From positions 186,001-250,000 of the forward strand of contig NZ_VAUP01000038.1 of NCBI RefSeq assembly GCF_005871085.1: DNA of 64,000 bases, read 5' to 3'. Shown piece by piece: positions 1 to 64,000 of this stretch (position 1 is the stretch's first letter; each line of letters begins with the position of its first letter). This DNA comes from Xanthobacter autotrophicus (GTDB taxonomy: Bacteria > Pseudomonadota > Alphaproteobacteria > Rhizobiales > Xanthobacteraceae). The notes below the pieces were generated by a model that was not told the DNA's origin, did no database searches, and worked only from the letters and a program-made list of their open reading frames with translations. The translations under genes and the position numbers were made by a program.

Positions 1-1
1 C

Positions 2-229
2 ATCAATACGCTTGATGTGGCGCCCGCCGCCTTCGGTCCGGCGGTGAACGACTGGCAGTTCGCGTGGTCGGCGGGCGCGGGTGTGTCCTATGCGCTCTCC
101 TCCGACCTCAGCCTGGATGTGAGCTACCGCTACCTGGACCTGGGGTCGCCGTCCTCTGCGGGGGTGTTCGCTGTAAGCGATACCATCGCCCATCAGGTGC
201 GCTTCGGCGTGCGCTACATGCTGCGCTGA
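2..229 (+). CDS. Outer-membrane beta-barrel protein, C-terminal fragment
   Basis: The reading frame is open from the window edge, so the start is missing. The 75 visible residues show alternating hydrophobic and polar positions and end in a strand with a C-terminal aromatic/arginine pattern (VRFGVRYMLR). A segment resembling LDVSYRYLDLG is typical of the last strands of OmpA-like or OmpW/Omp25-type porin-family barrels. The protein would sit in the outer membrane. The family is inferred from the strand pattern only, and the substrate or role cannot be told. Confidence 0.6.
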   Translation: MNTLDVAPAAFGPAVNDWQFAWSAGAGVSYALSSDLSLDVSYRYLDLGSPSSAGVFAVSDTIAHQVRFGVRYMLR

Positions 230-259
230 GCGGCCGCGACAGGCGGCAAAGGCCAGCCT

Positions 260-667
260 TCAGCGGTTCCGTCCGCGCCGCGCCATGAGCCAGCGGATGC
301 GGTCGGCCAGTTGCTGGGGCTGGTAGGGCTTGTCCACCGCCGGGCCGTCCTCGCACAGGTCGGTGGCCTGGGCGGCGGCCATGGCCGGCGAGCCGGCCAG
401 GACCACATCCATGTGGGGATGGGTTTCCCGCAGCCAGCGCGCCAGCGCAAAGCCTTCCCGGTCGCCAGTCGCTGCGGCGTCGGCGAGCACGATGTCGATG
501 CCCTCGGCCTCCACGTCCAGGATCAGCGCCGCCTCTTCGCCGGTCGCCGCCTCCAGCACCCGGTAGCCGCAGCCGCGCAGATAGTCGGCGATCACATGGC
601 GCACGAGGATGTCGGTTTCCACCACCAGGATCGTCGGGGCGGGCTCGGTTGCATTGGGTTCGGACAT
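260..667 (-). CDS. Receiver-only response regulator (atypical)
   Basis: This 135-residue protein consists of one CheY-like receiver domain and no output domain. The phosphoacceptor Asp lies in IVLAD, and the conserved Lys is in DKPY. The acidic pocket reads ETD instead of EDD, and the conserved Thr/Ser of the fourth strand is replaced (VLAGS). The start ATG overlaps the stop of the upstream receiver gene by one base (TGATG), so the two are translationally coupled. No histidine kinase is visible nearby, so the input is unknown. Confidence 0.8.
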   Translation of the reverse strand: MSEPNATEPAPTILVVETDILVRHVIADYLRGCGYRVLEAATGEEAALILDVEAEGIDIVLADAAATGDREGFALARWLRETHPHMDVVLAGSPAMAAAQATDLCEDGPAVDKPYQPQQLADRIRWLMARRGRNR

Positions 668-1065
668 CAGGAGGATCCGCTTGCGAACTGGGCGTGGATC
701 AGCTGGATCACTGTTTCCACGCTGTAGGGCTTGGCGAGAAAGGGGGCGACAAGGGCCGCCACCGAACTGTCCAGATGGCCGGAGGTGAGGATCACCGGCA
801 GGCTGGGGCGTTCCGCCTTCAGCATGCGGGCAAGCTCGTAGCCATCCAGCGTGCCCTCGGTGCGCACGTCGGTGAAGACCACATCCACGTGCAGGCCGGC
901 AATGATGGCCTCATAGGCCTCCTGCGCCGAGGCCGCCTCGATGACGGTGAGGCCGGCATCCCGCAATTCGCCCGCCGTGACCAGCCGGACGAGGGCATCG
1001 TCCTCGACCAGCAGCACGGTGCGTGCGGCTGCGATTGTACTTGGCGCGAGACCTTGAGCTGACAT
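667..1065 (-). CDS. Receiver-only response regulator
   Basis: This is a 132-residue single receiver domain. It has the acidic pair in LVEDD, the phosphorylatable Asp in VFTD, the Thr/Ser switch in ILTSG and the Lys in AKPYS, so all canonical residues are present. It is the first gene of a two-gene operon with the next receiver, whose ATG overlaps this stop codon. Proteins of this shape usually pass phosphate to a partner or bind a target directly. No cognate kinase is in the window. Confidence 0.85.
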   Translation of the reverse strand: MSAQGLAPSTIAAARTVLLVEDDALVRLVTAGELRDAGLTVIEAASAQEAYEAIIAGLHVDVVFTDVRTEGTLDGYELARMLKAERPSLPVILTSGHLDSSVAALVAPFLAKPYSVETVIQLIHAQFASGSS

Positions 1066-1278
1066 GATCCGATTATTCTTCCGGCGCGGCGTCGAACCTG
1101 AGAACGCCGTTATCGCGCTCCGGTTCCGCTAACCGTCAAAGAGCGGCGCACAAAATCAGGAAAGCCGATGCCTGCCATCCCAACTTTCGATTGGCCGGGG
1201 GCGGCCGGGCCGGTGACAGTGCGCGAGACTTCCGAGTTCGCCTGCCAAATTCGCCTTCCAGAAAACAGGACACCCGCG

Positions 1279-1734
1279 GTGGCAACCACGATCTTCTTCA
1301 TCAACGGGCCGAACGCCAATCTCTACGGCCTCGACCCGTCCGGCACCTACGGCAGCGAGAGCTTCCCGGCCATCGAGGCGCGCTGCCAGGCCCATGCGGC
1401 GGCGCTGGGGGTCACCCTCGATTTCCGCCAGTCCAACCATGAGGGCGTGATCGTGGACTGGATCCAGGAGGCGCGGGCCAAGGCGGATGCCATCGTCATC
1501 AACGCGGCAGGGCTCACCTATACGTCCATCGCCATCCTCGACGCGCTGCTGGCCTTCCCCAAGCCGATTATCGAGGCGCACATGAGCAATGTGTACCGGC
1601 GCGAGCCGTTCCGGCACCATTCCTTCGTCTCCAAGGCGGCGACGGGGATCGTGGCGGGGCTCGGCGCGCTGGGCTACGAACTCGCCATCAGCGCGGCGGC
1701 GAAGCTGGCGCAGGCGGAAGGGGCGCAGAAGTGA
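1279..1734 (+). CDS. Type II 3-dehydroquinate dehydratase-like protein
   Basis: The family trans-dehydrates 3-dehydroquinate to 3-dehydroshikimate and forms dodecamers. I place the start at GTG 1279, with AGGA 8 bases upstream, giving 151 residues, the family length; a longer frame reaches back to 1168. Visible are NGPN (residues 9-12), Tyr24, RQSNHEG, HMSN and the anion-binding arginines in RREPFRHHS. The lid-loop arginine (Arg19 in the M. tuberculosis enzyme) is Asp19 here. It overlaps the next gene (GTGA), a 2-hydroxyacid dehydrogenase, so it may act outside the shikimate pathway. Catalytic competence is uncertain. Confidence 0.8.
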   Translation: MATTIFFINGPNANLYGLDPSGTYGSESFPAIEARCQAHAAALGVTLDFRQSNHEGVIVDWIQEARAKADAIVINAAGLTYTSIAILDALLAFPKPIIEAHMSNVYRREPFRHHSFVSKAATGIVAGLGALGYELAISAAAKLAQAEGAQK

Positions 1735-2690
1735 GCGAGCAGGCGAGCGGGGCGCTGGTGTTCTACAGCGCCGTGGACATCGGGCAGGAGTGGAAGAGCG
1801 CCCTTCAGGCCGCCCATCCCGGCCTCGACGTGCGGATCGCGCGGGCGGAGGACGGCCATGTGGAGGGCGATCCGGCGCAGGTGCGCTATGCGCTCGTCTG
1901 GAAGCCGCCCCACGGCTTCTTCGCGCGATTCCCCAACCTGAAGCTTGTGATCAATCTCGGCGCCGGGGTGGATGCCCTGGTGGCGCGGGATGATCTGCCG
2001 GACGTGCCGGTCACCCGCCTCAGCGAACCCAACATGTCCCAGATGATGGCGTCATTCGTGCTGTTCTGCGTGCTGCGCCACGCCCGCGACATCCCCACCT
2101 TCGAGCGGGCGCAGCGGGAGGGGCGCTGGCACTATGTGCATCCGCGCACGGCGAATGAGACCCGCGTGGGCGTGCTGGGCCTTGGTGACCTGGGCGCGGC
2201 GGCGGCGCTGGAACTGGCCCGCCACGGCTTCGACGTGCGCGGCTGGTCGCGCACCGCCAAGGCGCTGGAGGGCGTTTCCTGCTTCCATGGCCTTGAAGCC
2301 CTGCCCGGCTTCCTCGCAGGCAGCGACATCGTGGTGGTGATGCTGCCGCTGACGTCTGATACGCGCGGGCTCATGAACACCGAGCGGCTGGCGCAGCTGC
2401 CCAGGGGCGCCAAGTTCATCAATGTGGCGCGCGGCGCTGTGGTGGACGAGGCGGCGTTGATCGCGGCGCTGCGCTCCGGCCACATTGCCGAGGCGACCCT
2501 CGACGTGTTCGAGGTGGAGCCGCTACCGGCCGAAAGCCCGCTTTGGGCCATGTACAACGTGCTGGTGACACCGCACCTCGCCTCCGTCGCCATCCCGCGC
2601 ACTGCCGCGCCCCAGATCGTGGAGAACATCCGCCGCATCGAGGCGGGCGAACAGGTTTTGAACCAGGTGGACCCCAAGCGGGGGTATTGA
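1731..2690 (+). CDS. Glyoxylate/hydroxypyruvate reductase A-like D-2-hydroxyacid dehydrogenase
   Basis: The 319-residue protein would reduce a 2-oxoacid such as glyoxylate or hydroxypyruvate with NAD(P)H in the cytoplasm. The dinucleotide motif GLGDLG is at residues 150-155. The catalytic triad of the family is present: Arg234 (NVARGA), Glu263 (FEVEP) and His282 (TPHLAS). It starts with GTG overlapping the stop of the AroQ-like gene, so the two are co-translated. The pairing suggests a shared catabolic or salvage role, but the natural substrate is not shown by the sequence. Confidence 0.85.
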   Translation: MSEQASGALVFYSAVDIGQEWKSALQAAHPGLDVRIARAEDGHVEGDPAQVRYALVWKPPHGFFARFPNLKLVINLGAGVDALVARDDLPDVPVTRLSEPNMSQMMASFVLFCVLRHARDIPTFERAQREGRWHYVHPRTANETRVGVLGLGDLGAAAALELARHGFDVRGWSRTAKALEGVSCFHGLEALPGFLAGSDIVVVMLPLTSDTRGLMNTERLAQLPRGAKFINVARGAVVDEAALIAALRSGHIAEATLDVFEVEPLPAESPLWAMYNVLVTPHLASVAIPRTAAPQIVENIRRIEAGEQVLNQVDPKRGY

Positions 2691-2728
2691 AGCGCGAGGG
2701 GAGGGGGGGCCTCGCGCTTGCGGCGGTC

Positions 2729-2803
2729 GGTCTCTCTAAATTCAAGAAAGAGAACGCGTTGGCCGATCGGCTTGCGATGCAAGCTGATCGGCGCGTGCTC
2801 TAG
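2729..2803. repeat. Palindromic intergenic element (element C) overlapping a stop codon
   Basis: A 14-bp inverted repeat with one G:U pair occupies 2762-2775 and 2779-2792 with a 3-base centre. It is flanked by CTCTAAATTC at 2736 and CTAGAGC-like bases on the other side. The TAG stop of the minus-strand YCII gene lies inside the element. It separates two convergent genes and could act as a transcript-end hairpin. It lacks a T tract and looks like a small dispersed repeat rather than a classical terminator. Confidence 0.55.
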
Positions 2804-3222
2804 CGCTTGGCGATGGCCTCGCGGGCGCGGTCGTGGGGCGCGACCGCCTCGGGGGTCAGGGCCTCGCCGAAATCGGCCATCTCGTAGAGCGGGCGGATCT
2901 CGATCTCGCTCGGGCCGGGCATGGGATTGGGGCAGCGCTTCACCCAGGCGACCGCCTCCTCCATGTCCTTGACCTCCCACAGCCAATAGCCGGCGATCAG
3001 TTCCTTGGTCTCGGCGAAGGGGCCGTCCATGACGATGCGGCCCGGGCCGTCGAAGGCGACGCGCTTGCCATTGGAGGACGGCTTCAGGCCGTCGCCGGAC
3101 AGCATGATGCCCGCATTGGCCAGTTCCTCGTTGAACTTGCCCATGGCCTCCAGCAGTTCGGACGAGGGCATGAGGCCCGCCTCGCTGTCGGCCGTCGCCT
3201 TCACGATCACCATCACGCGCAT
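2800..3222 (-). CDS. YCII-related (DGPF domain) protein
   Basis: The 140-residue protein has the YCII/DGPF signature, with DGPFAETKE and a following YWLWEVKD segment. Such dimeric alpha-beta barrel proteins are often encoded near ECF sigma factors, but their reaction is largely unknown. The ATG at 3222 is preceded by GGAGAG and matches the family N-terminus (MRVMVIVKA). The frame extends further upstream without support. Its TAG stop lies in a palindromic intergenic element. No partner gene is adjacent. Confidence 0.8.
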   Translation of the reverse strand: MRVMVIVKATADSEAGLMPSSELLEAMGKFNEELANAGIMLSGDGLKPSSNGKRVAFDGPGRIVMDGPFAETKELIAGYWLWEVKDMEEAVAWVKRCPNPMPGPSEIEIRPLYEMADFGEALTPEAVAPHDRAREAIAKR

Positions 3223-3343
3223 GTCGCTCTCCTCGGTTTTGGCTGGCCATGGCGGCCTGCATCCCCCCAAGGACGGATACCGGCGGCCGTCCCGACATCC
3301 CATTTGAATTTTACGCTACGTCATCGTGCCGCGCAGCCTCGCG

Positions 3344-3401
3344 AGCAACGCGTTTTCTTCACCCGAACCGGTGCCCACTTCGCTCGAAACCGCTTTAGTC
3401 C
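3344..3401 (-). repeat. Dispersed intergenic repeat, family B copy 1
   Basis: Read on the minus strand, this segment has the same order of blocks as 33500-33552: GACT-AA/TT-AGCG, GTTTTCG, GCGAAGTGG, ACCGGTTCG, then GAAAACGCG. The LysR stop codon (TAA) is inside the first block. Its outer parts are partly self-complementary. It is probably a small non-coding dispersed element of this genome. A weaker relative lies at 48214-48258. Confidence 0.65.
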
Positions 3402-4333
3402 ATGTCCGGCGCGATGGAGCCGGGGGCGAACATGCCACCGGGGGAGAAGGCATCGGACAGGAACCGCGCGAACACCTCCACCGCCGGGCGCATGGGCTGT
3501 CGGCGCAGGGTGAGGCGCATCACCTTCACCGGCGGCAGGCGTTCCTTCAGTGGCCGCACCGCCACCCGGCTGCCGTCATAGGCCATGGTGGTGCGGGGCG
3601 AGGCATTGTGCAGCGTGTAGCCGCGCTTCTGCCCCACCAGGCCCCGGATCAGCTCGTAGGAGCGCGAGCGGTAGGCGATGCGCGGGGTGATGCCGGCGGC
3701 ATCGAACAGGGAGAAGAAATAGTCGCGGGTGTGGGGCAGGTCGTAGAGCAGGAAAGGCTCATCGGCCACGTCCTTCAGCGAGACCACGCTCTTGCCCGCC
3801 AGGGGATGGTCGGCCGCCACCACCAGAAGGGGCGGCAGATCGATGAGGAGTTCGCCTGACAATTCCTCCGGCACCGCATAGCCGTAGGACACGGCGATCT
3901 CCAGCCGGCCGGAGAGCAGGCCGTCGAGGATCTCCCGCTGGTCGCCTTCCTCCAGCTTCACGGTGATGCCCGGCTGCACCTCGGCAAAGCGTGCCAGCAG
4001 CGCGGGCATGAAGCGCGGGGCGATGGTGAGGAAGCAGCCCAGCGCGATTTCGCCCCTCAGGCTGTCGCCCAGCGCCTCGGCGGTCTGGGCGAAATCGCGG
4101 GCGTGGGCGAGGAGATGGCGCGCCTCGTTCACATAGCGCTGCCCCGCCGAGGTCAGCGAGATGCCCCGCGCATGGTGGCGGACGAACAGTTGCAGCCCGA
4201 GATCCGCCTCGGTCTGGGCGATGGCGGCGGAGATGGAGGGCTGGGAGACGTTGAGCTGGCGTGCCGCCTCGGTGACGTTGCCGCAATCGGCCGCCGCCAC
4301 CACGTAGCGCAGGGCGCGCAGGGACACGTTCAT
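3395..4333 (-). CDS. LysR-family transcriptional regulator
   Basis: The 312-residue protein has an N-terminal winged helix-turn-helix (about residues 1-60, with NVTEAARQLNVSQPSISAAI) and a C-terminal periplasmic-binding-protein-like effector domain. I use the ATG at 4333, which matches the family N-terminus (MNVSLRALRYV); a longer frame adds unsupported residues. It diverges from the flavin monooxygenase operon at 4569, so it probably controls that operon and itself. The effector is not known. The stop codon lies in a family B repeat. Confidence 0.9.
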   Translation of the reverse strand: MNVSLRALRYVVAAADCGNVTEAARQLNVSQPSISAAIAQTEADLGLQLFVRHHARGISLTSAGQRYVNEARHLLAHARDFAQTAEALGDSLRGEIALGCFLTIAPRFMPALLARFAEVQPGITVKLEEGDQREILDGLLSGRLEIAVSYGYAVPEELSGELLIDLPPLLVVAADHPLAGKSVVSLKDVADEPFLLYDLPHTRDYFFSLFDAAGITPRIAYRSRSYELIRGLVGQKRGYTLHNASPRTTMAYDGSRVAVRPLKERLPPVKVMRLTLRRQPMRPAVEVFARFLSDAFSPGGMFAPGSIAPDMD

Positions 4334-4568
4334 CGCCAGAGGGCTTCCGGGCGGGCCAAGGCGCTGGATTGAAAAGGCGATCTTGAAAGCGGGCAGGGGG
4401 CGGACGCGACCACGTGGGCAGGACTCCGATGATGAGCCCACTGTGGCGCATTGATCTGGATCATAAAAGCCGATCTTTTCGCCTCAGAGAAAATATTTTA
4501 TCGATCCGAGCGTCGGCTCCACACTCTGCACCAATCCTAGGCATGACCAATTCGGGAGCAGGCGCGAG
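4334..4568. promoter_or_regulatory. Divergent promoter region between lysR and the hpaB-type operon
   Basis: The region contains an AT-rich patch around 4465-4505, unusual for this GC-rich DNA. Two symmetric sites stand out: TGATC-TG-GATCA at 4452-4463 and the perfect palindrome AAAATATTTT at 4490-4499. Either could be part of a LysR box or of a promoter -10 region. The divergent arrangement with a LysR gene is the usual setting for such sites. No promoter could be assigned with certainty. Confidence 0.5.
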
Positions 4569-6023
4569 ATGATCAGGACCGGAGCCGCCTACAAGGACGG
4601 CCTGCGCGACGGGCGCGAGATCTGGATCGACGGCGAGCGGGTGAAGGATGTCACCACCCATGCCGCCTTCAAGCCCATCGTGGATATCAAGGCGCGCATG
4701 TACGACCTCCACCACGAGGAGGCCACCGCCCCGGCGCTGACCTATGTGGAAGACAATGCAGTGCATTCCATCTTCCACCAGCCCCCCACTACCCAGGACC
4801 ACTGGCACGCCAAGCGGCAGGGCGTGGACATCCTGCTGAAGGACGTGGGCGGAGTGGTCACCCGCGTCGGCGACGAGACCATCGGCGAGATGTGGTCGCT
4901 GCAGGACGGCCGCGACATGCTGGCGGCCATCGACCCGCGCTTTGCCGCCAACATCGACAACCACATCAAGCGTGTGGTGGAGGAAGACCCCTTCCACGTC
5001 TCCGCCAATACCGATCCCAAGGGCGACCGCTCCCGCCACATCTCCGAGCGCGACCCGGACATGATGGTGCACGTCACGAAAGAGACCGACGCCGGCATCA
5101 TCATCCGCGGCGCCAAATACGAGACCGCCGCCGCCTATGCGGACCAGGCCTATCTCAAGCCCACCGTGGGCGCCTGGACCGACGAGAAGGAAAGCGACTA
5201 CGCCCTCGGCTGCATCGTGAAGATGGGCGCACCGGGGGTGAAGCACATCTGCCGCTCCGGCTTCGCCGGCCGCACCAATCCGGCCGACTATCCCCTCGCC
5301 AATCGCTACGATGAGGTGGATACGCTGGTGATCTTTGACGACGTTCTCATCCCATGGGAGGACGTGTTCTTCTATCGCTACACCAAGGCGGCCCAGTTCG
5401 TGCGCGGCACGCTGCACCGCTACTCGGCCTATCCTTACGTGCTGCGCCTGCTCTACGTGGCCGACATGATGATCGGCGCGGCACTGTGGAACGCCAAGCA
5501 GACCGGCCTCGACAAGCTGCAGTCAGTGCAGGAGAAGCTGGCGGACCTCGCGGTCTATCGCGAGGGCATCAACGCCCACCTCACCGCCTCTATTGCGCTG
5601 GCCGAGAAGAGCCCGGCGGGCCTGCTGATGCCCAACCAGTCCATCCTCTATGCCGGGCGGGTGCTCGCCTGCTCGCAGCTTCCGGCCATGATGCACGCCA
5701 CCCGAGAACTGATCGGCGGCCAGATCTGCGTGACCCCGAACGTGGCGGCGTTCGAGGCCGAGGGCACCGCGGACTGGCTGAAGAAGTTCTACACCCTCAA
5801 CGACAATTGGGAATCGGAGGACCGCCGCAAGCTGCTCGCCTTCGCGCGTGATCTCGTCTCCTCCGATTATGCCGGCCATCGCCTCGCCTTCGTGCAGTTC
5901 GCCCAGGCGCCGCACTTCAATCACCTGGCGGCGGTCTACAAGAGCTTCGATTTCGAGGGGCCGCTGGATTTTGTGCGCAAGACCGCCGGCCTCTCCGACA
6001 AGGTGAAGGGGTCGCTGAAATGA
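4569..6023 (+). CDS. 4-hydroxyphenylacetate 3-monooxygenase-type flavin oxygenase (HpaB family)
   Basis: The 484-residue protein matches the FADH2-dependent oxygenase component of two-component monooxygenases (HpaB, PvcC, chlorophenol and nitrophenol 4-monooxygenases), which ortho-hydroxylate phenols using reduced flavin from a partner reductase. It has the acyl-CoA-dehydrogenase-like fold, with motifs such as HAKRQGVD near the N-terminus and RSGFAGRTNPADYP in the middle. The next gene, overlapping by four bases, is the flavin reductase, and RidA follows. The exact aromatic or N-containing substrate cannot be read from sequence; HpaB proper is only one possibility. Confidence 0.85.
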   Translation: MIRTGAAYKDGLRDGREIWIDGERVKDVTTHAAFKPIVDIKARMYDLHHEEATAPALTYVEDNAVHSIFHQPPTTQDHWHAKRQGVDILLKDVGGVVTRVGDETIGEMWSLQDGRDMLAAIDPRFAANIDNHIKRVVEEDPFHVSANTDPKGDRSRHISERDPDMMVHVTKETDAGIIIRGAKYETAAAYADQAYLKPTVGAWTDEKESDYALGCIVKMGAPGVKHICRSGFAGRTNPADYPLANRYDEVDTLVIFDDVLIPWEDVFFYRYTKAAQFVRGTLHRYSAYPYVLRLLYVADMMIGAALWNAKQTGLDKLQSVQEKLADLAVYREGINAHLTASIALAEKSPAGLLMPNQSILYAGRVLACSQLPAMMHATRELIGGQICVTPNVAAFEAEGTADWLKKFYTLNDNWESEDRRKLLAFARDLVSSDYAGHRLAFVQFAQAPHFNHLAAVYKSFDFEGPLDFVRKTAGLSDKVKGSLK

Positions 6024-6520
6024 GCGCTCCCATCGATCCGGCGCTGTTCCGCGAGGCCATGCGGCGTATGGCGTCCGGGGTGGCGGTGATCGTCACCGAT
6101 GGGCCGGCCGGGAAGGCCGGGCTCACCGTCTCCTCGCTCGCCTCTTTGTGCATGGAACCGCCCTCGGTCATCCTGTGCATCCACGAGAAGAGCGCGGCGT
6201 TGGCGACCATCGAGGCCAACGGCGTGTTCGTCGCCAACGTGCTCGCCCACCACCAGTCGCGGGTCGCCGACGCCTTCGCCGGCCAGATCCCCGAACTGCG
6301 GGAGGACCGCTTCGCTGCCGCCCGCTGGGACGTGGCGGCGAGCGGCGCGCCGGTGCTCGCCGACGCGCTCATGAGCTTCGATTGCCGGCTCGCCGCCCAC
6401 CATGCCTATGGCACCCACCGCATCGTGGTGGGCGAGGTGACCGCGGTCCACGGCATCGAGGCCGAGGCCGAGCCGCTCCTCTACGCCAACCGCGCCTATC
6501 GGCGCCTTTCCGCTGCATAA
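6020..6520 (+). CDS. Flavin reductase component (HpaC/RutF-like)
   Basis: The 166-residue protein belongs to the FMN-binding split-barrel flavin reductase family, which uses NAD(P)H to supply FADH2 or FMNH2 to a partner oxygenase. The N-terminal pattern FREAMRRMASGVAVIVTDG and the downstream SSLASLCMEPPSVILC and SKS-like (HEKSAA) segments are typical. The ATGA overlap with the oxygenase gene indicates coupled translation at matched amounts. Function as the oxygenase partner is inferred from family and position. Confidence 0.9.
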   Translation: MSAPIDPALFREAMRRMASGVAVIVTDGPAGKAGLTVSSLASLCMEPPSVILCIHEKSAALATIEANGVFVANVLAHHQSRVADAFAGQIPELREDRFAAARWDVAASGAPVLADALMSFDCRLAAHHAYGTHRIVVGEVTAVHGIEAEAEPLLYANRAYRRLSAA

Positions 6521-6530
6521 GGGTTTGATC

Positions 6531-6950
6531 GTGCCCACCCACACCCGCATCCGCCCGTTCAACACCAAGCAGGCCTATCCCGAGCAGAATCTCGACAATG
6601 ACGTGTGCATGGCGGTCCGCGCCGGCAACACCGTCTACCTGCGCGGCCAGACCGCCATGGACCTCGACGGCAACATCATCGGCGTGGGCGATGCCGCCGC
6701 CCAGACCGAGAACGCCATGGCCTGCGCCAAAGTGCTGCTGGAAGAGGCCGGCGCGAAGCTCGAGGACGTGGTGAAGATCGTCATCTACATCACCGACCGG
6801 GCCTATCGCGAGCCGGTCTACCGCGTGGTGGGCGCCTGGCTGAAGGGGGTCTATCCGGTCTCCACCGGCCTCATCGTGCAGGGCCTCGCCAAGCCGGAAT
6901 ATCTGATGGAGATCGACATCATCGCCGAGATCCCCGCCCAGCGGGCATGA
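6531..6950 (+). CDS. RidA family (YjgF/YER057c/UK114) protein
   Basis: The protein of about 139 residues has the RidA fold signature (LRGQTAMDLDGN, ENAMACAKVLLEEAGA and a C-terminal EIDIIAEIPA). RidA proteins hydrolyse reactive enamines and imines to ketoacids; some, such as RutC, serve oxygenase pathways. I choose GTG 6531 because AAGGG at 6519-6523 is 7 bases upstream; a TTG at 6525 sits too close to it. Its place after a flavin oxygenase and reductase suggests it clears an aminoacrylate-type or imine product of that pathway. Confidence 0.85.
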   Translation: MPTHTRIRPFNTKQAYPEQNLDNDVCMAVRAGNTVYLRGQTAMDLDGNIIGVGDAAAQTENAMACAKVLLEEAGAKLEDVVKIVIYITDRAYREPVYRVVGAWLKGVYPVSTGLIVQGLAKPEYLMEIDIIAEIPAQRA

Positions 6951-7296
6951 GGGCGTTGCGGTGCGCGGCGGACGACCCGCGACACGTTCCGCACGGGGTC
7001 CTATCCCGGCTTGACCGGGGGATCCATTCCGCCGCCGGGCCGCTACTCCGAACCAGCCGGGCAGGACGGCGGTGAAGCCCAAGGTCTTTCATCCTCGCGC
7101 CGCCAGCGGCGCGGGGAATGACTGCGTTTAACGCAGTAAAAATGCACTCAAGTGCTTCTAAAATACTTCAAAATGCAATTTTCCTATTTCATTTCTGTGC
7201 GGCTCTACGTACATTTACGTAAAGGCTGCGCGTCGGATCAGGCGGGCGGGTTTCTAAAATCAACCGTCGCAAAGGCGGATCCAGAGGAGAACACGG
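6951..7296. promoter_or_regulatory. 346-bp intergenic region before the ABC transporter operon
   Basis: No gene is seen here. A short GC hairpin (CGCGCCGC-CA-GCGGCGCG) at 7096-7113 may end the ridA transcript. A perfect 17-bp inverted repeat, ACTGCGTT-T-AACGCAGT, occupies 7121-7137 and looks like a regulator site. Downstream, 7137-7215 is AT-rich and holds GCACT-CA-AGTGC near 7147 and a TACGTA-N3-TTACGTA motif near 7207. This is probably the promoter of the transporter operon starting at 7297. Confidence 0.55.
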
Positions 7297-8328
7297 ATGA
7301 AAGGCAAGTTCCTTGCCCTCGGCCTCGCGCTGGCCGCCCTCGCGGCGGGTCCGGCGAGCGCCGCGGAAAAGCTGGTGGTGAGCACGTGGGGCGGCAGCTT
7401 CCGTGACCTCATCGCCGACACCATCGCCAAGAAGTTCACCGCCGACACTGGCGTAGAGGTGGAATACATCACCGGCGGCACCATCGACCGGCTGAACAAG
7501 GCGAAGCTCGCCAAGGGGTCTCCCGAAAGCGACATCACCTTCACCACCGCGCACGTGGGCTGGCTCTATGCCACCGACGACCTGTTCGAGACGCTGGATC
7601 TGGCCAAGATCCCCAATGCGTCGAAACTGGTGCCGCAGGCCAAGGTGAGCCCCTATCACATTGGCGCCTGGGCCTATGTCTACACCATCGGCTACCGGCC
7701 GGACCTGACGCCGAAGAACATCACCTTCTCGTCCTGGGCGGACCTGTGGAGCCCCGAGCTGAAGGGCATGATCGCGGCCCCCGATTTTGATCCCAGCCAC
7801 ATCATCGCGGTCTCCGCGCTGCTGGCCGGCGGCTCGCCTGCGGACTGGCAGAAGGGCGAGCAGAAGCTCTTGGCGCTGAAGCCGAATTTCAAGGCCTTCT
7901 ACACCAACGACGCCAATTCCCAGCAGCTCATCGCCACCGGTGAGACGCCGGTGCAGATCATGCTGTCCATGAACGCCTATTACATGATCGCGCAGGGCGT
8001 TCCGATCAAGCTGGTGATCCCGAAGGAAGGCGGCGTGCTCGGCATCGACACCATGGCCATCATGAAGGGCTCCAAGAAGCAGGAGCTGGCACAGAAGTTC
8101 ATCAACACCGCGCTTGATCCCGAGGTGCAGGGCCAGATCGCCGAGCTGAAGAAGGGCTCGCCCACCGTGCTCGGCGCCAAGGTGAGCGCCGAGACGGCGA
8201 AGCTTCCGGGCGTCTTCACCACCGCCGAGCAGTGGGAGAAGGAGACCATCATCATCGACCACAAGCTACGCGCGGAGAAGACCGCCGAATGGCGCAAGTG
8301 GTTCTCAGAGAACATGATCGCCAAGTAG
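7297..8328 (+). CDS. ABC transporter substrate-binding protein (spermidine/putrescine type)
   Basis: The 343-residue protein starts with a Sec signal peptide (hydrophobic core LALGLALAALAAG, cleavage near ASAAEK) and continues as a PotD-like family 1 binding protein (STWGGSFRDL, then a long mature domain). It would capture the ligand in the periplasm and hand it to the two permeases encoded next. The start has AGAGGAG upstream. A 15-bp tandem duplication covers the last codon and the stop. The ligand could be a polyamine, amino acid or aromatic amine; sequence does not settle it. Confidence 0.85.
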   Translation: MKGKFLALGLALAALAAGPASAAEKLVVSTWGGSFRDLIADTIAKKFTADTGVEVEYITGGTIDRLNKAKLAKGSPESDITFTTAHVGWLYATDDLFETLDLAKIPNASKLVPQAKVSPYHIGAWAYVYTIGYRPDLTPKNITFSSWADLWSPELKGMIAAPDFDPSHIIAVSALLAGGSPADWQKGEQKLLALKPNFKAFYTNDANSQQLIATGETPVQIMLSMNAYYMIAQGVPIKLVIPKEGGVLGIDTMAIMKGSKKQELAQKFINTALDPEVQGQIAELKKGSPTVLGAKVSAETAKLPGVFTTAEQWEKETIIIDHKLRAEKTAEWRKWFSENMIAK

Positions 8329-8352
8329 TCGTCGAGCAAGTAGTCGTCGAGA
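8323..8352 (+). repeat. 15-bp tandem duplication across the stop codon
   Basis: The unit AAGTAGTCGTCGAGC occurs twice in direct tandem (8323-8337 and 8338-8352; the last base of the second copy differs). The first copy contains the last Lys codon and the TAG stop of the binding-protein gene; the second repeats Lys and TAG in frame. It is most likely a recent replication-slippage duplication. Confidence 0.8.
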
Positions 8353-8541
8353 CTGCCGGTCATGGCGGGCGCGGCTCTGCGTCCGCCCGCGATGTGAGGC
8401 GGACGCCCGGCCCCCAGACTGCCCTGATCGGTGGTCGGGCATCGCATCACTGCGGAGGGGAAGTGTGGGGCCCCTGCCCACTCTCCCCTCCGCCCCGGAC
8501 AGGACACCGGGACGGCTCAAGAATGGTCGAATGGCATACAC

Positions 8542-9393
8542 ATGAACAAGCGCCCCTTCCTCGCCCTGTTCGTCACGCCCGCCGTGTTGGCGGCCCTTGC
8601 CTCGGCGGCGGCGCTGGCGGCGATCCTGCAATATGCCTTCCGCGCCTATGTGCCGGGATCGCTCGACCCGGGCGGCTTCTCGCTTTCGAATTTCGAGGCG
8701 CTGCTGCGCCCGCTCTATGCGCAGGTGTTCGTGCAGACCGTGTGGATCTGCCTGCTCACCGCCTTCATCACCCTTGTGGTGGCCTATCCGCTGGCCTTCG
8801 CGCTGGTGCGCACGCGCAACGTGGCGCTGAAGTCGTTCCTGCTGATCACGGCGGTGACGCCGCTGTTCCTGGGCGAGGTGGTGCGGACCTATTCCTGGAT
8901 CATCGTTCTGGGGAACACCGGTTTCATCAATTCCATTCTCATGGGCCTTGGCCTCGTGGAGCGTCCGGTGCAGATGATGTTCACCACCTTCGGCGTGGTG
9001 GTGGCGCTGGTGCACGTGACCCTACCGGTGATGGTCATCATGCTTGCCGCCGCGCTTTCCCACATCGACGTGGACTATGAGAAGGCGGCCACCTCGCTGG
9101 GCGCCGGGCCGGTGAAGGCCTTTCTCACGGTGACGCTGCCGCTCTCCATGCCCGGCGTAGTGGCGGGCGTTTCCACCGCCTTCGCCTGGACCTTTTCCGC
9201 CTTCGCGACCCCGCAGATGATCGGTGGCGGACGGGTGAGCATGATCTCGACCCTCGTCTACCAATTGGGCTTTGCCTCCTTCAATTTCCCCTTCGCGGCG
9301 GCGCTTTCCATCACCGGCATCGCGCTCACCTTCGCGGTGCTGGCCATGGCCAAGCAGGCCATCCGCCCGCTGGAAAAGATCGGAGCCCACTGA
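8542..9393 (+). CDS. ABC transporter permease (PotB-like)
   Basis: The 283-residue inner-membrane protein has about six hydrophobic segments and the cytoplasmic EAA loop (EKAATSLGAGPVKAF) that docks to the ATPase. I use ATG 8542, since the residues encoded upstream are not membrane-protein-like. Its stop overlaps the ATG of the second permease by one base. With the binding protein 213 bases upstream, it forms a four-gene importer. Confidence 0.88.
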   Translation: MNKRPFLALFVTPAVLAALASAAALAAILQYAFRAYVPGSLDPGGFSLSNFEALLRPLYAQVFVQTVWICLLTAFITLVVAYPLAFALVRTRNVALKSFLLITAVTPLFLGEVVRTYSWIIVLGNTGFINSILMGLGLVERPVQMMFTTFGVVVALVHVTLPVMVIMLAAALSHIDVDYEKAATSLGAGPVKAFLTVTLPLSMPGVVAGVSTAFAWTFSAFATPQMIGGGRVSMISTLVYQLGFASFNFPFAAALSITGIALTFAVLAMAKQAIRPLEKIGAH

Positions 9394-10226
9394 TGCGCCG
9401 CCGTCTTATCCCCGCCCGCATCGGCGAGCGCATTCTGAAGGTCGCCGGCTGGAGCGTGGTTGCGCTCATCGTCGCCTTCATCATCCTGCCGGCGGTGGTG
9501 GTGGCCATCTCGGCCTTCAACGATCGCGCCATCCTCACCTTCCCGCCGCAGTCGTGGTCGCTGCGCTGGTTCCGGCGCGCCTTCACCTATCGCGATTTCG
9601 CCGTCGGCTTCCAGAACGGGCTCATCATCACCGCGTTCGCCTCCTCCATCGCGCTGGTGGTGGGGGCGGGCTTCGCCTTCGCCATCGATCGCTACAGCTT
9701 TCGCGGCAAGAGGGCGCTGGAAGCCATGCTGACCTCGCCGCTGGTGATCCCCCATTTCACCATCGGCCTCGGCTTCCTCATCCTCGCCGCGCAGGTGCAT
9801 GCCACGCGCACCTTCGCCCTCGTCATCGTCTGCCATGTGGTGCTGGTGCTGCCCTTCGTCATGCGCTCGGTCTATGTGTCGCTGCGCAATCTCGACGGAC
9901 GGCTGGAGCTGGCCGCCGCCAGCCTCGGCGCCAGGCCCGGCATGGCGCTATGGACGGTGACGCTGCCGCTCCTCATCCCCGGCCTGTTCTCGGGCTGGCT
10001 GTTCGCCGCCATCCTGTCCTTCAACGAATTCACCGCCTCGCTGTTCGTCACCGCCCAGGCAACCCAAACCCTGCCGGTGGCCATGTATAATTATGTCCGC
10101 GAATATGCCGACCCGACGCTCGCGGCGCTCTCCGTCATCTACATCGTGGTGACGGCGGGCCTCCTCACCCTCGCCAACCAGTTTCTCGGCCTCGGAAAGG
10201 TGCTGAACGTTGAGCATGCCCGCTGA
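9393..10226 (+). CDS. ABC transporter permease (PotC-like)
   Basis: The 277-residue protein is the second transmembrane subunit, with an N-terminal membrane helix, a FPPQSWSLRWF segment typical of PotC-like permeases and an EAA loop (ELAAASLGARPGMAL). It is translationally coupled to the first permease through a TGATG overlap. Together they form the membrane channel of the importer. Confidence 0.88.
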   Translation: MRRRLIPARIGERILKVAGWSVVALIVAFIILPAVVVAISAFNDRAILTFPPQSWSLRWFRRAFTYRDFAVGFQNGLIITAFASSIALVVGAGFAFAIDRYSFRGKRALEAMLTSPLVIPHFTIGLGFLILAAQVHATRTFALVIVCHVVLVLPFVMRSVYVSLRNLDGRLELAAASLGARPGMALWTVTLPLLIPGLFSGWLFAAILSFNEFTASLFVTAQATQTLPVAMYNYVREYADPTLAALSVIYIVVTAGLLTLANQFLGLGKVLNVEHAR

Positions 10227-10254
10227 ACGCCGCGATCCGCAGGAGCGCGCCTCC

Positions 10255-11373
10255 ATGTCCTCAATCCCGCCTGACGTGGCGTCCCAGACCCGCCCGGTGG
10301 GTGTGCAGATCGACGGCGTCACCAAACGCTTCGGCGACGCCACCGCGCTGCACGAGGCGTGGCTGAAGATCGGCCAGGGCGAGTTCATGACGCTGCTCGG
10401 CCCGTCCGGCTGCGGCAAGACCACCCTGCTCAACCTCATCGCCGGCTTCCTGGAGGCGGATGGCGGCGAGATCTTCGTTTCCGGCAGCCTGATGACCGAG
10501 ACGCCGCCCTATGATCGTGAGATCGGCGTGGTGTTCCAGAACTACGCGCTGTTCCCGCACATGAGCGTGGCGAAGAACGTGGGTTATGGCCTGCGCATGC
10601 GCGGCGTGCCCAAAAGGGAAATCGAGCAGCGGGTGGCCGAAGCGCTGGCGCTGGTGAAGCTTGCCGCCTTCGGCGACCGCAAGCCGCGCCAGCTCTCCGG
10701 CGGCCAGCAGCAGCGCGTGGCGCTGGCCCGCGCCCTCGTCATCCGCCCCAAGGTGCTGCTGCTGGACGAGCCGTTCTCCGCCCTCGACAAGAATCTGCGC
10801 GGCTCCATGCAGGTGGAGCTGAAGGAGATCCAGAGGAAGCTCGGGGTCACCACCATCTTCGTCACCCACGACCAGAGCGAGGCGCTGTCCATGTCGGACC
10901 GCATCGCGGTGATGTCCGACGGGCGCATCCGCCAGGTGGGCACGCCCGACGAGATCTATCGCCGGCCGCTCGACCCCTTCGTCGCCGCCTTCGTGGGCGA
11001 TGTGAACGTGCTGCCGGCGCGCCTTGAACGCCGCCTCGGCGACATGGCCACCGTCGCCCTGGGCGAGGGCCGGGTGCAGGTGCGTGCCGAGACGCTGGAC
11101 GGCCTTGTGCCGGGCGCCGCAGTGGACCTGTTCGTGCGACCGGACGCCATGCGCTTCGCCGATGCCGACGGCGTACTCGCCGGCACGGTGGCGACCCATG
11201 TCTATCAGGGCTCCCACGTGGATGTGCTGGTGGATGTTCCGGCCGCCAGGGGCGGTCGCGTCACCGTGCGGGTGCCCGGCCATGAAGCACCGGGTCGCTG
11301 GCCGGCGGGCGCTCACGTCAGCCTCGATTTCGCGGCGGGCGACGCCGTGGCCTTCGCCTCCGATGCGAAATGA
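10255..11373 (+). CDS. ABC transporter ATP-binding protein (PotA-like)
   Basis: The protein of 372 residues powers the importer. It has Walker A (GPSGCGKTT), the signature LSGGQQQR, Walker B (LLLDEPFSALD), an H-loop (VTHDQSE) and a C-terminal TOBE-like regulatory region. The ATG at 10255 has AGGAG 9 bases upstream; the frame continues to 10210 and would overlap the permease gene. It closes the operon SBP-permease-permease-ATPase. Downstream is a convergent DUF1028 gene. Confidence 0.9.
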   Translation: MSSIPPDVASQTRPVGVQIDGVTKRFGDATALHEAWLKIGQGEFMTLLGPSGCGKTTLLNLIAGFLEADGGEIFVSGSLMTETPPYDREIGVVFQNYALFPHMSVAKNVGYGLRMRGVPKREIEQRVAEALALVKLAAFGDRKPRQLSGGQQQRVALARALVIRPKVLLLDEPFSALDKNLRGSMQVELKEIQRKLGVTTIFVTHDQSEALSMSDRIAVMSDGRIRQVGTPDEIYRRPLDPFVAAFVGDVNVLPARLERRLGDMATVALGEGRVQVRAETLDGLVPGAAVDLFVRPDAMRFADADGVLAGTVATHVYQGSHVDVLVDVPAARGGRVTVRVPGHEAPGRWPAGAHVSLDFAAGDAVAFASDAK

Positions 11374-11422
11374 TGCCGGCGTGCGCCCGTTAGAAAGCGG
11401 ATGCCGTGGCCTGTGCGCACTC

Positions 11423-12076
11423 CTAGAAGCTGGGCGCGGTGGCCGGGGATCGGGCTCGGCTCTCGAAGGCGGCCTGCTCGGGGGCGTAGCGGTCCCACAG
11501 GGCGCGCAGGGCGGCGATGGGGGCCTCGTCCCAGTCCACCCGCAGGTCCACCACCGGCCAGTCATAGGTGCATGCCACATGAAGGCCCGCCGCATGCTCG
11601 TCCCCGGTCTCGCCACCGGCTTCGAGTCCGGCCTCCAGGCCCCGCAGCAGCCGCTCGGCCAGCGGCAGGGCGGGGTCGGCGAGGAAGGCGTCGCGCATGG
11701 CCGCCGGCACGCCGTCATGGGTGAGGAGATTGCCCAGGGCGATACAGCCGGGCCCTTCCGCAGCAGCCGCGATGGGCAGGGCCTCGGCCCCCGAATGCCA
11801 CGCCACCTGTCCGTAGCGGTCGATGACGCTGGCCTGCCGGAAGGCGGGCTGCGGCGTTCCGGCCAGCAGGGTTGTGAGCACGCCGCCGGCGCCGATGCCC
11901 TGCCGCAGCAGCGCGAGGCCCGCAGGCCCCAGCGCGGGATCGGTCACATTCTGAGTGGTGACGAGCCCGAGCGGGCTCACCCAGGCGCACCGGCTGGCGA
12001 CGCAGATGCTGGACGAGGTGATGGCGATGCCGAAGGCGCCGGTTTGCGGGCAGCGTGCGGCGATGGAATAGGTCAT
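11423..12076 (-). CDS. DUF1028 family protein
   Basis: The 217-residue protein matches DUF1028, a family with an Ntn-hydrolase-like fold. It begins with the usual MTYSIAARCPQTGAFGIA pattern and has the TQNVTDP segment in the middle. A strong ribosome site (AAGGAG) precedes the ATG. It is divergent from the M20 deacylase gene with only 38 bases between the starts. Members often lie beside amidohydrolases and transporters, so a hydrolytic role on an amide or peptide is plausible but unproved. Confidence 0.85.
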   Translation of the reverse strand: MTYSIAARCPQTGAFGIAITSSSICVASRCAWVSPLGLVTTQNVTDPALGPAGLALLRQGIGAGGVLTTLLAGTPQPAFRQASVIDRYGQVAWHSGAEALPIAAAAEGPGCIALGNLLTHDGVPAAMRDAFLADPALPLAERLLRGLEAGLEAGGETGDEHAAGLHVACTYDWPVVDLRVDWDEAPIAALRALWDRYAPEQAAFESRARSPATAPSF

Positions 12077-12114
12077 TCCCGTCTCCTTTTCATGGTTTTT
12101 CTAGCGGGGCGGGC

Positions 12115-13308
12115 ATGAGCAGGCAAGTATCATCCGAAGAAATACTTGAAAAACTCATTTCGGTTGCATCGATTACAGATGCGCCGAATGAAGAGGTGGT
12201 CGCCGCCGTCGCGGCGATCGCCGCCCCCTTCGCCCGCGTGCGCCGCCTGCCCAACGCCGGCGGGGAGAAGACCGCGCTGCTGATCTCCATCGGGCCGGAG
12301 GACCGTGCCGGCATCGTGCTCTCCGCCCACACCGACGTGGTGGCGGTGGCGGGACAGCCGTGGACCAGCGATCCCTTCCGCCTCGCCGCGCGGGATGGCC
12401 GGCTTTATGGGCGCGGCACGTCCGACATGAAGGGCTTCGTCGCCTGCGTCCTCGCGGCGCTGCCCGCCTTCGCCGCTGCCGATCCGCAGACCCCCGTGCA
12501 CGTGGCCCTCTCCTACGACGAGGAGATCGGCTGCAAGGGCGCTGGCGACCTTGTGGCGGCGGTGGCGGCCCTGCCGGCGCGGCCGCTGCTGTGCATCGTC
12601 GGCGAGCCCACCGGCATGAAGGTGAAGCGCGCCCACAAGGGCAAGACCGGCTGGCGCGCCACGGCGCTGGGCCGCACCGGCCATTCGGCCCTGCCGCACC
12701 AAGCGGCCAACGCGGTGACGGCGCTGGCCCGGTTCGCCGCCCGGCTCGCGGATCTCGCGGACGAACTGAAGACCGGCGCGCAGGACGGCGCCTTCGATCC
12801 GCCCTATGCCACGCTCCACATCGGATCCCTCCACGGCGGCGGGGCGCTCAACGTGGTGCCGGACCAGGCGGTGATGGAATTCGAGCTGCGCACCATCCCC
12901 GGCAGCGACACCGCCGCCCCGTTCCGCCGCATAGAGGCGCTGGCGGACGAGGCCCGCGCCGCCCTGAAGGCGCAAGCGCCCGAGGCCGACCTGCTGCTGG
13001 AGGAGCTTTCCGCCTATCCCGCCCTCGCCACCGCCCCCGATGCGCCGGAGGCCGCCGCCGTGGCGCGGCTCACCGGGGACAATGCTCCGCCGGGCACCAT
13101 CGCCTTCGGCACCGAGGCCGGGCTTTATGCGCAGGCGGGCATCCCCACCCTGGTCTGCGGCCCCGGCGACATCGCCCGCGCCCACAAGGCGGACGAATGG
13201 ATCGGCCGCGAGGAGCTTGCCCAGTGCGATGCCATGCTGGCCCGCCTGGCTGATATCATCCGCCGTCCCGCCGCCGACTGGATCAGGAGCGAGCCCCGCG
13301 GCGCCTGA
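12115..13308 (+). CDS. M20 family deacylase (acetylornithine deacetylase ArgE-like)
   Basis: The 397-residue metallohydrolase removes an acyl group from an amino acid such as N-acetylornithine. The metal-binding pattern is visible: SAHTDVV, GRGTSDMKG, the acid pair in DEEIGCKG and the substrate segment GEPTGMKV. A dimerisation domain lies in the middle. The ATG at 12115 is the natural family start. Because argJ (which recycles the acetyl group) lies 0.6 kb downstream, a separate ArgE is not strictly needed for arginine synthesis. A catabolic role with the neighbouring DUF1028 and transporter is therefore also possible. Confidence 0.85.
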   Translation: MSRQVSSEEILEKLISVASITDAPNEEVVAAVAAIAAPFARVRRLPNAGGEKTALLISIGPEDRAGIVLSAHTDVVAVAGQPWTSDPFRLAARDGRLYGRGTSDMKGFVACVLAALPAFAAADPQTPVHVALSYDEEIGCKGAGDLVAAVAALPARPLLCIVGEPTGMKVKRAHKGKTGWRATALGRTGHSALPHQAANAVTALARFAARLADLADELKTGAQDGAFDPPYATLHIGSLHGGGALNVVPDQAVMEFELRTIPGSDTAAPFRRIEALADEARAALKAQAPEADLLLEELSAYPALATAPDAPEAAAVARLTGDNAPPGTIAFGTEAGLYAQAGIPTLVCGPGDIARAHKADEWIGREELAQCDAMLARLADIIRRPAADWIRSEPRGA

Positions 13309-13367
13309 GCCAAATCCCGCCGTGCCGGTCGAACGCCGGAGCCGCGGCACAGACAGAGAGGCCATTC

Positions 13368-13799
13368 ATGTCGACAGAGAACGCCGCCTTCACTCGTCCC
13401 GCCGCCCGGCTCACCCATGCCGGCGCGCTGGTCGCGCTCAACGCGGCGGTGGTGAAGGCGGAAGCCATGGGCGTGCCGCAGAACATCTCCATCGTGGATG
13501 AAGGCGGCAACCTCCTCGCCTTCGTGCGCATGGACGGAGCCAAGCTCCTGTCGCGGGAGACCTCGCTGTCGAAGGCCATCAGCGCCGCGTCCCACCGCCA
13601 GCCCACCAGCCGGCTCGATCCCGCGCTGGAGCTGAAGCTGGCCATCGCCGCGGGCGGGCGGCTGACCAATCTGGAGGGCGGCTTCCCCATCATTCTCGAC
13701 GGGGTGTGCGTGGGCGGCATTGGCGTCGGCTCCGGCAAGGGGGCGGAGGACGTGGAGGTGGCGAAGGCGGCCCTGGCGGCCATCGGGGCGGAAGTTTAG
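13368..13799 (+). CDS. GlcG/HbpS family protein
   Basis: The 143-residue protein belongs to the DUF336 family (GlcG, HbpS), small alpha-beta proteins, some of which bind haem or cofactors. Typical segments are [22 protein letters not shown] and the glycine-rich GGIGVGSG near the end. It follows the M20 deacylase by 59 bases on the same strand. The family is often found with 2-hydroxyacid and aromatic catabolic genes, but no activity can be assigned here. Confidence 0.85.
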
Positions 13800-13932
13800 G
13801 CAGCGCCAAGGAACGGGCATATGGTGCGGGGGCGCAGATCTGGCGCGGGGCTGCGGCAACCGGCGCCATCGGCGCCCTTGCCTTGGCCTTGAAGCTGCGG
13901 CACACGAGACGCGCCATCACCGGGGAACAGCC

Positions 13933-15174
13933 ATGTCGTCGACCATCTCTCCCCTCGCGCCCAAGTTCGTGCCCGAATTGCTGCCGGTGCCAGGGGTGAC
14001 CTTCACCACCGCCGCCGCCGGCATCCGCTATCACGGGCGCACCGATGTCCTGGTCATGTCGTTCGCGCCCGGCACCACGGTGGCCGGCGTCACCACCAAG
14101 TCCCTGTGCCCGTCCGCGCCGGTGGAGTGGTGCCGCGATCTGCTGAAGAAGGGCAAGGCCCGCGCCCTGGTGGTGAATTCCGGCAATGCCAACGCCTTCA
14201 CCGGCCTGAAGGGCCGCGAGGCCACCCAGCTCACGGCCGAGATTGCCGGCGTGGCGCTGGGCTGCAAGACCTCGGAAGTGTTCCTGGCCTCCACCGGCGT
14301 CATCGGTGAGCCGCTGGACGCCACCAAGTTCGAGGGTGCCCTGACCGAGGCCGCCGGCCGCCTCGTGGACTGGCCCTGGCTCGATGCCGCCCGCGCCATC
14401 ATGACCACGGACACCTTCCCCAAGCTCGCCACCGCGCAGGTGCTGCTGGGCGACGTGCCGGTGACCATCAACGGCATCGCCAAGGGCGCGGGCATGATCG
14501 CCCCGGACATGGCGACCATGCTTTCCTTCGTCTTCACCGACGCGCCCATCGCCGCCGGCGTATTGCAGGACCTGCTCTCCAAGGGCGTGAAGAACACCTT
14601 CAACGCCGTCACCATCGACGGTGACACCTCCACCTCCGACACCCTGCTGCTGTTCGCTACCGGTGCCGCCAAGGCGCGGGGCGCGAAGACGGTGAAGAGC
14701 GCGGACGACCCGGCCCTGCGTGCCTTCCGCCATGCGCTGGTGGATCTTCTCGCCGACCTCGCCGAGCAGGTGGCCCGCGACGGCGAGGGCGCCCGCAAGC
14801 TGCTGCGCATTCAGGTGACCGGCGCGGTATCGAAGAAGTCGGCGCGGCGCATCGCCATGTCCATCGCCAACTCGCCGCTGGTGAAGACCGCCGTGGCCGG
14901 CGAGGACGCCAACTGGGGCCGCGTGGTGATGGCGGTGGGCAAGGCCGGCGAGCCGGCCGACCGCGACCGCCTCACCATCTCCTTCGGCGACTACCGCGTC
15001 GCCCACGAAGGTGCCCGCGACCCTGATTATGACGAGGCCGTGGTCTCCCACTACATGAAGAACGACGTGATCGACCTGTTCGTGGATCTCGGCCTCGGCC
15101 GCGGCTCCGACCGGGTGCTCACCTGCGACCTCACCAAGGAATATGTGGCGATCAACGGGGATTATCGCTCGTGA
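13933..15174 (+). CDS. argJ: Bifunctional ornithine acetyltransferase / N-acetylglutamate synthase
   Basis: ArgJ transfers the acetyl group from N-acetylornithine to glutamate in the arginine cyclic pathway and can also use acetyl-CoA. The 413-residue precursor cleaves itself before a threonine to give alpha and beta chains. The cleavage motif [14 protein letters not shown] is present, with the nucleophile at Thr195. I use ATG 13933, which matches the family N-terminus. The stop overlaps the GTG of mutT, so the two are co-translated, an order common in Hyphomicrobiales. Confidence 0.95.
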
Positions 15175-15575
15175 AGATCACTCTCGTCGCCGCCTGCGCC
15201 CTGGTGGACGCGGACGGCCGCGTGCTGGTGGCGCAGCGGCCGGAGGGGAAGGCGCTGGCCGGCCTCTGGGAATTCCCCGGCGGCAAGGTGGAGCCGGGGG
15301 AGCGGCCGGAGGCGACGCTAATCCGCGAGCTGGACGAGGAACTGGGCATCACCGTCAAGGAAGCCTGCCTCGCCCCGCTCACCTTCGCGAGCCACGGCTA
15401 CGAGACCTTCCATCTGCTGATGCCCCTGTGGATCTGCCGACGTTGGGAAGGCACCATCCAGCGCAAGGAGCACCAGGCGCTGCAATGGCTGCACCCCGCC
15501 CGTCTCCGCGACATCCCCATGCCCCCCGCCGACGAGCCGCTGATCCCCGCGCTCATCGACCTGCTCGGCCCCTGA
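15171..15575 (+). CDS. mutT: 8-oxo-dGTP diphosphatase (Nudix)
   Basis: MutT hydrolyses oxidised dGTP to the monophosphate and prevents A-to-C transversions. The 134-residue protein has a full Nudix box (GGKVEPGE through RELDEELGI) preceded by GLWEFPG, the MutT hallmark. The GTG start overlaps the argJ stop by four bases. An EamA transporter follows 24 bases later and may be in the same transcript. Confidence 0.9.
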
Positions 15576-15599
15576 GCCGCGCGCCGTGATCCGCGCGTC

Positions 15600-16454
15600 A
15601 TGACCTCCGCCGCCGCCACCCGCATCGGCCTGCTCGCCATCCTGCTGTGGGCGACCCTTGCCGTGCTCACGGCGGCGACGGGACAGGTACCGCCCTTCCT
15701 CCTCACAGCGCTCACCTTCGCCATCGGCGGGGCGGTGGGCGTGGGCGCGGCGCTGGCCGGGCCGGGGCTCGGCGTGCTGAAGCAGCGGCCGTTGGCCTAC
15801 CTCCACGGGGTGGGCGGGCTGTTCGGCTACCATTTCCTCTATTTCACCGCGCTGAAATGGGCGCCGGCGGCGGAAGCCGGGCTGATCGCCTATCTATGGC
15901 CCCTGCTCATCGTGCTGCTTTCCGCCTTCCTGCCGGGGGGCGGGCTGCGCCGCGTCCATGTGATCGGCGCGCTCATGGGTTTTGCGGGAACGGTGGTACT
16001 CCTCCTCGGCAAGGGCGGCTTTACCGGCGTGGAGATGCGCTTTGCGCCGGGTTATCTCGCCGCCTTCGCCTGCGCCTTCATCTGGTCGTCCTATTCGGTG
16101 GCGTCGCGCCAGTTCGCGGATGTGCCCACCCAGGCGGTGGCCGGCTTCTGCCTCGCCACGGCGGTGCTGGCGGGCCTGTGCCATCTGGCGCTGGAACGCA
16201 CCGTGTGGCCGTCCGGCGCGCTGGAATGGGCGGCGGTGGCGCTGCTGGGCATTGGCCCGGTGGGGCTGGCCTTCTACACTTGGGATATCGGCATGAAGCG
16301 CGGCGACGTGCGCTTTCTGGGCGTCGCCTCCTATGCCGCGCCGGTTTTGTCCACGCTGCTGCTGGTGGCGACGGGCTTTGCCGCGCCATCCTGGTCGCTG
16401 GCGCTCGCCTGCGCTCTCATCGTCGGGGGAGCCTTCGTCGCCACGCGGCGTTGA
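15600..16454 (+). CDS. EamA/DMT family transporter
   Basis: The 284-residue protein has about ten hydrophobic segments arranged as two EamA repeats (second beginning near LAAFACAFIWSSYSVASRQFA), as in drug/metabolite exporters. It resembles the YddG-like branch, which exports aromatic amino acids, but the substrate is inferred loosely. It lies in the inner membrane. It is downstream of mutT and upstream of an SDR gene. Confidence 0.85.
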   Translation: MTSAAATRIGLLAILLWATLAVLTAATGQVPPFLLTALTFAIGGAVGVGAALAGPGLGVLKQRPLAYLHGVGGLFGYHFLYFTALKWAPAAEAGLIAYLWPLLIVLLSAFLPGGGLRRVHVIGALMGFAGTVVLLLGKGGFTGVEMRFAPGYLAAFACAFIWSSYSVASRQFADVPTQAVAGFCLATAVLAGLCHLALERTVWPSGALEWAAVALLGIGPVGLAFYTWDIGMKRGDVRFLGVASYAAPVLSTLLLVATGFAAPSWSLALACALIVGGAFVATRR

Positions 16455-16483
16455 GACGGCATCCCCTTTGAAGGAGAAAAGCC

Positions 16484-17350
16484 ATGGCTGATCCCGTGCT
16501 TGCCCATCCCGCCCTTGCTCCCGGTGCCGTGGCGGTCGTGACCGGCGGCGCCTCCGGCATCGGCCTTGCCGCCGCCGCCCGCTTCGCCGCGCGGGGCCTG
16601 AAGGTCGCCATCGCCGATCTGCCGGGGGAGAAGCTGGAGGCCGCCGCTGCCAGCCTCTCGGGCATCGCAACCGGCGGGGCGGCCGATGTGCTCGCCGTTG
16701 CCACCGACGTGAGCGAACTCTCCGACATCGAGCGGCTGGAAGCCGAGGTGGCCGAGCGCTTCGGCGGCACGGACGTGCTGCTGAACAATGCCGGCATCCA
16801 GCCCGGCAGCGCCCTGTTCGGCCCGCTGGAGAACTGGGAGAAGGTCATTGCGGTGAATCTGTGGGGCATCATCCTCGGCTCCCGTGTGTTCGGGCCGAAG
16901 ATGATCGCCCGCGGCAAGCCGGGGCTCATCGTCAATACCGGCTCCAAGCAGGGCATCACCACCCCGCCGGGCGACCCCGCCTACAATGTCTCCAAGGCCG
17001 GGGTGAAGGTGTTCACCGAGGCCCTCGCCCACGAGCTGCGCAACATCGAGGGATGCGCGGTGACCGCCCACCTGTTCATTCCCGGCTTCGTCTTCACGCC
17101 GCTGGCGGCCGGCGGGCGGACCGAAAAGCCGGCGGGCGCCTGGACGGCGGAACAGACCGTGGATTTCATGCTGGAGCGCCTTGCGGCCGGCGATTTCTAC
17201 ATTCTGTGCCCGGACAATGACGTGACCCGCGCCCTCGACCAGAAGCGGATCGCCTGGGCGGCGGGGGACATCATCGCCAACCGGCCGCCCCTGTCGCGCT
17301 GGCACAAGGACTATGCGCAGGCCTTCGCCGCCTTCGTGAAGGGCGACTGA
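16484..17350 (+). CDS. Short-chain dehydrogenase/reductase (SDR)
   Basis: The 288-residue NAD(P)-dependent oxidoreductase has the cofactor motif TGGASGIG near residue 17, the NNAG motif and the catalytic Ser (NTGS) and Tyr-Lys (YNVSK). The ribosome site GAAGGAG precedes the ATG. The C-terminal lid region is longer than in minimal SDRs. The substrate is unknown. A family A repeat begins two bases after its stop codon. Confidence 0.9.
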   Translation: MADPVLAHPALAPGAVAVVTGGASGIGLAAAARFAARGLKVAIADLPGEKLEAAAASLSGIATGGAADVLAVATDVSELSDIERLEAEVAERFGGTDVLLNNAGIQPGSALFGPLENWEKVIAVNLWGIILGSRVFGPKMIARGKPGLIVNTGSKQGITTPPGDPAYNVSKAGVKVFTEALAHELRNIEGCAVTAHLFIPGFVFTPLAAGGRTEKPAGAWTAEQTVDFMLERLAAGDFYILCPDNDVTRALDQKRIAWAAGDIIANRPPLSRWHKDYAQAFAAFVKGD

Positions 17351-17351
17351 T

Positions 17352-17451
17352 ACCAATGGTCCGAGAGCTTGTCTCGCGGACCATTGGTCAAGCCCGCGCG
17401 GCGCTTGAGCGTACCCACTTGGCATCGGTCAACGACCGAGGCTGATGATAT
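17352..17451 (+). repeat. Dispersed intergenic repeat, family A copy 1
   Basis: A roughly 100-bp element begins two bases after the SDR stop. It starts with a hairpin (12-bp stem 17352-17363 and 17377-17388, outer bases ACCAATGG and CCATTGGT). Two conserved blocks follow: AGCC-GCGCGGC-TTGAGCG and CCCACTTGG, then a CGGTC-AAC-GACCG hairpin. The same order of blocks is found on the minus strand at 29407-29506, and the second half recurs at 18755-18811. It could serve as a transcript 3' end as well as being a mobile-type repeat. Confidence 0.75.
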
Positions 17452-17630
17452 CGCGCCGCACTGCAGCAACGATCTTGCGCCGGCGCCCTTGCGCTTGAAG
17501 AGGCGAGGCCGTAGCACTCCGCGCCGGAACCGCCGCCTTCAGGGTGGCGACAGCGCCAAGACGGCTCGAGGCAGGACTGCCAGACGCCGCAGGCCAAGAG
17601 CACTCCCAAGAGACTCCAAGGACACCACCC

Positions 17631-18743
17631 ATGGCCACCCACAAGCTGCTCCTCCTCGCCGGTGACGGCATCGGTCCCGAAGTGATGGCCGAGGTGAAAC
17701 GGGTGGCCGCTTGGCTCGACCAGGCGGGCCTCGCCTCCTTCGCCATTGAAGAGGATCTGGTGGGCGGCTGCGCCTATGACGCGCACGGCGCCGCCATCTC
17801 CGAGGACGCCATGGTCCGCGCCAAGGCGGCGGACGCGGTGCTGCTCGGCGCCGTGGGCGGCCCCAAGTGGGCCAGCGTGCCCTATGAGGCGCGCCCCGAG
17901 GCGGGCCTGCTGCGCCTGCGCAAGGACTTGCAGCTGTTCGCCAATCTGCGCCCGGCCATCTGCTATCCGGCGCTGGCGGATGCCTCCTCCCTCAAGCGCG
18001 AGGTGGTGGAGGGGCTCGACATCCTCATCGTGCGCGAGCTGACCGGCGGCGTCTATTTCGGCGAGCCCAAGACCATCATCGATCTCGGCAACGGCCAGAA
18101 GCGCGCCATCGACACGCAGGTCTACGACACCTACGAGATCGAGCGCATCGCCTCCGTGGCCTTCGAGCTGGCGCGCACCCGCCGCAACAAGGTGACTTCT
18201 TCCGAGAAGCACAACGTGATGAAGTCCGGCGTGCTCTGGAAGGAGGTGGTCACCGCCCTCCACGAGCGCGCCTACAAGGACGTGGAGCTGGAGCACAACC
18301 TCGCCGATTCGCTGGCCATGCAGCTGGTGCGCTGGCCGAAGCAGTATGACGTGATCGTCACCGACAATTTGTTCGGCGACATCCTCTCCGACATTGCCGC
18401 CATGCTCACCGGCTCGCTGGGCATGCTGCCCTCCGCCTCGCTTGGCGCGGCCGATCCGGTCACAGGCAAGCGCGCGGCGCTGTACGAGCCGGTGCACGGC
18501 TCGGCGCCGGACATTGCCGGCAAGGGCATCGCCAATCCCATCGCCATGATCGGCTCGCTGGCCATGGCGCTGCGCTATTCGTTCAACCAGGGCGAGGTGG
18601 CGGACCGCATCGACCAGGCCATCGCCGGCGTGCTGGCCTCCGGCAAGCGCACCGGCGATATCGCCGGCCCGGGCACCGAGACCATCGGCACCCAGGACAT
18701 GGGCAAGGCCATCATCGCCGAGCTGGACGCTGCGACGGCCTGA
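17631..18743 (+). CDS. leuB: 3-isopropylmalate dehydrogenase
   Basis: LeuB oxidises and decarboxylates 3-isopropylmalate to 2-oxoisocaproate in leucine synthesis, using NAD+ and Mg2+. The 370-residue protein has the N-terminal GDGIGPEV motif, the substrate-binding arginines in [16 protein letters not shown] and RELTGG, and the family signature around [10 protein letters not shown]. The ATG at 17631 is the family start. The gene stands alone between two copies of the family A repeat, with a bidirectional terminator beyond. Confidence 0.95.
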
Positions 18744-18754
18744 TCGGGCGCGAA

Positions 18755-18811
18755 CAAGCCCGCGCGGGGCTTGAGCGATATCTTCTCGGCACCGGTCAAA
18801 GACCGGAGCCT
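18755..18811 (+). repeat. Dispersed intergenic repeat, family A copy 3 (lacking the first hairpin)
   Basis: This segment begins 12 bases after the leuB stop. It shows CAAGCCCGCGCGG-GCTTGAGCG followed by CGGTC-AAA-GACCGGAGCC, matching the second half of family A copy 1 in the same orientation. The first hairpin of the full element is missing. Copies 1 and 3 therefore flank leuB as direct repeats about 1.35 kb apart. Confidence 0.65.
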
Positions 18812-18827
18812 TTGGTTGGGCTCAACA

Positions 18828-18862
18828 AAAACGCGCCGTCCGGGGCCCGGGCGGCGCGTTTT
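18828..18862. terminator. Bidirectional terminator between leuB and rhodanese genes
   Basis: An 11-bp inverted repeat (AAAACGCGCCG at 18828-18838, CGGCGCGTTTT at 18852-18862) with a GC-rich centre lies between convergent genes. It carries A and T runs on its two sides, so it can work as a Rho-independent terminator on both strands. Confidence 0.85.
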
Positions 18863-18903
18863 CGTTTCGGATGTGACGATTCGGATCCGAAGGGCGGAGC
18901 GGC

Positions 18904-19245
18904 TCAGCCGCGGTCGACCTCGAAGCCGGCTTCGCGCCAGCCGATGATGCCGCCCTTCATGTGCTCCTCATAGGGCAGGCCCGCCTTCTGGGCGTAGGCC
19001 GCCGCCTGCTGCGAGCGCTGGCCCGAGCGGCAGGAGAAGACAAGGCGCTTGCCTGCCGGGTCGGGCAGGGCGGAGGGGTCGAACTTGCTCAGTGGAAAGG
19101 GCGTGGCGCCCGGGACGCGTTCGGCCTGGATCTCGTTTGTCTCGCGCACGTCCACGAGAAGGATGGTGCCGTCGGCGAGGCCTTGGCGGACCTCCGCCGG
19201 CGAAAGGTGCGTGATGGTCCCGCCGAAGGGGTTGCGTTCGCTCAT
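18904..19245 (-). CDS. Single-domain rhodanese-like sulfurtransferase
   Basis: The 113-residue protein has one rhodanese domain with the active-site loop CRSGQR after VFS and the DVRETNE motif. Single-domain rhodaneses move sulfane sulfur between small thiols and proteins in the cytoplasm. The ATG at 19245 gives the normal domain length. It is convergent with leuB and stands alone. The physiological sulfur donor is unknown. Confidence 0.88.
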   Translation of the reverse strand: MSERNPFGGTITHLSPAEVRQGLADGTILLVDVRETNEIQAERVPGATPFPLSKFDPSALPDPAGKRLVFSCRSGQRSQQAAAYAQKAGLPYEEHMKGGIIGWREAGFEVDRG

Positions 19246-19550
19246 GAATGATCGTCCTGGGAACGAGGGTGCCGAAGCCTGCACCCAACCCGCCTTGCGA
19301 TGCAAGAGCCGTTCCTGACCGAATGGTGTCTGGTTCCGCCGCGGCAAACGCCGGCCGTGCGGTATCACGATCCATTGCTGTCACGGCACGTCTGCGGCCC
19401 TTTACGGGGACAGGCGTGGGATGCAGAACGGTCGGGAAGCTGCATGTCGGCCAAACGTTCCGCTCATCTGGCGTTCATGTTGGCTTTGCTAGATCAGCAT
19501 CCATCGCAGCACGCCATCGCCCACATACGGTGGCTGCGGAAAGGAAGACA
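19246..19550. other. 305-bp intergenic region without recognisable gene
   Basis: The region lies between the divergent rhodanese gene and the glycine-zipper gene, so it should hold both promoters. I see AGGA upstream of the rhodanese start and AAGGAAG upstream of the zipper protein. No convincing operator, hairpin or small reading frame stands out. A longer reading frame runs through it in line with the zipper gene but has no start signal or recognisable domain. Confidence 0.4.
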
Positions 19551-19865
19551 ATGACCCAGCGTCCCGGCCTCGCTCTCGTCCTCGCTGTCGCGGCCTTCGT
19601 CGGCGCGGCGTCCCCTGCGTTCGCGCAGAACAGCACGGTGGGCGGAGCGCTCATCGGCGGTACGGCCGGCGCGCTCATCGGCGGCGCCGCCACCGGCTCG
19701 GCGGGCGGTGTTGCGGCGGGTGCCATCATCGGCGGCACCACCGGCGCCATCATCGGCAACCAGCAGGACCGTAACCGCGCCTACTACTTCTGGGGCAATG
19801 ACGGTCGCTGCTATCTGCGCCAAAGCAATGGCGCGGTGGTGCGCGTGTCCCGCGGCAATTGCTGA
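19551..19865 (+). CDS. Small secreted glycine-zipper protein
   Basis: The 104-residue protein has a Sec signal peptide (LALVLAVAAFVGAASPAFA, cleavage near AFA-QN). It then has repeated GxxxG units (GGALIGGTAGALIGG and AAGAIIGGTTGAIIG), as in YMGG/glycine-zipper proteins that pack into membranes. The C-terminal part (YYFWGNDGRCYLRQSNG) is soluble-looking and contains two Cys residues that could pair in the periplasm. AAGGAAG precedes the ATG. A terminator follows. The function is unknown. Confidence 0.8.
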   Translation: MTQRPGLALVLAVAAFVGAASPAFAQNSTVGGALIGGTAGALIGGAATGSAGGVAAGAIIGGTTGAIIGNQQDRNRAYYFWGNDGRCYLRQSNGAVVRVSRGNC

Positions 19866-19926
19866 TCTAACGAATTCACGGCTGTTGATCGGTTCCGTTC
19901 CCCCGCACGGATCCGATCAGTGGGAG

Positions 19927-19954
19927 AGGCGCCGGCCCTGGCCGGCGCCTTTTT
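19927..19954 (+). terminator. Rho-independent terminator after the glycine-zipper gene
   Basis: A near-perfect stem (AGGCGCCGGCC at 19927-19937 with GGCCGGCGCCT at 19940-19950) is followed by TTTT. It ends the transcript of the small zipper protein before the meaB promoter region. Confidence 0.9.
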
Positions 19955-20087
19955 CCGTTGTTCGGCAGATGGCAGCGGCCCGCGTCGGGCGGCTCGTGGA
20001 TCGTCGCCTGCTCTTTCCTCAGGTCTGAGGGCGATTCACCGCGCAAGCTGGTTCAATTTGGCCGGATCGCGCTCTAGACTTGCCCTT

Positions 20088-21047
20088 ATGCTGCCTGCTC
20101 CCGCCCCCGCCGCCCCGCCCCCCATGCTTGATCTCGACACCCTGCGTACCGGCGGCAAGCGCGGTGTGGCGCGGGCCCTCGCCTTGGTGGAGACCGCGCG
20201 GGGGACGCCGGACCTTGTCGCCCTGCTCGATCAGGCGGCGGAGGCCGGCAAGGCCCATGTGCTGGGGCTGACGGGGCCGCCCGGCGTTGGCAAGTCCACC
20301 CTCACCAACGCCCTGGTGCAGCGCGCCCGCGCCGCCGGCCGCACCGTGGCGGTGCTGGCGGTGGACCCGTCCTCGCGGCGCACCGGCGGAGCCCTCCTGG
20401 GCGACCGCGCCCGCATGAAGACCGACCCGGAAGACCGCGGCGTGTTCGTGCGGTCGATGGCCGCACGTGACCGCCTCGGCGGCCTGTCGGATGATTCGGT
20501 GGCGGCGGTGGTGCTGCTGCGCGCCATCTATGATCTGGTGATCGTGGAAACCGTGGGCGTCGGCCAGTCGGAGGCGGACATTTCCCTCGTCGCCGACACG
20601 GTGGTGCTGTGCATCCAGCCGGCCTCCGGAGACAGCCTGCAATTCATGAAGGCGGGCGTCATGGAACTGCCCGACATCATCGTCGTCACCAAGGCCGACA
20701 TGAAGGAGGTGGCGCGCCGGGCGGCCTCGGAAGTGGCTGGCGCGCTTTCACTTTCCGGCTCCGGCGCGGCCGGCTGGACGGTGCCTGTCATCCGCCTGTC
20801 CGCGGCGACGGGGGAGGGGCTCGAGGCGTTCGACGAAGCCGTTTCGCTCCATCTCGCCTTCATGGACGAGAATGGGCGGCGCGCCGCGCACCGGGCTGCG
20901 CAGGAGGAAAAATGGGTTGAGGAGGCCGTGCGCGTGCGCTTCGGCACCCATGGCCTGGCCCGCGCCCGCCGCCTCTCGCTCGGTGCCAAGACACCGTTCG
21001 CCCGCGAAGCGGAACTCGCGACGCTGTTAACCTCCGGGCAAGGCTGA
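20088..21047 (+). CDS. meaB: MeaB/ArgK-type P-loop GTPase (mutase chaperone)
   Basis: MeaB-like GTPases protect and reload adenosylcobalamin-dependent acyl-CoA mutases, mainly methylmalonyl-CoA mutase. The 319-residue protein has the P-loop GPPGVGKST, an ETVGVGQSE switch region and the base-recognition motif TKAD. The ATG at 20088 is used; a second in-frame ATG at 20124 is also possible. No mutase gene lies in the window, so the client is inferred from the family only. Confidence 0.9.
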   Translation: MLPAPAPAAPPPMLDLDTLRTGGKRGVARALALVETARGTPDLVALLDQAAEAGKAHVLGLTGPPGVGKSTLTNALVQRARAAGRTVAVLAVDPSSRRTGGALLGDRARMKTDPEDRGVFVRSMAARDRLGGLSDDSVAAVVLLRAIYDLVIVETVGVGQSEADISLVADTVVLCIQPASGDSLQFMKAGVMELPDIIVVTKADMKEVARRAASEVAGALSLSGSGAAGWTVPVIRLSAATGEGLEAFDEAVSLHLAFMDENGRRAAHRAAQEEKWVEEAVRVRFGTHGLARARRLSLGAKTPFAREAELATLLTSGQG

Positions 21048-21130
21048 TCGGACAATGCTCTTGCGTGTCACCGCCGGGCAACGCCCCGGCGCCCCATTAG
21101 GGACACGATGACACGTCAAGGGCAGGAGCC

Positions 21131-22435
21131 ATGGAGTTTCGCCGAGACCGAGGGACACGCATCAGGCGGTTCGCTTCGCCTGTCCTGCTTGCCGCCGCTT
21201 TCGCCGCCGTGCCGCCCGCAATCGCCGGGGCGGATGGCGCCGATTCCCGTTCATCCGCCAGCGGGCTCGTCATGCTGGCCGCGCCGGCGCGGGCGCTCAA
21301 GGTCAGCACGCTGGACCTGCCCCAGCCCATCGGCACCGGACTGCCCGAGCCGCGTGTGGTGTTCAACGACGCGCCGCGGGTGATCCGACCGGGGGCGGCC
21401 ATCGTCACCGCCTCGCTCACCGATGTGGCCGTACCGCCTGAGGCTTTCAGGGCGGCTGCCATCGCCGGCGCGCCGATGGCAGATGACCTTACCCCGCCGC
21501 CCGCCGCGGCGATGGCCTCGGCATCGGACGACGACGCCTTCGCCTATCCCCCGCCTCTGGTTCTCGACGCCGAGGATGTGCCCGCACGCACCGGGCCGAG
21601 CCAGCCCCACCTCGAACTCGCCCTCGACCTGCTGCTGGAATTGCCGCTGATCCAGGATAATTCCGGCCCCATCGCCGAGGATGCCTCCTTCGGTCCCGAT
21701 TTCGGCGCGGTGCGGGAGAGCGAAGGCGCTCCCGCCGGGGAGGCGCCGCCCGCTGCGACCATCGAAGAGGCCGACGCGCAGCCGGCGCTCCATCACGATC
21801 CGGTCGCGGTCTTCAGCCGTGATCCCAACGTTTTTCCGGCGCTGGCGTTCGAATATCACGCCCTGGCCGAGCAGGGCTTCGTGCCGCTCCCGGCCCCGCG
21901 CCCCACCGGCGCGGTCGAGATCGCCACCAGCGCCGGCGCCGAGGCGGTGGAAGCAGCGGAGGATGGCGAGCGCGACGGCATCTGGCCCTCGCCCGCCCAG
22001 CGCCTCAGCCTTGCCGGCGAGCAACTGGCGCGGGCGCAGAAGTGCTTGGCGGAAGCCATCTATTTCGAAAGTCGGGGTGAGCCCAAGCGGGGGCAGGTGG
22101 CGGTGGCGCAGGTCATCGTCAACCGGGTGTTCTCCGGCTACTACCCCAACGACGTGTGCGGCGCCGTCTACCAGAATGCCCACCGGCATCTGGCCTGCCA
22201 GTTCACCTTCGCCTGCGACAATGTGCGCGACGTGGTGCGCGAGCCGGACATGTGGGTGCAGGCCAAGGATATCGCCGCCGACATGCTGGACGGCAAATTG
22301 TGGCTCACCAGCGTGGGCCGGGCGACCCATTACCACGCCTACTGGGTGCACCCGAGCTGGGTGAGGGAGATGCGCAAGCTCGACCGCATCGGCGTGCACA
22401 CTTTCTATCGCCCCCGCCGCTGGGGCGAGGGCTGA
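21131..22435 (+). CDS. Cell-wall hydrolase, SleB-like (Hydrolase_2 domain)
   Basis: The 434-residue protein has an N-terminal signal or anchor segment (FASPVLLAAAFAAVPPAIAG), a long low-complexity middle of about 260 residues and a C-terminal SleB/Hydrolase_2 domain. That domain has the catalytic-type motif AEAIYFESRGEPKRGQVAV and conserved cysteines (NDVCGAVY, ACQFTFACD). It would cleave peptidoglycan in the periplasm. GGAG precedes the ATG. It is not from a spore former, so a role in growth or division remodelling is likely. Confidence 0.85.
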   Translation: MEFRRDRGTRIRRFASPVLLAAAFAAVPPAIAGADGADSRSSASGLVMLAAPARALKVSTLDLPQPIGTGLPEPRVVFNDAPRVIRPGAAIVTASLTDVAVPPEAFRAAAIAGAPMADDLTPPPAAAMASASDDDAFAYPPPLVLDAEDVPARTGPSQPHLELALDLLLELPLIQDNSGPIAEDASFGPDFGAVRESEGAPAGEAPPAATIEEADAQPALHHDPVAVFSRDPNVFPALAFEYHALAEQGFVPLPAPRPTGAVEIATSAGAEAVEAAEDGERDGIWPSPAQRLSLAGEQLARAQKCLAEAIYFESRGEPKRGQVAVAQVIVNRVFSGYYPNDVCGAVYQNAHRHLACQFTFACDNVRDVVREPDMWVQAKDIAADMLDGKLWLTSVGRATHYHAYWVHPSWVREMRKLDRIGVHTFYRPRRWGEG

Positions 22436-22537
22436 ACCCACTGTCCGGCGTGTTTCACTCAACGCACTTTGGATAAATCGCGCGGAGCCTGAGCGTCGCA
22501 CTCTCGGGACCCAGGCATAACCACCGGCCTGCCGGCG

Positions 22538-23155
22538 TCAGGCGTGGCCGGCGTCGCTTGAGAGCATGCCGGGGTCAACGCCCAGCTTGCGCAAGGCCAG
22601 GTTGTATTTTGCATCCACCCCCTCGCCGAAGATGAGATCCGAATCAGCCGGGCAATTCAGCCAGCCGTTGGCCTGGATCTCGGTCTCCAACTGGCCGGGC
22701 GCCCATCCGGCATAGCCCAGCGCCAGCACGGCGCTGCGCGGGCCGCGACCACCGGCAATGGCCTTCAGGATGTCCAGCGTCGCCGTCAGGCAGATGCCGT
22801 CATCAATGGGTAGGGTGGAGTTCTCGACGAAATAGTCGGCCGAGTGCAGCACGAAGCCGCGCCCGGTCTCCACCGGCCCGCCACGCAGAACCTTCACCGC
22901 TCCGGCGCTCTTGGGCAGCAAGATGCGCTCGGAGGAGGGGATCACGTCGAGCTGGACCAGGAGGTCGGTGAAGTCGATGTGGCTCGCCGGCTGGTTCACC
23001 ACGATGCCCATGGCCCCCTCTGCTGAGTGGGCGCACAGATAGACGAGGGTGCGTGCGAATTGCTCGTCGCGCATGGTGGGCATGGCGATGAGCACCTGCC
23101 CGTCGAGAAAGCTCGACCCGCCGCTGGGGACGTTGGGTTTCTGGCTCGCAATCAT
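22538..23155 (-). CDS. YqgE/AlgH family protein
   Basis: The 205-residue protein matches the UPF0301 (YqgE/AlgH) family: [10 protein letters not shown] near the N-terminus, [26 protein letters not shown] and [12 protein letters not shown]. AlgH was linked to alginate control in Pseudomonas, but the biochemical role is not established. The ATG at 23155 gives the family length; the same frame stays open far upstream through the neighbouring gene's antisense, which is a shadow. It is divergent from the DsbD-like gene. Confidence 0.9.
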
Positions 23156-23347
23156 TGTCAGAGGGTACCGCGCATCCGGACTTTTGGAAATGCGAATTGA
23201 GCGCGTCGCCGCAGGGGGTGGATGCGGAAAAGGCTTTAACCACCCCTTGTCCGTCCCTTGCCGACTTCTTGTCCGACCTTGGCCTGTCACACGCTTGTGC
23301 GCGTAGGGGGCTTTGCGCGCCGCCGCGGAGAGGCTACCGGCTGGGGC

Positions 23348-24199
23348 ATGAACTTGCTGCGCACGTTGGCCGAGAGCGGCCGCATGGGGCTTGCCGCCCT
23401 GTCCATTTCGGGCCTTTGGCTTGCCGCCCTGCCGGCTCGGGCCGACACCCTCGCCAAGGTCCCGGGGGCCGAGGTGGAACTCATCGCCGGGGCGGTCGAG
23501 GGCGTCCAGGTGGATGCCGGCATCGAGGTGCGCCTCGCTCCCGGCTGGAAGACCTATTGGCGCTATCCCGGCGACAGCGGCGTGCCGCCGGCCTTGGCGT
23601 TCGAGGGGTCGCAGAACGTGGCCGGCGTTTCCATAGCGTGGCCGGCTCCGAAGCGCTTTTCTGACGGCGGTGGCGGGTTTTCCATCGGCTACAAGGGCGC
23701 GGTGCTGTTCCCGCTGAAGGTGGAGCTTGCCGATCCCGGCAAACCGGCGCGGCTCCAGATCGCGTTTGATTTCGCCGTTTGCGAGGCTTTGTGCATGCCG
23801 GCGAAGGTTGACCTTTCCCTGGTCATCGACGCCGCCGGCGGGGAGGATGCGGCACGCATCGCGGCCGCCCGCGCCACCGTGCCCGCCGCGCAGGCGCTGG
23901 GGTCCGTCGATACTCCCTCGGTGCGGTCGGTTGCGCTCGATACTGCGGCAACGCCCCATCGCCTGGTCATCGAGGTGAAGGCCACGAACCCAAAGGCCGA
24001 CCTGTTCGCCGAAGGGCCCGATGCGCACTGGGCCCTGCCGCTGCCACAGAAGACTGCGCTGCCTGATGGAGTGGCCCGCTTCGTGATGCCGCTGGACGGC
24101 GTGCCCTCCGGAGTAGACCCCACGGGCGCGCCTCTCACCTTGACCCTGGTGGACGGCCCGAAGGCGATCACCACCACGGTGCCCGTTCCGGCGCCTTGA
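23348..24199 (+). CDS. DsbD N-terminal-domain-like periplasmic protein
   Basis: The 283-residue protein has a signal sequence ([14 protein letters not shown]) and a domain like the N-terminal immunoglobulin-type domain of the disulfide reductase DsbD. The paired cysteines CEALC-MP are in the expected place, with the WRYPGDSG and LFPLKVEL segments. The transmembrane and thioredoxin parts of full DsbD are absent. It may pass electrons to a periplasmic client or receive them from a separate membrane partner. It sits between yqgE (divergent) and a peroxiredoxin (119 bases downstream). Confidence 0.8.
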
Positions 24200-24317
24200 A
24201 AGGGTGCGCGGGCGCCTCTGCGACGGGCCGCGTGATACTGCCGGCGCGCTTTTCTCCTCCGTAAAACCCCGTATTGTCGGCGCGGGCCGGAACGGCCTGC
24301 GACTTTCGGAGAAAACG

Positions 24318-24803
24318 ATGCCCATTTCGGTCGGCGAAAAACTGCCCAGCGCCACCTTCCGCGTTCCCACCGAAGACGGCCCCGTGCCGAAGACCACCGA
24401 CGAGATCTTCAAGGGCAAGAAGGTGGTGCTGTTCGCGGTGCCGGGCGCCTTCACGCCCACCTGCCACAAGAACCACCTGCCGGGCTACGTCCATGAGGCC
24501 GACGCCATCAAGGCCAAGGGCGTGGATGCCATCGCCGTGGTCTCGGTGAACGATCCCTTCGTCATGGGCGCCTGGGAAAAGGCCTCCGGCGCGGACGGCA
24601 AGATCGTGTTCCTGTCCGATCCCGACGCATCCTTCTCCACCGCCCTCGATCTCACCTTCGACGGCTCGGCCGCCGGCCTTGGCGTGCGCTCCAAGCGCTA
24701 TTCCATGGTGGTGGAAGACGGCGTGGTGACGAGCCTGAACGTGGAGGACGTGCCCTCCAAGGCCGATATCTCCAGCGCCTCGGCTCTGCTCGCGCAGCTC
24801 TGA
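24318..24803 (+). CDS. Peroxiredoxin, Prx5 family (single cysteine)
   Basis: The 161-residue enzyme reduces hydrogen and organic peroxides. The peroxidatic Cys48 lies in [15 protein letters not shown], the Prx5 signature. No other cysteine occurs in the protein, so it cannot form the intramolecular disulfide of atypical 2-Cys members and should rely on glutathione or glutaredoxin. The ATG at 24318 is the family start. A terminator-like hairpin follows. Confidence 0.92.
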
Positions 24804-24822
24804 GCGCCTTCGCACCGCCTTG

Positions 24823-24845
24823 GCCCTCCGGCCTGGCCGGAGGGC
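24823..24845. terminator. Terminator-like hairpin after the peroxiredoxin gene
   Basis: A 10-bp perfect stem (24823-24832 with 24836-24845, GCCCTCCGGC and its complement) with a CTG loop lies between the peroxiredoxin gene and the convergent DUF465 gene. It is followed by TTCCTC, a weak T tract. It probably ends transcription from the plus strand. Confidence 0.6.
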
Positions 24846-24893
24846 TTCCTCAGGCGGCCCCGGTCCGGTGCCGCGTCTGGCGGCGCAGCGGCC

Positions 24894-25100
24894 TCAGGCG
24901 ATGATGTCCGGGAACAGCTGATCCTCCACTTGGCTGATGCGATCCTTCAGCTGCAGCTTGCGCTTCTTCAGCCGCTGGATCTGGAGCACGTCCGATCCGG
25001 ACACCGCCAACAGTGCGTCGATGGCGGTGTCGAGGTCGCGATGCTCCTGCTTCAGCCGCTCGAGATGGATCCTGAGATCCCGTTCGTCGTCGCTCGTCAT
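24894..25100 (-). CDS. DUF465 (YdcH-like) small coiled-coil protein
   Basis: The 68-residue protein is mostly charged helix with heptad-like spacing (LRIHLERLKQEHRDLDTAIDAL and QIQRLKKRKLQLKDRI), as in the YdcH/DUF465 family. I take the ATG at 25100; the frame continues upstream without support. It is divergent from a second DUF465 gene 0.3 kb away. No function is established for the family. Confidence 0.85.
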   Translation of the reverse strand: MTSDDERDLRIHLERLKQEHRDLDTAIDALLAVSGSDVLQIQRLKKRKLQLKDRISQVEDQLFPDIIA

Positions 25101-25402
25101 TCCCACATCCGTCACCGGCAGGATCGGCATCGGCATCCGCGGGCCATCACGCCGGGCGGCGCCGGCAGACCCCCATGGACACAAATACGCGACCCCGCTG
25201 CCGCATCGCCGAGGCCCTGGAAAACGACCGCTTCCCAAGGATGCAACAGGGCAGCCGCCCTTCCCCCGAATTCGGTACTGACTATGGCATGCGCTTGCCG
25301 CGCTGCAAGATGGGAGCTTGCCGGAGGATCAAGAAAGGCAATCGACTCTTCGTCGGCTCCGTGACAGACTGATGTCGTGTTGCAGACAGGGAGAGGCTTA
25401 GA
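25101..25402. other. 302-bp region between two divergent DUF465 genes
   Basis: No gene, strong hairpin or clear operator is seen. It must hold the promoters of both small genes. A ribosome site (GGGAGAGG) lies just before the plus-strand start at 25403. Confidence 0.4.
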
Positions 25403-25582
25403 ATGTCCATCCAGTCGCACCTTCAGGAGTTGAAGCGGCGCCATCAGGCCATTGAGCAGGAACTCAACCGCGAACTTGCACGTCCGGCTTCCGACACCGT
25501 TCGCATTGCCGAATTGAAGCGCAAGAAATTGGTCCTTAAGGACCAGATGACCAAGATCAACGGATCTTCCACCCTACATTGA
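25403..25582 (+). CDS. DUF465 (YdcH-like) small protein, second copy
   Basis: A 59-residue reading frame begins MSIQSHLQELKRRHQ, with GGGAGAGG upstream. It has two charged helices; the second contains RIAELKRKKLVLKDQM, very like RLKKRKLQLKDRI in the divergent DUF465 protein at 24894-25100. Such paired small genes are common in Hyphomicrobiales. It is too short to be found by length cut-offs of 60 residues. No function is known. Confidence 0.85.
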   Translation: MSIQSHLQELKRRHQAIEQELNRELARPASDTVRIAELKRKKLVLKDQMTKINGSSTLH

Positions 25583-25714
25583 TGGTTTGACGGGACGTCC
25601 CCGGCCGGGCGGTCGTGTCCGGACGGGGCGTTTTCGGGTCTTGCGAACCGAGCCGAGCGGCCGGCGCCGCAGCAACCCTTTGCGTTCCGGCGCCGGGGGC
25701 TTTAATCCGGCGCC

Positions 25715-27544
25715 ATGGCTCCTCCCCTCGTTCTCCTCCAGGACATCCATCTGCGCTTCGGCGCCACACCCCTGCTCGACGGGGCGGAACTTTCGGTTTC
25801 CGCCTCCGAGCGCGTGTGCCTTGTCGGGCGCAACGGTTCCGGCAAGTCGACGCTGCTGAAGGTGGCGGCGGGCATGGTGGCGCCGGATTCCGGCACCCGT
25901 TTCTTCCAGCCCGGCACCACCGTGCGCTACCTGCCGCAGGAGCCCGATTTCTCCGGCTACGCCACGACCTTGGCCTATGTGGAGGCGGGGATGGGGCCGG
26001 GGGATCAGGAGTATCGCGCCCAATATCTGCTCGACGAGCTGGGCCTGACCGGTCGGGAAGACCCCTCCAACCTCTCCGGCGGTGAGGCGCGGCGGGCCGC
26101 GCTCGCCCGCGTCATCGCGCCGGAGCCGGACGTGCTGCTCCTCGACGAGCCCACCAACCATCTCGACCTGCCGGCCATCGAATGGCTGGAAAGCGAGCTG
26201 AGGGGCCTGCGTTCGGCCATCGTCCTCATCAGCCATGACCGGCGCTTCCTGGAAACCCTGTCGCGCGCCACCGTGTGGCTCGATCGCGGCCAGACCCGGC
26301 GGCTCGAACAGGGCTTTTCCGCCTTCGAGGCCTGGCGCGACGAGGTGCTGGAGCAGGAGGAGACCGAGCGCCACAAGCTCGACCGCAAGATCGTCGCGGA
26401 ACTGGACTGGCTGCGCTACGGCGTCACCGCCCGGCGCAAGCGCAATGTGCGTCGCCTCGGCCTGCTGCATTCCATGCGCAAGGACCGCCGGGACGAGCGC
26501 CGCGCCGTCGGCAACGTCAAGCTCACGGTGAGCGAGGCGGAGACCTCCGGCAAGCTGGTCATCGAGGCCAAGGGCATTTCCAAGTCATACGGCGACCGCA
26601 CGGTGGTGAAGGATTTCTCCACCCGCATCCTGCGCGGCGACCGCATCGGCATCATCGGTCCCAACGGCGCGGGCAAGACCACCCTCATCAAGCTCTTGAC
26701 CGGGGAACTCGCCCCCGACAGCGGCACGGTGAAGCTGGGCACCAACCTGGAGATCGCCAGCCTCGACCAGAAGCGCGCGGCGCTCGATCCCACCACCACC
26801 CTGCGTGATGCGCTCACCGGCGGCGGTTCGGATCAGGTGATGGTGGGCGGCCAGCCCAAGCACGTCATCGGCTACCTGAAGGACTTCCTGTTCTCCCCCG
26901 ACCAGGCCAACGCGCCGCTCTCGGTGCTGTCGGGCGGCGAGCGTGGCCGGCTGATGCTGGCGCGGTCCCTGGCGCTGCCCTCCAACATGCTGGTGCTGGA
27001 CGAGCCCACCAACGACCTGGACCTCGAGACCCTAGACCTGTTGCAGGAGATGGTGGCCGACTATCCCGGCACGGTGATCCTGGTGAGCCACGACCGTGAC
27101 TTCCTCGACCGCACCGTCTCCAGCGTCATCGTGGCCGAGGGCGACGGCGTGTTCCGCGAATATCCCGGCGGCTATTCGGACATGGTGACGCAGCGCGGCC
27201 GCGGCGTGGAGGCGCGGGACAAGGGCGCGCCGGTGGTGAAGGCCAAGGCCGGCGCGGGGGAAAAGAGCGAGCCGGCGACGGCCGCACCGTCCCCGTCCAA
27301 GGACAAGCGCAAGCTCTCCTTCCACGAGCAGCACGCGCTGAAAACCCTGCCGAAGACCATGGCGACACTCAAGACCAAGGTGGAGAAGCTCGCCGCTGAA
27401 CTAGCCGACCCGGCCCTTTACGCCCGCGACCCTGCCCGCTTCCAGAAGACCTCGGCCGCGCTCACCGAGGCCCAGGGCGCACTGGATGCGGCGGAAGAAG
27501 AGTGGCTGCGGCTGGAAATCCTGAAGGAGGAACTGGAGGGCTGA
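25715..27544 (+). CDS. ABC-F family ATPase, Uup-like
   Basis: The 609-residue soluble protein has two ABC domains with no membrane part. Walker A motifs are GRNGSGKST and GPNGAGKTT, signatures NLSGGEARR and LSGGERGR, and Walker B motifs LLLDEPTNHLD and LVLDEPTNDLD. The C-terminal 80 or so residues after a basic linker form a predicted coiled coil, as in Uup. ABC-F proteins act on ribosomes or DNA rather than transport. It follows the small DUF465 gene by 130 bases. Confidence 0.9.
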   Translation: MAPPLVLLQDIHLRFGATPLLDGAELSVSASERVCLVGRNGSGKSTLLKVAAGMVAPDSGTRFFQPGTTVRYLPQEPDFSGYATTLAYVEAGMGPGDQEYRAQYLLDELGLTGREDPSNLSGGEARRAALARVIAPEPDVLLLDEPTNHLDLPAIEWLESELRGLRSAIVLISHDRRFLETLSRATVWLDRGQTRRLEQGFSAFEAWRDEVLEQEETERHKLDRKIVAELDWLRYGVTARRKRNVRRLGLLHSMRKDRRDERRAVGNVKLTVSEAETSGKLVIEAKGISKSYGDRTVVKDFSTRILRGDRIGIIGPNGAGKTTLIKLLTGELAPDSGTVKLGTNLEIASLDQKRAALDPTTTLRDALTGGGSDQVMVGGQPKHVIGYLKDFLFSPDQANAPLSVLSGGERGRLMLARSLALPSNMLVLDEPTNDLDLETLDLLQEMVADYPGTVILVSHDRDFLDRTVSSVIVAEGDGVFREYPGGYSDMVTQRGRGVEARDKGAPVVKAKAGAGEKSEPATAAPSPSKDKRKLSFHEQHALKTLPKTMATLKTKVEKLAAELADPALYARDPARFQKTSAALTEAQGALDAAEEEWLRLEILKEELEG

Positions 27545-27556
27545 GCGAGAGGCCGC

Positions 27557-28033
27557 TCAGCCGCCCTTGCGGGCCACCAGCACCGCGCTCTCGAAATCGA
27601 TCACCAGGTCGCCGTGCTGGTTGGTGCCGGAATTATAGGCCTTCAGCAGGCCCCATTGGGGCCGCCCGCGGGTGGCGATCTTCTCCCGCGCCTCGGTGGC
27701 GTAGGTGATGGTGTCGCCCGCATAGACCGGCTTCAGCCAGCGCAAATTGGTGAAGCCGGGGGAGGGACCGACCTCCAGCATGCGCCCGCCCTTGGCCTCG
27801 AGCGCCTTGGTCGATCCCGTGTTGAAGGCGATGAAGAACTTCATCCACATGGATGCCGTGTGCCAGCCGGAAGCCACCAGCGCGCCGAAATGGCTGCGCT
27901 TGGCTGCCTCCGGATCCACATGGAAGGGCTGGGGATCATAGAGCTTGGCGAAGGCGATCATCTCGGCTTCCGTGAAGGTGTGGCGGCCGAGTACCTCGTG
28001 GTCGCCGATTTCCAGTTCCTCGAAATAGGTCAT
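27557..28033 (-). CDS. MaoC-like hot-dog dehydratase (copy 1 of 3)
   Basis: The 158-residue protein has the MaoC hot-dog fold of (R)-enoyl-CoA hydratases. The catalytic-type Asp and His are in YDPQPFHVD, followed by SHFGALVASGWHT. The ATG at 28033 overlaps the stop of the next MaoC gene (ATGA), so the pair is coupled and may form a heteromer. The substrate would be an acyl-CoA, but its identity is not shown. Confidence 0.88.
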   Translation of the reverse strand: MTYFEELEIGDHEVLGRHTFTEAEMIAFAKLYDPQPFHVDPEAAKRSHFGALVASGWHTASMWMKFFIAFNTGSTKALEAKGGRMLEVGPSPGFTNLRWLKPVYAGDTITYATEAREKIATRGRPQWGLLKAYNSGTNQHGDLVIDFESAVLVARKGG

Positions 28034-28494
28034 GCGAGGCGTGCTCCCGGATTGCGGCGGCCGATCATGATGACGCAGACCTGCGACATGGCAACGGTCT
28101 TGTCCGGCTTCACCAGCTCGAAGCGGAAGGTGACGAGGCCCATGTCCGGCTTGCTCTTGGAAGTGCGGCTTTCCAGCACCGTGCGGCGCAGGGTCAACAC
28201 GTCGCCGGGAAACACCGGGGCGAGCCACTTGTTCTCGGTGATGCCGGGGGAGCCCATGCCGGCGGTGCGCAACAGGAAGCCGTCGCAGATCAGCCGCATG
28301 AGGACGGCGCAGGTGTGCCAGCCGGACGCCGCCATGCCCCCGAGCAGGGACGCCTTGCCGGCCTCCTTGTCCAGATGCATGGGCTGGGGATCGAACTCGC
28401 GGGCGAACGCGACGATCTCCTCCTCGCCGAACTGGTGCGAGCCGAACGTCTTCACCTCACCGATGATGAAATCTTCGAAGAAGATGTCTGGCAA
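28030..28494 (-). CDS. MaoC-like hot-dog dehydratase (copy 2 of 3)
   Basis: The 154-residue protein has FDPQPMHLD and GGMAASGWHT, the same core as its two neighbours. I place the start at TTG 28494: AGGAGGG lies six bases upstream and the resulting N-terminus (PDIFFEDF) aligns with the neighbouring copy (TYFEELEIG). An ATG at 28542 has no ribosome site. It is the first gene of a coupled pair. Confidence 0.85.
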   Translation of the reverse strand: MPDIFFEDFIIGEVKTFGSHQFGEEEIVAFAREFDPQPMHLDKEAGKASLLGGMAASGWHTCAVLMRLICDGFLLRTAGMGSPGITENKWLAPVFPGDVLTLRRTVLESRTSKSKPDMGLVTFRFELVKPDKTVAMSQVCVIMIGRRNPGARLA

Positions 28495-28936
28495 GGCGTC
28501 CCTCCTGTCGTTGGACTGCGATGGAAGGCGAGGATGCCGCAAACGTCAAGGTGGGCTGGGGATAAGGGGCTGCACGGGCGATCAGAACATCATCTTGTCC
28601 ACGCCGATCAGCTCGTGCCGCATGTTGAGCGGCACCGGGAAGCCGTAGCCCTCCACGCGATTGGCGGAGCGCAGCGCGCCTTCCTCAGAACCAGGGACTA
28701 AAGAGCGTCGACCCCATGGGCGACCATAACATGGCGTCCCTCAGCCAGTCGATCTCATAGCGGTATGTTCAGGATGGACCCCAAGTGTTCTGTTGTTGAA
28801 ATTTGATCTCGATCTGAATTTATCCGATCTCGTTTCGAAGAAAACGCGTGAAATGTAGAGGGCATTGAAGCCAGTCGGCAGGTGATTAATTTTAATTCTG
28901 GCTAGAGAGAGGTGGTTAGTTTAGATCGCCTTGGCT
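28495..28936. other. 442-bp intergenic region with an orphan open frame
   Basis: The right part (28790-28930) is AT-rich compared with its surroundings. On the minus strand, 28582-28740 is an open frame of 52 codons without a credible start. Its end (VEGYGFPVPLNMRHELIGVD) looks like protein sequence, so it may be the tail of a broken gene. A 15-codon frame with GAGGGA upstream overlaps it in another phase. I do not recognise a family. Confidence 0.35.
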
Positions 28937-29395
28937 TTAGAGCAAAGCCGCCGGCGCCATGTGCTTGATCTCGAAGGTGAGGACTTCCGTGCCATCCTCC
29001 CGCTGGGCGCTGTTGCGGCGGTGAAAAATGGTCCAGCCCGGCCTGCTGCCGCTGGGGCGGGCATCCAGGACCTCGGTGAAGAAGGTGAGGGTATCGCCCG
29101 CGCGCACGGGGGCGAGCCATTTCAGCTCGGTCATGCCGAAGCCCACGCCCACCGGCGAGAGCACGGCCGGGTGATCGGGCGGCAGGCCGTCCACTGCGGC
29201 CGCGCGCACGAAAAGGCCCATCCAGACGCAGGCCGTGTGCCAGCCCGAGGCGACCAGACCGCCGAACGGGGAGGCAGCGGCTGCCGCCTCGTCCACATGG
29301 AAGGGCTGGGGATCGAAGGCTTGGGCGAAGCGCAGGATCTCCGCTTTCGTGAAGGTGAAACGGCCGATCTCCACCGGCCCCTCGTGCCCGGCCAT
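28937..29395 (-). CDS. MaoC-like hot-dog dehydratase (copy 3 of 3)
   Basis: The 152-residue protein carries FDPQPFHVD and GGLVASGWHT, and a C-terminal hot-dog strand region (RPGWTIFHRRNS). It is the third member of the local group, separated from the other two by a 442-bp gap. The ATG at 29395 is preceded by AAGGGATCGGG. Its likely substrate class is enoyl-CoA, as for the family, with no further detail visible. Confidence 0.85.
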   Translation of the reverse strand: MAGHEGPVEIGRFTFTKAEILRFAQAFDPQPFHVDEAAAAASPFGGLVASGWHTACVWMGLFVRAAAVDGLPPDHPAVLSPVGVGFGMTELKWLAPVRAGDTLTFFTEVLDARPSGSRPGWTIFHRRNSAQREDGTEVLTFEIKHMAPAALL

Positions 29396-29406
29396 TCCCG
29401 ATCCCT

Positions 29407-29506
29407 TATACTGTCGGCCTCGGTCTTGGTTGGAGGCCAAGTGGGTTACGCTCAAATGCCGCGCAGGCTCGACCAATGGCCATGAGCCAAGCTCTTGGCC
29501 ATTGGT
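29407..29506 (-). repeat. Dispersed intergenic repeat, family A copy 2
   Basis: Read on the minus strand this element begins eight bases after the ychF stop with an 11-bp hairpin (29472-29482 and 29496-29506, outer ACCAATGG). The blocks AGCC-GCGCGGC-TTGAGCG, CCCACTTGG and GACCGAGGC follow in the same order as copy 1 at 17352. Both full copies sit just after a stop codon in the sense direction of that gene. Confidence 0.75.
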
Positions 29507-29513
29507 CTGGGCT

Positions 29514-30611
29514 TCAGTTGGCGAAGCGGAAGTGCAGCACGTCGCCGTCGGCGACCACATATTCCTTGCCTTCGAGGCGGAAGCGCCCGGCCTCGCGGGC
29601 GCCGCCCTCGCCCTTGAACTTCACATAATCGTCGTAGGCGACGGTCTCGGCGCGGATGAAGCCCTTCTCGAAATCCGAATGGATCACACCCGCCGCCGCC
29701 GGCGCCTTGGTGCCGGCCGTGATGGTCCAGGCGCGCGCCTCCTTCGGCCCCACGGTGAAATAGGTGAGAAGCTGGAGCAGTTCGTAGCCGGCGCGGATCA
29801 CCCGGTTGAGACCGGGTTCGTCCAGGTCGATGGCCTCCAGATAGTCCTTCTGCTCCTCGGGGGGCAGGACGGCGATCTCGCTCTCGATCTTGGCCGAGAC
29901 CACCACCGCCATGGCGCCTTCGAGCTTGGCCCGCTCGAACACCTGCGCGGAGAGGGCGTTGCCCTCCTTGGCCGAGGCCTCCTCCACGTTGCACACATAG
30001 AGCACCGGCTTGGCGGTCATGAGGCCGAGCTGGGAGAACAGTTTCTCTTCCTCCGGCTTCACCTGCGCGAGGCGGGCGGGCTTGCCCTCGCGCAACAGGA
30101 CCAGGGCGCGGGTCATGAGGTCGAGGGTTTCCTTGGCCTCCTTGTCGGCGCCCTTGGCCTTCTTCTCCAGCGCGGCCGCGCGCTTCTCCAGGCTTTCGAG
30201 ATCGGCGAGCATCAGCTCGGTCTCGATGGTCTCGATGTCGTCCACGGGAGAGATCTTGCCCTCCACATGGGTCACGTCGCCGTCCTCGAAGCAGCGCACC
30301 ACATGGGCGATGGCGTCGCACTCGCGGATGTTGGCGAGGAACTGGTTGCCGAGCCCCTCGCCCTTGGAGGCGCCGCGCACCAGCCCCGCGATGTCCACGA
30401 AGGTGAGCCGGGTGGGGATGATCGCCCCCGAGCCGGCAATCTCGGCCAGGGTATCGAGCCGCGGGTCGGGCACCGCGACGTCACCCACATTGGGCTCGAT
30501 GGTGCAGAACGGATAGTTCGCCGCCTGCGCCGCCGCGGTCTGGGTGAGCGCATTGAATAGGGTGGACTTGCCCACGTTGGGAAGCCCGACGATGCCGCAT
30601 TTGAAGCCCAT
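29514..30611 (-). CDS. ychF: Redox-regulated ATPase YchF (Obg family)
   Basis: YchF is an Obg-family P-loop protein that prefers ATP and associates with ribosomes. The 365-residue protein has GLPNVGKST near residue 10, the DIAGLV G3 motif and a C-terminal TGS domain. The ATG at 30611 gives the conserved MGFKCGIVG start. It lies downstream of rplY and pth, the conserved alphaproteobacterial order, and a family A repeat follows its stop. Confidence 0.95.
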   Translation of the reverse strand: MGFKCGIVGLPNVGKSTLFNALTQTAAAQAANYPFCTIEPNVGDVAVPDPRLDTLAEIAGSGAIIPTRLTFVDIAGLVRGASKGEGLGNQFLANIRECDAIAHVVRCFEDGDVTHVEGKISPVDDIETIETELMLADLESLEKRAAALEKKAKGADKEAKETLDLMTRALVLLREGKPARLAQVKPEEEKLFSQLGLMTAKPVLYVCNVEEASAKEGNALSAQVFERAKLEGAMAVVVSAKIESEIAVLPPEEQKDYLEAIDLDEPGLNRVIRAGYELLQLLTYFTVGPKEARAWTITAGTKAPAAAGVIHSDFEKGFIRAETVAYDDYVKFKGEGGAREAGRFRLEGKEYVVADGDVLHFRFAN

Positions 30612-30775
30612 GGAACGCTCGGGTTTGGCCGCCGGCCGGTATCGGGGCAGCAGTGTCAGATTGGCGAGGGATGTCGCGGGGACAGCTCTTGCCATCCGCA
30701 TATCCCCTCACGGCGTGGCTCCGCAACCCATGGGACCATCACGCCGGGCCGCATCGGTCCGCGAAGGCCCGCGCC

Positions 30776-31384
30776 TCAGCCCTTCTCGCCCACCCGCTTC
30801 TGCTCGCCGAAGCCCTGGGCATCCAGGAACAGGTGGGCGCGGTTCTGGAACTCCTCCGGCCGCTTCTGGGTGAGCAGGTCGGCAAAGTCGGCGCAGGCGT
30901 CGCAGATGGCGTCGAGCCAGGGTTTCTCGCTCTTGGCGAAGTCGTTGAGCACATAGGCATGCACCAGCGCCTTGTCGCCGGGATGGCCGATGCCGAGGCG
31001 GATGCGGAAATAGTCGTTGCCGCACTGGGCGGTGATGGACCGCAGGCCATTGTGGCCCGCATTGCCGCCGCCCTTCTTGATGCGCAGCTTGGCGGGGGGC
31101 AGGTCCAGTTCGTCGTGGAAGACGAAAATGTGGTCGAGGGGGATCTTGTAGAAGCGCTGCGCCTCGGCGACGGCGCGCCCGCTCTCGTTCATGTAGGTCT
31201 CGGGGAACAGCGCGATCACCTTCTCGCCGCCGATCTCGCCCTCCGCCGCCATGGACTGGAAGCGGCGGCGCAGCGGGCCGAGGCGGTGGCGGCGGCAAAT
31301 GGCATCAAGCGCCATAAAGCCGATATTATGCCGGTTGCCGGCATATTTCGGGCCGGGATTGCCGAGCCCTGCGAACAGGAACAT
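30776..31384 (-). CDS. pth: Peptidyl-tRNA hydrolase
   Basis: Pth frees tRNA from peptidyl-tRNAs dropped by stalled ribosomes. The 202-residue protein has GLGNPGPKY, the catalytic His in RHNIGF, and the downstream FHDELD and [10 protein letters not shown] motifs. The ATG at 31384 has GGAGG upstream. It lies 70 bases after rplY and 164 bases before ychF on the same strand, probably in one transcript. Confidence 0.95.
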
Positions 31385-31454
31385 GTGGCGCCTCCGGCCC
31401 GAATATTCTGGACCATCCGGCTGCCAGTGCGGCAGCAGGATGGAGATCGCCAGC

Positions 31455-32066
31455 TCAGGCCTTGGCCGCTTCAGCCGCGTCTTCGGCCGCGGCATCCGCC
31501 TGGCCCGACGGGGCGACGACGGTGCCCAGCGTGTCATCGCCATGGCCGGCCCAGGTCACGCCCGCGGGCAGCTTGATGTCGGACAGGTGGAAGCTGTCGC
31601 CGTAGTTGGCACCGGTCAGGTCCACTTCGACGGAAGCCGGGATCGACTCGGCGGGGCAATCCAGCTCCACGGCGTGGGCCACGACGTTGAGGGTGCCGCC
31701 AGCCTTGATGGCGGGGGAGGCTTCCTGGTTCACGAAGTGCACCGGCACTTCCACCGTCACGGTCGCGCCCTGGGACACGCGCAGGAAATCCACGTGCAGC
31801 GGGAAATCCTTCACCACGTCCATCTGGTAGTCGCGGGGGATTACGCGGTGCTTGGTTCCGTCCACGTCGATCTCGAACAGCGTGGTGAGGAAGTGGCCAG
31901 CGTAGATGGTCTTGTTGATCTCGCGGAAGTTCAGCGAGATCGTCACCGGCTCCTGCTTCTCGCCGTAGATCACGGCGGGCACGCGCCCGGCGCGGCGCTC
32001 GGCACGGGCGGCCCCCTTGCCGGCCCGCGGGCGCGCCACAGCCTTCAGTTCCTTGATGGCAGTCAT
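31455..32066 (-). CDS. rplY: 50S ribosomal protein L25 (Ctc form)
   Basis: L25 binds 5S rRNA. This 203-residue protein is the long Ctc form: an N-terminal 5S-binding domain ([11 protein letters not shown]) and a C-terminal beta domain, ending in an Ala/Glu-rich tail. It leads the rplY-pth-ychF order. The divergent gene encodes a dihaem cytochrome. The 187-bp gap between them should carry both promoters. Confidence 0.95.
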
Positions 32067-32253
32067 GGCACTCGTCCTAACATTGATAAGATTCTACAAC
32101 GACGCATGTCGCGATGCGGGCACGCGTCTTCGACCGCGGCACGCCTCCAGGGGGGCGCATGCCGCGAGCGAAGGCGCGCTTATAGCGGTGCGCCGGCATG
32201 GATGCAAGAAAGGCGGGCCTTTTCAGGCATCGCAAAATACCGTGGGGGAAGAG

Positions 32254-33327
32254 ATGCGGCGAAGCGCAGGGCGCAATGGGGCGGCGGCCAGCCTGCTTTC
32301 AGGCCTGGTCCTGATGGGGGCATTCGTCCCGGGGGCGGCGCTGGGCCAGCAGGCCACGCCTCCCCCGCCCGCGGCCGAGCTTGCTGCCAGCCTCGCCACG
32401 GCCAACGCACGCATCGCGGTGTGGGACATTCCCGATATCGATCTTCTGCCCGATGACGAGAACGGCCGTCTCGTCCGTTACGGCCGCTCGGTGCTGGAGG
32501 AGAGCGCGCGCCATATCGGTCCTGACGCGGCCGACCCGGCCCAGCGCTTCGCCGGCAACAACTTGGCCTGCGCCAACTGCCATCTAGATGCCGGGCGCAA
32601 GAAATTCGGCCTGCCGCTGGTGGCCGCGGCGGCGGATTATCCGCGCTATTCCACCCGTTCCGGCGAGCGGGCGGAGCTCGCGGACCGCGTCGACAGCTGC
32701 ATGACGCGCTCCATGAACGGTCGCGCTATGCCACGGGATGCGCGGCCCATGCGCGCCCTGCTCGCCTATCTCACCCTCCTGTCCTCGGCGCTGCCGAAGG
32801 ATGCGAACATCGCGGGGGCCGGCGCCGGTGCCATCCCGCTGCTCGACCGGCCGGCGGATCCCGCGCGCGGGGCGGTGGTCTATGCGCAGACCTGCGTCGT
32901 CTGCCACCGGTCCGGAGGCGAAGGCCTGCGCCGTAACGCGGTGGATGCAAGCTTCGGCTATGGGGTGCCGCCGCTGTGGGGGCCAGACAGCTTCAATGAC
33001 GGTGCGGGCATGAGCCGGCTCATCACCATCGCCAATTTCGTCCATGACAACATGCCGAACGGCGTCAGCTGGGTCATGCCGGTGCTTGCGCCGGAGGACG
33101 CCTGGGACGTCGCGGCCTATGTGGCAAGCCAGAAGCGGCCCCATCGCGCGGGGCTCGACCGGGATTTCCCGGACCTGCTCGACAAGCCCGTGGACACTCC
33201 CTACGGCCCCTATGCGGACGGCTTCCCGCAGGCGCAGCACAAGTATGGGCCGTTCGGCCCCATCGGCGCCGAGATCGCGCGGCTGAAGGCAGCCAAGGGT
33301 CGCGTCCCCAATCCAAACGTACGGTGA
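32254..33327 (+). CDS. Dihaem c-type cytochrome, thiosulfate dehydrogenase (TsdA)-like
   Basis: The 357-residue periplasmic protein has a signal peptide (cleavage near residue 31) and two haem c sites: CANCH at 106-110 and CVVCH at 214-218. The segment after the first site (YSTRSGERAELADRVDSCMTRSMNG) has the TsdA pattern, including Cys149, the position of the cysteine haem ligand in TsdA. TsdA couples two thiosulfates to tetrathionate. That activity is inferred; an SoxA-type or other cytochrome function remains possible. The ATG at 32254 was chosen because it starts the signal peptide. Confidence 0.8.
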   Translation: MRRSAGRNGAAASLLSGLVLMGAFVPGAALGQQATPPPPAAELAASLATANARIAVWDIPDIDLLPDDENGRLVRYGRSVLEESARHIGPDAADPAQRFAGNNLACANCHLDAGRKKFGLPLVAAAADYPRYSTRSGERAELADRVDSCMTRSMNGRAMPRDARPMRALLAYLTLLSSALPKDANIAGAGAGAIPLLDRPADPARGAVVYAQTCVVCHRSGGEGLRRNAVDASFGYGVPPLWGPDSFNDGAGMSRLITIANFVHDNMPNGVSWVMPVLAPEDAWDVAAYVASQKRPHRAGLDRDFPDLLDKPVDTPYGPYADGFPQAQHKYGPFGPIGAEIARLKAAKGRVPNPNVR

Positions 33328-33349
33328 GGGTGTTCGGGCACCCGGCCGC

Positions 33350-33475
33350 CTATTTGGGCGTGCCGGACTGGCAGGCGTTCGGCTTGCCCTGGCCGAACCA
33401 GTTGCCGCATTTGTCGCAGCCGCCGAGGCCGAGGGCGAGCGCCGCGACCACGGCGAGACGGATGACGGCGCGCAT
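33350..33475 (-). CDS. Small predicted lipoprotein (41 residues)
   Basis: The frame encodes a signal peptide with lipobox (ALALGLGGC) and a mature part of about 21 residues (CDKCGNWFGQGKPNACQSG). AGGAG precedes the ATG. After the lipidated Cys, two more cysteines remain. It would be a tiny lipid-anchored periplasmic or outer-membrane protein. It is shorter than common gene-calling limits. The function is unknown. Confidence 0.75.
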   Translation of the reverse strand: MRAVIRLAVVAALALGLGGCDKCGNWFGQGKPNACQSGTPK

Positions 33476-33499
33476 GGCTTCTCCTGTTCGATGCGGCGC

Positions 33500-33552
33500 G
33501 ACTTTAGAGCGTTTTCGCGCGAAGTGGATACCGGTTCGCGCGAAAACGCGTC
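33500..33552 (+). repeat. Dispersed intergenic repeat, family B copy 2
   Basis: This copy has AGAGCGTTTTCGCGCGAAG, TGGATACCGG and TTCGCGCGAAAACGCG. Its ends are inverted (CGTTTTCGCGCGAA with TTCGCGCGAAAACG), so it can fold as a long hairpin. It lies between the small lipoprotein gene and the end of the alcohol dehydrogenase gene and matches the copy at 3344-3401. Confidence 0.7.
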
Positions 33553-33610
33553 AGCCAAGTCGTGCTCGCCAAGCGGCGGGGAAGGGAATCCCGTCCCCGC
33601 CTGCTCCGGC

Positions 33611-34738
33611 TCAATAGACGATGACGTGCCGCACCACCTCGCCGCGGTCGAGGCGGTCGAAGCCCTCGTTGATCTCATCGAGCGGACCGGTGGAGGAGAG
33701 CAGGCGGTTCACCGGCAGTTTGCCGCGCTGGTAGAGCGCCATGAAGCGGGGAATGTCGCGCGGCGGCACGCAGCTGCCCATGTAGCTGCCCTTGATGGTG
33801 CGCTCTTCTGCCACGAGGTGCACCGGGGGCAGCGAGACCCGGGCGTTGGGATTGGCGAGGCCGCCCGTGGCGGTGGTGCCGCCGCGCTTGGTGATCTTGT
33901 AGGCCAGCTCGAAGGCGGGGGCGGAGCCTGCCATCTCCACCGCATGGTCCACGCCGCCCTTCGTTGCGGCCTTCACGGCATCCACCACATCGGGATCGTT
34001 GGCGAGGAAGGTGTCGGTGGCGCCCAGCGAGCGGGCGATGTCGAGCTTGGCCGGCGACAGGTCGAGGGCGACAATCTGCTCCGCCCCGGCCGCCACCGCG
34101 CCCATCACCGCCGACAGGCCGACGCCGCCGAGGCCCACCACCGCGACGCTCTGGCCGGGCCGCACGCCGCAGGTGTTCACGATTGCGCCGACGCCGGTCA
34201 TCACCGCGCAGCCGAACAAAGCGGCATCCACCAGCGACATCTCGGGGTCGATCTTGATGATGGAGCGGCGCGATATCACCGCATATTCGCCGAAGCCGGA
34301 AATGCCGCACAGATGATAGGCATCGGTGCCGTCATCGCAGGTCAGCCGCCGGCCGCCGCCGAGCAGGGTGCCGGCGCCGTTGGCCGCCTGGCCGGGGCCG
34401 CACATCTGGGCCCGCCCGTCGAGGCAGGAAGGGCAGGTGCCGCAGGTGGGCACGAAGCTCATCACCACATGGTCGCCGGGGGCAAGATCGGTCACGCCGG
34501 GGCCCGGCTCCACCACCACGCCGGAGGCCTCGTGGCCGAGCACCATGGGCAGCTGGCGGGGACGGTCGCCATTGATCACGGACAGGTCGGAATGGCACAG
34601 GCCAGCCGCCGCAATCTTGATCAGCACCTCGCCGGCCTGGGGCGGGGCGAGCTCAACCGTTTCAATGGAGAGCGGGCGCGTCTGTCCGTAGGGCTTGCTC
34701 ACAGGGGACGCACGGAGCACGGCGGCGCGAATACGCAT
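33611..34738 (-). CDS. Zinc-dependent alcohol dehydrogenase (MDR superfamily)
   Basis: The 375-residue enzyme has both zinc sites: catalytic Cys in GLCHSD, His in GHEASG and Cys in FGCAVMTG, and the structural cluster CGTCPSCLDGRAQMC. The NAD-binding motif is GLGGVG. GGAGG precedes the ATG. It lies downstream of a TetR gene on the same strand, with two hairpins between. It could oxidise an alcohol or a thiol-adduct made by the divergent operon, but the substrate is unknown. Confidence 0.88.
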   Translation of the reverse strand: MRIRAAVLRASPVSKPYGQTRPLSIETVELAPPQAGEVLIKIAAAGLCHSDLSVINGDRPRQLPMVLGHEASGVVVEPGPGVTDLAPGDHVVMSFVPTCGTCPSCLDGRAQMCGPGQAANGAGTLLGGGRRLTCDDGTDAYHLCGISGFGEYAVISRRSIIKIDPEMSLVDAALFGCAVMTGVGAIVNTCGVRPGQSVAVVGLGGVGLSAVMGAVAAGAEQIVALDLSPAKLDIARSLGATDTFLANDPDVVDAVKAATKGGVDHAVEMAGSAPAFELAYKITKRGGTTATGGLANPNARVSLPPVHLVAEERTIKGSYMGSCVPPRDIPRFMALYQRGKLPVNRLLSSTGPLDEINEGFDRLDRGEVVRHVIVY

Positions 34739-34855
34739 GATATTTCCTCCCGAGCCTCTTTGCCGACCGTATTGGGGGCGCCGGGGCGCACCGTCAAGCC
34801 GGCGCGGCTGCACAGTTGGGAGGGGTGAATTTCAGTCGCGCGGACGGAAAGTCGG

Positions 34856-34929
34856 GGCACCGGACGCCGCGCGCGCAGCGGCGTCCGGTGCCTTGCGGAT
34901 GCGGCCCGGCCGCGTGGGCGCCGGGCCGC
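34856..34929 (-). terminator. Double hairpin between tetR and the alcohol dehydrogenase gene
   Basis: Two perfect inverted repeats lie in series: a 15-bp stem at 34856-34870/34878-34892 (seven-base loop) and a 10-bp stem at 34901-34910/34920-34929 (nine-base loop). They follow the tetR stop at 34944 and precede the alcohol dehydrogenase start. A T tract is weak, so they could be an attenuating or mRNA-stabilising structure instead of a full terminator. Confidence 0.6.
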
Positions 34930-34943
34930 CGGAAGACGACAGC

Positions 34944-35651
34944 TCAGGCAACTTCGGCGGCGGTCATGCGGGCGAGCAGCAGATCGGCGGTTTCTCCCGC
35001 GAGGAGGGCGACGTTCTCGTCCCGGGTGATCATGGCGGCGACGATGGCCCCGTCGATCAGCAGTCCCAGCTGATGGGCGGCGCCGTCCGGGTCCGGCGCG
35101 CCGGCCTCCGCGGCGAGGCGGGAGAGGGTCGCGAGCACCACCTTCTTGTGGGCGAGGGCGATCTGGCGCATGCGATCATCCCTTTTGTCGTGCTCGGCCA
35201 CCGCATTGATGAATGGGCAGCCGAAGAAACGGTCGTCGCCGAACCAGTCGCGCAGCACCGGGAAGATGCGGCGCAGGCGGGAGAGAGGTGTTGCCTCTCC
35301 CTTGAGCAGTTCGCCGAGGAACCAGTCGCGCCAGGCCGCGCCCTCGCGCTCCAGCACTGCTTCCACCAGCCGCTCCTTGGAGCCGAATGCCTTATAGAGC
35401 GTCGCCTTCGCCGTGGCCGCCTCCGCCACCACCGCGTCCACGCCCACGGCGGTGATGCCGTATTGGCAGAATAGCCGCGTCGCCGCCGCGATGATGCGCT
35501 CGCGCGCCTTCGGTTCAGCCTCGGCAGGCAGCTCCAGGGCGTGATGGGGATTGAAGGTTCCCGCGGTGCTCCCTGCCTGGGGACTCCCCATCTGGGCCTT
35601 CTGCGTACGTACCTTGGGCGCCTGGGTCCGCGCCGTCTTCGCCTGCTGCAT
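34944..35651 (-). CDS. TetR-family transcriptional regulator
   Basis: The 235-residue protein has an N-terminal tail of about 45 residues, then the TetR helix-turn-helix (RERIIAAATRLFCQYGITAVGVDAVV, with AATAKATLYKAFGSKE) and a helical ligand-binding domain. It is divergent from the OsmC-like gene. Two matching palindromes lie between the two starts, so it most likely represses itself and the plus-strand operon until a ligand binds. The ligand is not known. An internal ATG would shorten the tail. Confidence 0.88.
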   Translation of the reverse strand: MQQAKTARTQAPKVRTQKAQMGSPQAGSTAGTFNPHHALELPAEAEPKARERIIAAATRLFCQYGITAVGVDAVVAEAATAKATLYKAFGSKERLVEAVLEREGAAWRDWFLGELLKGEATPLSRLRRIFPVLRDWFGDDRFFGCPFINAVAEHDKRDDRMRQIALAHKKVVLATLSRLAAEAGAPDPDGAAHQLGLLIDGAIVAAMITRDENVALLAGETADLLLARMTAAEVA

Positions 35652-35686
35652 TGCTTCTCACCACCGTGCCGCTTTGGTGGGCACAA

Positions 35687-35704
35687 AGACAGACCTGTCT
35701 GTTA
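35687..35704. promoter_or_regulatory. Candidate TetR operator near the tetR start
   Basis: The 18-bp site AGACAGACCTGTCTGTTA contains the inverted repeat ACAGAC-CT-GTCTGT. It matches the perfect palindrome at 35833-35850 at 15 of 18 positions. It lies 35 bases upstream of the regulator start, a position suited to autoregulation. Confidence 0.75.
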
Positions 35705-35832
35705 AATACAGGCAGGATTCATGCCGCGCAATCCCGGCGCTGAAACTCGAAAAATCCTGCCTTCTCTTAAGGAAACACCGTTTCCCGGTGGGTGCGGCAC
35801 GTCAGGCTTGCGTCTGGCACGTGCCGTGCATA

Positions 35833-35850
35833 AGACAGACCGGTCTGTCT
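35833..35850. promoter_or_regulatory. Candidate TetR operator before the osmC-like operon
   Basis: AGACAGACC-GGTCTGTCT is a perfect 18-bp palindrome ending 22 bases before the OsmC-like ATG. It shares its half-site with the second site beside tetR. Binding here would block transcription or early elongation of the plus-strand run. Confidence 0.8.
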
Positions 35851-35872
35851 ATATCTGCCGAGGAAGATCCCG

Positions 35873-36439
35873 ATGTCTCAATCCAACACCGTCCTGACCG
35901 GCTGCCTGATGCCTGAAGCGACCACGGGCTGTCTTGCCCCCATCGACAAGGACGGGCTCGAGAAGCTCATCGCCGCCGGCAAGGCCGACCCGAAAGTCAT
36001 CAAGACGCTGAAGTGCAAGACGGTGGCCGAGGGTCGCTTCCGTCATGCGAACTACATCCGCAACCTTGCCCCCTACATCGTGGACGAGCCCCCGGGACTG
36101 CTCGGCGACGACACTGCGCCGAACCCGTCCGAGGCCTCCCTCGCTGCGTTGGGCTCCTGCCTCGCGGTGGGTCTGCACGCCAATGCGGTGCATCGCGGCT
36201 GGACCGTGCGCAAGCTGGAACTCCAGCTGGAAGGGGATCTCAACATCACCGCGGTGTGGGGCACGGGCGATGTCAGCGAGAAGCCGGTGGGCTTCACCGA
36301 CGTGCGCGTGAAGGTCGAAATGGAGTGCGACGGCGTGCCGAAGGAAGACGTGGACGCCCTCATCTCCCACGTCACCAAGTGGTCGCCGGTGGCCAACACC
36401 TTCGTGCGCCCGGTCAACCTCGAGGTGGCGCTGGCCTGA
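35873..36439 (+). CDS. OsmC-like protein lacking the second redox cysteine
   Basis: The 188-residue protein has the OsmC/Ohr fold, with the first conserved Cys in ALGSCLAVGL. In classical OsmC/Ohr peroxidases a second Cys follows near the C-terminal helix (CPVSN-like); here the place reads KWSPVANTF, so it is Ser. It is probably not a thiol peroxidase. GAGGAAG precedes the ATG. It is the first gene after the TetR operator and is followed by an acyl-CoA-dehydrogenase-like gene 81 bases on. Confidence 0.85.
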   Translation: MSQSNTVLTGCLMPEATTGCLAPIDKDGLEKLIAAGKADPKVIKTLKCKTVAEGRFRHANYIRNLAPYIVDEPPGLLGDDTAPNPSEASLAALGSCLAVGLHANAVHRGWTVRKLELQLEGDLNITAVWGTGDVSEKPVGFTDVRVKVEMECDGVPKEDVDALISHVTKWSPVANTFVRPVNLEVALA

Positions 36440-36520
36440 TCCGGCCTGCGCCATCTCCACGGCATGCCCGGTTGATCCGGGCGTGCCCCACCTTCCGCCT
36501 TCCGGGACCTGAGGATTGCC

Positions 36521-37642
36521 ATGTCGCTGACCGCCGTGACCGCCTTGTCGCCGCATGATCTGTCCGCATCCGAGCTCGATCCGGGGGCGGCCCTCGCCGA
36601 GATCGGCAAGATCGCGGTGACCGACCTGTCCGCCTGGGTCCGCGCCATCGACGAGGGCACCTATCCGGCCACCCTGCTGCACCGCTTCGCCGATTCCGGT
36701 GCCTTCCGCCTGCATCTCGCCGAGGGGCATCAGCTCGGTGCGGCTATCGAGGGCATGAGCCGCATCTCCGAGGTGTGCACCTCTTCCGCCTTCATGGCGT
36801 GGTGCCAGAACACCCTGGTCTGGTACCTGATCAATTCAGAGAACACGGTCGCCAAGTCCAAGTATCTGGCCGCCGCCGCCACCGGCCATGTGCTGGGCGG
36901 CACGGCGCTGTCCAATCCCATGAAGTCCTTCTTCGGCATCGAGACGCTGAAGCTGAAGGGCACCCGCGTGGATGGCGGCTACAAGGTGAAGGGCATCCTG
37001 CCGTGGGTGTCGAACCTCGGCCCGGACCATTTCTTCGGCGCCATCTTCGCGCTGGAGGGCGGCGAGCCAGTGATGGCGCTCATCGATTGCGCCGATCCTG
37101 CGGTGACGCTGAAGCCCTGCGAGCCCTTCCTCTCCATGGATGGCACCGGCACCTACGGCGTGCAGGTCCGCGACCTGTTCGTGCCCGACGACATGGTGCT
37201 GGCGCACGAGGCCATGCCTTTCGTGAAGAAGATGCGCGCCGGCTTCATCCTGTTGCAGGCGGGCATGGCCATCGGCCTCATCCGCGACTGCATCGCCATG
37301 ATGCGCGAGGTGGAAGGCCCGCTGGGCCACGTCAACCGCTTCCTCGACGTGCAGCCGGACGCCATGGCCGAGACCTTGGCCGCCATGGAGGCGGAGGTGA
37401 ACGCGCTGGCGCAGACCCCCTTCGACGCCAGCCCGGACTATTGGCGGCGCGTGGTGGCGGCCCGTCTTCTCGCCGGCGAGAAGAGCGTGGAGGCGGCGCA
37501 CAATGCGATGCTCCATTGCGGCGCTCGCGGCTATGTGCGGGCCAGCCGCTGCCAGCGCCGCCTGCGCGAGGCCTATTTCGTCGCCATCGTCACGCCGGCC
37601 ACCAAGCAGTTGAAGCTGATGCTGGACCAGATGCCAGCCTAG
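36521..37642 (+). CDS. Acyl-CoA dehydrogenase-like flavoprotein
   Basis: The 373-residue protein has the three-part acyl-CoA dehydrogenase fold, with recognisable middle-domain text (GGTALSNPMKSFFGIE, VKGILPWVSNLG). The C-terminal position of the catalytic base, usually YEGT, reads IVTPATKQL, so a glutamate is not evident. Relatives without this base include flavin monooxygenases such as DszC/SfnB types. Given the sulfur-linked neighbours, an oxygenase or desulfurising role is a reasonable inference but not shown. Confidence 0.8.
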   Translation: MSLTAVTALSPHDLSASELDPGAALAEIGKIAVTDLSAWVRAIDEGTYPATLLHRFADSGAFRLHLAEGHQLGAAIEGMSRISEVCTSSAFMAWCQNTLVWYLINSENTVAKSKYLAAAATGHVLGGTALSNPMKSFFGIETLKLKGTRVDGGYKVKGILPWVSNLGPDHFFGAIFALEGGEPVMALIDCADPAVTLKPCEPFLSMDGTGTYGVQVRDLFVPDDMVLAHEAMPFVKKMRAGFILLQAGMAIGLIRDCIAMMREVEGPLGHVNRFLDVQPDAMAETLAAMEAEVNALAQTPFDASPDYWRRVVAARLLAGEKSVEAAHNAMLHCGARGYVRASRCQRRLREAYFVAIVTPATKQLKLMLDQMPA

Positions 37643-37784
37643 CGCCTTCAGCACGTTAGTGCCCGCCGGCGCGATGAAAGACGCGGCGGCCGGTGCCAAG
37701 CCTCCATTTCAGAACACGCGAGGGGCGCAAAGCCTCCGACACCTTCCGGTTTTCTCGTCGTCCACCCTGCGAGAGGGGATCACC

Positions 37785-38648
37785 ATGAGTGCCATTCTGA
37801 TTTCGCCGTCCGACCTGTCCACGCTGATCCTGTCCGAGCCCACCGTCGTCATCGACACGCGCAACCCGGAGAGCTACGCGGCGGGGCACGTTCCCAGCGC
37901 GGTGAACCTCCACGAGATCTTCACCTTCCTCGCAACCTCGACCCCCGAGGGCTATGCGGAACTGCGCGCCAAGTTCGCCGACGCCTTCGGCAAGGCCGGC
38001 CTCTCCGGCAAGGAGACGGCGGTGCTTTACGAGCAGTCCATGAATTCGGGCTTCGGCCAGTCCTGCCGCGGCTATTTTCTGCTCACCTTCCTCGGCTATC
38101 CCAAGATCAAGGTGCTGCACGGCGGCTTTGCCGCCTGGGAGGCCGCCGGCCTGCCCGTCACCACCGCCGTGCCCGAGCCGAAGGCCGCCGCCTTCCCGGT
38201 GGATGAGGCGGCGGGCGAGGTGATCATCGACGCCGCCGCCATGCTCGCGGCGGTGGAGGACCCTGCCGTCGCGAAGCTCGACGTGCGCGACGTGGACGAG
38301 TGGATCGGCGAAAGCTCCTCGCCCTATGGCAAGGACTTCTGCCCGCGCAAGGGCCGCATCCCCGGCGCCAAGTGGATCGAGTGGTACCGCATGATGAAGC
38401 CCACGGCCGAAGGCCCGCGCTTCAAGTCCGCCCCCGAGATCCTCGCCGAGTGCGCCACGGTGGGCATTTCACCTGAAACCCCTGTCTATCTCTACTGCTT
38501 CAAAGGGGCGCGGGCGTCCAACACCTTCCTCGCGCTGAAAGAAGCGGGGGTGAAGGACGTGAAGATGTATTTTGGCTCCTGGAACGAGTGGTCGCGCGAC
38601 CCGGCGCTCCCCATTGAGGAGGGGCATCCGGCGACGGCCACGGCCTGA
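37785..38648 (+). CDS. Tandem-domain rhodanese sulfurtransferase
   Basis: The 287-residue protein has two rhodanese domains. The first (VIDTRNPESYAAGH) lacks the active-site cysteine loop. The second has the loop CFKGAR after VYLY, with a Cys nucleophile, and WSRDP near the end. Such enzymes pass sulfane sulfur from thiosulfate or 3-mercaptopyruvate to an acceptor such as cyanide. The loop differs from both CRKGVT (rhodanese) and CGSGVT (mercaptopyruvate type). It is 12 bases before the next gene. Confidence 0.87.
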   Translation: MSAILISPSDLSTLILSEPTVVIDTRNPESYAAGHVPSAVNLHEIFTFLATSTPEGYAELRAKFADAFGKAGLSGKETAVLYEQSMNSGFGQSCRGYFLLTFLGYPKIKVLHGGFAAWEAAGLPVTTAVPEPKAAAFPVDEAAGEVIIDAAAMLAAVEDPAVAKLDVRDVDEWIGESSSPYGKDFCPRKGRIPGAKWIEWYRMMKPTAEGPRFKSAPEILAECATVGISPETPVYLYCFKGARASNTFLALKEAGVKDVKMYFGSWNEWSRDPALPIEEGHPATATA

Positions 38649-38660
38649 ACCGAAGGAGCT

Positions 38661-39281
38661 ATGAGCGTGCCCGAGATCACCTGCTATTTCAGCCCTCAAT
38701 CGGGCTATGCCTATCTGGGGCACCCCCGCCTCGTCGCCATCGCGCGCGAGCACGGCGCCAGCATTCTCTGGCGGCCCGTGGACATATTGAAAGTCTTCGC
38801 CGAGGGCGGCTCCACCGCCCCGGCCAAGCAATCTCCCGTGCGCAATGCCTACCGCAAGAAGGACATCGTGCGCTGGGCGAAGCTGCGCGGCATTCCCATC
38901 TCCACCGAGCCGGCGTTCTGGCCCACGGACACGCTGCCCGCCTGCCGGCTGATTGCCGCCGCGCAAGGCGAGGGGATCGACCCCGAAGCCCTCATCTTCG
39001 CCTGCCTCAGTGCGGTGTGGGCACGGGACATCCAGATTTCCGACCGCGCCAACCTGATCCGCCTCGCCGACGAGGTGGGGCTTGATGGCGCGCACCTCGT
39101 GGAACTGTCCGACAGCGTGGCCGCCGCCGAGCAGGTCCAGCGCAACACGGTGGCCGCCATCGAGGCCGGCGTGTTCGGCTCGCCCACCTATGTGGTGAAT
39201 GGCGAACTCTTCTTCGGCCAGGACCGGCTGGATTTCGTCGCGGCAGCACTGGTGGCCGAAGCGTCGGGGGCGCCGCGATGA
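38661..39281 (+). CDS. DsbA/kappa-GST fold protein (2-hydroxychromene-2-carboxylate isomerase-like)
   Basis: The 206-residue protein has the thioredoxin-with-helical-insert fold. The active-site region reads CYFSPQSGYAYLG, with Ser in place of a CxxC pair, as in kappa GSTs and NahD-type isomerases that use glutathione. The end (FGSPTYVVNGELFFGQDRL) is diagnostic. The stop overlaps the next ATG by four bases, so it is co-translated with the flavoprotein. The reaction here is unknown. Confidence 0.85.
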   Translation: MSVPEITCYFSPQSGYAYLGHPRLVAIAREHGASILWRPVDILKVFAEGGSTAPAKQSPVRNAYRKKDIVRWAKLRGIPISTEPAFWPTDTLPACRLIAAAQGEGIDPEALIFACLSAVWARDIQISDRANLIRLADEVGLDGAHLVELSDSVAAAEQVQRNTVAAIEAGVFGSPTYVVNGELFFGQDRLDFVAAALVAEASGAPR

Positions 39282-40456
39282 GCGCCCCCGTCGTCATCGT
39301 TGGGGCGGGGCAGGCGGCGGCGCAGGCCGTCACCTCCCTGAAGGCCGAGGGGTATGCCGGCGATATCATCGTGATCGGCGACGAGCCCTATCTGCCCTAT
39401 CAGCGCCCGCCGCTCTCCAAGGCCTATCTCGGCGACGAGATGACCGAGGACCGGCTCGAATTGAAGGCGCCCAAGTTCTATGCGGATGCCGGCGTTGACC
39501 TGCGCCTCGGCACCCGCGTCCCCCGCCTGCTGCCGGCCGAGAAAACGGTGGAATTGGCGGACGGCTCCCGCCTTGCCTACAGCGCCCTTTTGATCGCCAC
39601 CGGCACCCGCGCCCGCGCGCTGCCGGTGCCGGGGGCGGAGCTTTCCGGCGTCTTCTCCATCCGCTCCATTGATGACGTGAAGCACTTCCGCGCCGCCGCG
39701 GTGCCGGGGGCAAAGCTCGTCATCATCGGCGGCGGCTATATCGGCCTCGAGGTGGCGGCCAAGGCGAAAAAGCTCGGCCTCGACGTGACCGTGGTGGAAG
39801 GCCAGCCGCGCCTGCTCGCCCGCGTCGCCTGCGCCACCATCTCCGATTTCACCCGCACCCTGCACGAGGGCAACGGCGTCACCATCCTCACCGGCGTGGG
39901 CGTGGCCCGGCTGGTGGGCCCGGAGCGGGTGACGGGGGTGGAACTGGCCGACGGCCGGGTGCTGCCGGCCGATCTTGTGCTCGCCGCCGTGGGCGCGGTG
40001 CCAAATGCGGAACTGGCGGCCGAGGCCGGGCTGGTGCTGGAAAACGGCATCCGCGTGGACGAGGCGACGCGTACCAGCGTGCCGGACATCCATGCCGTCG
40101 GCGATGTCGCCTCTTTTCCGAGCAGGCTCTATGGCCGGCGGGTTCGCCTTGAATCCGTGCAGAATGCCATCGATCAGGCCAAGGCTGCCGCGAAAGCGAT
40201 CACTGGTGGTGCTGTTGCATACGATCCAATCCCCTGGTTCTGGTCCGATCAATACGATGTGAAGCTCCAGATCGCCGGCCTCCTCGACGGCTTCGAGCGC
40301 ACCGAAACCGAGGGCGACGTGGCCGCCGGACGCTTCTGCGTGCGGTATTTCGCGGGGGATCGTCTGCTGGCGGCCTGCTCGGTCAACGATCCCAAAAGCC
40401 ACATGCTGGCGCGCAAGGCGCTGGCCATTCCGCCGCCGGTGCCCGTACCCGGCTAG
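39278..40456 (+). CDS. FAD-dependent ferredoxin/rhodocoxin reductase-like oxidoreductase
   Basis: The 392-residue protein has two dinucleotide folds: GAGQAAAQA at the N-terminus for FAD and GGGYIGLEVA in the middle for NAD(P)H. The YQRPPLSK and DIHAVGDVAS motifs are those of ferredoxin and rubredoxin reductases of oxygenase systems. No ferredoxin gene is adjacent. It may supply electrons to the acyl-CoA-dehydrogenase-like flavoprotein or an off-cluster oxygenase; this is inference. Confidence 0.88.
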   Translation: MSAPVVIVGAGQAAAQAVTSLKAEGYAGDIIVIGDEPYLPYQRPPLSKAYLGDEMTEDRLELKAPKFYADAGVDLRLGTRVPRLLPAEKTVELADGSRLAYSALLIATGTRARALPVPGAELSGVFSIRSIDDVKHFRAAAVPGAKLVIIGGGYIGLEVAAKAKKLGLDVTVVEGQPRLLARVACATISDFTRTLHEGNGVTILTGVGVARLVGPERVTGVELADGRVLPADLVLAAVGAVPNAELAAEAGLVLENGIRVDEATRTSVPDIHAVGDVASFPSRLYGRRVRLESVQNAIDQAKAAAKAITGGAVAYDPIPWFWSDQYDVKLQIAGLLDGFERTETEGDVAAGRFCVRYFAGDRLLAACSVNDPKSHMLARKALAIPPPVPVPG

Positions 40457-40548
40457 GCCGTGGCACGGGCATTGCCATCACGAGGCGTCACCTACCCAGC
40501 GTCATCTGCCCGCCCAACCTTTGCAACCCGCCCTCCTGGAGAGCCCTG

Positions 40549-41913
40549 ATGTCGATGTTCTCGAACCCGTTCTCGCTGAAGTCGAAGCTCGGCCGCTGCC
40601 TGTGCGGGCGCCATGCGACGCCGGAAGAGCACGCATCGGCGGAGCGGGCGGCGGGGCTCGGCGACGAGGCGCGCTATCGTGATGTGGTGGCCTCGGGCCT
40701 CATGCGCGCGCTGTTTCCCAACGACATGAAGCGCCGCGCCTTCCTGAAGGCGGTGGGCGCCTCCACCGCCGCGGCGGCGCTCGCCACCTTCTTCCCGCTG
40801 GACGCCGCGACCGAGGCGTTCGCCGCCACCGGCAAGCCGGAGAAGACCGACCTGAAGGTGGGCTTCATCCCCATCACCTGCGCCACCCCCATCATCATGG
40901 CGCACCCCATGGGCTTCTATACGAAGCACGGCCTGAACGTGGAGGTGGTGAAGACCGCCGGCTGGGCGGTGATCCGCGACAAGACCATCAACAAGGAATA
41001 CGACGCCGCCCACATGCTGGCGCCCATGCCGCTGGCCATCTCCCAGGGCCTCGGCTCCAACCCGATCCCCTTCGTCACCGCCGCTATCGAAAACATCAAT
41101 GGCCAATCCTTCACCCTTGGCATCAAGCACAAGGACAAGATGGACGTGAAGTCGTGGAAGGGGCTGAAGTTCGCCATTCCCTACGACTTCTCCATGCACA
41201 ATTACCTGCTGCGCTACCTGCTGGCGGAGAACGGCATCGATCCCGACACCGATGTGCAACTGCGCGTGGTGCCGCCGCCGGAGATGGTGGCCAACCTGCG
41301 AGCCGAGAACATCGACGGCTTCCTTGCCCCCGACAATATCGCCCAGCGCGCGGTGTTCGACGGCGTGGGCTTCATCCACTCTTTGTCCAAGACCATGTGG
41401 GACGGCCACCCCTGCTGCGCCTTCGCGGCGAGCCGGGAATTCATCACCACCATGCCCAACACCTATGCGGCGCTGCTGCGGGCCATCATCGATGCCACCG
41501 GCTATGCCTCCAAGGCCGAGAACCGCAAGGCCATCGCCGAGGCCATCGCCCCGCCGGCCTATCTCAACGCGCCGGTGACGGTGTTGGAGCAGGTGCTGGT
41601 AGGCAAGTTCGCGGACGGCCTCGGCAACATCAAGGATGACCCCAGGCGCATCGATTTCGATCCGTTCCCGTGGGAGAGCTTCGCGGTGTGGATGCTGACC
41701 CAGATGAAGCGCTGGGGCCAGATCAAGGGCGAGGTGGACTACGCCTCCGTCGCCAACCAGGTGTTCCTCGCCACCGACGCCGCCAAGGTAATGACGGAGA
41801 TGGGGCTGACCCCGCCGGCCACCACCTCCAAGTCGTTCTCGGTGATGGGCAAGGTGTTCGATCCGGCGAAGCCCGCCGAATACGTCGCCTCCTTCGCCAT
41901 CAAGCGGAGCTGA
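40549..41913 (+). CDS. cynA: Cyanate ABC transporter substrate-binding protein (NrtA/CmpA family)
   Basis: The 454-residue protein belongs to the NrtA/CmpA group of nitrate, bicarbonate and cyanate binding proteins. A twin-arginine signal (KRRAFLKAVG, residues 61-70) is preceded by an unusual 60-residue N-terminal extension with CLCGRH (Cys17, Cys19, His22). Export therefore probably uses Tat, with the folded protein in the periplasm. The symbol is inferred from the transporter plus cyanase order (cynABDS). Nitrate or another anion cannot be excluded. Confidence 0.8.
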   Translation: MSMFSNPFSLKSKLGRCLCGRHATPEEHASAERAAGLGDEARYRDVVASGLMRALFPNDMKRRAFLKAVGASTAAAALATFFPLDAATEAFAATGKPEKTDLKVGFIPITCATPIIMAHPMGFYTKHGLNVEVVKTAGWAVIRDKTINKEYDAAHMLAPMPLAISQGLGSNPIPFVTAAIENINGQSFTLGIKHKDKMDVKSWKGLKFAIPYDFSMHNYLLRYLLAENGIDPDTDVQLRVVPPPEMVANLRAENIDGFLAPDNIAQRAVFDGVGFIHSLSKTMWDGHPCCAFAASREFITTMPNTYAALLRAIIDATGYASKAENRKAIAEAIAPPAYLNAPVTVLEQVLVGKFADGLGNIKDDPRRIDFDPFPWESFAVWMLTQMKRWGQIKGEVDYASVANQVFLATDAAKVMTEMGLTPPATTSKSFSVMGKVFDPAKPAEYVASFAIKRS

Positions 41914-41916
41914 GCG

Positions 41917-42756
41917 ATGAAGAGCCTCGGCGTGCGCGCCGGCCTGCTTTCGGTGCTGCTGTTCGTCGCCTTCTGCGCGCTCTGGCAGATCGCCGTCACC
42001 CCGAGCGCGAGCACGGGGCCGGCGCTCGATCCGGAATATGCCAAGCTCATGGGCATCTCCACCGTAGGGGCGAAGTCGGCCATGCCGGGGCCGCTCGACG
42101 TGGCGGCCAAGCTCTGGGACAACCTGAAGCGGCCGTTCTACGACAACGGGCCGAATGACAAGGGACTGGGCCTCCAGCTTCTCTATTCCATTGGGCGCGT
42201 GTTCATCGGCTATGGCCTGGCGGTGCTGGTGGCGGTGCCGGTGGGCTTTCTCATCGGCATGTCGCCGCTCGCATACCGCGCGCTCGACCCCTTCATCCAG
42301 GTGCTGAAACCCATCTCGCCCCTCGCCTGGATGCCGCTTGCGCTCTACACCATCAAGGATTCCGCACTCTCGGCCATCTTCGTCATCTTCATCTGCTCGG
42401 TGTGGCCCATGCTGCTCAACACCGCCTTCGGGGTTGGGGCGGTGCGCAAGGAGTGGCTGAACGTCGCCCGCACGCTGGAGGTCGGCCCATGGCGGCGGGC
42501 CTTCACGGTGATCCTGCCGGCGGCGGCGCCCACCATTCTCACCGGCATGCGTATCTCCATCGGCATCGCCTGGCTCGTCATCGTGGCGGCGGAGATGCTC
42601 GTGGGCGGCACCGGCATCGGCTACTTCGTCTGGAACGAATGGAACAACCTTTCCATCGCCAATGTCATCGTGGGCATCCTGCTCATCGGCGTCGTGGGCA
42701 TGGTGCTCGACCTGATCCTGGCGCGCTTGCAGAAGCGCGTGACCTTTCCGGAGTGA
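41917..42756 (+). CDS. cynB: Cyanate ABC transporter permease
   Basis: The 279-residue inner-membrane protein is an NrtB/SsuC-type permease: an N-terminal helix, a linker with PGPLDVAAKLWDN, and an EAA-like loop (NVARTLEVGPWRRAF). It starts three bases after cynA. It forms the channel for the cognate binding protein. The symbol follows from context. Confidence 0.83.
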   Translation: MKSLGVRAGLLSVLLFVAFCALWQIAVTPSASTGPALDPEYAKLMGISTVGAKSAMPGPLDVAAKLWDNLKRPFYDNGPNDKGLGLQLLYSIGRVFIGYGLAVLVAVPVGFLIGMSPLAYRALDPFIQVLKPISPLAWMPLALYTIKDSALSAIFVIFICSVWPMLLNTAFGVGAVRKEWLNVARTLEVGPWRRAFTVILPAAAPTILTGMRISIGIAWLVIVAAEMLVGGTGIGYFVWNEWNNLSIANVIVGILLIGVVGMVLDLILARLQKRVTFPE

Positions 42757-42761
42757 GCGTC

Positions 42762-43697
42762 ATGACCAGGACATCAGCCGAGACGGTGAATGCCGATCGC
42801 TTCATCTCCATCGAGGGCATCGCCCGGCGCTATCCGGCGGCGGGAGGCGGCTCCACCACCATCTTCGAGGACCTTTGGCTGCAGGTGCCGCGGGGTGAGT
42901 TCGTCTGCATCATCGGTCATTCGGGATGCGGCAAGACCTCCGTGCTCAACATCCTCGCCGGGCTGGAGACCCCGTCCGACGGGGTGGTGGTGGTGGATGG
43001 GCAGGCCATCGACGGGCCGAGCCTCGACCGCGCCGTCATCTTCCAGGGCCATGCCCTGCTGCCGTGGCGCAGCGTGCTCGGCAATGTCGCCTATGCGGTC
43101 TCCTCGCGCTGGCGCAAGGCGGGACGGACCGAGGTGGAGGAGCGGGCGAAGCGCTTCATCGACCTCGTGGGCCTCAAGGGCAACGAGGCCAAGAAGCCGG
43201 CGGAGCTCTCCGGCGGCATGCGCCAGCGCGTGGGCATCGCCCGGGCGCTGTCCATCGAGCCCAAGATCATGCTGATGGATGAGCCGTTCTCGGCGCTGGA
43301 CGCGCTCACCCGCGGCACGTTGCAGGACGAGGTGCGTCGCATCTGCAAGTCCACCGGCCAGACCGTGGTGATGATCACCCACGACGTGGACGAGGCCATC
43401 TACCTCGCCGACAAGATCGTGCTCATGACCAACGGCCCGGAGGCCATGGTGGCCGAGGTGGTGGAGAACCCGCTGCCGGCCGACCGCCGCCGCGACAGCA
43501 TCCACCACGAGCCGGATTTCTACACGGTGCGCAACCACCTGGTGGATTTCTTGGTGTCCCGCAGCCGCACCTTCAGGGACGAGAAGCCGGCGGGCTACGA
43601 CCCGCGCCATCCGCCCCTGGTGCGCCTGGGCGTGCCGCCGGAGCCGCCGCCCGCCAACACCATTCCCTTTCCCGCCGTTGCCAAGGCCCGCGACTGA
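42762..43697 (+). CDS. cynD: Cyanate ABC transporter ATP-binding protein
   Basis: The 311-residue ATPase has Walker A (GHSGCGKTS), the signature ELSGGMRQR, Walker B (ILMDEPFSALD-type, LMDEPFSALD) and an H-loop (ITHDVDEA), all close to NrtD/SsuB. The ATG is five bases after the permease stop. The C-terminal 60 residues are proline-rich. It powers cyanate uptake by inference from the adjacent cyanase. Confidence 0.83.
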   Translation: MTRTSAETVNADRFISIEGIARRYPAAGGGSTTIFEDLWLQVPRGEFVCIIGHSGCGKTSVLNILAGLETPSDGVVVVDGQAIDGPSLDRAVIFQGHALLPWRSVLGNVAYAVSSRWRKAGRTEVEERAKRFIDLVGLKGNEAKKPAELSGGMRQRVGIARALSIEPKIMLMDEPFSALDALTRGTLQDEVRRICKSTGQTVVMITHDVDEAIYLADKIVLMTNGPEAMVAEVVENPLPADRRRDSIHHEPDFYTVRNHLVDFLVSRSRTFRDEKPAGYDPRHPPLVRLGVPPEPPPANTIPFPAVAKARD

Positions 43698-43743
43698 CCG
43701 CGCGGCGCCGGCCCGACAAAACCAAGAGTGGAGAGCAAGACCC

Positions 43744-44232
43744 ATGAAGCGCGAGCAACTCACCGAGAAGATCCTCGACATCAAGCGCGAGAAGGGCTGG
43801 ACCTGGAAATACATCTGCGAGGAAATCGGCGGCATGTCGCCTTTTCTCGTGGTTGGCGCGCTGCTGGGCCAGATGAAGCTGGTGAAGCCGCTGGCGAAGA
43901 AGGCAGCCGAGCTGTTCGGCCTCTCCGAGGTGGAAGAGCGCATGCTGAACGAGGTGCCCATGCGCGGCGCCGGCACGCCCATGCCCCCCACCGACCCCCT
44001 CATCTACCGCTTCTACGAGCTGGTGATGGTGAACGGTCCGGCCTGGAAGGCGCTCATCGAGGAGGAGTTCGGCGACGGCATCATGTCCGCCATCGACTTC
44101 AACATGGAGATGGTGCGCGAACCCAATCCCAAGGGCGACAGGGTGCAAATCACCATGTCCGGTAAGTTCCTGCCCTACAAATACTATGGCAACGAGCAGG
44201 GCATCCCCGACTACGGCTTCAAGGAAAGCTGA
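43744..44232 (+). CDS. cynS: Cyanate hydratase (cyanase)
   Basis: Cyanase converts cyanate and bicarbonate to ammonia and two CO2. The 162-residue protein has the N-terminal helical DNA-binding-like domain and the catalytic C-terminal domain. The active-site trio is Arg89, Glu92 and Ser115, with the same spacing as Arg96, Glu99 and Ser122 of E. coli CynS. It closes the co-directional run, and an 11-bp tandem repeat plus a strong terminator follow. Confidence 0.95.
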   Translation: MKREQLTEKILDIKREKGWTWKYICEEIGGMSPFLVVGALLGQMKLVKPLAKKAAELFGLSEVEERMLNEVPMRGAGTPMPPTDPLIYRFYELVMVNGPAWKALIEEEFGDGIMSAIDFNMEMVREPNPKGDRVQITMSGKFLPYKYYGNEQGIPDYGFKES

Positions 44233-44258
44233 GGGGCGTTCGCGCGGCCATCGCCGGC

Positions 44259-44302
44259 GCCGTCAAGGTGCCGTCAAGGTACCGCGAGGGTGCCGCGAAG
44301 GT
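44259..44302 (+). repeat. 11-bp tandem repeat (four units) downstream of cynS
   Basis: Four units of 11 bases follow the cynS stop. The first two are identical (GCCGTCAAGGT); the other two differ at the centre (ACCGCGAGGGT and GCCGCGAAGGT). They lie just before the terminator. The origin is probably slippage. Confidence 0.7.
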
Positions 44303-44318
44303 GCTTGGCCCAAAACGA

Positions 44319-44348
44319 AAAACCCCGCCGGGCGACCGGCGGGGTTTT
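44319..44348. terminator. Bidirectional Rho-independent terminator after cynS
   Basis: A 13-bp perfect stem (AAAACCCCGCCGG at 44319-44331 with its complement at 44336-44348) with the GCGA tetraloop lies between cynS and the convergent DUF4167 gene. A and T tracts on the two sides allow termination from both directions. Confidence 0.95.
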
Positions 44349-44376
44349 GCATTCCAGGGCCGCTGCAACGGCAGTT

Positions 44377-45636
44377 TCAGTCGTTGAAGAGCGCGGGCTG
44401 CTCGGGGGCCGGGGCCTCGCCTGCCGCCTGCTCGGTGGCGCCCTCGGCGCGAGTGCGGAAGCGACGGCGACGGCCGCGGCGGGCATCCGTGCCCTCGGCG
44501 GCCTCTGCGGCGACTTCGGGGGCCTCGACCGCCGCCGGCTCGCGGGCCGGCTCCGATGCGGGCTCGGCGCGGACGGGTTCAGGGCGGGGCGGCTCGGCGC
44601 GGGCGACTTCGCGAGCGGGCTCCGCACGAGGAGCTTCCGCACGAGGAGCTTCGGCACGAAGAGCTTCGGCACGTGGAGCCTCTGCCCGGGGCGCCTCAGC
44701 GCGGGGTTCGGCGCGTTCCTTGGCTATGGCGGGGGAGCCGGTGATGAAGGAGGGCAAGCCAAGATCCTGCTCCTCCACGCGCGGGGCGCGGGGCGGACGA
44801 GGGGCCTCGGCCTCCTCGCTGCGGGGGACGCGGGCAGCACGTGGCGTGAAGCCTTCGCCGGTCTCGTCGCGGTTGCGGCGGCGGAACTCGCGTGGCGCGC
44901 GATCCTCCCGGGGGGCGCGCTCCTCGCGCGGGGCGCGCTCTTCGCGGGGTGCCCGGTCTTCACGGGGCTCGCGCTGCTCGCGGGAATCCCGCTGCTCAAT
45001 GGGCGCGCGATCGTCGCGCGGTTCACGCTGCTCACGGAAGTCGCGCTGCTCGCGGGGGGCCCGCTGCTCACGCGGTTCGCGCTGGTCCCGCTGCTCGCGG
45101 GCCTCGCGCTGCTCGCGGGGCTGGTAGCTTTCGCCACCCTCTTCGTCCCGGTTGCGGCGGTAATTGCCCTGACGGTTATCGCGCTGGCCGCGATCATCCC
45201 CACGATTGTCGCGATTGTCGCCACGGGTGTCGCGGTTCTCCCGCGCCTCGCGGGGCTGATAGGGCTGCTCGCCGCGGTTGAAGGGCGGCTGCGGCGCGTC
45301 GAGCGCGCCCACATCGTCCATATCCTCGTCGTCCATCTCGTCGTCGCGACCGAAGCCGGGCGGCGGTGCGAACTGGCCCTGGAGCGAGGCGATGAGACGC
45401 AGATAATGCTCGGCGTGCTGGAAATAATTCTCAGCGGCTACGTGATCACCGGACGACTGGGCGTCGCGAGCCAGCTGCTGATATTTTTCCGCGATGTGGT
45501 GGGCTGTTCCGCGCACCTTCGTGTCCGGGCCGTTCGATTCGTAGACCCGTGTCAGAGGGTTCGAGCTGCGCCGGTTGCCGTTGTTGTTGTTGTTGTTCCG
45601 GCCGCGCATGCGCTGCTTCTGCTGACCATTTCTCAT
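44377..45636 (-). CDS. DUF4167 domain protein with long low-complexity tail
   Basis: The 419-residue protein begins with the DUF4167 domain (about residues 1-90: MRNGQQKQRMRGRN, basic and asparagine-rich, then GTAHHIAEKYQQLARDAQ and AENYFQHAEHYLR). The rest is disordered: Arg/Glu/Gln repeats (REQREPREDRAPRE type) and an Ala-Pro-Arg-Glu stretch (AEAPRAEAPRAE). ATG 45636 is used; an in-frame TTG lies nine bases upstream. The composition suggests nucleic-acid or RNA association, which is inference. The gene lies downstream of prmC in many Hyphomicrobiales. Confidence 0.85.
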   Translation of the reverse strand: MRNGQQKQRMRGRNNNNNNGNRRSSNPLTRVYESNGPDTKVRGTAHHIAEKYQQLARDAQSSGDHVAAENYFQHAEHYLRLIASLQGQFAPPPGFGRDDEMDDEDMDDVGALDAPQPPFNRGEQPYQPREARENRDTRGDNRDNRGDDRGQRDNRQGNYRRNRDEEGGESYQPREQREAREQRDQREPREQRAPREQRDFREQREPRDDRAPIEQRDSREQREPREDRAPREERAPREERAPREDRAPREFRRRNRDETGEGFTPRAARVPRSEEAEAPRPPRAPRVEEQDLGLPSFITGSPAIAKERAEPRAEAPRAEAPRAEALRAEAPRAEAPRAEPAREVARAEPPRPEPVRAEPASEPAREPAAVEAPEVAAEAAEGTDARRGRRRRFRTRAEGATEQAAGEAPAPEQPALFND

Positions 45637-46208
45637 GTGGATCAATCTCTACTCGCTCGGCGTTCACGCCGCCGTCTGCGCCCGGTCGCCATGCGCCGGT
45701 GAACTTTCGCAACACGCCCGACATAGGTTCCGGGCGGCGCACGCCAGGATGCGCGCTGTTCCGCTTTCGCAGGCCATGAACGTCAGCTTCGCGAGCCGCC
45801 TGCGCCGGCATTCGCGCTGGTCTGAAAGTGCGATCGTTCGTTAAGTCCGGATCTGTCCGATCATCGAGCCCCGTCCCGTGCCCCCCAGCACGGCCGCCGT
45901 TACACGATACGCTGCCGAGCCATGAGGCCCGCGCGCGCTCAACACCGTGAAACGATCTCACCGCCGGATGCTGGAGTGTGCGCAGCATGCGCGCGCATCA
46001 TCCCACCGCATCCATAGCGCCCGAAACATCTGCTTGAGATTTCGGAAGCCCGCATCAGCCCCTTGGGCCAACGCATCGGTTCGATTCCTGAAATAGACAC
46101 TAGCCATTTCCCTCCAAGGTTCCAAGCGGTTTTTTCTCAGTTTGCGCGATGCCGACCTTGGAGTGCTGCCAAAGTACGAGCCCGGAAACTCAGTCCCCGC
46201 TACGGAAC
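45637..46208. other. 572-bp intergenic region between prmC and the DUF4167 gene
   Basis: No gene is supported. Both neighbours are on the minus strand, so the region carries the end of the prmC transcript and the promoter or a long 5' leader of the DUF4167 gene. I see no strong hairpin with a T tract, no operator-like palindrome and no small frame with a ribosome site. The bases at 46090-46140 are less GC-rich than the rest. Confidence 0.4.
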
Positions 46209-47069
46209 TTACCGGCGGATGGCGACGAGAGCCCTGGGGATGCCCGCAAGATCGCGCCGTGCGGGGCCTGCCACTTCAAGTCCCGCCGCCGCAACCCGTT
46301 CCGAAACCGCCTGCTCCTGCCCCGCGCCCAGTTCCAGCACAGCGATGCCGCCGGGACGCACGAGGCGCGGCAAATCGGCGGCGATGGCGCGGTAGGCGAG
46401 GAGGCCGTCAGCCCCGGCCTCCAGCGCCAGGTGCGGGTCATGCAGGCGGACCTCGTCGGGCAGTTCCAGCATGGCGGAGGAGGTGATGTAGGGCGGGTTC
46501 GAGACCACGAGGTCGAAGCCGCCGGCCAGCGCCGTTCCCCAGTCGCCCACCACCACATGGGCGCGCGCGGCGAGGCCGTTGAGCGCGAGGTTGGCGCGCG
46601 CGGTCAGGGCCGCGCCCTCGGAGCGGTCCACGGCGGTGCCGGTGGCGTTTGGACACTCCACCAGCAGGGCGGCGAGGATCGCGCCTGTGCCCGTGCCCAG
46701 ATCGAGGATGGTGAGGGGCGCGTTTCGGTCGGGCAGCGCGGCAAGGGCCGCCTCTACCAGCGTCTCGGTGTCGGGGCGCGGCACCAGGGTTTCGGGGGAA
46801 AGGTGAAGGTCGAGGCTCCAGAACTCCCGCCGGCCGCGGATGCGCGCCACTGGCTCGCCGCCCGCCCGCCGTTCGGTAAAGGCGCGGGCCTTCGTCTCCG
46901 CCTCGGGCGGCACGGTTGCATCGGCGCGCAGGAGAAGATCGCTCGGCGCGCAGCCAAGCGCCTGCGCCAGCAGCAGGCGGGCGTCGAGGTCCGGCGTCTC
47001 CACGCCGGCTGCGGCGAGGGCCGCCGCCATCTGCCGGCGCAGGGCGCCGATGGTCAGGGCTTCAGCCAC
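46209..47069 (-). CDS. prmC: Release factor glutamine methyltransferase
   Basis: PrmC methylates the glutamine of the GGQ motif of RF1 and RF2 using S-adenosylmethionine. The 286-residue protein has an N-terminal helical domain, the SAM motif DLGTGTGAI and the catalytic NPPY (VVSNPPYIT). It starts with GTG. It lies directly after prfA, which encodes one of its substrates. A tandem repeat fills the gap between the two. Confidence 0.95.
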   Translation of the reverse strand: MAEALTIGALRRQMAAALAAAGVETPDLDARLLLAQALGCAPSDLLLRADATVPPEAETKARAFTERRAGGEPVARIRGRREFWSLDLHLSPETLVPRPDTETLVEAALAALPDRNAPLTILDLGTGTGAILAALLVECPNATGTAVDRSEGAALTARANLALNGLAARAHVVVGDWGTALAGGFDLVVSNPPYITSSAMLELPDEVRLHDPHLALEAGADGLLAYRAIAADLPRLVRPGGIAVLELGAGQEQAVSERVAAAGLEVAGPARRDLAGIPRALVAIRR

Positions 47070-47084
47070 AAACGATGCCCCAAG

Positions 47085-47122
47085 CCCACGCCTCTCCTGC
47101 CCACGCCTCTCCTGCCCACGGC

Positions 47123-47124
<2 letters not shown>
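47085..47124 (-). repeat. 15-bp tandem repeat between prfA and prmC, carrying Shine-Dalgarno-like bases
   Basis: Two exact copies of a 15-base unit (47085-47099, 47100-47114) and part of a third lie between the genes. In the mRNA sense each unit contains CAGGAGAGG. The nearest copy is about 22 bases from the prmC GTG, further than usual for a ribosome site. Confidence 0.75.
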
Positions 47125-48205
<1,081 letters not shown>

Positions 48206-48213
48206 GGGTCTCA

Positions 48214-48258
48214 GGCGTTTTCCGCAAGGGTGAAGCCGGTTTGCGTCCAGAAAACGCA
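48214..48258. repeat. Possible family B repeat (degenerate copy)
   Basis: The segment begins GCGTTTTCCGC and ends GAAAACGC with GTGAAGCCGGTTTGCG between, echoing GCGTTTTCGCGCGAAG, ACCGGTTCGCG and GAAAACGC of the clear family B copies. Its ends form an inverted repeat. It lies between ptsP and prfA. The similarity is partial. Confidence 0.45.
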
Positions 48259-48283
48259 GTGGGGGCGGCCGTTTGGACGCGCC

Positions 48284-50560
48284 CTAAATGGGCAGCCCGC
48301 TCGCCTTGGCGAAAGCTGCGAGCGCGGCGCGCGGATCGGCCATGCCGCTCTTGTCCTCCAGCAGGGGCAGCAGCACCTTGCGGGCGGCGGAGACATCCAG
48401 CTCCAGCATCATGGCCTTCACCGGGCCGATGGAGGCCGGCGACACCGACAGTGCCCGGTAGCCCAGTGCGGCGAGGGCCACCGCCTCCAGCGGCCGCGAT
48501 GCCAGCTCCCCGCACAGGGTCACCGGCTTGCCGTGGCGCTGGCCGGCCTCCGCCACCAGGCGGAAGGCCCGCAGGGCCGGTGGCGACAGCGGATCGAAGC
48601 GGTCCGCCACCCGCACATTGGAGCGGTCCGCCGCATAAAGGAACTGGACCAGATCGTTGGAGCCCACCGAAAGGAAGTCGGCGCGCGAAAGGATCTCGTC
48701 CAGCTGGAACAGCAGGGACGGCACCTCCACCATGGCGCCGATATAGACCTTCTCGGGCAGGCCGTGGCCGTGCTTGCGCAGATGGGTCAACTCGCGCTCG
48801 ACGATGGCGCGGGCGCGGTCGAATTCCTCCACCGCCGCAACCATGGGGAACATGATGCGCAATTCGCGCCCCGCGCCGGCCCGCAGCAGGGCGCGCAACT
48901 GGCTGCGCAGCAGCCCCGGCCGGTCGAGCCCCAGGCGGATGGCGCGCCAGCCCAGCGCCGGGTTCTCTTCCTCGACAGTCCGCATATAGGGCAGCACCTT
49001 GTCGCCGCCGATGTCGAGGGTGCGGAAGGTGACGGGGCGCTCACCGGCGGCATCCAGCACCGCGCGATAGAGCTTCAACTGCTCCGAGATGCGCGGGAAG
49101 GCCGAGGCGATCATGAACTGAAGCTCGGTGCGGAACAGGCCGATGCCCGCCGCGCCGGTTTCCGTCACATGGGGCAGGTCCACCAACAGGCCGGCATTCA
49201 GGTGCAATTCGATATGCACCCCGTCCTTGGTGACCGAGGGGCGGGTGCGCAGCGCGGCATACTGGGCCTGGCGGCGGGCGCGGAAGCGCACCTTCTCCGC
49301 ATAGGCTTCCTCGACATCGCCGGGCGGGCGCAGATGCACCTCGCCGGCCTGCCCGTCCACGATGACGGGGTCGCCGGGATCGGCAAGGCCGGCCGCATTC
49401 TCCACCTGGCCTACGGCGGCGATGCCGAGCGCACGGGCGACGATGGTGACGTGGCTGGTGGTGCCGCCTTCCTCCAGCACGAGGCCGCGGATGCGCGATC
49501 GGTCGTAGTCCAGCAGCGCCGCCGGGCTCATGTTGCGGGCGACGAGGATGGCGTTTTCCGGCAGCGCCTCGCGCTCCGAGCTGCGATTGCGGCCGGTCAG
49601 CTCGCGCAACAGGCGGTTGGCGAGGTCGTCGAGGTCGTGCAGGCGCTCGCGCAGATAGGGGTCGGAGGCGCGCATCATGCGGGCACGGGTATCCGATTGC
49701 ACCCGCTCCACCGCGCCCTCGGCGGTGAGGCCGGAGAGCACGGCCTCGCGCATCTTGTGCATCCAGCCCCGGTCGTGGGCGAACATGCGGTAGGCTTCGA
49801 GAATGTCGCGGTGCTCGCCAGCCTTGGCGAGGCCGTCGTCCTCCAGCATCAGGTCGATGGAGTGCCTGAGCTTGCCGATGGCGGCGTCGAGGCGGGCGGT
49901 CTCCTTCACCACGTCGTCGGCGATGACGTTGGTGACCTTGATGCGCGGCTCGTGCAGCACCACGTGGCCGAGCCCGAGGCCATCCGCCAGCGCCACGCCC
50001 TTCAGATGCAGGGGCCGGCGCACCGCCGGCTCGGCACCGGGCTTGGCCAGCGCGGTCAGTTCCCCGGAGGCGATCATCTCCGCCAGCACCATGGCGGTGG
50101 TCTGGAGCGCCTCGATCTCCTCTTCCGTGTAGGTGCGGCGGGCGCGGTTCTGCACCACCAGCACACCCAGCGTGTTGCCGGCCCGCAGGATCGGCACGCC
50201 GAGGAAGGAGTTGTAGACCTCCTCGCCGGTTTCCGGGCGGTAGGAGAATTCCGGGTGGGCGTGGGCGTCCGACAGCGCGAGGGATTCCGCCTCGCGCGCC
50301 ACATGGCCGACCAGGCCCTCGTCCACGCGCATGACGGTGAGGTGAACCGCGTCCCGGTTCAGGCCTTCGGTTGCGTAGAGTTCCAGCGTCTGGTCGACGC
50401 GGAGCACATAGACCGAGCAGACTTCTGCCACCATGTTGGCGGCAATCAGCACCACGATCTTGTCGAGACGGTCCTGCGCGCTGACCGGCTCCGCCATCAC
50501 CTCACGGAGGCGGCGGAGCAATACGCGCGGACCGCCGAGCGCGCCACGCATCGGCCGCAT
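48284..50560 (-). CDS. ptsP: Phosphoenolpyruvate-protein phosphotransferase of the nitrogen PTS (EI-Ntr)
   Basis: The 758-residue enzyme takes phosphate from phosphoenolpyruvate and passes it to NPr in the regulatory nitrogen PTS. It has an N-terminal GAF domain (about residues 30-170), the phosphohistidine domain with His370 (GGTTSHVTI) and the C-terminal PEP-binding barrel (GSNDLVQFLYAADR). It lies between lysC and prfA on the minus strand. An alternative ATG is nine bases inside. Confidence 0.95.
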   Translation of the reverse strand: MRPMRGALGGPRVLLRRLREVMAEPVSAQDRLDKIVVLIAANMVAEVCSVYVLRVDQTLELYATEGLNRDAVHLTVMRVDEGLVGHVAREAESLALSDAHAHPEFSYRPETGEEVYNSFLGVPILRAGNTLGVLVVQNRARRTYTEEEIEALQTTAMVLAEMIASGELTALAKPGAEPAVRRPLHLKGVALADGLGLGHVVLHEPRIKVTNVIADDVVKETARLDAAIGKLRHSIDLMLEDDGLAKAGEHRDILEAYRMFAHDRGWMHKMREAVLSGLTAEGAVERVQSDTRARMMRASDPYLRERLHDLDDLANRLLRELTGRNRSSEREALPENAILVARNMSPAALLDYDRSRIRGLVLEEGGTTSHVTIVARALGIAAVGQVENAAGLADPGDPVIVDGQAGEVHLRPPGDVEEAYAEKVRFRARRQAQYAALRTRPSVTKDGVHIELHLNAGLLVDLPHVTETGAAGIGLFRTELQFMIASAFPRISEQLKLYRAVLDAAGERPVTFRTLDIGGDKVLPYMRTVEEENPALGWRAIRLGLDRPGLLRSQLRALLRAGAGRELRIMFPMVAAVEEFDRARAIVERELTHLRKHGHGLPEKVYIGAMVEVPSLLFQLDEILSRADFLSVGSNDLVQFLYAADRSNVRVADRFDPLSPPALRAFRLVAEAGQRHGKPVTLCGELASRPLEAVALAALGYRALSVSPASIGPVKAMMLELDVSAARKVLLPLLEDKSGMADPRAALAAFAKASGLPI

Positions 50561-50632
50561 CCTTAAATGTGGGCGGGTTTCAGGTGCCCGCGGGGCTCTG
50601 CGTTGAACGGCGTGCCCCCGCGGGTCCGTCCA

Positions 50633-51892
50633 TCAGCTGTCCAGCCCGTATAGCGAATGGAGAGTCCGAACCGCAAGTTCGGTATAGGCCGCATCAATCA
50701 GGAAGGAGATCTTGATCTCCGAGGTGGTGATGGCCCGGATGTTGATTCCCTTGCCCGCCAGCGCCTGGAACGCCTGCGCCGCCACGCCCGCGTGAGAGCG
50801 CATGCCGATGCCGATGACCGACACCTTGGTGACGTCGGCGGCACCCTCCACCACCTGGTGGGCGATGGTGTCCCGCGCCTTCTCGATCACCGCCTTGGCG
50901 CGCTCGAAATCGGCGGTGGGGACGGTGAAGGTGATGTCGGTGAAGCCATCGGCCGACACGTTCTGCACGATCATGTCCACATTGATGTGGGCGTCGGCCA
51001 GCGGGCCGAACACGGCGGCGGCGATGCCCGGCTTGTCGGCGACCCGGCGGATGGAGACCTGGGCCTCGTCCTTGGAGAAGGCGATGCCGGTGACCACCTG
51101 CGATTCCATCTGGTTTGCCACGATCTCCTCCTCGTCGCAGATGAGCGTACCGGCCTTTTCCACGTTCGCCGTCTCGGGGGCGTCGGGATCCACAAGGCTT
51201 GAGCGCACGAAGGTGCGTACATTATGCACCATGGCAAGCTCCACCGAGCGCACCTGCAGCACCTTGGCCCCCAGCGAGGCCATTTCCAGCATCTCCTCGA
51301 AGGCGATGCGGTCGAGGCGCCGCGCCTTGGGCACCACGCGCGGGTCGGTGGTGTAGACCCCGTCCACGTCGGTGTAGATGTCGCAGCGCTCGGCCTTCAG
51401 CGCCGCGGCCACCGCCACCGCCGAGGTGTCCGAACCGCCGCGCCCCAGGGTGGTGAGACGGCCCGTGGGCAGGTGAATGCCCTGGAAACCGGCGATCACC
51501 GCCACCTCGCCGCCGTCGATGGCGGCGCCGAGCTTGTCGCTGTCGATGTCGAGGATACGGGCGGAGCCATGGGCGTCGTCGGTGGAGATAGGCAGCTGCC
51601 AGCCCTGCCAGGAGCGAGCGGAGAGGCCCATTTCCTGAAGCACGATGGCCAGCAGTCCGCTGGTGACCTGCTCGCCCGAGGCGACCACCGCGTCATATTC
51701 ACGCGGGTCGTAGAGGGCGGAGGCATCCTTGCACCAGCCGACCAGTTCGTTGGTCTTGCCCGACATGGCGGAGACCACCACGGCCACCTGGTAGCCGGCC
51801 TCGACCTCGCGCTTCACATGGCGCGCCACATTGCGGATGCGCTCGATATTGGCGACCGAGGTGCCGCCGAACTTCATCACCAGCCGAGCCAT
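50633..51892 (-). CDS. lysC: Aspartate kinase
   Basis: LysC phosphorylates aspartate, the first step toward lysine, threonine and methionine. The 419-residue protein has KFGGTSV at the N-terminus, the catalytic domain with FQG and GRGGSDTSAVA, and two C-terminal ACT domains that bind lysine or threonine. It is the first gene of the lysC-ptsP-prfA-prmC order. Confidence 0.95.
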   Translation of the reverse strand: MARLVMKFGGTSVANIERIRNVARHVKREVEAGYQVAVVVSAMSGKTNELVGWCKDASALYDPREYDAVVASGEQVTSGLLAIVLQEMGLSARSWQGWQLPISTDDAHGSARILDIDSDKLGAAIDGGEVAVIAGFQGIHLPTGRLTTLGRGGSDTSAVAVAAALKAERCDIYTDVDGVYTTDPRVVPKARRLDRIAFEEMLEMASLGAKVLQVRSVELAMVHNVRTFVRSSLVDPDAPETANVEKAGTLICDEEEIVANQMESQVVTGIAFSKDEAQVSIRRVADKPGIAAAVFGPLADAHINVDMIVQNVSADGFTDITFTVPTADFERAKAVIEKARDTIAHQVVEGAADVTKVSVIGIGMRSHAGVAAQAFQALAGKGINIRAITTSEIKISFLIDAAYTELAVRTLHSLYGLDS

Positions 51893-52325
51893 CGCTCGTG
51901 CCTTTCTTCGCCTGGAAAACGGATGGGAGACGTCTCTGGGCGGCCCGCGATGCGGCGGGCCGGGGTCAGGGATGCGTCATTTTCGCAGGCACGCCATGCC
52001 GAGGCGCCGACGGGCGCGCGGGTCGAGGCGGATCAGATGGGCCGAGCGAAACATCCCGAAAGTCCTTCCGCGCGGGTTCGATCAAGGGCGCGCGGTGATT
52101 GCGCGCCTCCATAGCGGCAAGTGCGGGCGGGGGCAACCATCCCTGATCACGGCGCGGCCCGGTGACGCCGGCCGTCCCGGTGTCCGCGCGCATCGGTGGA
52201 AGGCTGGGACGGGGGCACAGGGTCTGCAACCTCCGGGAAGGGATTGGTGTCCGATGCGGCTAAAGGTCGAGCTTGTGCGGCTTCGCATCTCGCGTCATCA
52301 AGCCTGATCCCCAGGGAGCCGTTTC
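51893..52325. other. 433-bp intergenic region upstream of lysC and the HIT gene
   Basis: The region separates two divergent genes and should hold both promoters. A GC-rich hairpin (8-bp stem, 51941-51948 and 51955-51962) lies in the leader of lysC. I see no lysine-riboswitch pattern and no T-rich terminator. AGGGAG precedes the HIT gene. A GGTTCGATC string at 52074 resembles a tRNA T-loop but no tRNA folds around it. Confidence 0.45.
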
Positions 52326-52748
52326 ATGAGCCAGCACCACGCTTTTCGCCTCGATCCTCGCCTCGAGGCCGATGGACCGGCCGTTGGCGACCTTCCGCTG
52401 TGCCATGTTCGCCTTGTGGACGATGCGCGCTTCTTCTGGGTGGTGTTGGTTCCGCGCAGGGCCGAGATGGTGGAGATCATCGACCTGCCTTTCGCCGATC
52501 GGCTCCACCTCATGGAGGAGATCGCGGTCGTGTCGGCGGCGGTCAAGACAAGCTCCGACTGCGCCAAGTTGAACGTGGCGGCGCTCGGCAACGTGGTGCC
52601 GCAGCTTCATTTGCATGTGGTGGGCCGCAAACCGGGTGATGCCGCCTGGCCGGGACCCGTGTTCGGCGTCGGAGTCCGCGAGCCGCTTTCGGCGTCGGCG
52701 CGGGACGAACGTCTAGCGGCCCTGCGCACCAGCCTCGCCATCCTCTAG
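52326..52748 (+). CDS. HIT family protein
   Basis: The 140-residue protein has the histidine-triad motif in QLHLHVVGR, with a degenerate third His position typical of bacterial HIT-like proteins that cleave nucleoside phosphate bonds. AGGGAG lies upstream. It precedes nudC by 143 bases, so it may share a nucleotide-clearing role. Its substrate is not identified. Confidence 0.85.
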   Translation: MSQHHAFRLDPRLEADGPAVGDLPLCHVRLVDDARFFWVVLVPRRAEMVEIIDLPFADRLHLMEEIAVVSAAVKTSSDCAKLNVAALGNVVPQLHLHVVGRKPGDAAWPGPVFGVGVREPLSASARDERLAALRTSLAIL

Positions 52749-52891
52749 AATAGGTATGGCGCCGGCTCTGGGACGTCCGACCCTGACCTCTTCTTCGCGT
52801 GGGAGGTGCGACCTTGCCTCCGGGCCGCGTGCATGCGACGGTCGCCGCCGGCCGCACAGGCGGCTGTCCTGCCGGAAATCAGCGCCTTTCC

Positions 52892-53839
52892 ATGTCCCTG
52901 CTCTCCCGTCCTGAACTCGGCGCCTGGCCGGACCTCGGCTATGTCGGAAGCGTGCTCGACCGGGCCGCGCACCTGCGCCCCGATGCCTGCGATCCGTCCG
53001 GGGATCTCCTGTCCGATCCTGCCGCAGGATTTTACCTCCTAGGCGGCGAGCTCGTGGCGCTCAAGGGCGACGGCCCGGTTTTCGATCCGTTTTTTTCCCG
53101 CACCGAGGCGCAGGCACGGGGGCGGGGCGATCCGATCTTCCTTGGCCTCGACGAGGGTGCGCCGCGTTTTGCCCTGTCGTTCGATCCCGGCCTGAGGGAA
53201 GCGATGGAAGGGCAGGGGCTGAAGGTCACGGACCTGCGCTCCATTGCGGTGGGCGGGTTGGTGCTGCCGCGCCACCTGCCTCCCATCGCCTGCGGCAAGG
53301 CGCTGTTCGGCTGGCACGGCCGGCACGGCTTCTGTGCCAATTGCGGCACCGCCTCGCGCATTCTGGATGGCGGCTGGCGACGCGATTGCCCATCCTGCGG
53401 GGCACAGCATTTCCCGCGTACCGATCCGGTGGTGATCATGCTGACGGCCGTGGGCGACAAGTGCCTCATGGGCCGCCAGCCGCATTTCGCGCCGGGCATG
53501 TGGTCGTGCCTCGCCGGCTTCGTGGAGCCGGGCGAGACCATTGAGGAGGCGGTGCGCCGCGAGACGCTGGAGGAGGCAGGCATTACCACCGGACGCGTCA
53601 CCTATCGCGCGTGCCAGCCCTGGCCCTTCCCCATGTCGCTGATGATCGGGTGCGTCGCCGAAGCGACAAGCCGTGACATCGTCATCGACCGCAACGAGCT
53701 TGAGGCCGCCCGCTGGTTCGACCGGGACGAGGCGGCCCTGATGCTTACGCGCACCCATCCCGACGGCCTGTTCGTGCCGCCGCCCATCGCCATTGCCCAT
53801 CACCTCATTCGAGCCTTTGTCGAAGGTGTCGATGCCTGA
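52892..53839 (+). CDS. nudC: NAD(P)H pyrophosphatase / RNA decapping Nudix enzyme
   Basis: NudC hydrolyses NADH and removes NAD caps from RNA. The 315-residue protein has a zinc ribbon (CANCG, CPSCG), a full Nudix box (GFVEPGETIEEAV, RRETLEEAGI) and the diagnostic QPWPFPMS motif. ATG 52892 is used. The permease gene downstream starts within its last eight bases. Confidence 0.93.
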   Translation: MSLLSRPELGAWPDLGYVGSVLDRAAHLRPDACDPSGDLLSDPAAGFYLLGGELVALKGDGPVFDPFFSRTEAQARGRGDPIFLGLDEGAPRFALSFDPGLREAMEGQGLKVTDLRSIAVGGLVLPRHLPPIACGKALFGWHGRHGFCANCGTASRILDGGWRRDCPSCGAQHFPRTDPVVIMLTAVGDKCLMGRQPHFAPGMWSCLAGFVEPGETIEEAVRRETLEEAGITTGRVTYRACQPWPFPMSLMIGCVAEATSRDIVIDRNELEAARWFDRDEAALMLTRTHPDGLFVPPPIAIAHHLIRAFVEGVDA

Positions 53840-55628
53840 GGCAAAAGCGCGGTCGCGGTCGCCGCGGTCCCGTTTCCGGCGGGGGATCGAACGCCTCTTT
53901 CCCGATCCGCGGCACGGCGGTCGCATCTTGCGGCGCCCGGCCTCCCTCGTCTACGGGCTCGACGACAAGGTGCCGCCGGCCGCGCTGGTGCCGCTTGCCG
54001 CCCAGCACGCCATGCTGGCGGTGACCTTCCTGATCTATCCGGTGCTGGCGGCCACCGAGGCTCGGCTGCCGGCGGACCAGATGTCCGCCATGCTTTCGGC
54101 CTGCGCCATGAGCATTGGCGTGGCCACCATCATCCAGTGCATGCGTACGCGCTTCGGCTCGGGCTACCTCGCGGTTCACATCCCGGCGCCGGGGGCGATC
54201 CCCTTGGCCGCGCAGGCGCTGATGCTGGGCGGGCTCGGGCTCATGGCCATGACCACGCTGCTGGTGGGCATCTGCCAGCTGTTCATGGCGCGCCTGGTGC
54301 GCCCGTTGCGGGTGCTGCTGCCGCCGGAAGTGTGCGGCGTGGCGGTGAGCATGCTCGGCGTGTCGCTGGCCGGGCCGGCCCTGCGCCGGGCGCTGGGGCT
54401 CGACCACGGGCCGCTGGTGGCGCAGAACGCCACGTTCGCAAGCCTTGCCACCGTGGGCATCATCGTCGCCATCACCGTGTTTGCCCCGCGACGGCTGAAG
54501 CTGTTCGCGGTCTTTGCCGGCGCCAGCATCGGCTGGGTGCTGGCCCTCGTGCTCGGCGCTGGGCATCCGGAGGCGAATGCGGCCATTGCCGCGGCGCCCC
54601 TGGTCGCCTGGCCGACGCTGACGCTGCCGAGCCTCCAGTTTGCCCCGGCGCTGTTCCCGCTGATGGCGCTGCTGGTGATGATGAACCTCGTGGACGTGCT
54701 TTCGGTCACCGTCTCGCTGGAGAAGATGAACGACGCCGACTGGCGCCGCGCCGATATGCAGGCCGCCCAGAGAGCGGTAACTGCCTGCGGCTTCGGCAAC
54801 ATCCTCAACGGGCTGACCTCCGGCTTCCAGTCGGGGCTCTCCTCGTCTTCGGTGGGGCTGGCGTTCGCCACCCAGTCCACCGCGCGCATCATCGGCATTC
54901 TCGCCGGAGCCATGATCTTCGCCATCGCCTTCCTGCCGAAGGCCATCGTGGCGCTCACCCTCATTCCATCGCCGGTGATCGGCGGTATCCTGCTCTACAC
55001 TTCGTCCTATCTGGTGGTGGCGGGGATGGATCTCGTCACTTCCCGCCGCTTGAGCGAGCGGCGGGTGTTTGTGGTGGGGCTGTCGGTGCTGGCGGGACTT
55101 TCAGTGGCCCTCCTGCCGCTACGAGAGCAGCTGCCGCTGGTGCTCCAGCCACTGTTCTCCACGCCGCTCACGGTGGGAGCGCTCAGCGCCATCCTGCTGA
55201 ACCTCTTGTTCCGCATCGGCATCGCCCGCGAGACCGGGGAGATTGTGCCGGAGGGCGCGCACGCCTTCCCCTTCGCTCGCGACTTCCTGGAGCGGCAGGG
55301 CGATGTGTGGGGCGCGCGGCGGGATGTGATCGCCACCGCCATCCCCACGGTGGCGCAGGCGCTGGAACTGGTGATCGATTCGGGCATCGCCGAAGGACCC
55401 ATCGAGTTGCGCGCGCGCTTCGACGAAACCCATCTCGACGTCTATCTCATCTATGACGGCGAGGTGGTGGAGGCGCCCAAGGAGCGGCCCTCGCCCGAGG
55501 CACTGCTGGGCGATGCGAAGGAACAGGCGTCCTTCGCCGCCTGGATGCTCAAGCGCCTGTCGGACCGGGTGCATTTCGGCCGCACCGGCGGCGGCAGGGC
55601 GCGCATCGCCCTGCGCTTCGATCACTGA
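53832..55628 (+). CDS. Nucleobase (xanthine/uracil) permease with extra C-terminal domain
   Basis: The first 470 or so residues form an NCS2-type permease with about 14 hydrophobic segments. The conserved helix break around NLVDVLSVTVSLEKMND and the QS-type motif in FGNILNGLTSGFQSG are present. Residues about 485-598 are soluble and resemble a histidine-kinase-type ATPase of the RsbW kind: ELVIDSG, YLIYDGE and a late LSDRVHFGRTGGG segment. The start overlaps nudC by eight bases. The domain is degenerate, so regulation rather than catalysis is likely. Confidence 0.8.
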   Translation: MPEAKARSRSPRSRFRRGIERLFPDPRHGGRILRRPASLVYGLDDKVPPAALVPLAAQHAMLAVTFLIYPVLAATEARLPADQMSAMLSACAMSIGVATIIQCMRTRFGSGYLAVHIPAPGAIPLAAQALMLGGLGLMAMTTLLVGICQLFMARLVRPLRVLLPPEVCGVAVSMLGVSLAGPALRRALGLDHGPLVAQNATFASLATVGIIVAITVFAPRRLKLFAVFAGASIGWVLALVLGAGHPEANAAIAAAPLVAWPTLTLPSLQFAPALFPLMALLVMMNLVDVLSVTVSLEKMNDADWRRADMQAAQRAVTACGFGNILNGLTSGFQSGLSSSSVGLAFATQSTARIIGILAGAMIFAIAFLPKAIVALTLIPSPVIGGILLYTSSYLVVAGMDLVTSRRLSERRVFVVGLSVLAGLSVALLPLREQLPLVLQPLFSTPLTVGALSAILLNLLFRIGIARETGEIVPEGAHAFPFARDFLERQGDVWGARRDVIATAIPTVAQALELVIDSGIAEGPIELRARFDETHLDVYLIYDGEVVEAPKERPSPEALLGDAKEQASFAAWMLKRLSDRVHFGRTGGGRARIALRFDH

Positions 55629-55647
55629 CGGAGCGGCGCTCCGTCAG
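55625..55647. terminator. Hairpin overlapping the permease stop codon
   Basis: A 10-bp perfect inverted repeat (CTGACGGAGC at 55625-55634, GCTCCGTCAG at 55638-55647) has a GGC loop and includes the TGA stop. It separates the permease from the convergent pheA. No T tract follows, so it may protect the mRNA end or pause transcription. Confidence 0.55.
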
Positions 55648-55658
55648 TTCACGTCTCC

Positions 55659-56519
55659 TCAGAACGTCTCCTGCTCCGCCGCGAACTGCGCCCGGTAGGG
55701 ATGGGCGGGATAGACGCCGAGAATGCGCATCTCGCGGGAGAAGAAGGCGAGTTCCTCCAGCGCCAGCTTCACCGGCCGGTCATCCGGGTGGCCGTCCACG
55801 TCGGCATAGAACTGGGTGGCGGTGAAGCGGCCGTCGAGCTGGTAGGATTCCAGCTTGGTCATGTTCACCCCGTTGGTGGCGAAGCCCCCCAGCGCCTTGT
55901 AGAGCGCCGCCGGCACGTTGCGCACCCGGAACACGAAGGTGGTGACCACCGGGCCGTTGCCGGCCGGCGCCCATTCCCCGCCGCGCGCAAGGATGATGAA
56001 GCGCGTGGTGTTGTGGGCCTCGTCCTCGATGTTCTCGGCCAGGATGTCGAGCCCGTAGATGTCGGCGGCAAGACGCGAGGCGATGGCGGCGCGGCTCACG
56101 TCGCCGGCTTCCGCGATCTCGCGGGCCGAGCCTGCGGTGTCGGCGCCGATGACTGCCGTGAGGTTGAGGGTGCGGATGGCCTTGCGGCACTGGCCCAGCG
56201 CCATCACGTGGCTCTGCACGCTCTTGAGGGTGGCGAGGCTTGCCCCCTTTACCGCCATGAGCTGGTGCGACAGCGGCAGGAAGTGTTCGCCGATGATGGA
56301 GAGGGACGACTGGGGCATCAGGTGGTGGATGTCCGCCACCCGTCCCGCCACCGAATTCTCGATGGGAATCATCGCGTAGGTGGCCGCGCCGCTCTCGACC
56401 CCGGCAAAGGCGTCCTCGAAGGTGGCGCAGGGCACCGCCTCGAAATCCGGAAACACCTCGCGGCAGGCGATGTGCGAATTGGCGCCCGGCTCGCCCTGGA
56501 AGGTGATGCGGCGGATCAT
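55659..56519 (-). CDS. pheA: Prephenate dehydratase
   Basis: PheA makes phenylpyruvate from prephenate in phenylalanine synthesis. The 286-residue protein is the stand-alone dehydratase form: catalytic TTRF motif (NTTRFIIL) and a C-terminal ACT domain with the KLESY phenylalanine-binding segment. There is no chorismate mutase domain. GAGG precedes the ATG. It follows kdsB by seven bases. Confidence 0.95.
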   Translation of the reverse strand: MIRRITFQGEPGANSHIACREVFPDFEAVPCATFEDAFAGVESGAATYAMIPIENSVAGRVADIHHLMPQSSLSIIGEHFLPLSHQLMAVKGASLATLKSVQSHVMALGQCRKAIRTLNLTAVIGADTAGSAREIAEAGDVSRAAIASRLAADIYGLDILAENIEDEAHNTTRFIILARGGEWAPAGNGPVVTTFVFRVRNVPAALYKALGGFATNGVNMTKLESYQLDGRFTATQFYADVDGHPDDRPVKLALEELAFFSREMRILGVYPAHPYRAQFAAEQETF

Positions 56520-56526
56520 GACGTCC

Positions 56527-57294
56527 TCACTTCTGTTCGGCCACTTCCCGGGCGAGAATCGCGCGGGCGCGGTCGAGATGGGCCTGTGTGTCCACCCCCA
56601 GCGGCACCGCGTCCACCACCGCCACGTCGATGCGCATGCCAGCTTCCAGCGCGCGGAGCTGCTCCAGCTTCTCGCGCTGCTCCAGCACCGAGGGGGCCAG
56701 CGCGACGAATCGGGCGAGCGCCGGCCGGCGATAGGCGTAGAGGCCGATGTGGTGGTAGAGAGGTCCGGCGCCATAAGGCGCGGTGGCGCGGGTGAAATAG
56801 AGCGCGCGCAGCAGGTTGTGGCCTAAAGGTGAGCCCACCACCTTGACCACGTTGGGGTCGGTGCGCTCTTCCTCCACCACGATCTCGGCGCACAGGGTGG
56901 CGATATCCACGGCCGGCTCGGCAAGCGGCGCCAGCGCCCGGCGGATGGTCTGCGGGGCGATGGTGGGCAGATCGCCCTGCACGTTCACCACCACGTCCAC
57001 GGTGCCATCGGGATCGAGCGCGCCGAGCGCCTCGAAGATCCGGTCCGAGCCGGAGGGATGGTCGGCGCGGGTCAGCACCGCTGTGAAGCCGGAGGCCTGG
57101 ACGGCGGCGGCGATCTCCTCGGAATCGGTGGCCACGGCCACCTGCCCGACGGCGGCTGCGGCCGCGCGCCGCGCCACCTCCACGATCATGGGGCGCCCGC
57201 CCACGTCGGCCAGCGGCTTGCCCGGCAGGCGGGTGGCGGCCATTCGCGCCGGGATCAGCACGAGCACGCGGGCGCTGGGAATGGCGCTGGACAT
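56527..57294 (-). CDS. kdsB: 3-deoxy-manno-octulosonate cytidylyltransferase
   Basis: KdsB activates Kdo as CMP-Kdo for lipopolysaccharide core synthesis. The 255-residue protein has the nucleotidyltransferase start [27 protein letters not shown] and NVQGD. It forms an operon with pheA and is divergent from the cytochrome gene. ATG 57294 is used. Confidence 0.93.
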
Positions 57295-57516
57295 GGCGGT
57301 CGGCGGCTCCCTTTGGGCCGCGTCCAATGCGGGCGCGGGGAGTGGCATTGGGGCGCGCCTTATACGGGTTGCCTCGCTCGGATCAAAGTGGTTAGTGTCG
57401 CCGACGGTGCGCGGGGTTCTTCGCGCGCCGCTCATCGACATGCTTGCACGCCCGGCCGGATCCCATTCCATGCGCCGCGGCAGCGAGGACAAAGGGCTCC
57501 GAGGGGCGAAGCGCCG

Positions 57517-58062
57517 ATGGACTTTTTTGAATTGAACAAGATTGTAGGTGCGGTTCTGGGCACCTTGGCGCTGACCCTCGGGCTGGGGATCGTCTCGCAG
57601 ATCCTGTTTGCGCCCGAAGCGCCGGCCAAGCCCGGCTTTGATATCGTCGTGCAGCAGGGCGCCTCTGGTGGCGCTGCTCCGGCCAAGGCCGCGGAAGTGC
57701 CCATCGAGCAGCTGTTTGCTACCGCCTCGGTCGAGAAGGGCGCCGCCGCTGCCAAGAAGTGCGCGGCCTGCCACAACTTCCAGGAAGGCGCCGGCGCCAA
57801 GGTCGGCCCGGACCTCTACGGCATCGTCGGCCGTCCGGTCGCGTCTGCCGCCGGCTTTGCCTATTCCGCCGCCATGAAGGCGAAGGGTGGCGACTGGACG
57901 GCTCTGGCTCTCAACACCTTCCTCACCAGCCCGAAGGCTGCGGTGCCCGGTACCGCCATGGCCTTCGCCGGCATCCCGAAGGAAGCCGAGCGGGCGGACC
58001 TCATCGCCTATCTCAACAGCCTGTCCCACGATCCCAAGCCGCTGCCGACGGCCGCGAAGTAG
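57517..58062 (+). CDS. cycM: Membrane-anchored cytochrome c (CycM type)
   Basis: CycM-type cytochromes carry electrons from the bc1 complex to aa3 oxidase. The 181-residue protein has an N-terminal uncleaved membrane anchor (about residues 8-30), a flexible Ala/Pro linker and a cytochrome c domain with the haem site CAACH at 82-86 and a Met ligand at about residue 148 (PGTAMAF). It is divergent from kdsB. A terminator follows. Confidence 0.92.
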
Positions 58063-58159
58063 GATCGGGGCATGCGCCGACCCTGCGGCGGCGCGGGGCT
58101 CTGTTCCACGGGCGTTTCTTTCACGCCATTGTCATCCGGGCTGCCGGATGACGAAATCC

Positions 58160-58193
58160 AAGGCCGATCCCTCGCCGGGATCGGCCTTTTTCG
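58160..58193 (+). terminator. Rho-independent terminator after cycM
   Basis: A 12-bp perfect stem (AAGGCCGATCCC at 58160-58171 with its complement at 58177-58188), five-base loop and a T tract ends about 100 bases after the cycM stop. It separates cycM from the Yej operon. Confidence 0.9.
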
Positions 58194-58330
58194 TACCTGG
58201 GCTCTGGGAGGCGCTGTCGGCGAGTGGCACGCGGCATGGCACCGGTTGGGCCGCCGCCATGTTTCTGCCGTCGCTCCCGGTGTCATAATCGGTTATTGCC
58301 GAGATCACCGGAATCGCCCTGGAGACACTG

Positions 58331-60265
58331 ATGCCCCTGCCGTCCGTTCGCCGCTTCGCCGTCCTCGCAGCCGTGGCGTGGGCCGCGGTCGCCCCGGCCG
58401 GCCTCGCGCAGGCGCAGGTGGCTCCGGCCGCCACGGACAGCGCCGCTCCGGCGGCCGCGCAGGTGTTCCGCCACGCCCTCTCCCTTATGGGCCAGCCGAA
58501 ATATCCCGCCGGCTTTCCCCATTTCGATTATGTGAATCCGGCGGCACCCAAGGGCGGTCTGCTGCGGCTTGCCGAAGACGGCACCTTCGACACCTTCAAC
58601 TTCGTGGTGCCGCGCGGCACGCCGGCGGCGGGCATCACCCTTATCTATGATACGCTCATGGCCGCCTCGTATGATGAGGTGTCGACCGAGTACGGCCTCA
58701 TCGCCGAGGGCGTGAGCCATCCGGCGGATTTCTCCTTCGTCACCTACCGGTTGCGGGCCGATGCCAAATGGCATGACGGCACCCCCATCACCCCCGACGA
58801 CGTGGTGTTCTCCTTCGAGGCGCTAACCAAGAACAATCCCAACCAGCGCTTCTACTACAGCCACGTGGTGAAGGCGGAGAAGACCGGCGAACGCGACGTG
58901 ACCTTCACCTTCGACCAGGCCGGCAACCGCGAGTTGCCGCAGATCGTGGGCCAGCTCACCATCCTGCCCAAGCACTGGTGGACCGGCACCGACGCCGCCG
59001 GCAAGCCGCGCGATATCACCCAAGGCTCGCTGGAGGTGCCGCTGGGCTCCGGCGGCTACAGGATCAAGAGCTTCGTGCCCAGCCGCTCCATCACCTACGA
59101 GCGGGTGAAGGACTATTGGGCCAAAGACCTCAACGTGAATGTGGGCAAGGATAATTTCGACGAGATCCGCTACGAGTATTTCCGTGACGACACGGTGATG
59201 CTGGAGGCCTTCAAGGCCGACACCTATGATTTCCGGACCGAATCCTCCGCCAAGAACTGGGCCACGGCCTACGACTTCCCGGCGCGGGCGGACGGGCGGG
59301 TGGTGCTCGAAATGTTCGAGAACCGCGCCTCCGGCATCATGCAGGCCTTCATTCCCAACCTGCGGCGGGACAAGTTCAAGGACCCGCGGGTGCGCCGGGC
59401 GCTGAACTATGCGCTCGATTTCGAGGGCATGAACCACACCCTCTTCTTCGGCCAGTACAAGCGCATCAATTCCTATTTCTCCGGCACGGAGCTTGCCTCC
59501 TCCGGCCTGCCGCAGGGCCGCGAGCTGGACATCCTGAATAGCGTGAAGGACCTGGTGCCGCCCCAGGTGTTCACCACCGCCTACACCAATCCCGAGAGCG
59601 GAACGGAGGAGTCACGGCGCGCCAATTTGCGCGAGGCCTCCCGCCTGCTGAAGGACGCCGGCTACGAGATCAAGAGCCGCAAGCTGGTGGACGCCAAGGG
59701 CGAGCCCTTCACTCTGGAACTGCTCATCTCCAGCCCGGCCATGGAGCGGGTGGCGGTGTTCTACAAGCCGGCGCTGGAGCGTCTCGGTATCACCGTCACC
59801 ATCCGCCTCGTGGATTCCTCCCAGTACATCAATCGGGTGCGGGCGCGGGACTTCGACATGATCGTCTCAGGCTGGGGCCAGTCGCTTTCGCCGGGCAATG
59901 AGCAGCGCGAATTCTGGGGGACGGAAGCTGCCGACCGGGAGGGCTCGCGCAACCTTGCCGGCATCCGCGACAAGGCGGTCGATACCCTGATCGAGAAGGT
60001 GATCTACGCCACCGACCGGGCGGACCTGGTGGCCGCCACCCACGCGCTCGACCGGGTGCTGCTGTGGAACGAATATGTCGTCCCCGCCTGGACGCTGAAC
60101 TATACCCGCACCGCGCGATGGGACCGCTTCGCCCATCCGCCGACCCTGCCCACCTTCTCCTTCGCATTCCCCGACATCTGGTGGTTCGATCCGGCCAAGG
60201 CGGCCAAGGTGAATGCGGTCGGCCCGGCCAGCGGCGGGGCGAACAGCAGCGGGACCAGCAAATGA
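58331..60265 (+). CDS. ABC transporter substrate-binding protein, YejA-like (first copy)
   Basis: The 644-residue periplasmic protein has a signal peptide (AVLAAVAWAAVAPAGLAQAQ) and the oligopeptide-binding fold with the YejA pattern (HALSLMGQPKYPAGFPHFDYVNPAAPKGG). It would capture a peptide or peptide-like antibiotic, as for YejABEF. It overlaps the ATG of a second YejA-like gene by four bases. The family is used for peptide uptake and antimicrobial peptide resistance in some bacteria. Confidence 0.9.
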   Translation: MPLPSVRRFAVLAAVAWAAVAPAGLAQAQVAPAATDSAAPAAAQVFRHALSLMGQPKYPAGFPHFDYVNPAAPKGGLLRLAEDGTFDTFNFVVPRGTPAAGITLIYDTLMAASYDEVSTEYGLIAEGVSHPADFSFVTYRLRADAKWHDGTPITPDDVVFSFEALTKNNPNQRFYYSHVVKAEKTGERDVTFTFDQAGNRELPQIVGQLTILPKHWWTGTDAAGKPRDITQGSLEVPLGSGGYRIKSFVPSRSITYERVKDYWAKDLNVNVGKDNFDEIRYEYFRDDTVMLEAFKADTYDFRTESSAKNWATAYDFPARADGRVVLEMFENRASGIMQAFIPNLRRDKFKDPRVRRALNYALDFEGMNHTLFFGQYKRINSYFSGTELASSGLPQGRELDILNSVKDLVPPQVFTTAYTNPESGTEESRRANLREASRLLKDAGYEIKSRKLVDAKGEPFTLELLISSPAMERVAVFYKPALERLGITVTIRLVDSSQYINRVRARDFDMIVSGWGQSLSPGNEQREFWGTEAADREGSRNLAGIRDKAVDTLIEKVIYATDRADLVAATHALDRVLLWNEYVVPAWTLNYTRTARWDRFAHPPTLPTFSFAFPDIWWFDPAKAAKVNAVGPASGGANSSGTSK

Positions 60266-62151
60266 GGCTGTCGCGCCGCTCGCTGCTGTTGTCCGCCGCC
60301 TCCGCCGTCACCCTCCTGCCCGTCATGGCGCGCGGGCAGGCCGCGCCGCCGGACGCTGCGGCAAATGAGGGTGCGGCCTCCGCTGCGGCGGTGGAACGGC
60401 ACGGCCTGTCCTTCTTCGGCGACCTGCGCTATCCGCCCGGCTTCACCCATTTCGAATATGTGGATCCGGACGCGCCCAAGGGCGGGCCGTTCTCCCAGAT
60501 GGGCCGGGCGACCTTCTACAACCAGTCCCTCAACACCTTCGACACGCTGAACCCCTACAATCAGCGCGGCAACGGCGCCCAGGGCATCGAGCTGATTTAC
60601 GACACGCTCATGACCGCCGCCGGCGACGAGAAGAGCGCCATGTACGGCCGCCTCGCCAGCTCGGTGGTGATCGCCGACGAGGGCCTCACCTACCGCTTCA
60701 AGCTGCGCCCGCAGGCGCGTTTCCATGACGGCACGCCGGTGACGGCGGCGGACGTGGTGGCCACCTTCGAGGCCTTCAAGGCCGACGCCTACGAGACCAT
60801 CCGCATGGCCCTGCGCGACCTCACTGCCGTGGAGGCAGACGGGCCGAACGAAGTGGTGATGCGCTTTCGCCCCGGCCGGGCCCGCGACGTGCCGCTCACC
60901 GCCGCTGGCCTGCCGATCTTTTCCAAGGCGTTCCTTGCCAAGCACCCGTTCAACCAGTCCTCGCTAGAGGTGCCGCTGGGCTCGGGGCCGTATCGCGTCA
61001 AGAAGTTCGAGCAGGGCCGCTTCATTGAGTATGAACGCGTCGCCGACTATTGGGGCCGCGACCTGCCGGTGATGAAGGGCCGCTTCAACTTCGACACCGT
61101 GCGCTACGAATATTTCCGCGATCGGGTGGCTGGCCTGGAGGGCTTCAAGGCAAAGGCCTATCTGTTTCGCGAGGAGTTCACCGCCCGCGAATGGGCCACC
61201 GCCTATGATTTCCCCGCCGTGCGCGAGGGGCGGGTGAAGGTGGAGACCCTTCCGGACAATTCCTTCTCCGGCGTGCAGGGCTGGTTCTTCAACACCCGCC
61301 GCCCAAAATTCTTCGACCGGCGCGTGCGCGAGGCCATCGGGATCCTGTTCGATTTCGACTGGACCCGCAAAAACCTCATGTACGACAGCTACACCCGCAC
61401 CGTCTCCTTCTTCCAGAATTCGGAGATGATGGCGCAGGGGCTGCCCTCTCCGGCCGAGCTGAAGCTGCTGGAGCCGTTCCGCGATCGCCTGCCGGAAGAG
61501 GTGTTCGGCGAGCCCTATGTGCCGCCCGTTTCCGACGGCACCGGCGAGGACCGCAACCTGCGCCGGCAGGCCCTGAACCTGCTGAAGGATGCCGGCTGGA
61601 GCGTGCAGCAGGGCAAGCTCGTGGACGCCAAGGGCGAGGCCTTCACCATCGAGTTCCTGGACGATGACGGCGGCATGGAGCGCCATACGGCGCGCTTCAT
61701 CGGTCACCTGAAGAAGGTGGGTATCGACGCCACCTTCCGCATCGTGGACCCCGCCCAGTTCCAGCTGCGCCTGCAGGGCTTCGACTTCGACATGATCGTG
61801 CGGCGCTATTCCTTCGCGCCCTATCCGGGCGACGAGCTGCGCGCCTATTTCTCCACCGAGGCGGCGCGCACCCGCGGTTCCTACAATGTGGCGGGCATCG
61901 CCGATCCGGCGGTGGACGGGCTTATCAATGCGGCGCTGGCTGCCTCGGACGCCGCCGCCCTGGTCGTCGCCTGCCAGGCGCTGGACCGGGTGCTGCGCGC
62001 CGGGCGCTACTGGATCCCCCAGTGGTATTCCGGCCAGCATCGCATCGCCTACTGGAACCAGTTCGCCCGCCCCGCCACCAAGCCGCGCTATGATCTGGGC
62101 GCGCTCGACACCTGGTGGAGCACGGGCGCGGAGCCGGCGCGCGGGGGGTGA
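60262..62151 (+). CDS. ABC transporter substrate-binding protein, YejA-like (second copy)
   Basis: The 629-residue protein is a paralogue of the first (GDLRYPPGFTHFEYVDPDAPKGG near the start). Its signal has twin arginines (LSRRSLLLSAAS), so Tat export is possible. The start overlaps the first copy. Having two binding proteins for one permease pair suggests different or alternative ligands. It is followed by the first permease 73 bases on. Confidence 0.9.
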   Translation: MRLSRRSLLLSAASAVTLLPVMARGQAAPPDAAANEGAASAAAVERHGLSFFGDLRYPPGFTHFEYVDPDAPKGGPFSQMGRATFYNQSLNTFDTLNPYNQRGNGAQGIELIYDTLMTAAGDEKSAMYGRLASSVVIADEGLTYRFKLRPQARFHDGTPVTAADVVATFEAFKADAYETIRMALRDLTAVEADGPNEVVMRFRPGRARDVPLTAAGLPIFSKAFLAKHPFNQSSLEVPLGSGPYRVKKFEQGRFIEYERVADYWGRDLPVMKGRFNFDTVRYEYFRDRVAGLEGFKAKAYLFREEFTAREWATAYDFPAVREGRVKVETLPDNSFSGVQGWFFNTRRPKFFDRRVREAIGILFDFDWTRKNLMYDSYTRTVSFFQNSEMMAQGLPSPAELKLLEPFRDRLPEEVFGEPYVPPVSDGTGEDRNLRRQALNLLKDAGWSVQQGKLVDAKGEAFTIEFLDDDGGMERHTARFIGHLKKVGIDATFRIVDPAQFQLRLQGFDFDMIVRRYSFAPYPGDELRAYFSTEAARTRGSYNVAGIADPAVDGLINAALAASDAAALVVACQALDRVLRAGRYWIPQWYSGQHRIAYWNQFARPATKPRYDLGALDTWWSTGAEPARGG

Positions 62152-62224
62152 AGCCGACGCTTGAGGGTGGGCGGTTGACGGTGCGCCGGCTTGGCTGCAC
62201 CGTCCGGCCGGATCGGGAGACGTG

Positions 62225-63340
62225 ATGCTCGCTTATATCATCCGCCGCATAGCCCTGATGGTGCCGACCATTCTCGGCATCATGCTGGTGTCGTTCGTGG
62301 TCATCCAGTTTGCCCCCGGCGGCCCGGTGGAGCGGGTGATCGCCCAGCTCACCGGCGACGACGTCTCCGCCACCTCCCGCGTCTCCGGCGGAGGCGGCGA
62401 CTTCTCCGGCGCCGGCGCCGCTGCCCAGGCGGGCGCTGCCATGGATGGGGCCGGCTCGAAATATCGCGGTGCGCAGGGGCTGGACCCGGCCTTCGTCAAG
62501 CAGCTCGAAAAGCAGTTCGGCTTCGACAAGCCGGCCCACGAGCGCTTTTGGAAGATGATCACGGATTACGCCACCTTCGATTTCGGCCGCTCCTATTTCC
62601 GCGACATCACCGTGTTGCAGCTGATCGGGGAGAAGATGCCCGTCTCCATCTCGCTCGGCCTGTGGATGACGTTGCTCACCTATCTCATCTCCATTCCGCT
62701 CGGCATCTCCAAGGCCATGCGCGATGGCTCGCGCTTCGACATGTGGACCTCGGCGGTGATCATCGTCGGCTATGCCATTCCCTCGTTCCTGTTCGCCATC
62801 CTGCTCATCATCCTGTTTGCCGGCGGCTCGTTCCTCGACCTGTTCCCGCTGCGCGGGCTCACCTCCGAGAACTTCTGGCAGATGAGCTGGCCGGAGCGCA
62901 TCGTCGACTATGCCTGGCACCTGGTGCTGCCGCTCACTTCCATGGTGCTCGGCGCGTTCGCCACCATGACACTGCTCACCAAGAACTCGTTCCTGGAGGA
63001 GATCCGCAAGCAATATGTCACCACGGCGCGTATGAAGGGGCTGAGCGAGCGGCGCGTGCTCTACGGCCATGTGTTCAGGAATGCCATGCTGATCGTGATC
63101 GCGGGCTTTCCCAGCGCCTTCATCGCCGCCTTCTTCTCCGGCTCGCTGCTGATCGAGACCATCTTCTCCCTGGACGGCCTGGGCCTCCTGGGGTTCGAGA
63201 GCGTGCTCAACCGCGATTATCCGGTGGTGTTCGCCACCCTCTACATCTTCTCGCTGGCGGGGCTGATCGTCGGCTTGATCTCGGACCTCACCTACATGCT
63301 GGTCGATCCGCGCATCGACTTCGAGACGCGGGAGGTCTGA
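62225..63340 (+). CDS. yejB: Microcin C/peptide ABC transporter permease YejB-like
   Basis: The 371-residue permease has an N-terminal helix, a long periplasmic loop (a Gly/Ala-rich stretch that differs from DppB) and a binding-protein-dependent transport domain with an EAA-like loop. ATG 62225 follows GGGAGA; a GTG immediately before it is an alternative. It pairs with the YejE-like permease encoded two bases downstream. Confidence 0.9.
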   Translation: MLAYIIRRIALMVPTILGIMLVSFVVIQFAPGGPVERVIAQLTGDDVSATSRVSGGGGDFSGAGAAAQAGAAMDGAGSKYRGAQGLDPAFVKQLEKQFGFDKPAHERFWKMITDYATFDFGRSYFRDITVLQLIGEKMPVSISLGLWMTLLTYLISIPLGISKAMRDGSRFDMWTSAVIIVGYAIPSFLFAILLIILFAGGSFLDLFPLRGLTSENFWQMSWPERIVDYAWHLVLPLTSMVLGAFATMTLLTKNSFLEEIRKQYVTTARMKGLSERRVLYGHVFRNAMLIVIAGFPSAFIAAFFSGSLLIETIFSLDGLGLLGFESVLNRDYPVVFATLYIFSLAGLIVGLISDLTYMLVDPRIDFETREV

Positions 63341-63342
63341 GA

Positions 63343-64000
63343 ATGGACGCAGTCCCCGTGCTCCAGCCGGGCGAGCCCACCGACGTGCCCGCCGCCCGCG
63401 ACGCACCCCACGGCCAGCTCCAGCCGCCGGGCGCGGCGAAGCCGCGTGGCCGCTTCGATCTCTCGCCGCTGAACCGGCGCCGCCTCGCCAATTTCCGCGC
63501 CAACCGGCGGGGCTACTGGTCGTTCGTGGTGTTCATGGTGCTGTTCGTCATCAGCCTCAGCGCCGAGTTCATCGCCAACGACAAGCCCATCCTCGTCTCC
63601 TATGACGGCGGCTATTATTTCCCCGTGGTGCGCGCCTATCCGGAGACCGCCTTCGGCGGCGACTTCGAGACCGACGCCGACTATCGCGATCCCTTCCTGC
63701 AGAAGCTGATCGCCGAAAAGGGCGGCTGGATGATCTGGCCGCCCATCCGCTTCTCCTATTCCACCCACAATCTGGATTTGCCCACTCCGGCGCCCTCGCC
63801 GCCCACCTGGATGCTCACCGAGGCCCAATGCAAGGCGGTGGCGGAGAAGAAAGGGGTGAGCGGCTGCTCGGGCCTTGAATACAATTGGCTCGGCACCGAC
63901 GACCAGGGCCGCGACGTGGTGGCTCGCCTCATCTACGGCTTCCGCATCTCGGTGCTGTTCGGGCTTGCGCTCACCATCATCTCGTCGGTGATCGGCGTGG
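63343..64000 (+). CDS. yejE: Peptide ABC transporter permease YejE-like (cut by window end)
   Basis: The frame is open from ATG 63343 to the right edge, giving 219 residues of the N-terminal part. It matches YejE: NRRRLANFRANRRGYWSF before the first membrane helix, then the long periplasmic loop (YDGGYYFPVVRAY, FLQKLIAEKGGWMIWPPIRFSY), then LGTDDQGRDVVARLIYG. The C-terminal membrane helices and the ATPase gene (YejF) must lie beyond the window. Confidence 0.9.
   Translation, partial: MDAVPVLQPGEPTDVPAARDAPHGQLQPPGAAKPRGRFDLSPLNRRRLANFRANRRGYWSFVVFMVLFVISLSAEFIANDKPILVSYDGGYYFPVVRAYPETAFGGDFETDADYRDPFLQKLIAEKGGWMIWPPIRFSYSTHNLDLPTPAPSPPTWMLTEAQCKAVAEKKGVSGCSGLEYNWLGTDDQGRDVVARLIYGFRISVLFGLALTIISSVIGV

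Follow-up and report, generated by a model that had tools for sequence, protein, structure and literature searches.

A core of three genes, encoding an OsmC-like protein, a flavoprotein of the acyl-CoA-dehydrogenase fold (ACAD) and a tandem rhodanese, is linked to the cyanase gene cynS in proteobacterial genomes, and the 64-kb window of Xanthobacter DNA that we analysed contains one version of the combined cluster. We estimate the probability at about 0.5 that this conserved module takes up a compound of carbon, nitrogen and sulfur, most likely thiocyanate, removes the sulfur and passes cyanate to cyanase. The cyn part of the cluster is already known (PMC6627978), and the thiocyanate routes described in the available portions of the literature use other enzymes (PMC5328954, PMC5744179). 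No published description of the combined cluster was found in the open-licence literature, so what is new here looks like a cyanate-ending pathway with different enzymes, carried by a widespread and apparently undescribed gene set.

The run consists of nine genes on one strand, from 35873 to 44232, and is as real as the preliminary description had it, every coordinate and spacing (an ATGA overlap and gaps of 12, 3, 5, 46, 81, 92 and 142 bases) being exact (Table 1). The strong bidirectional terminator that had been placed behind cynS was likewise borne out. CynS exceeds the equivalog cut-off for cyanase and is the only PF02560 match in its genome. CynABD belongs, by sequence, to the NrtA/CynA-type transporter family, with cyanate as a putative cargo; the nearest solved proteins of CynA are parts of nitrate and bicarbonate transporters.

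Table 1. Genes and sites of the cluster and its flanks (positions in the 64-kb window; a point marks features with no assigned strand).
Feature	Position	Strand	Evidence
TetR-family repressor, divergent	34944..35651	-	PF00440 9.7e-14
TetR operator-like palindrome, upstream copy close to the tetR start	35689..35702	.	exact match to ACAGACCNGTCTGT
Sigma-54-type promoter TGGCACG-N5-TGCA, upstream of OsmC	35815..35830	+	consensus scan
TetR operator-like palindrome, copy covering the expected start of transcription	35835..35848	.	exact palindrome
OsmC-like protein	35873..36439	+	PF02566 2.8e-18
ACAD, without catalytic Glu	36521..37642	+	fold search and motif counts
Tandem rhodanese, loop CFKGAR	37785..38648	+	PF00581 5.5e-31
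DsbA-fold protein, 2-hydroxychromene-2-carboxylate isomerase / kappa-GST kind	38661..39281	+	PF01323 2e-37; nearest solved 2imd
FdR, ferredoxin-reductase-type flavoprotein	39278..40456	+	PF07992 and PF14759
Second sigma-54-type promoter, upstream of CynA (FdR-CynA gap)	40461..40476	+	consensus scan
CynA/NrtA-type substrate-binding protein	40549..41913	+	PF13379 5e-78
CynB permease	41917..42756	+	TIGR01183, over cut-off
CynD ATPase	42762..43697	+	TIGR01184 286.6 bits, just below cut-off 291.8
Cyanase CynS	43744..44232	+	TIGR00673 139.9 bits, cut-off 113.3
Bidirectional terminator hairpin	44319..44348	.	13-pair stem and T-rich tail

Linkage of the core to cynS, and the promoter and operator sites discussed below, were counted in the best 80 of at least 538 confirmed matches, mostly from Bradyrhizobium, so these loci are not independent; because some of the loci carrying G handles come from the same strains as the named loci, the counts are restricted to the 80 named ones. 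Among these, rhodanese labels occur in all 80 and OsmC labels in 79; TetR, at a distance of up to about 10 kb from the ACAD gene, is labelled in 76, CynA in 68 and CynS in 64. Where the best 80 have enough flank, CynS lies near OsmC-ACAD-rhodanese in 59 of 66 loci and is absent nearby in the other 7. The most compact arrangement, TetR followed by OsmC-ACAD-rhodanese-CynS, occurs in 5 of the best 80, all from Bradyrhizobium, with 99-101 bases between the rhodanese gene and cynS and no transporter gene in the examined neighbourhood. The DsbA-like protein and FdR are patchy (11 and 13 of the best 80, respectively), so of the five genes that had been grouped with the cyn genes, only OsmC, ACAD and the rhodanese constitute the core. 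The best named matches come from Xanthobacter autotrophicus, at 95% identity, and assign the window's genome to Xanthobacter. Within this genus, an ACAD of at least 68% identity is present in 12 of 14 genomes, the window's own included, and the two exceptions, which are 88% and 93% complete, contain neither the ACAD nor cynS. The genes keep their order, but two genomes lack the DsbA-like gene and one has lost almost all of the rhodanese gene.

The association extends to presence and absence across genomes. Among 101 genomes of relatives, cynS is present in 22 of the 23 with an OsmC-type ACAD (the 23 exclude genomes with paralogous matches of about 30% identity only, a split chosen after the data were seen, and two of the 23 have a broken-looking match, G017 at a contig end and G014 in two frames) versus 28 of the 78 others (Fisher p 1.5e-7, kinship ignored); the single cynS-less genome of the 23 is 79% complete. 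Outside the window's genus, the corresponding counts are 10 of 11 and 28 of 76 (p 9e-4, kinship ignored). In 13 of the 23 relatives, cynS is near the ACAD gene; in 9 it is found at a distance of about 150 kb or on a different contig. An even sample of 385 genomes of the class yields cynS in 3 of 3 genomes with the ACAD versus 41 of 382 without (p 1.4e-3, kinship ignored), two of the three also belonging to the set of relatives. In family f227, which belongs to the same phylum as the window's genome and a different class, cynS is found in 16 of 16 genomes with the OsmC-type ACAD, 0 of 3 with a type of ACAD accompanied by a carboxymuconolactone-decarboxylase (CMD) family protein, and 44 of 131 others (150 genomes; p 1.5e-7 for the OsmC type against the others, 6e-5 if the CMD type is counted in, kinship ignored in both), and in 15 of the 16 it is no more than about 18 kb from the ACAD gene. 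The link between the core genes and cyanase is thus not a matter of chance, and the co-occurrence beyond this genome that the preliminary description suggested searching for appears both as linkage and as shared presence or absence.

The same core and CynS recur, with a NifA-like activator, a rubredoxin-reductase fusion or a [2Fe-2S] ferredoxin, across named alpha-, beta- and gammaproteobacteria. In a sample of 398 genomes of the phylum, in which CynS was scored by the neighbourhood of the ACAD gene, CynS occurs in the examined neighbourhood of 7 of 12 strong new loci; in L222, one of the remaining five, it lies about 10 kb away. (The gene caller returned no ACAD in L232, L233, L236, L238, L239 and L271; a tblastn check covered L236, L238, L239 and L271.) OsmC and ACAD with the rubredoxin-reductase fusion, the domains of which were checked in L050 and assigned by similarity elsewhere, are found in Marinobacter, Caballeronia, Acetobacter, several alphaproteobacterial relatives and f227 genomes; these versions mostly contain a NifA-like sigma-54 activator, and CynS or cynABDS often adjoins them. 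On plasmids of Rhodobacterales and Methylocystis, a different ABC transporter stands in front of the core, and CynS is kept while the transporter is replaced in L135 (a Rhodoblastus MAG), L223, which adds a ferredoxin gene, and L237; the binding protein of the replacement transporter is of the SsuA family (sulfonate-type). Four loci (L048, L050, L056 and L221) add a metallo-beta-lactamase-type protein. That of L050 matches the dioxygenase portion of the bifunctional sulfurtransferase/dioxygenase Blh, a persulfide dioxygenase (2.3e-116), and has relatives in the other three; unlike in Blh, the dioxygenase of L050 has a gene to itself, followed by a TauE stub, within a cluster that includes OsmC, ACAD and a sigma-54 activator. 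Several f227 clusters lack the rhodanese, and Moraxella and three f227 genomes encode a CMD family protein where other versions have OsmC. A more distant ACAD relative is encoded on a Synechococcus elongatus plasmid near cysteine-synthase genes. Given this relative and the absence of cynS from the three f227 genomes with the CMD type, a connection with cyanate is not universal in this enzyme family.

The ACAD has the fold after which it is named, as judged by structure and fold comparison, and its top-ranked fold-search matches are true acyl-CoA dehydrogenases. Nevertheless, the sequences indicate that the catalytic glutamate of those enzymes is missing: YEGT or FEGT occurs in 0 of 119 copies (fragments and repeated strains included) at the position that we take to hold this residue, VTPA(T/I)K is found there in 113 of the 119, and the profile alignment to SCAD stops two residues before it. 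Among flavoenzymes of this fold with activities other than dehydrogenation, 3-sulfinopropionyl-CoA desulfinase (5ahs) is 12% identical to the ACAD, and many true dehydrogenases match it better than either 5ahs or the hydroxylase 2rfq; unlike for these two, a CoA substrate would not be expected. In the OsmC-like protein, the first cysteine motif is intact in 112 of 115 copies, and the second site reads SPVxN(T/S), never CPV, in all 115 (repeats included), these two sites presumably being the active-site cysteine positions of OsmC/Ohr proteins. With only one of the two cysteines kept, it is not a standard two-cysteine peroxidase. A structure prediction for this protein reached a pLDDT of 49.9 and was left unused. 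The rhodanese has its catalytic cysteine in the second-domain loop, CFKGAR, in 103 of 104 copies (repeats included).

The two sigma-54-type sites of the cluster, which the preliminary description had overlooked, are the only ones in the 64 kb within one mismatch of the consensus that we took for the -24/-12 elements, and both sit where promoters are wanted, before OsmC and before CynA. Their number is by itself weak evidence, shuffled versions of the 64 kb containing a mean of 0.76 such sites and reaching two in 17 of 100 shuffles; conservation of the sites is strong evidence. A site scoring at least 10/12 lies within 200 bases before OsmC in 79 of the 79 loci tested among the best 80; random windows of 200 bases contain one in 2.5% of 3950 cases, and regions upstream of other genes in 4 of 259. 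Before CynA, a site is found in 34 of the 68 such loci with this gene, and the Xanthobacter loci L032, L036, L040 and L042 have one in the same place as the window; before cynS placed directly behind the rhodanese gene, it is found in 0 of the 5 Bradyrhizobium loci. The TetR operator-like palindrome begins 4-5 bases after the sigma-54 site in 77 of the best 80, and the second copy near the tetR start recurs in Xanthobacter relatives. Lying over the expected start point, the palindrome is where TetR would block a sigma-54 promoter. The arrangement suggests two gates before OsmC, sigma-54 activation, perhaps in response to nitrogen status, and a TetR ligand. A search for NtrC sites ahead of this promoter gave no clear candidate (mean shuffle fraction 0.27 over 88 regions, repeats included).

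The single TetR-controlled operon of the preliminary description does not fit these sites: both likely starts look sigma-54-dependent and, given the site in the FdR-CynA gap, a separate promoter probably serves cynABDS in Xanthobacter. Separate promoters and terminators inside the run were to speak against one operon, and a second candidate promoter was found, whereas a terminator in that gap was not; read-through from FdR to CynA may therefore still occur. Over 35000-45000, the terminator scan returned 6 terminator-like sites against 5.3 expected and the sigma-70 scan 1 promoter-like site against 0.6 expected, adding nothing inside the run.

From the gene content and its conservation, the co-occurrence with cynS, the motifs and the loss of the glutamate, we infer a substrate, a reaction, an order of steps and a mode of regulation in the cell. 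An ABC transporter, of the CynABD type or its replacement, would import a small C-N-S compound, most likely thiocyanate. In the cytoplasm, the ACAD would break the C-S bond with electrons from the ferredoxin or rubredoxin reductase, and probably with O2, the presence of such reductases in several versions making an oxygen-using enzyme the natural guess. Sulfur would leave as sulfane sulfur on a thiol, possibly that of the lone OsmC cysteine, and pass to the rhodanese or, in sister versions, to the persulfide dioxygenase, while CynS would destroy the cyanate to ammonia and CO2, providing nitrogen for the cell. Transcription would depend on sigma-54 and be gated by TetR at the start site, with a second sigma-54 promoter serving cynABDS in Xanthobacter. 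Retention of cyanase without a transporter, together with the rhodanese or persulfide dioxygenase, points to a substrate giving both cyanate and sulfane sulfur, in line with the cyanate-ending breakdown of a C-N-S compound originally envisaged; thiocyanate, the simplest compound yielding both, is the most likely one. A thiocyanate hydrolase was found neither in the window's own genome, in which the sole candidate over threshold was rejected as a nitrile hydratase, nor over the cut-off in any of 319 sampled genomes. Tentatively, and with somewhat less confidence than we place in the module as a whole, we propose a third bacterial route of thiocyanate use, in which an ACAD flavin oxygenase would convert thiocyanate to cyanate and a persulfide, the sulfur being accepted by the one-cysteine OsmC protein. 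Such an enzyme would let common heterotrophs (Xanthobacter, Bradyrhizobium, Caballeronia, Marinobacter and Acetobacter) take nitrogen from thiocyanate, supplying a candidate enzyme for common soil bacteria such as the first two, and would account for the purpose of a part of cyanase genes; it would also represent a novel type of flavoenzyme that breaks C-S bonds, with a use in the cleanup of mine and coking waste.

The same module could instead act on an organic C-N-S compound, such as an isothiocyanate, a thiocarbamate or a thiourea-like molecule, the oxidation of which would still free cyanate. The SsuA-like nature of the replacement transporter and the similar transporters that accompany distant ACAD relatives make such compounds more possible, and kappa-GST-like or GST genes in some versions are in keeping with them. 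However, the commonest transporter is of the NrtA/CynA kind, with solved relatives that handle nitrate and bicarbonate, and the five compact loci among the best 80 have no transporter gene in the cluster; we regard an organic substrate as unlikely.

Slightly less credible is the view that the run comprises two independent neighbours, a standard operon for cyanate uptake and a sulfur or peroxide-stress unit with no relation to it, which have sigma-54 control and a convenient location in common. The separate promoter of cynABDS in the window would fit this, as would clusters with no cynS nearby and the frequent occurrence elsewhere of cynABDS with its own sigma-54 regulator or in reverse direction. 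Evidence against independent units comes from cynS directly behind the rhodanese gene without a transporter or a promoter-like site, from cynS beside a different transporter, and from an association that holds where the genes are unlinked (9 of the 23 relatives). Rhodanese and cyanase also belong to established cyanide chemistry, and a pathway in which cyanide is oxidised to cyanate and the rest is turned into thiocyanate by the rhodanese would be well served by a flavoprotein that uses oxygen and is paired with a reductase. We consider cyanide handling improbable, because the persulfide dioxygenase and SsuA-like transporter of sister versions point to a sulfur-containing substrate, and cyanide use by Pseudomonas pseudoalcaligenes CECT5344 proceeds, in the available part of its account, without a cyanate intermediate (PMC6627978).

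Breakdown of thiocyanate to cyanate, the reading that we prefer, has partial counterparts among known systems, for which we rely on the available portions of the sources. The genes scnABC for thiocyanate hydrolase resemble the cluster in thiocyanate use, a nearby NitT/TauT-type transporter and, in one species, a neighbouring cyanase gene (PMC5328954); their pathway yields COS rather than cyanate, and the same source warns that a cyanase gene adjoining thiocyanate genes does not prove a cyanate route. The thiocyanate dehydrogenase (TcDH) route of Thioalkalivibrio has cyanate and sulfane sulfur as its proposed products, and its gene cluster includes a sigma-54-responsive regulator (PMC5744179). 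TcDH is periplasmic, and its clusters contain genes for copper uptake and Tat (PMC5328954), whereas the proposed pathway has a flavoprotein in which no signal sequence is apparent by eye, ferredoxin- or rubredoxin-type reductases, and cyanase. The cynFABDS genes of P. pseudoalcaligenes CECT5344, in which cynABDS is under a sigma-54-type regulator, share with the window the cynABD transporter, cynS and a sigma-54-type promoter, and the available text of their description mentions no OsmC, ACAD, rhodanese or TetR unit (PMC6627978). Unlike cynFABDS, the window cluster has no adjoining cynF; in Bradyrhizobium-type loci such as L228, L230 and L231, a sigma-54-activator-like gene lies opposite cynA, like cynF.

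The gene that adjoins tetR, assigned by eye as alcohol-dehydrogenase-like, is conserved across eight close Xanthobacter loci at 89–100% identity, and matches of 39–41% to it are located close to tetR in two Bradyrhizobium loci. In one Xanthobacter locus (L034, from genome G002), the rhodanese gene is almost wholly deleted, naturally, with the acyl-CoA-dehydrogenase-like (ACAD) gene on one side of the deletion and the DsbA-like gene on the other.

L228, L230, L231 and further Bradyrhizobium-type loci carry on the opposite strand, between the rhodanese gene and cynA, a gene for a ~640 aa sigma-54-activator-like protein (44–46% to the activator of L050, the sister version with a Blh-type persulfide-dioxygenase gene). 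This gene, which was not seen in the Xanthobacter clusters, matches in position cynF, the regulator gene of the known cyn cluster. Among the accessory genes of the sister versions, the glutathione S-transferase of L259 and L261 is possibly the counterpart of the kappa-GST-like gene of the window, and in L050, a short frame resembling sulfite exporters comes after the persulfide-dioxygenase gene.

Features of the module's surroundings and of the compared loci
Feature	Locus	Coordinates	Remark
Alcohol-dehydrogenase-like gene	window	33611-34738	
Rhodanese deletion	L034	about 6412-6513	
Glutathione S-transferase gene	L259	11388-12059	after rubredoxin-reductase gene
Glutathione S-transferase gene	L261	11441-12121	after rubredoxin-reductase gene
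TauE/SafE sulfite-exporter-like frame	L050	9432-9677	Pfam match under cut-off
Paralogous ACAD set	L059 (G000:C1:361000-379000)	about 7287-11700	CMD-type protein, ACAD relative (about 31%), ABC transporter
Nitrile hydratase beta and alpha genes	L276 (G000:C4)	near 35317	both above NCBIfam cut-offs
ACAD of the module's family	L275	6980-8062	about 40% identity

The Xanthobacter genome that contains the window also encodes a second, paralogous ACAD set (L059), with an ABC transporter related to the one that stands for CynABD in some loci; comparable ACAD-transporter sets are present in L053, L055, L058, L060 and L061. The L059 set lacks cynS, the window copy being the only one in this genome. The same genome carries a pair of genes (L276) that score as nitrile hydratase and are not thiocyanate hydrolase.

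Outside the module, an ACAD of its family occurs in a Neisseria gonorrhoeae record (L275), with no partner gene labelled next to it. In Synechococcus elongatus PCC 7942, plasmid NC_007595 (L278) encodes a related ACAD and an ABC transporter next to two cysteine synthases, a serine acetyltransferase, a carbonic anhydrase and a chromate transporter, in what we take to be a sulfur-regulated plasmid region; these surroundings could point to the role of the wider ACAD family.
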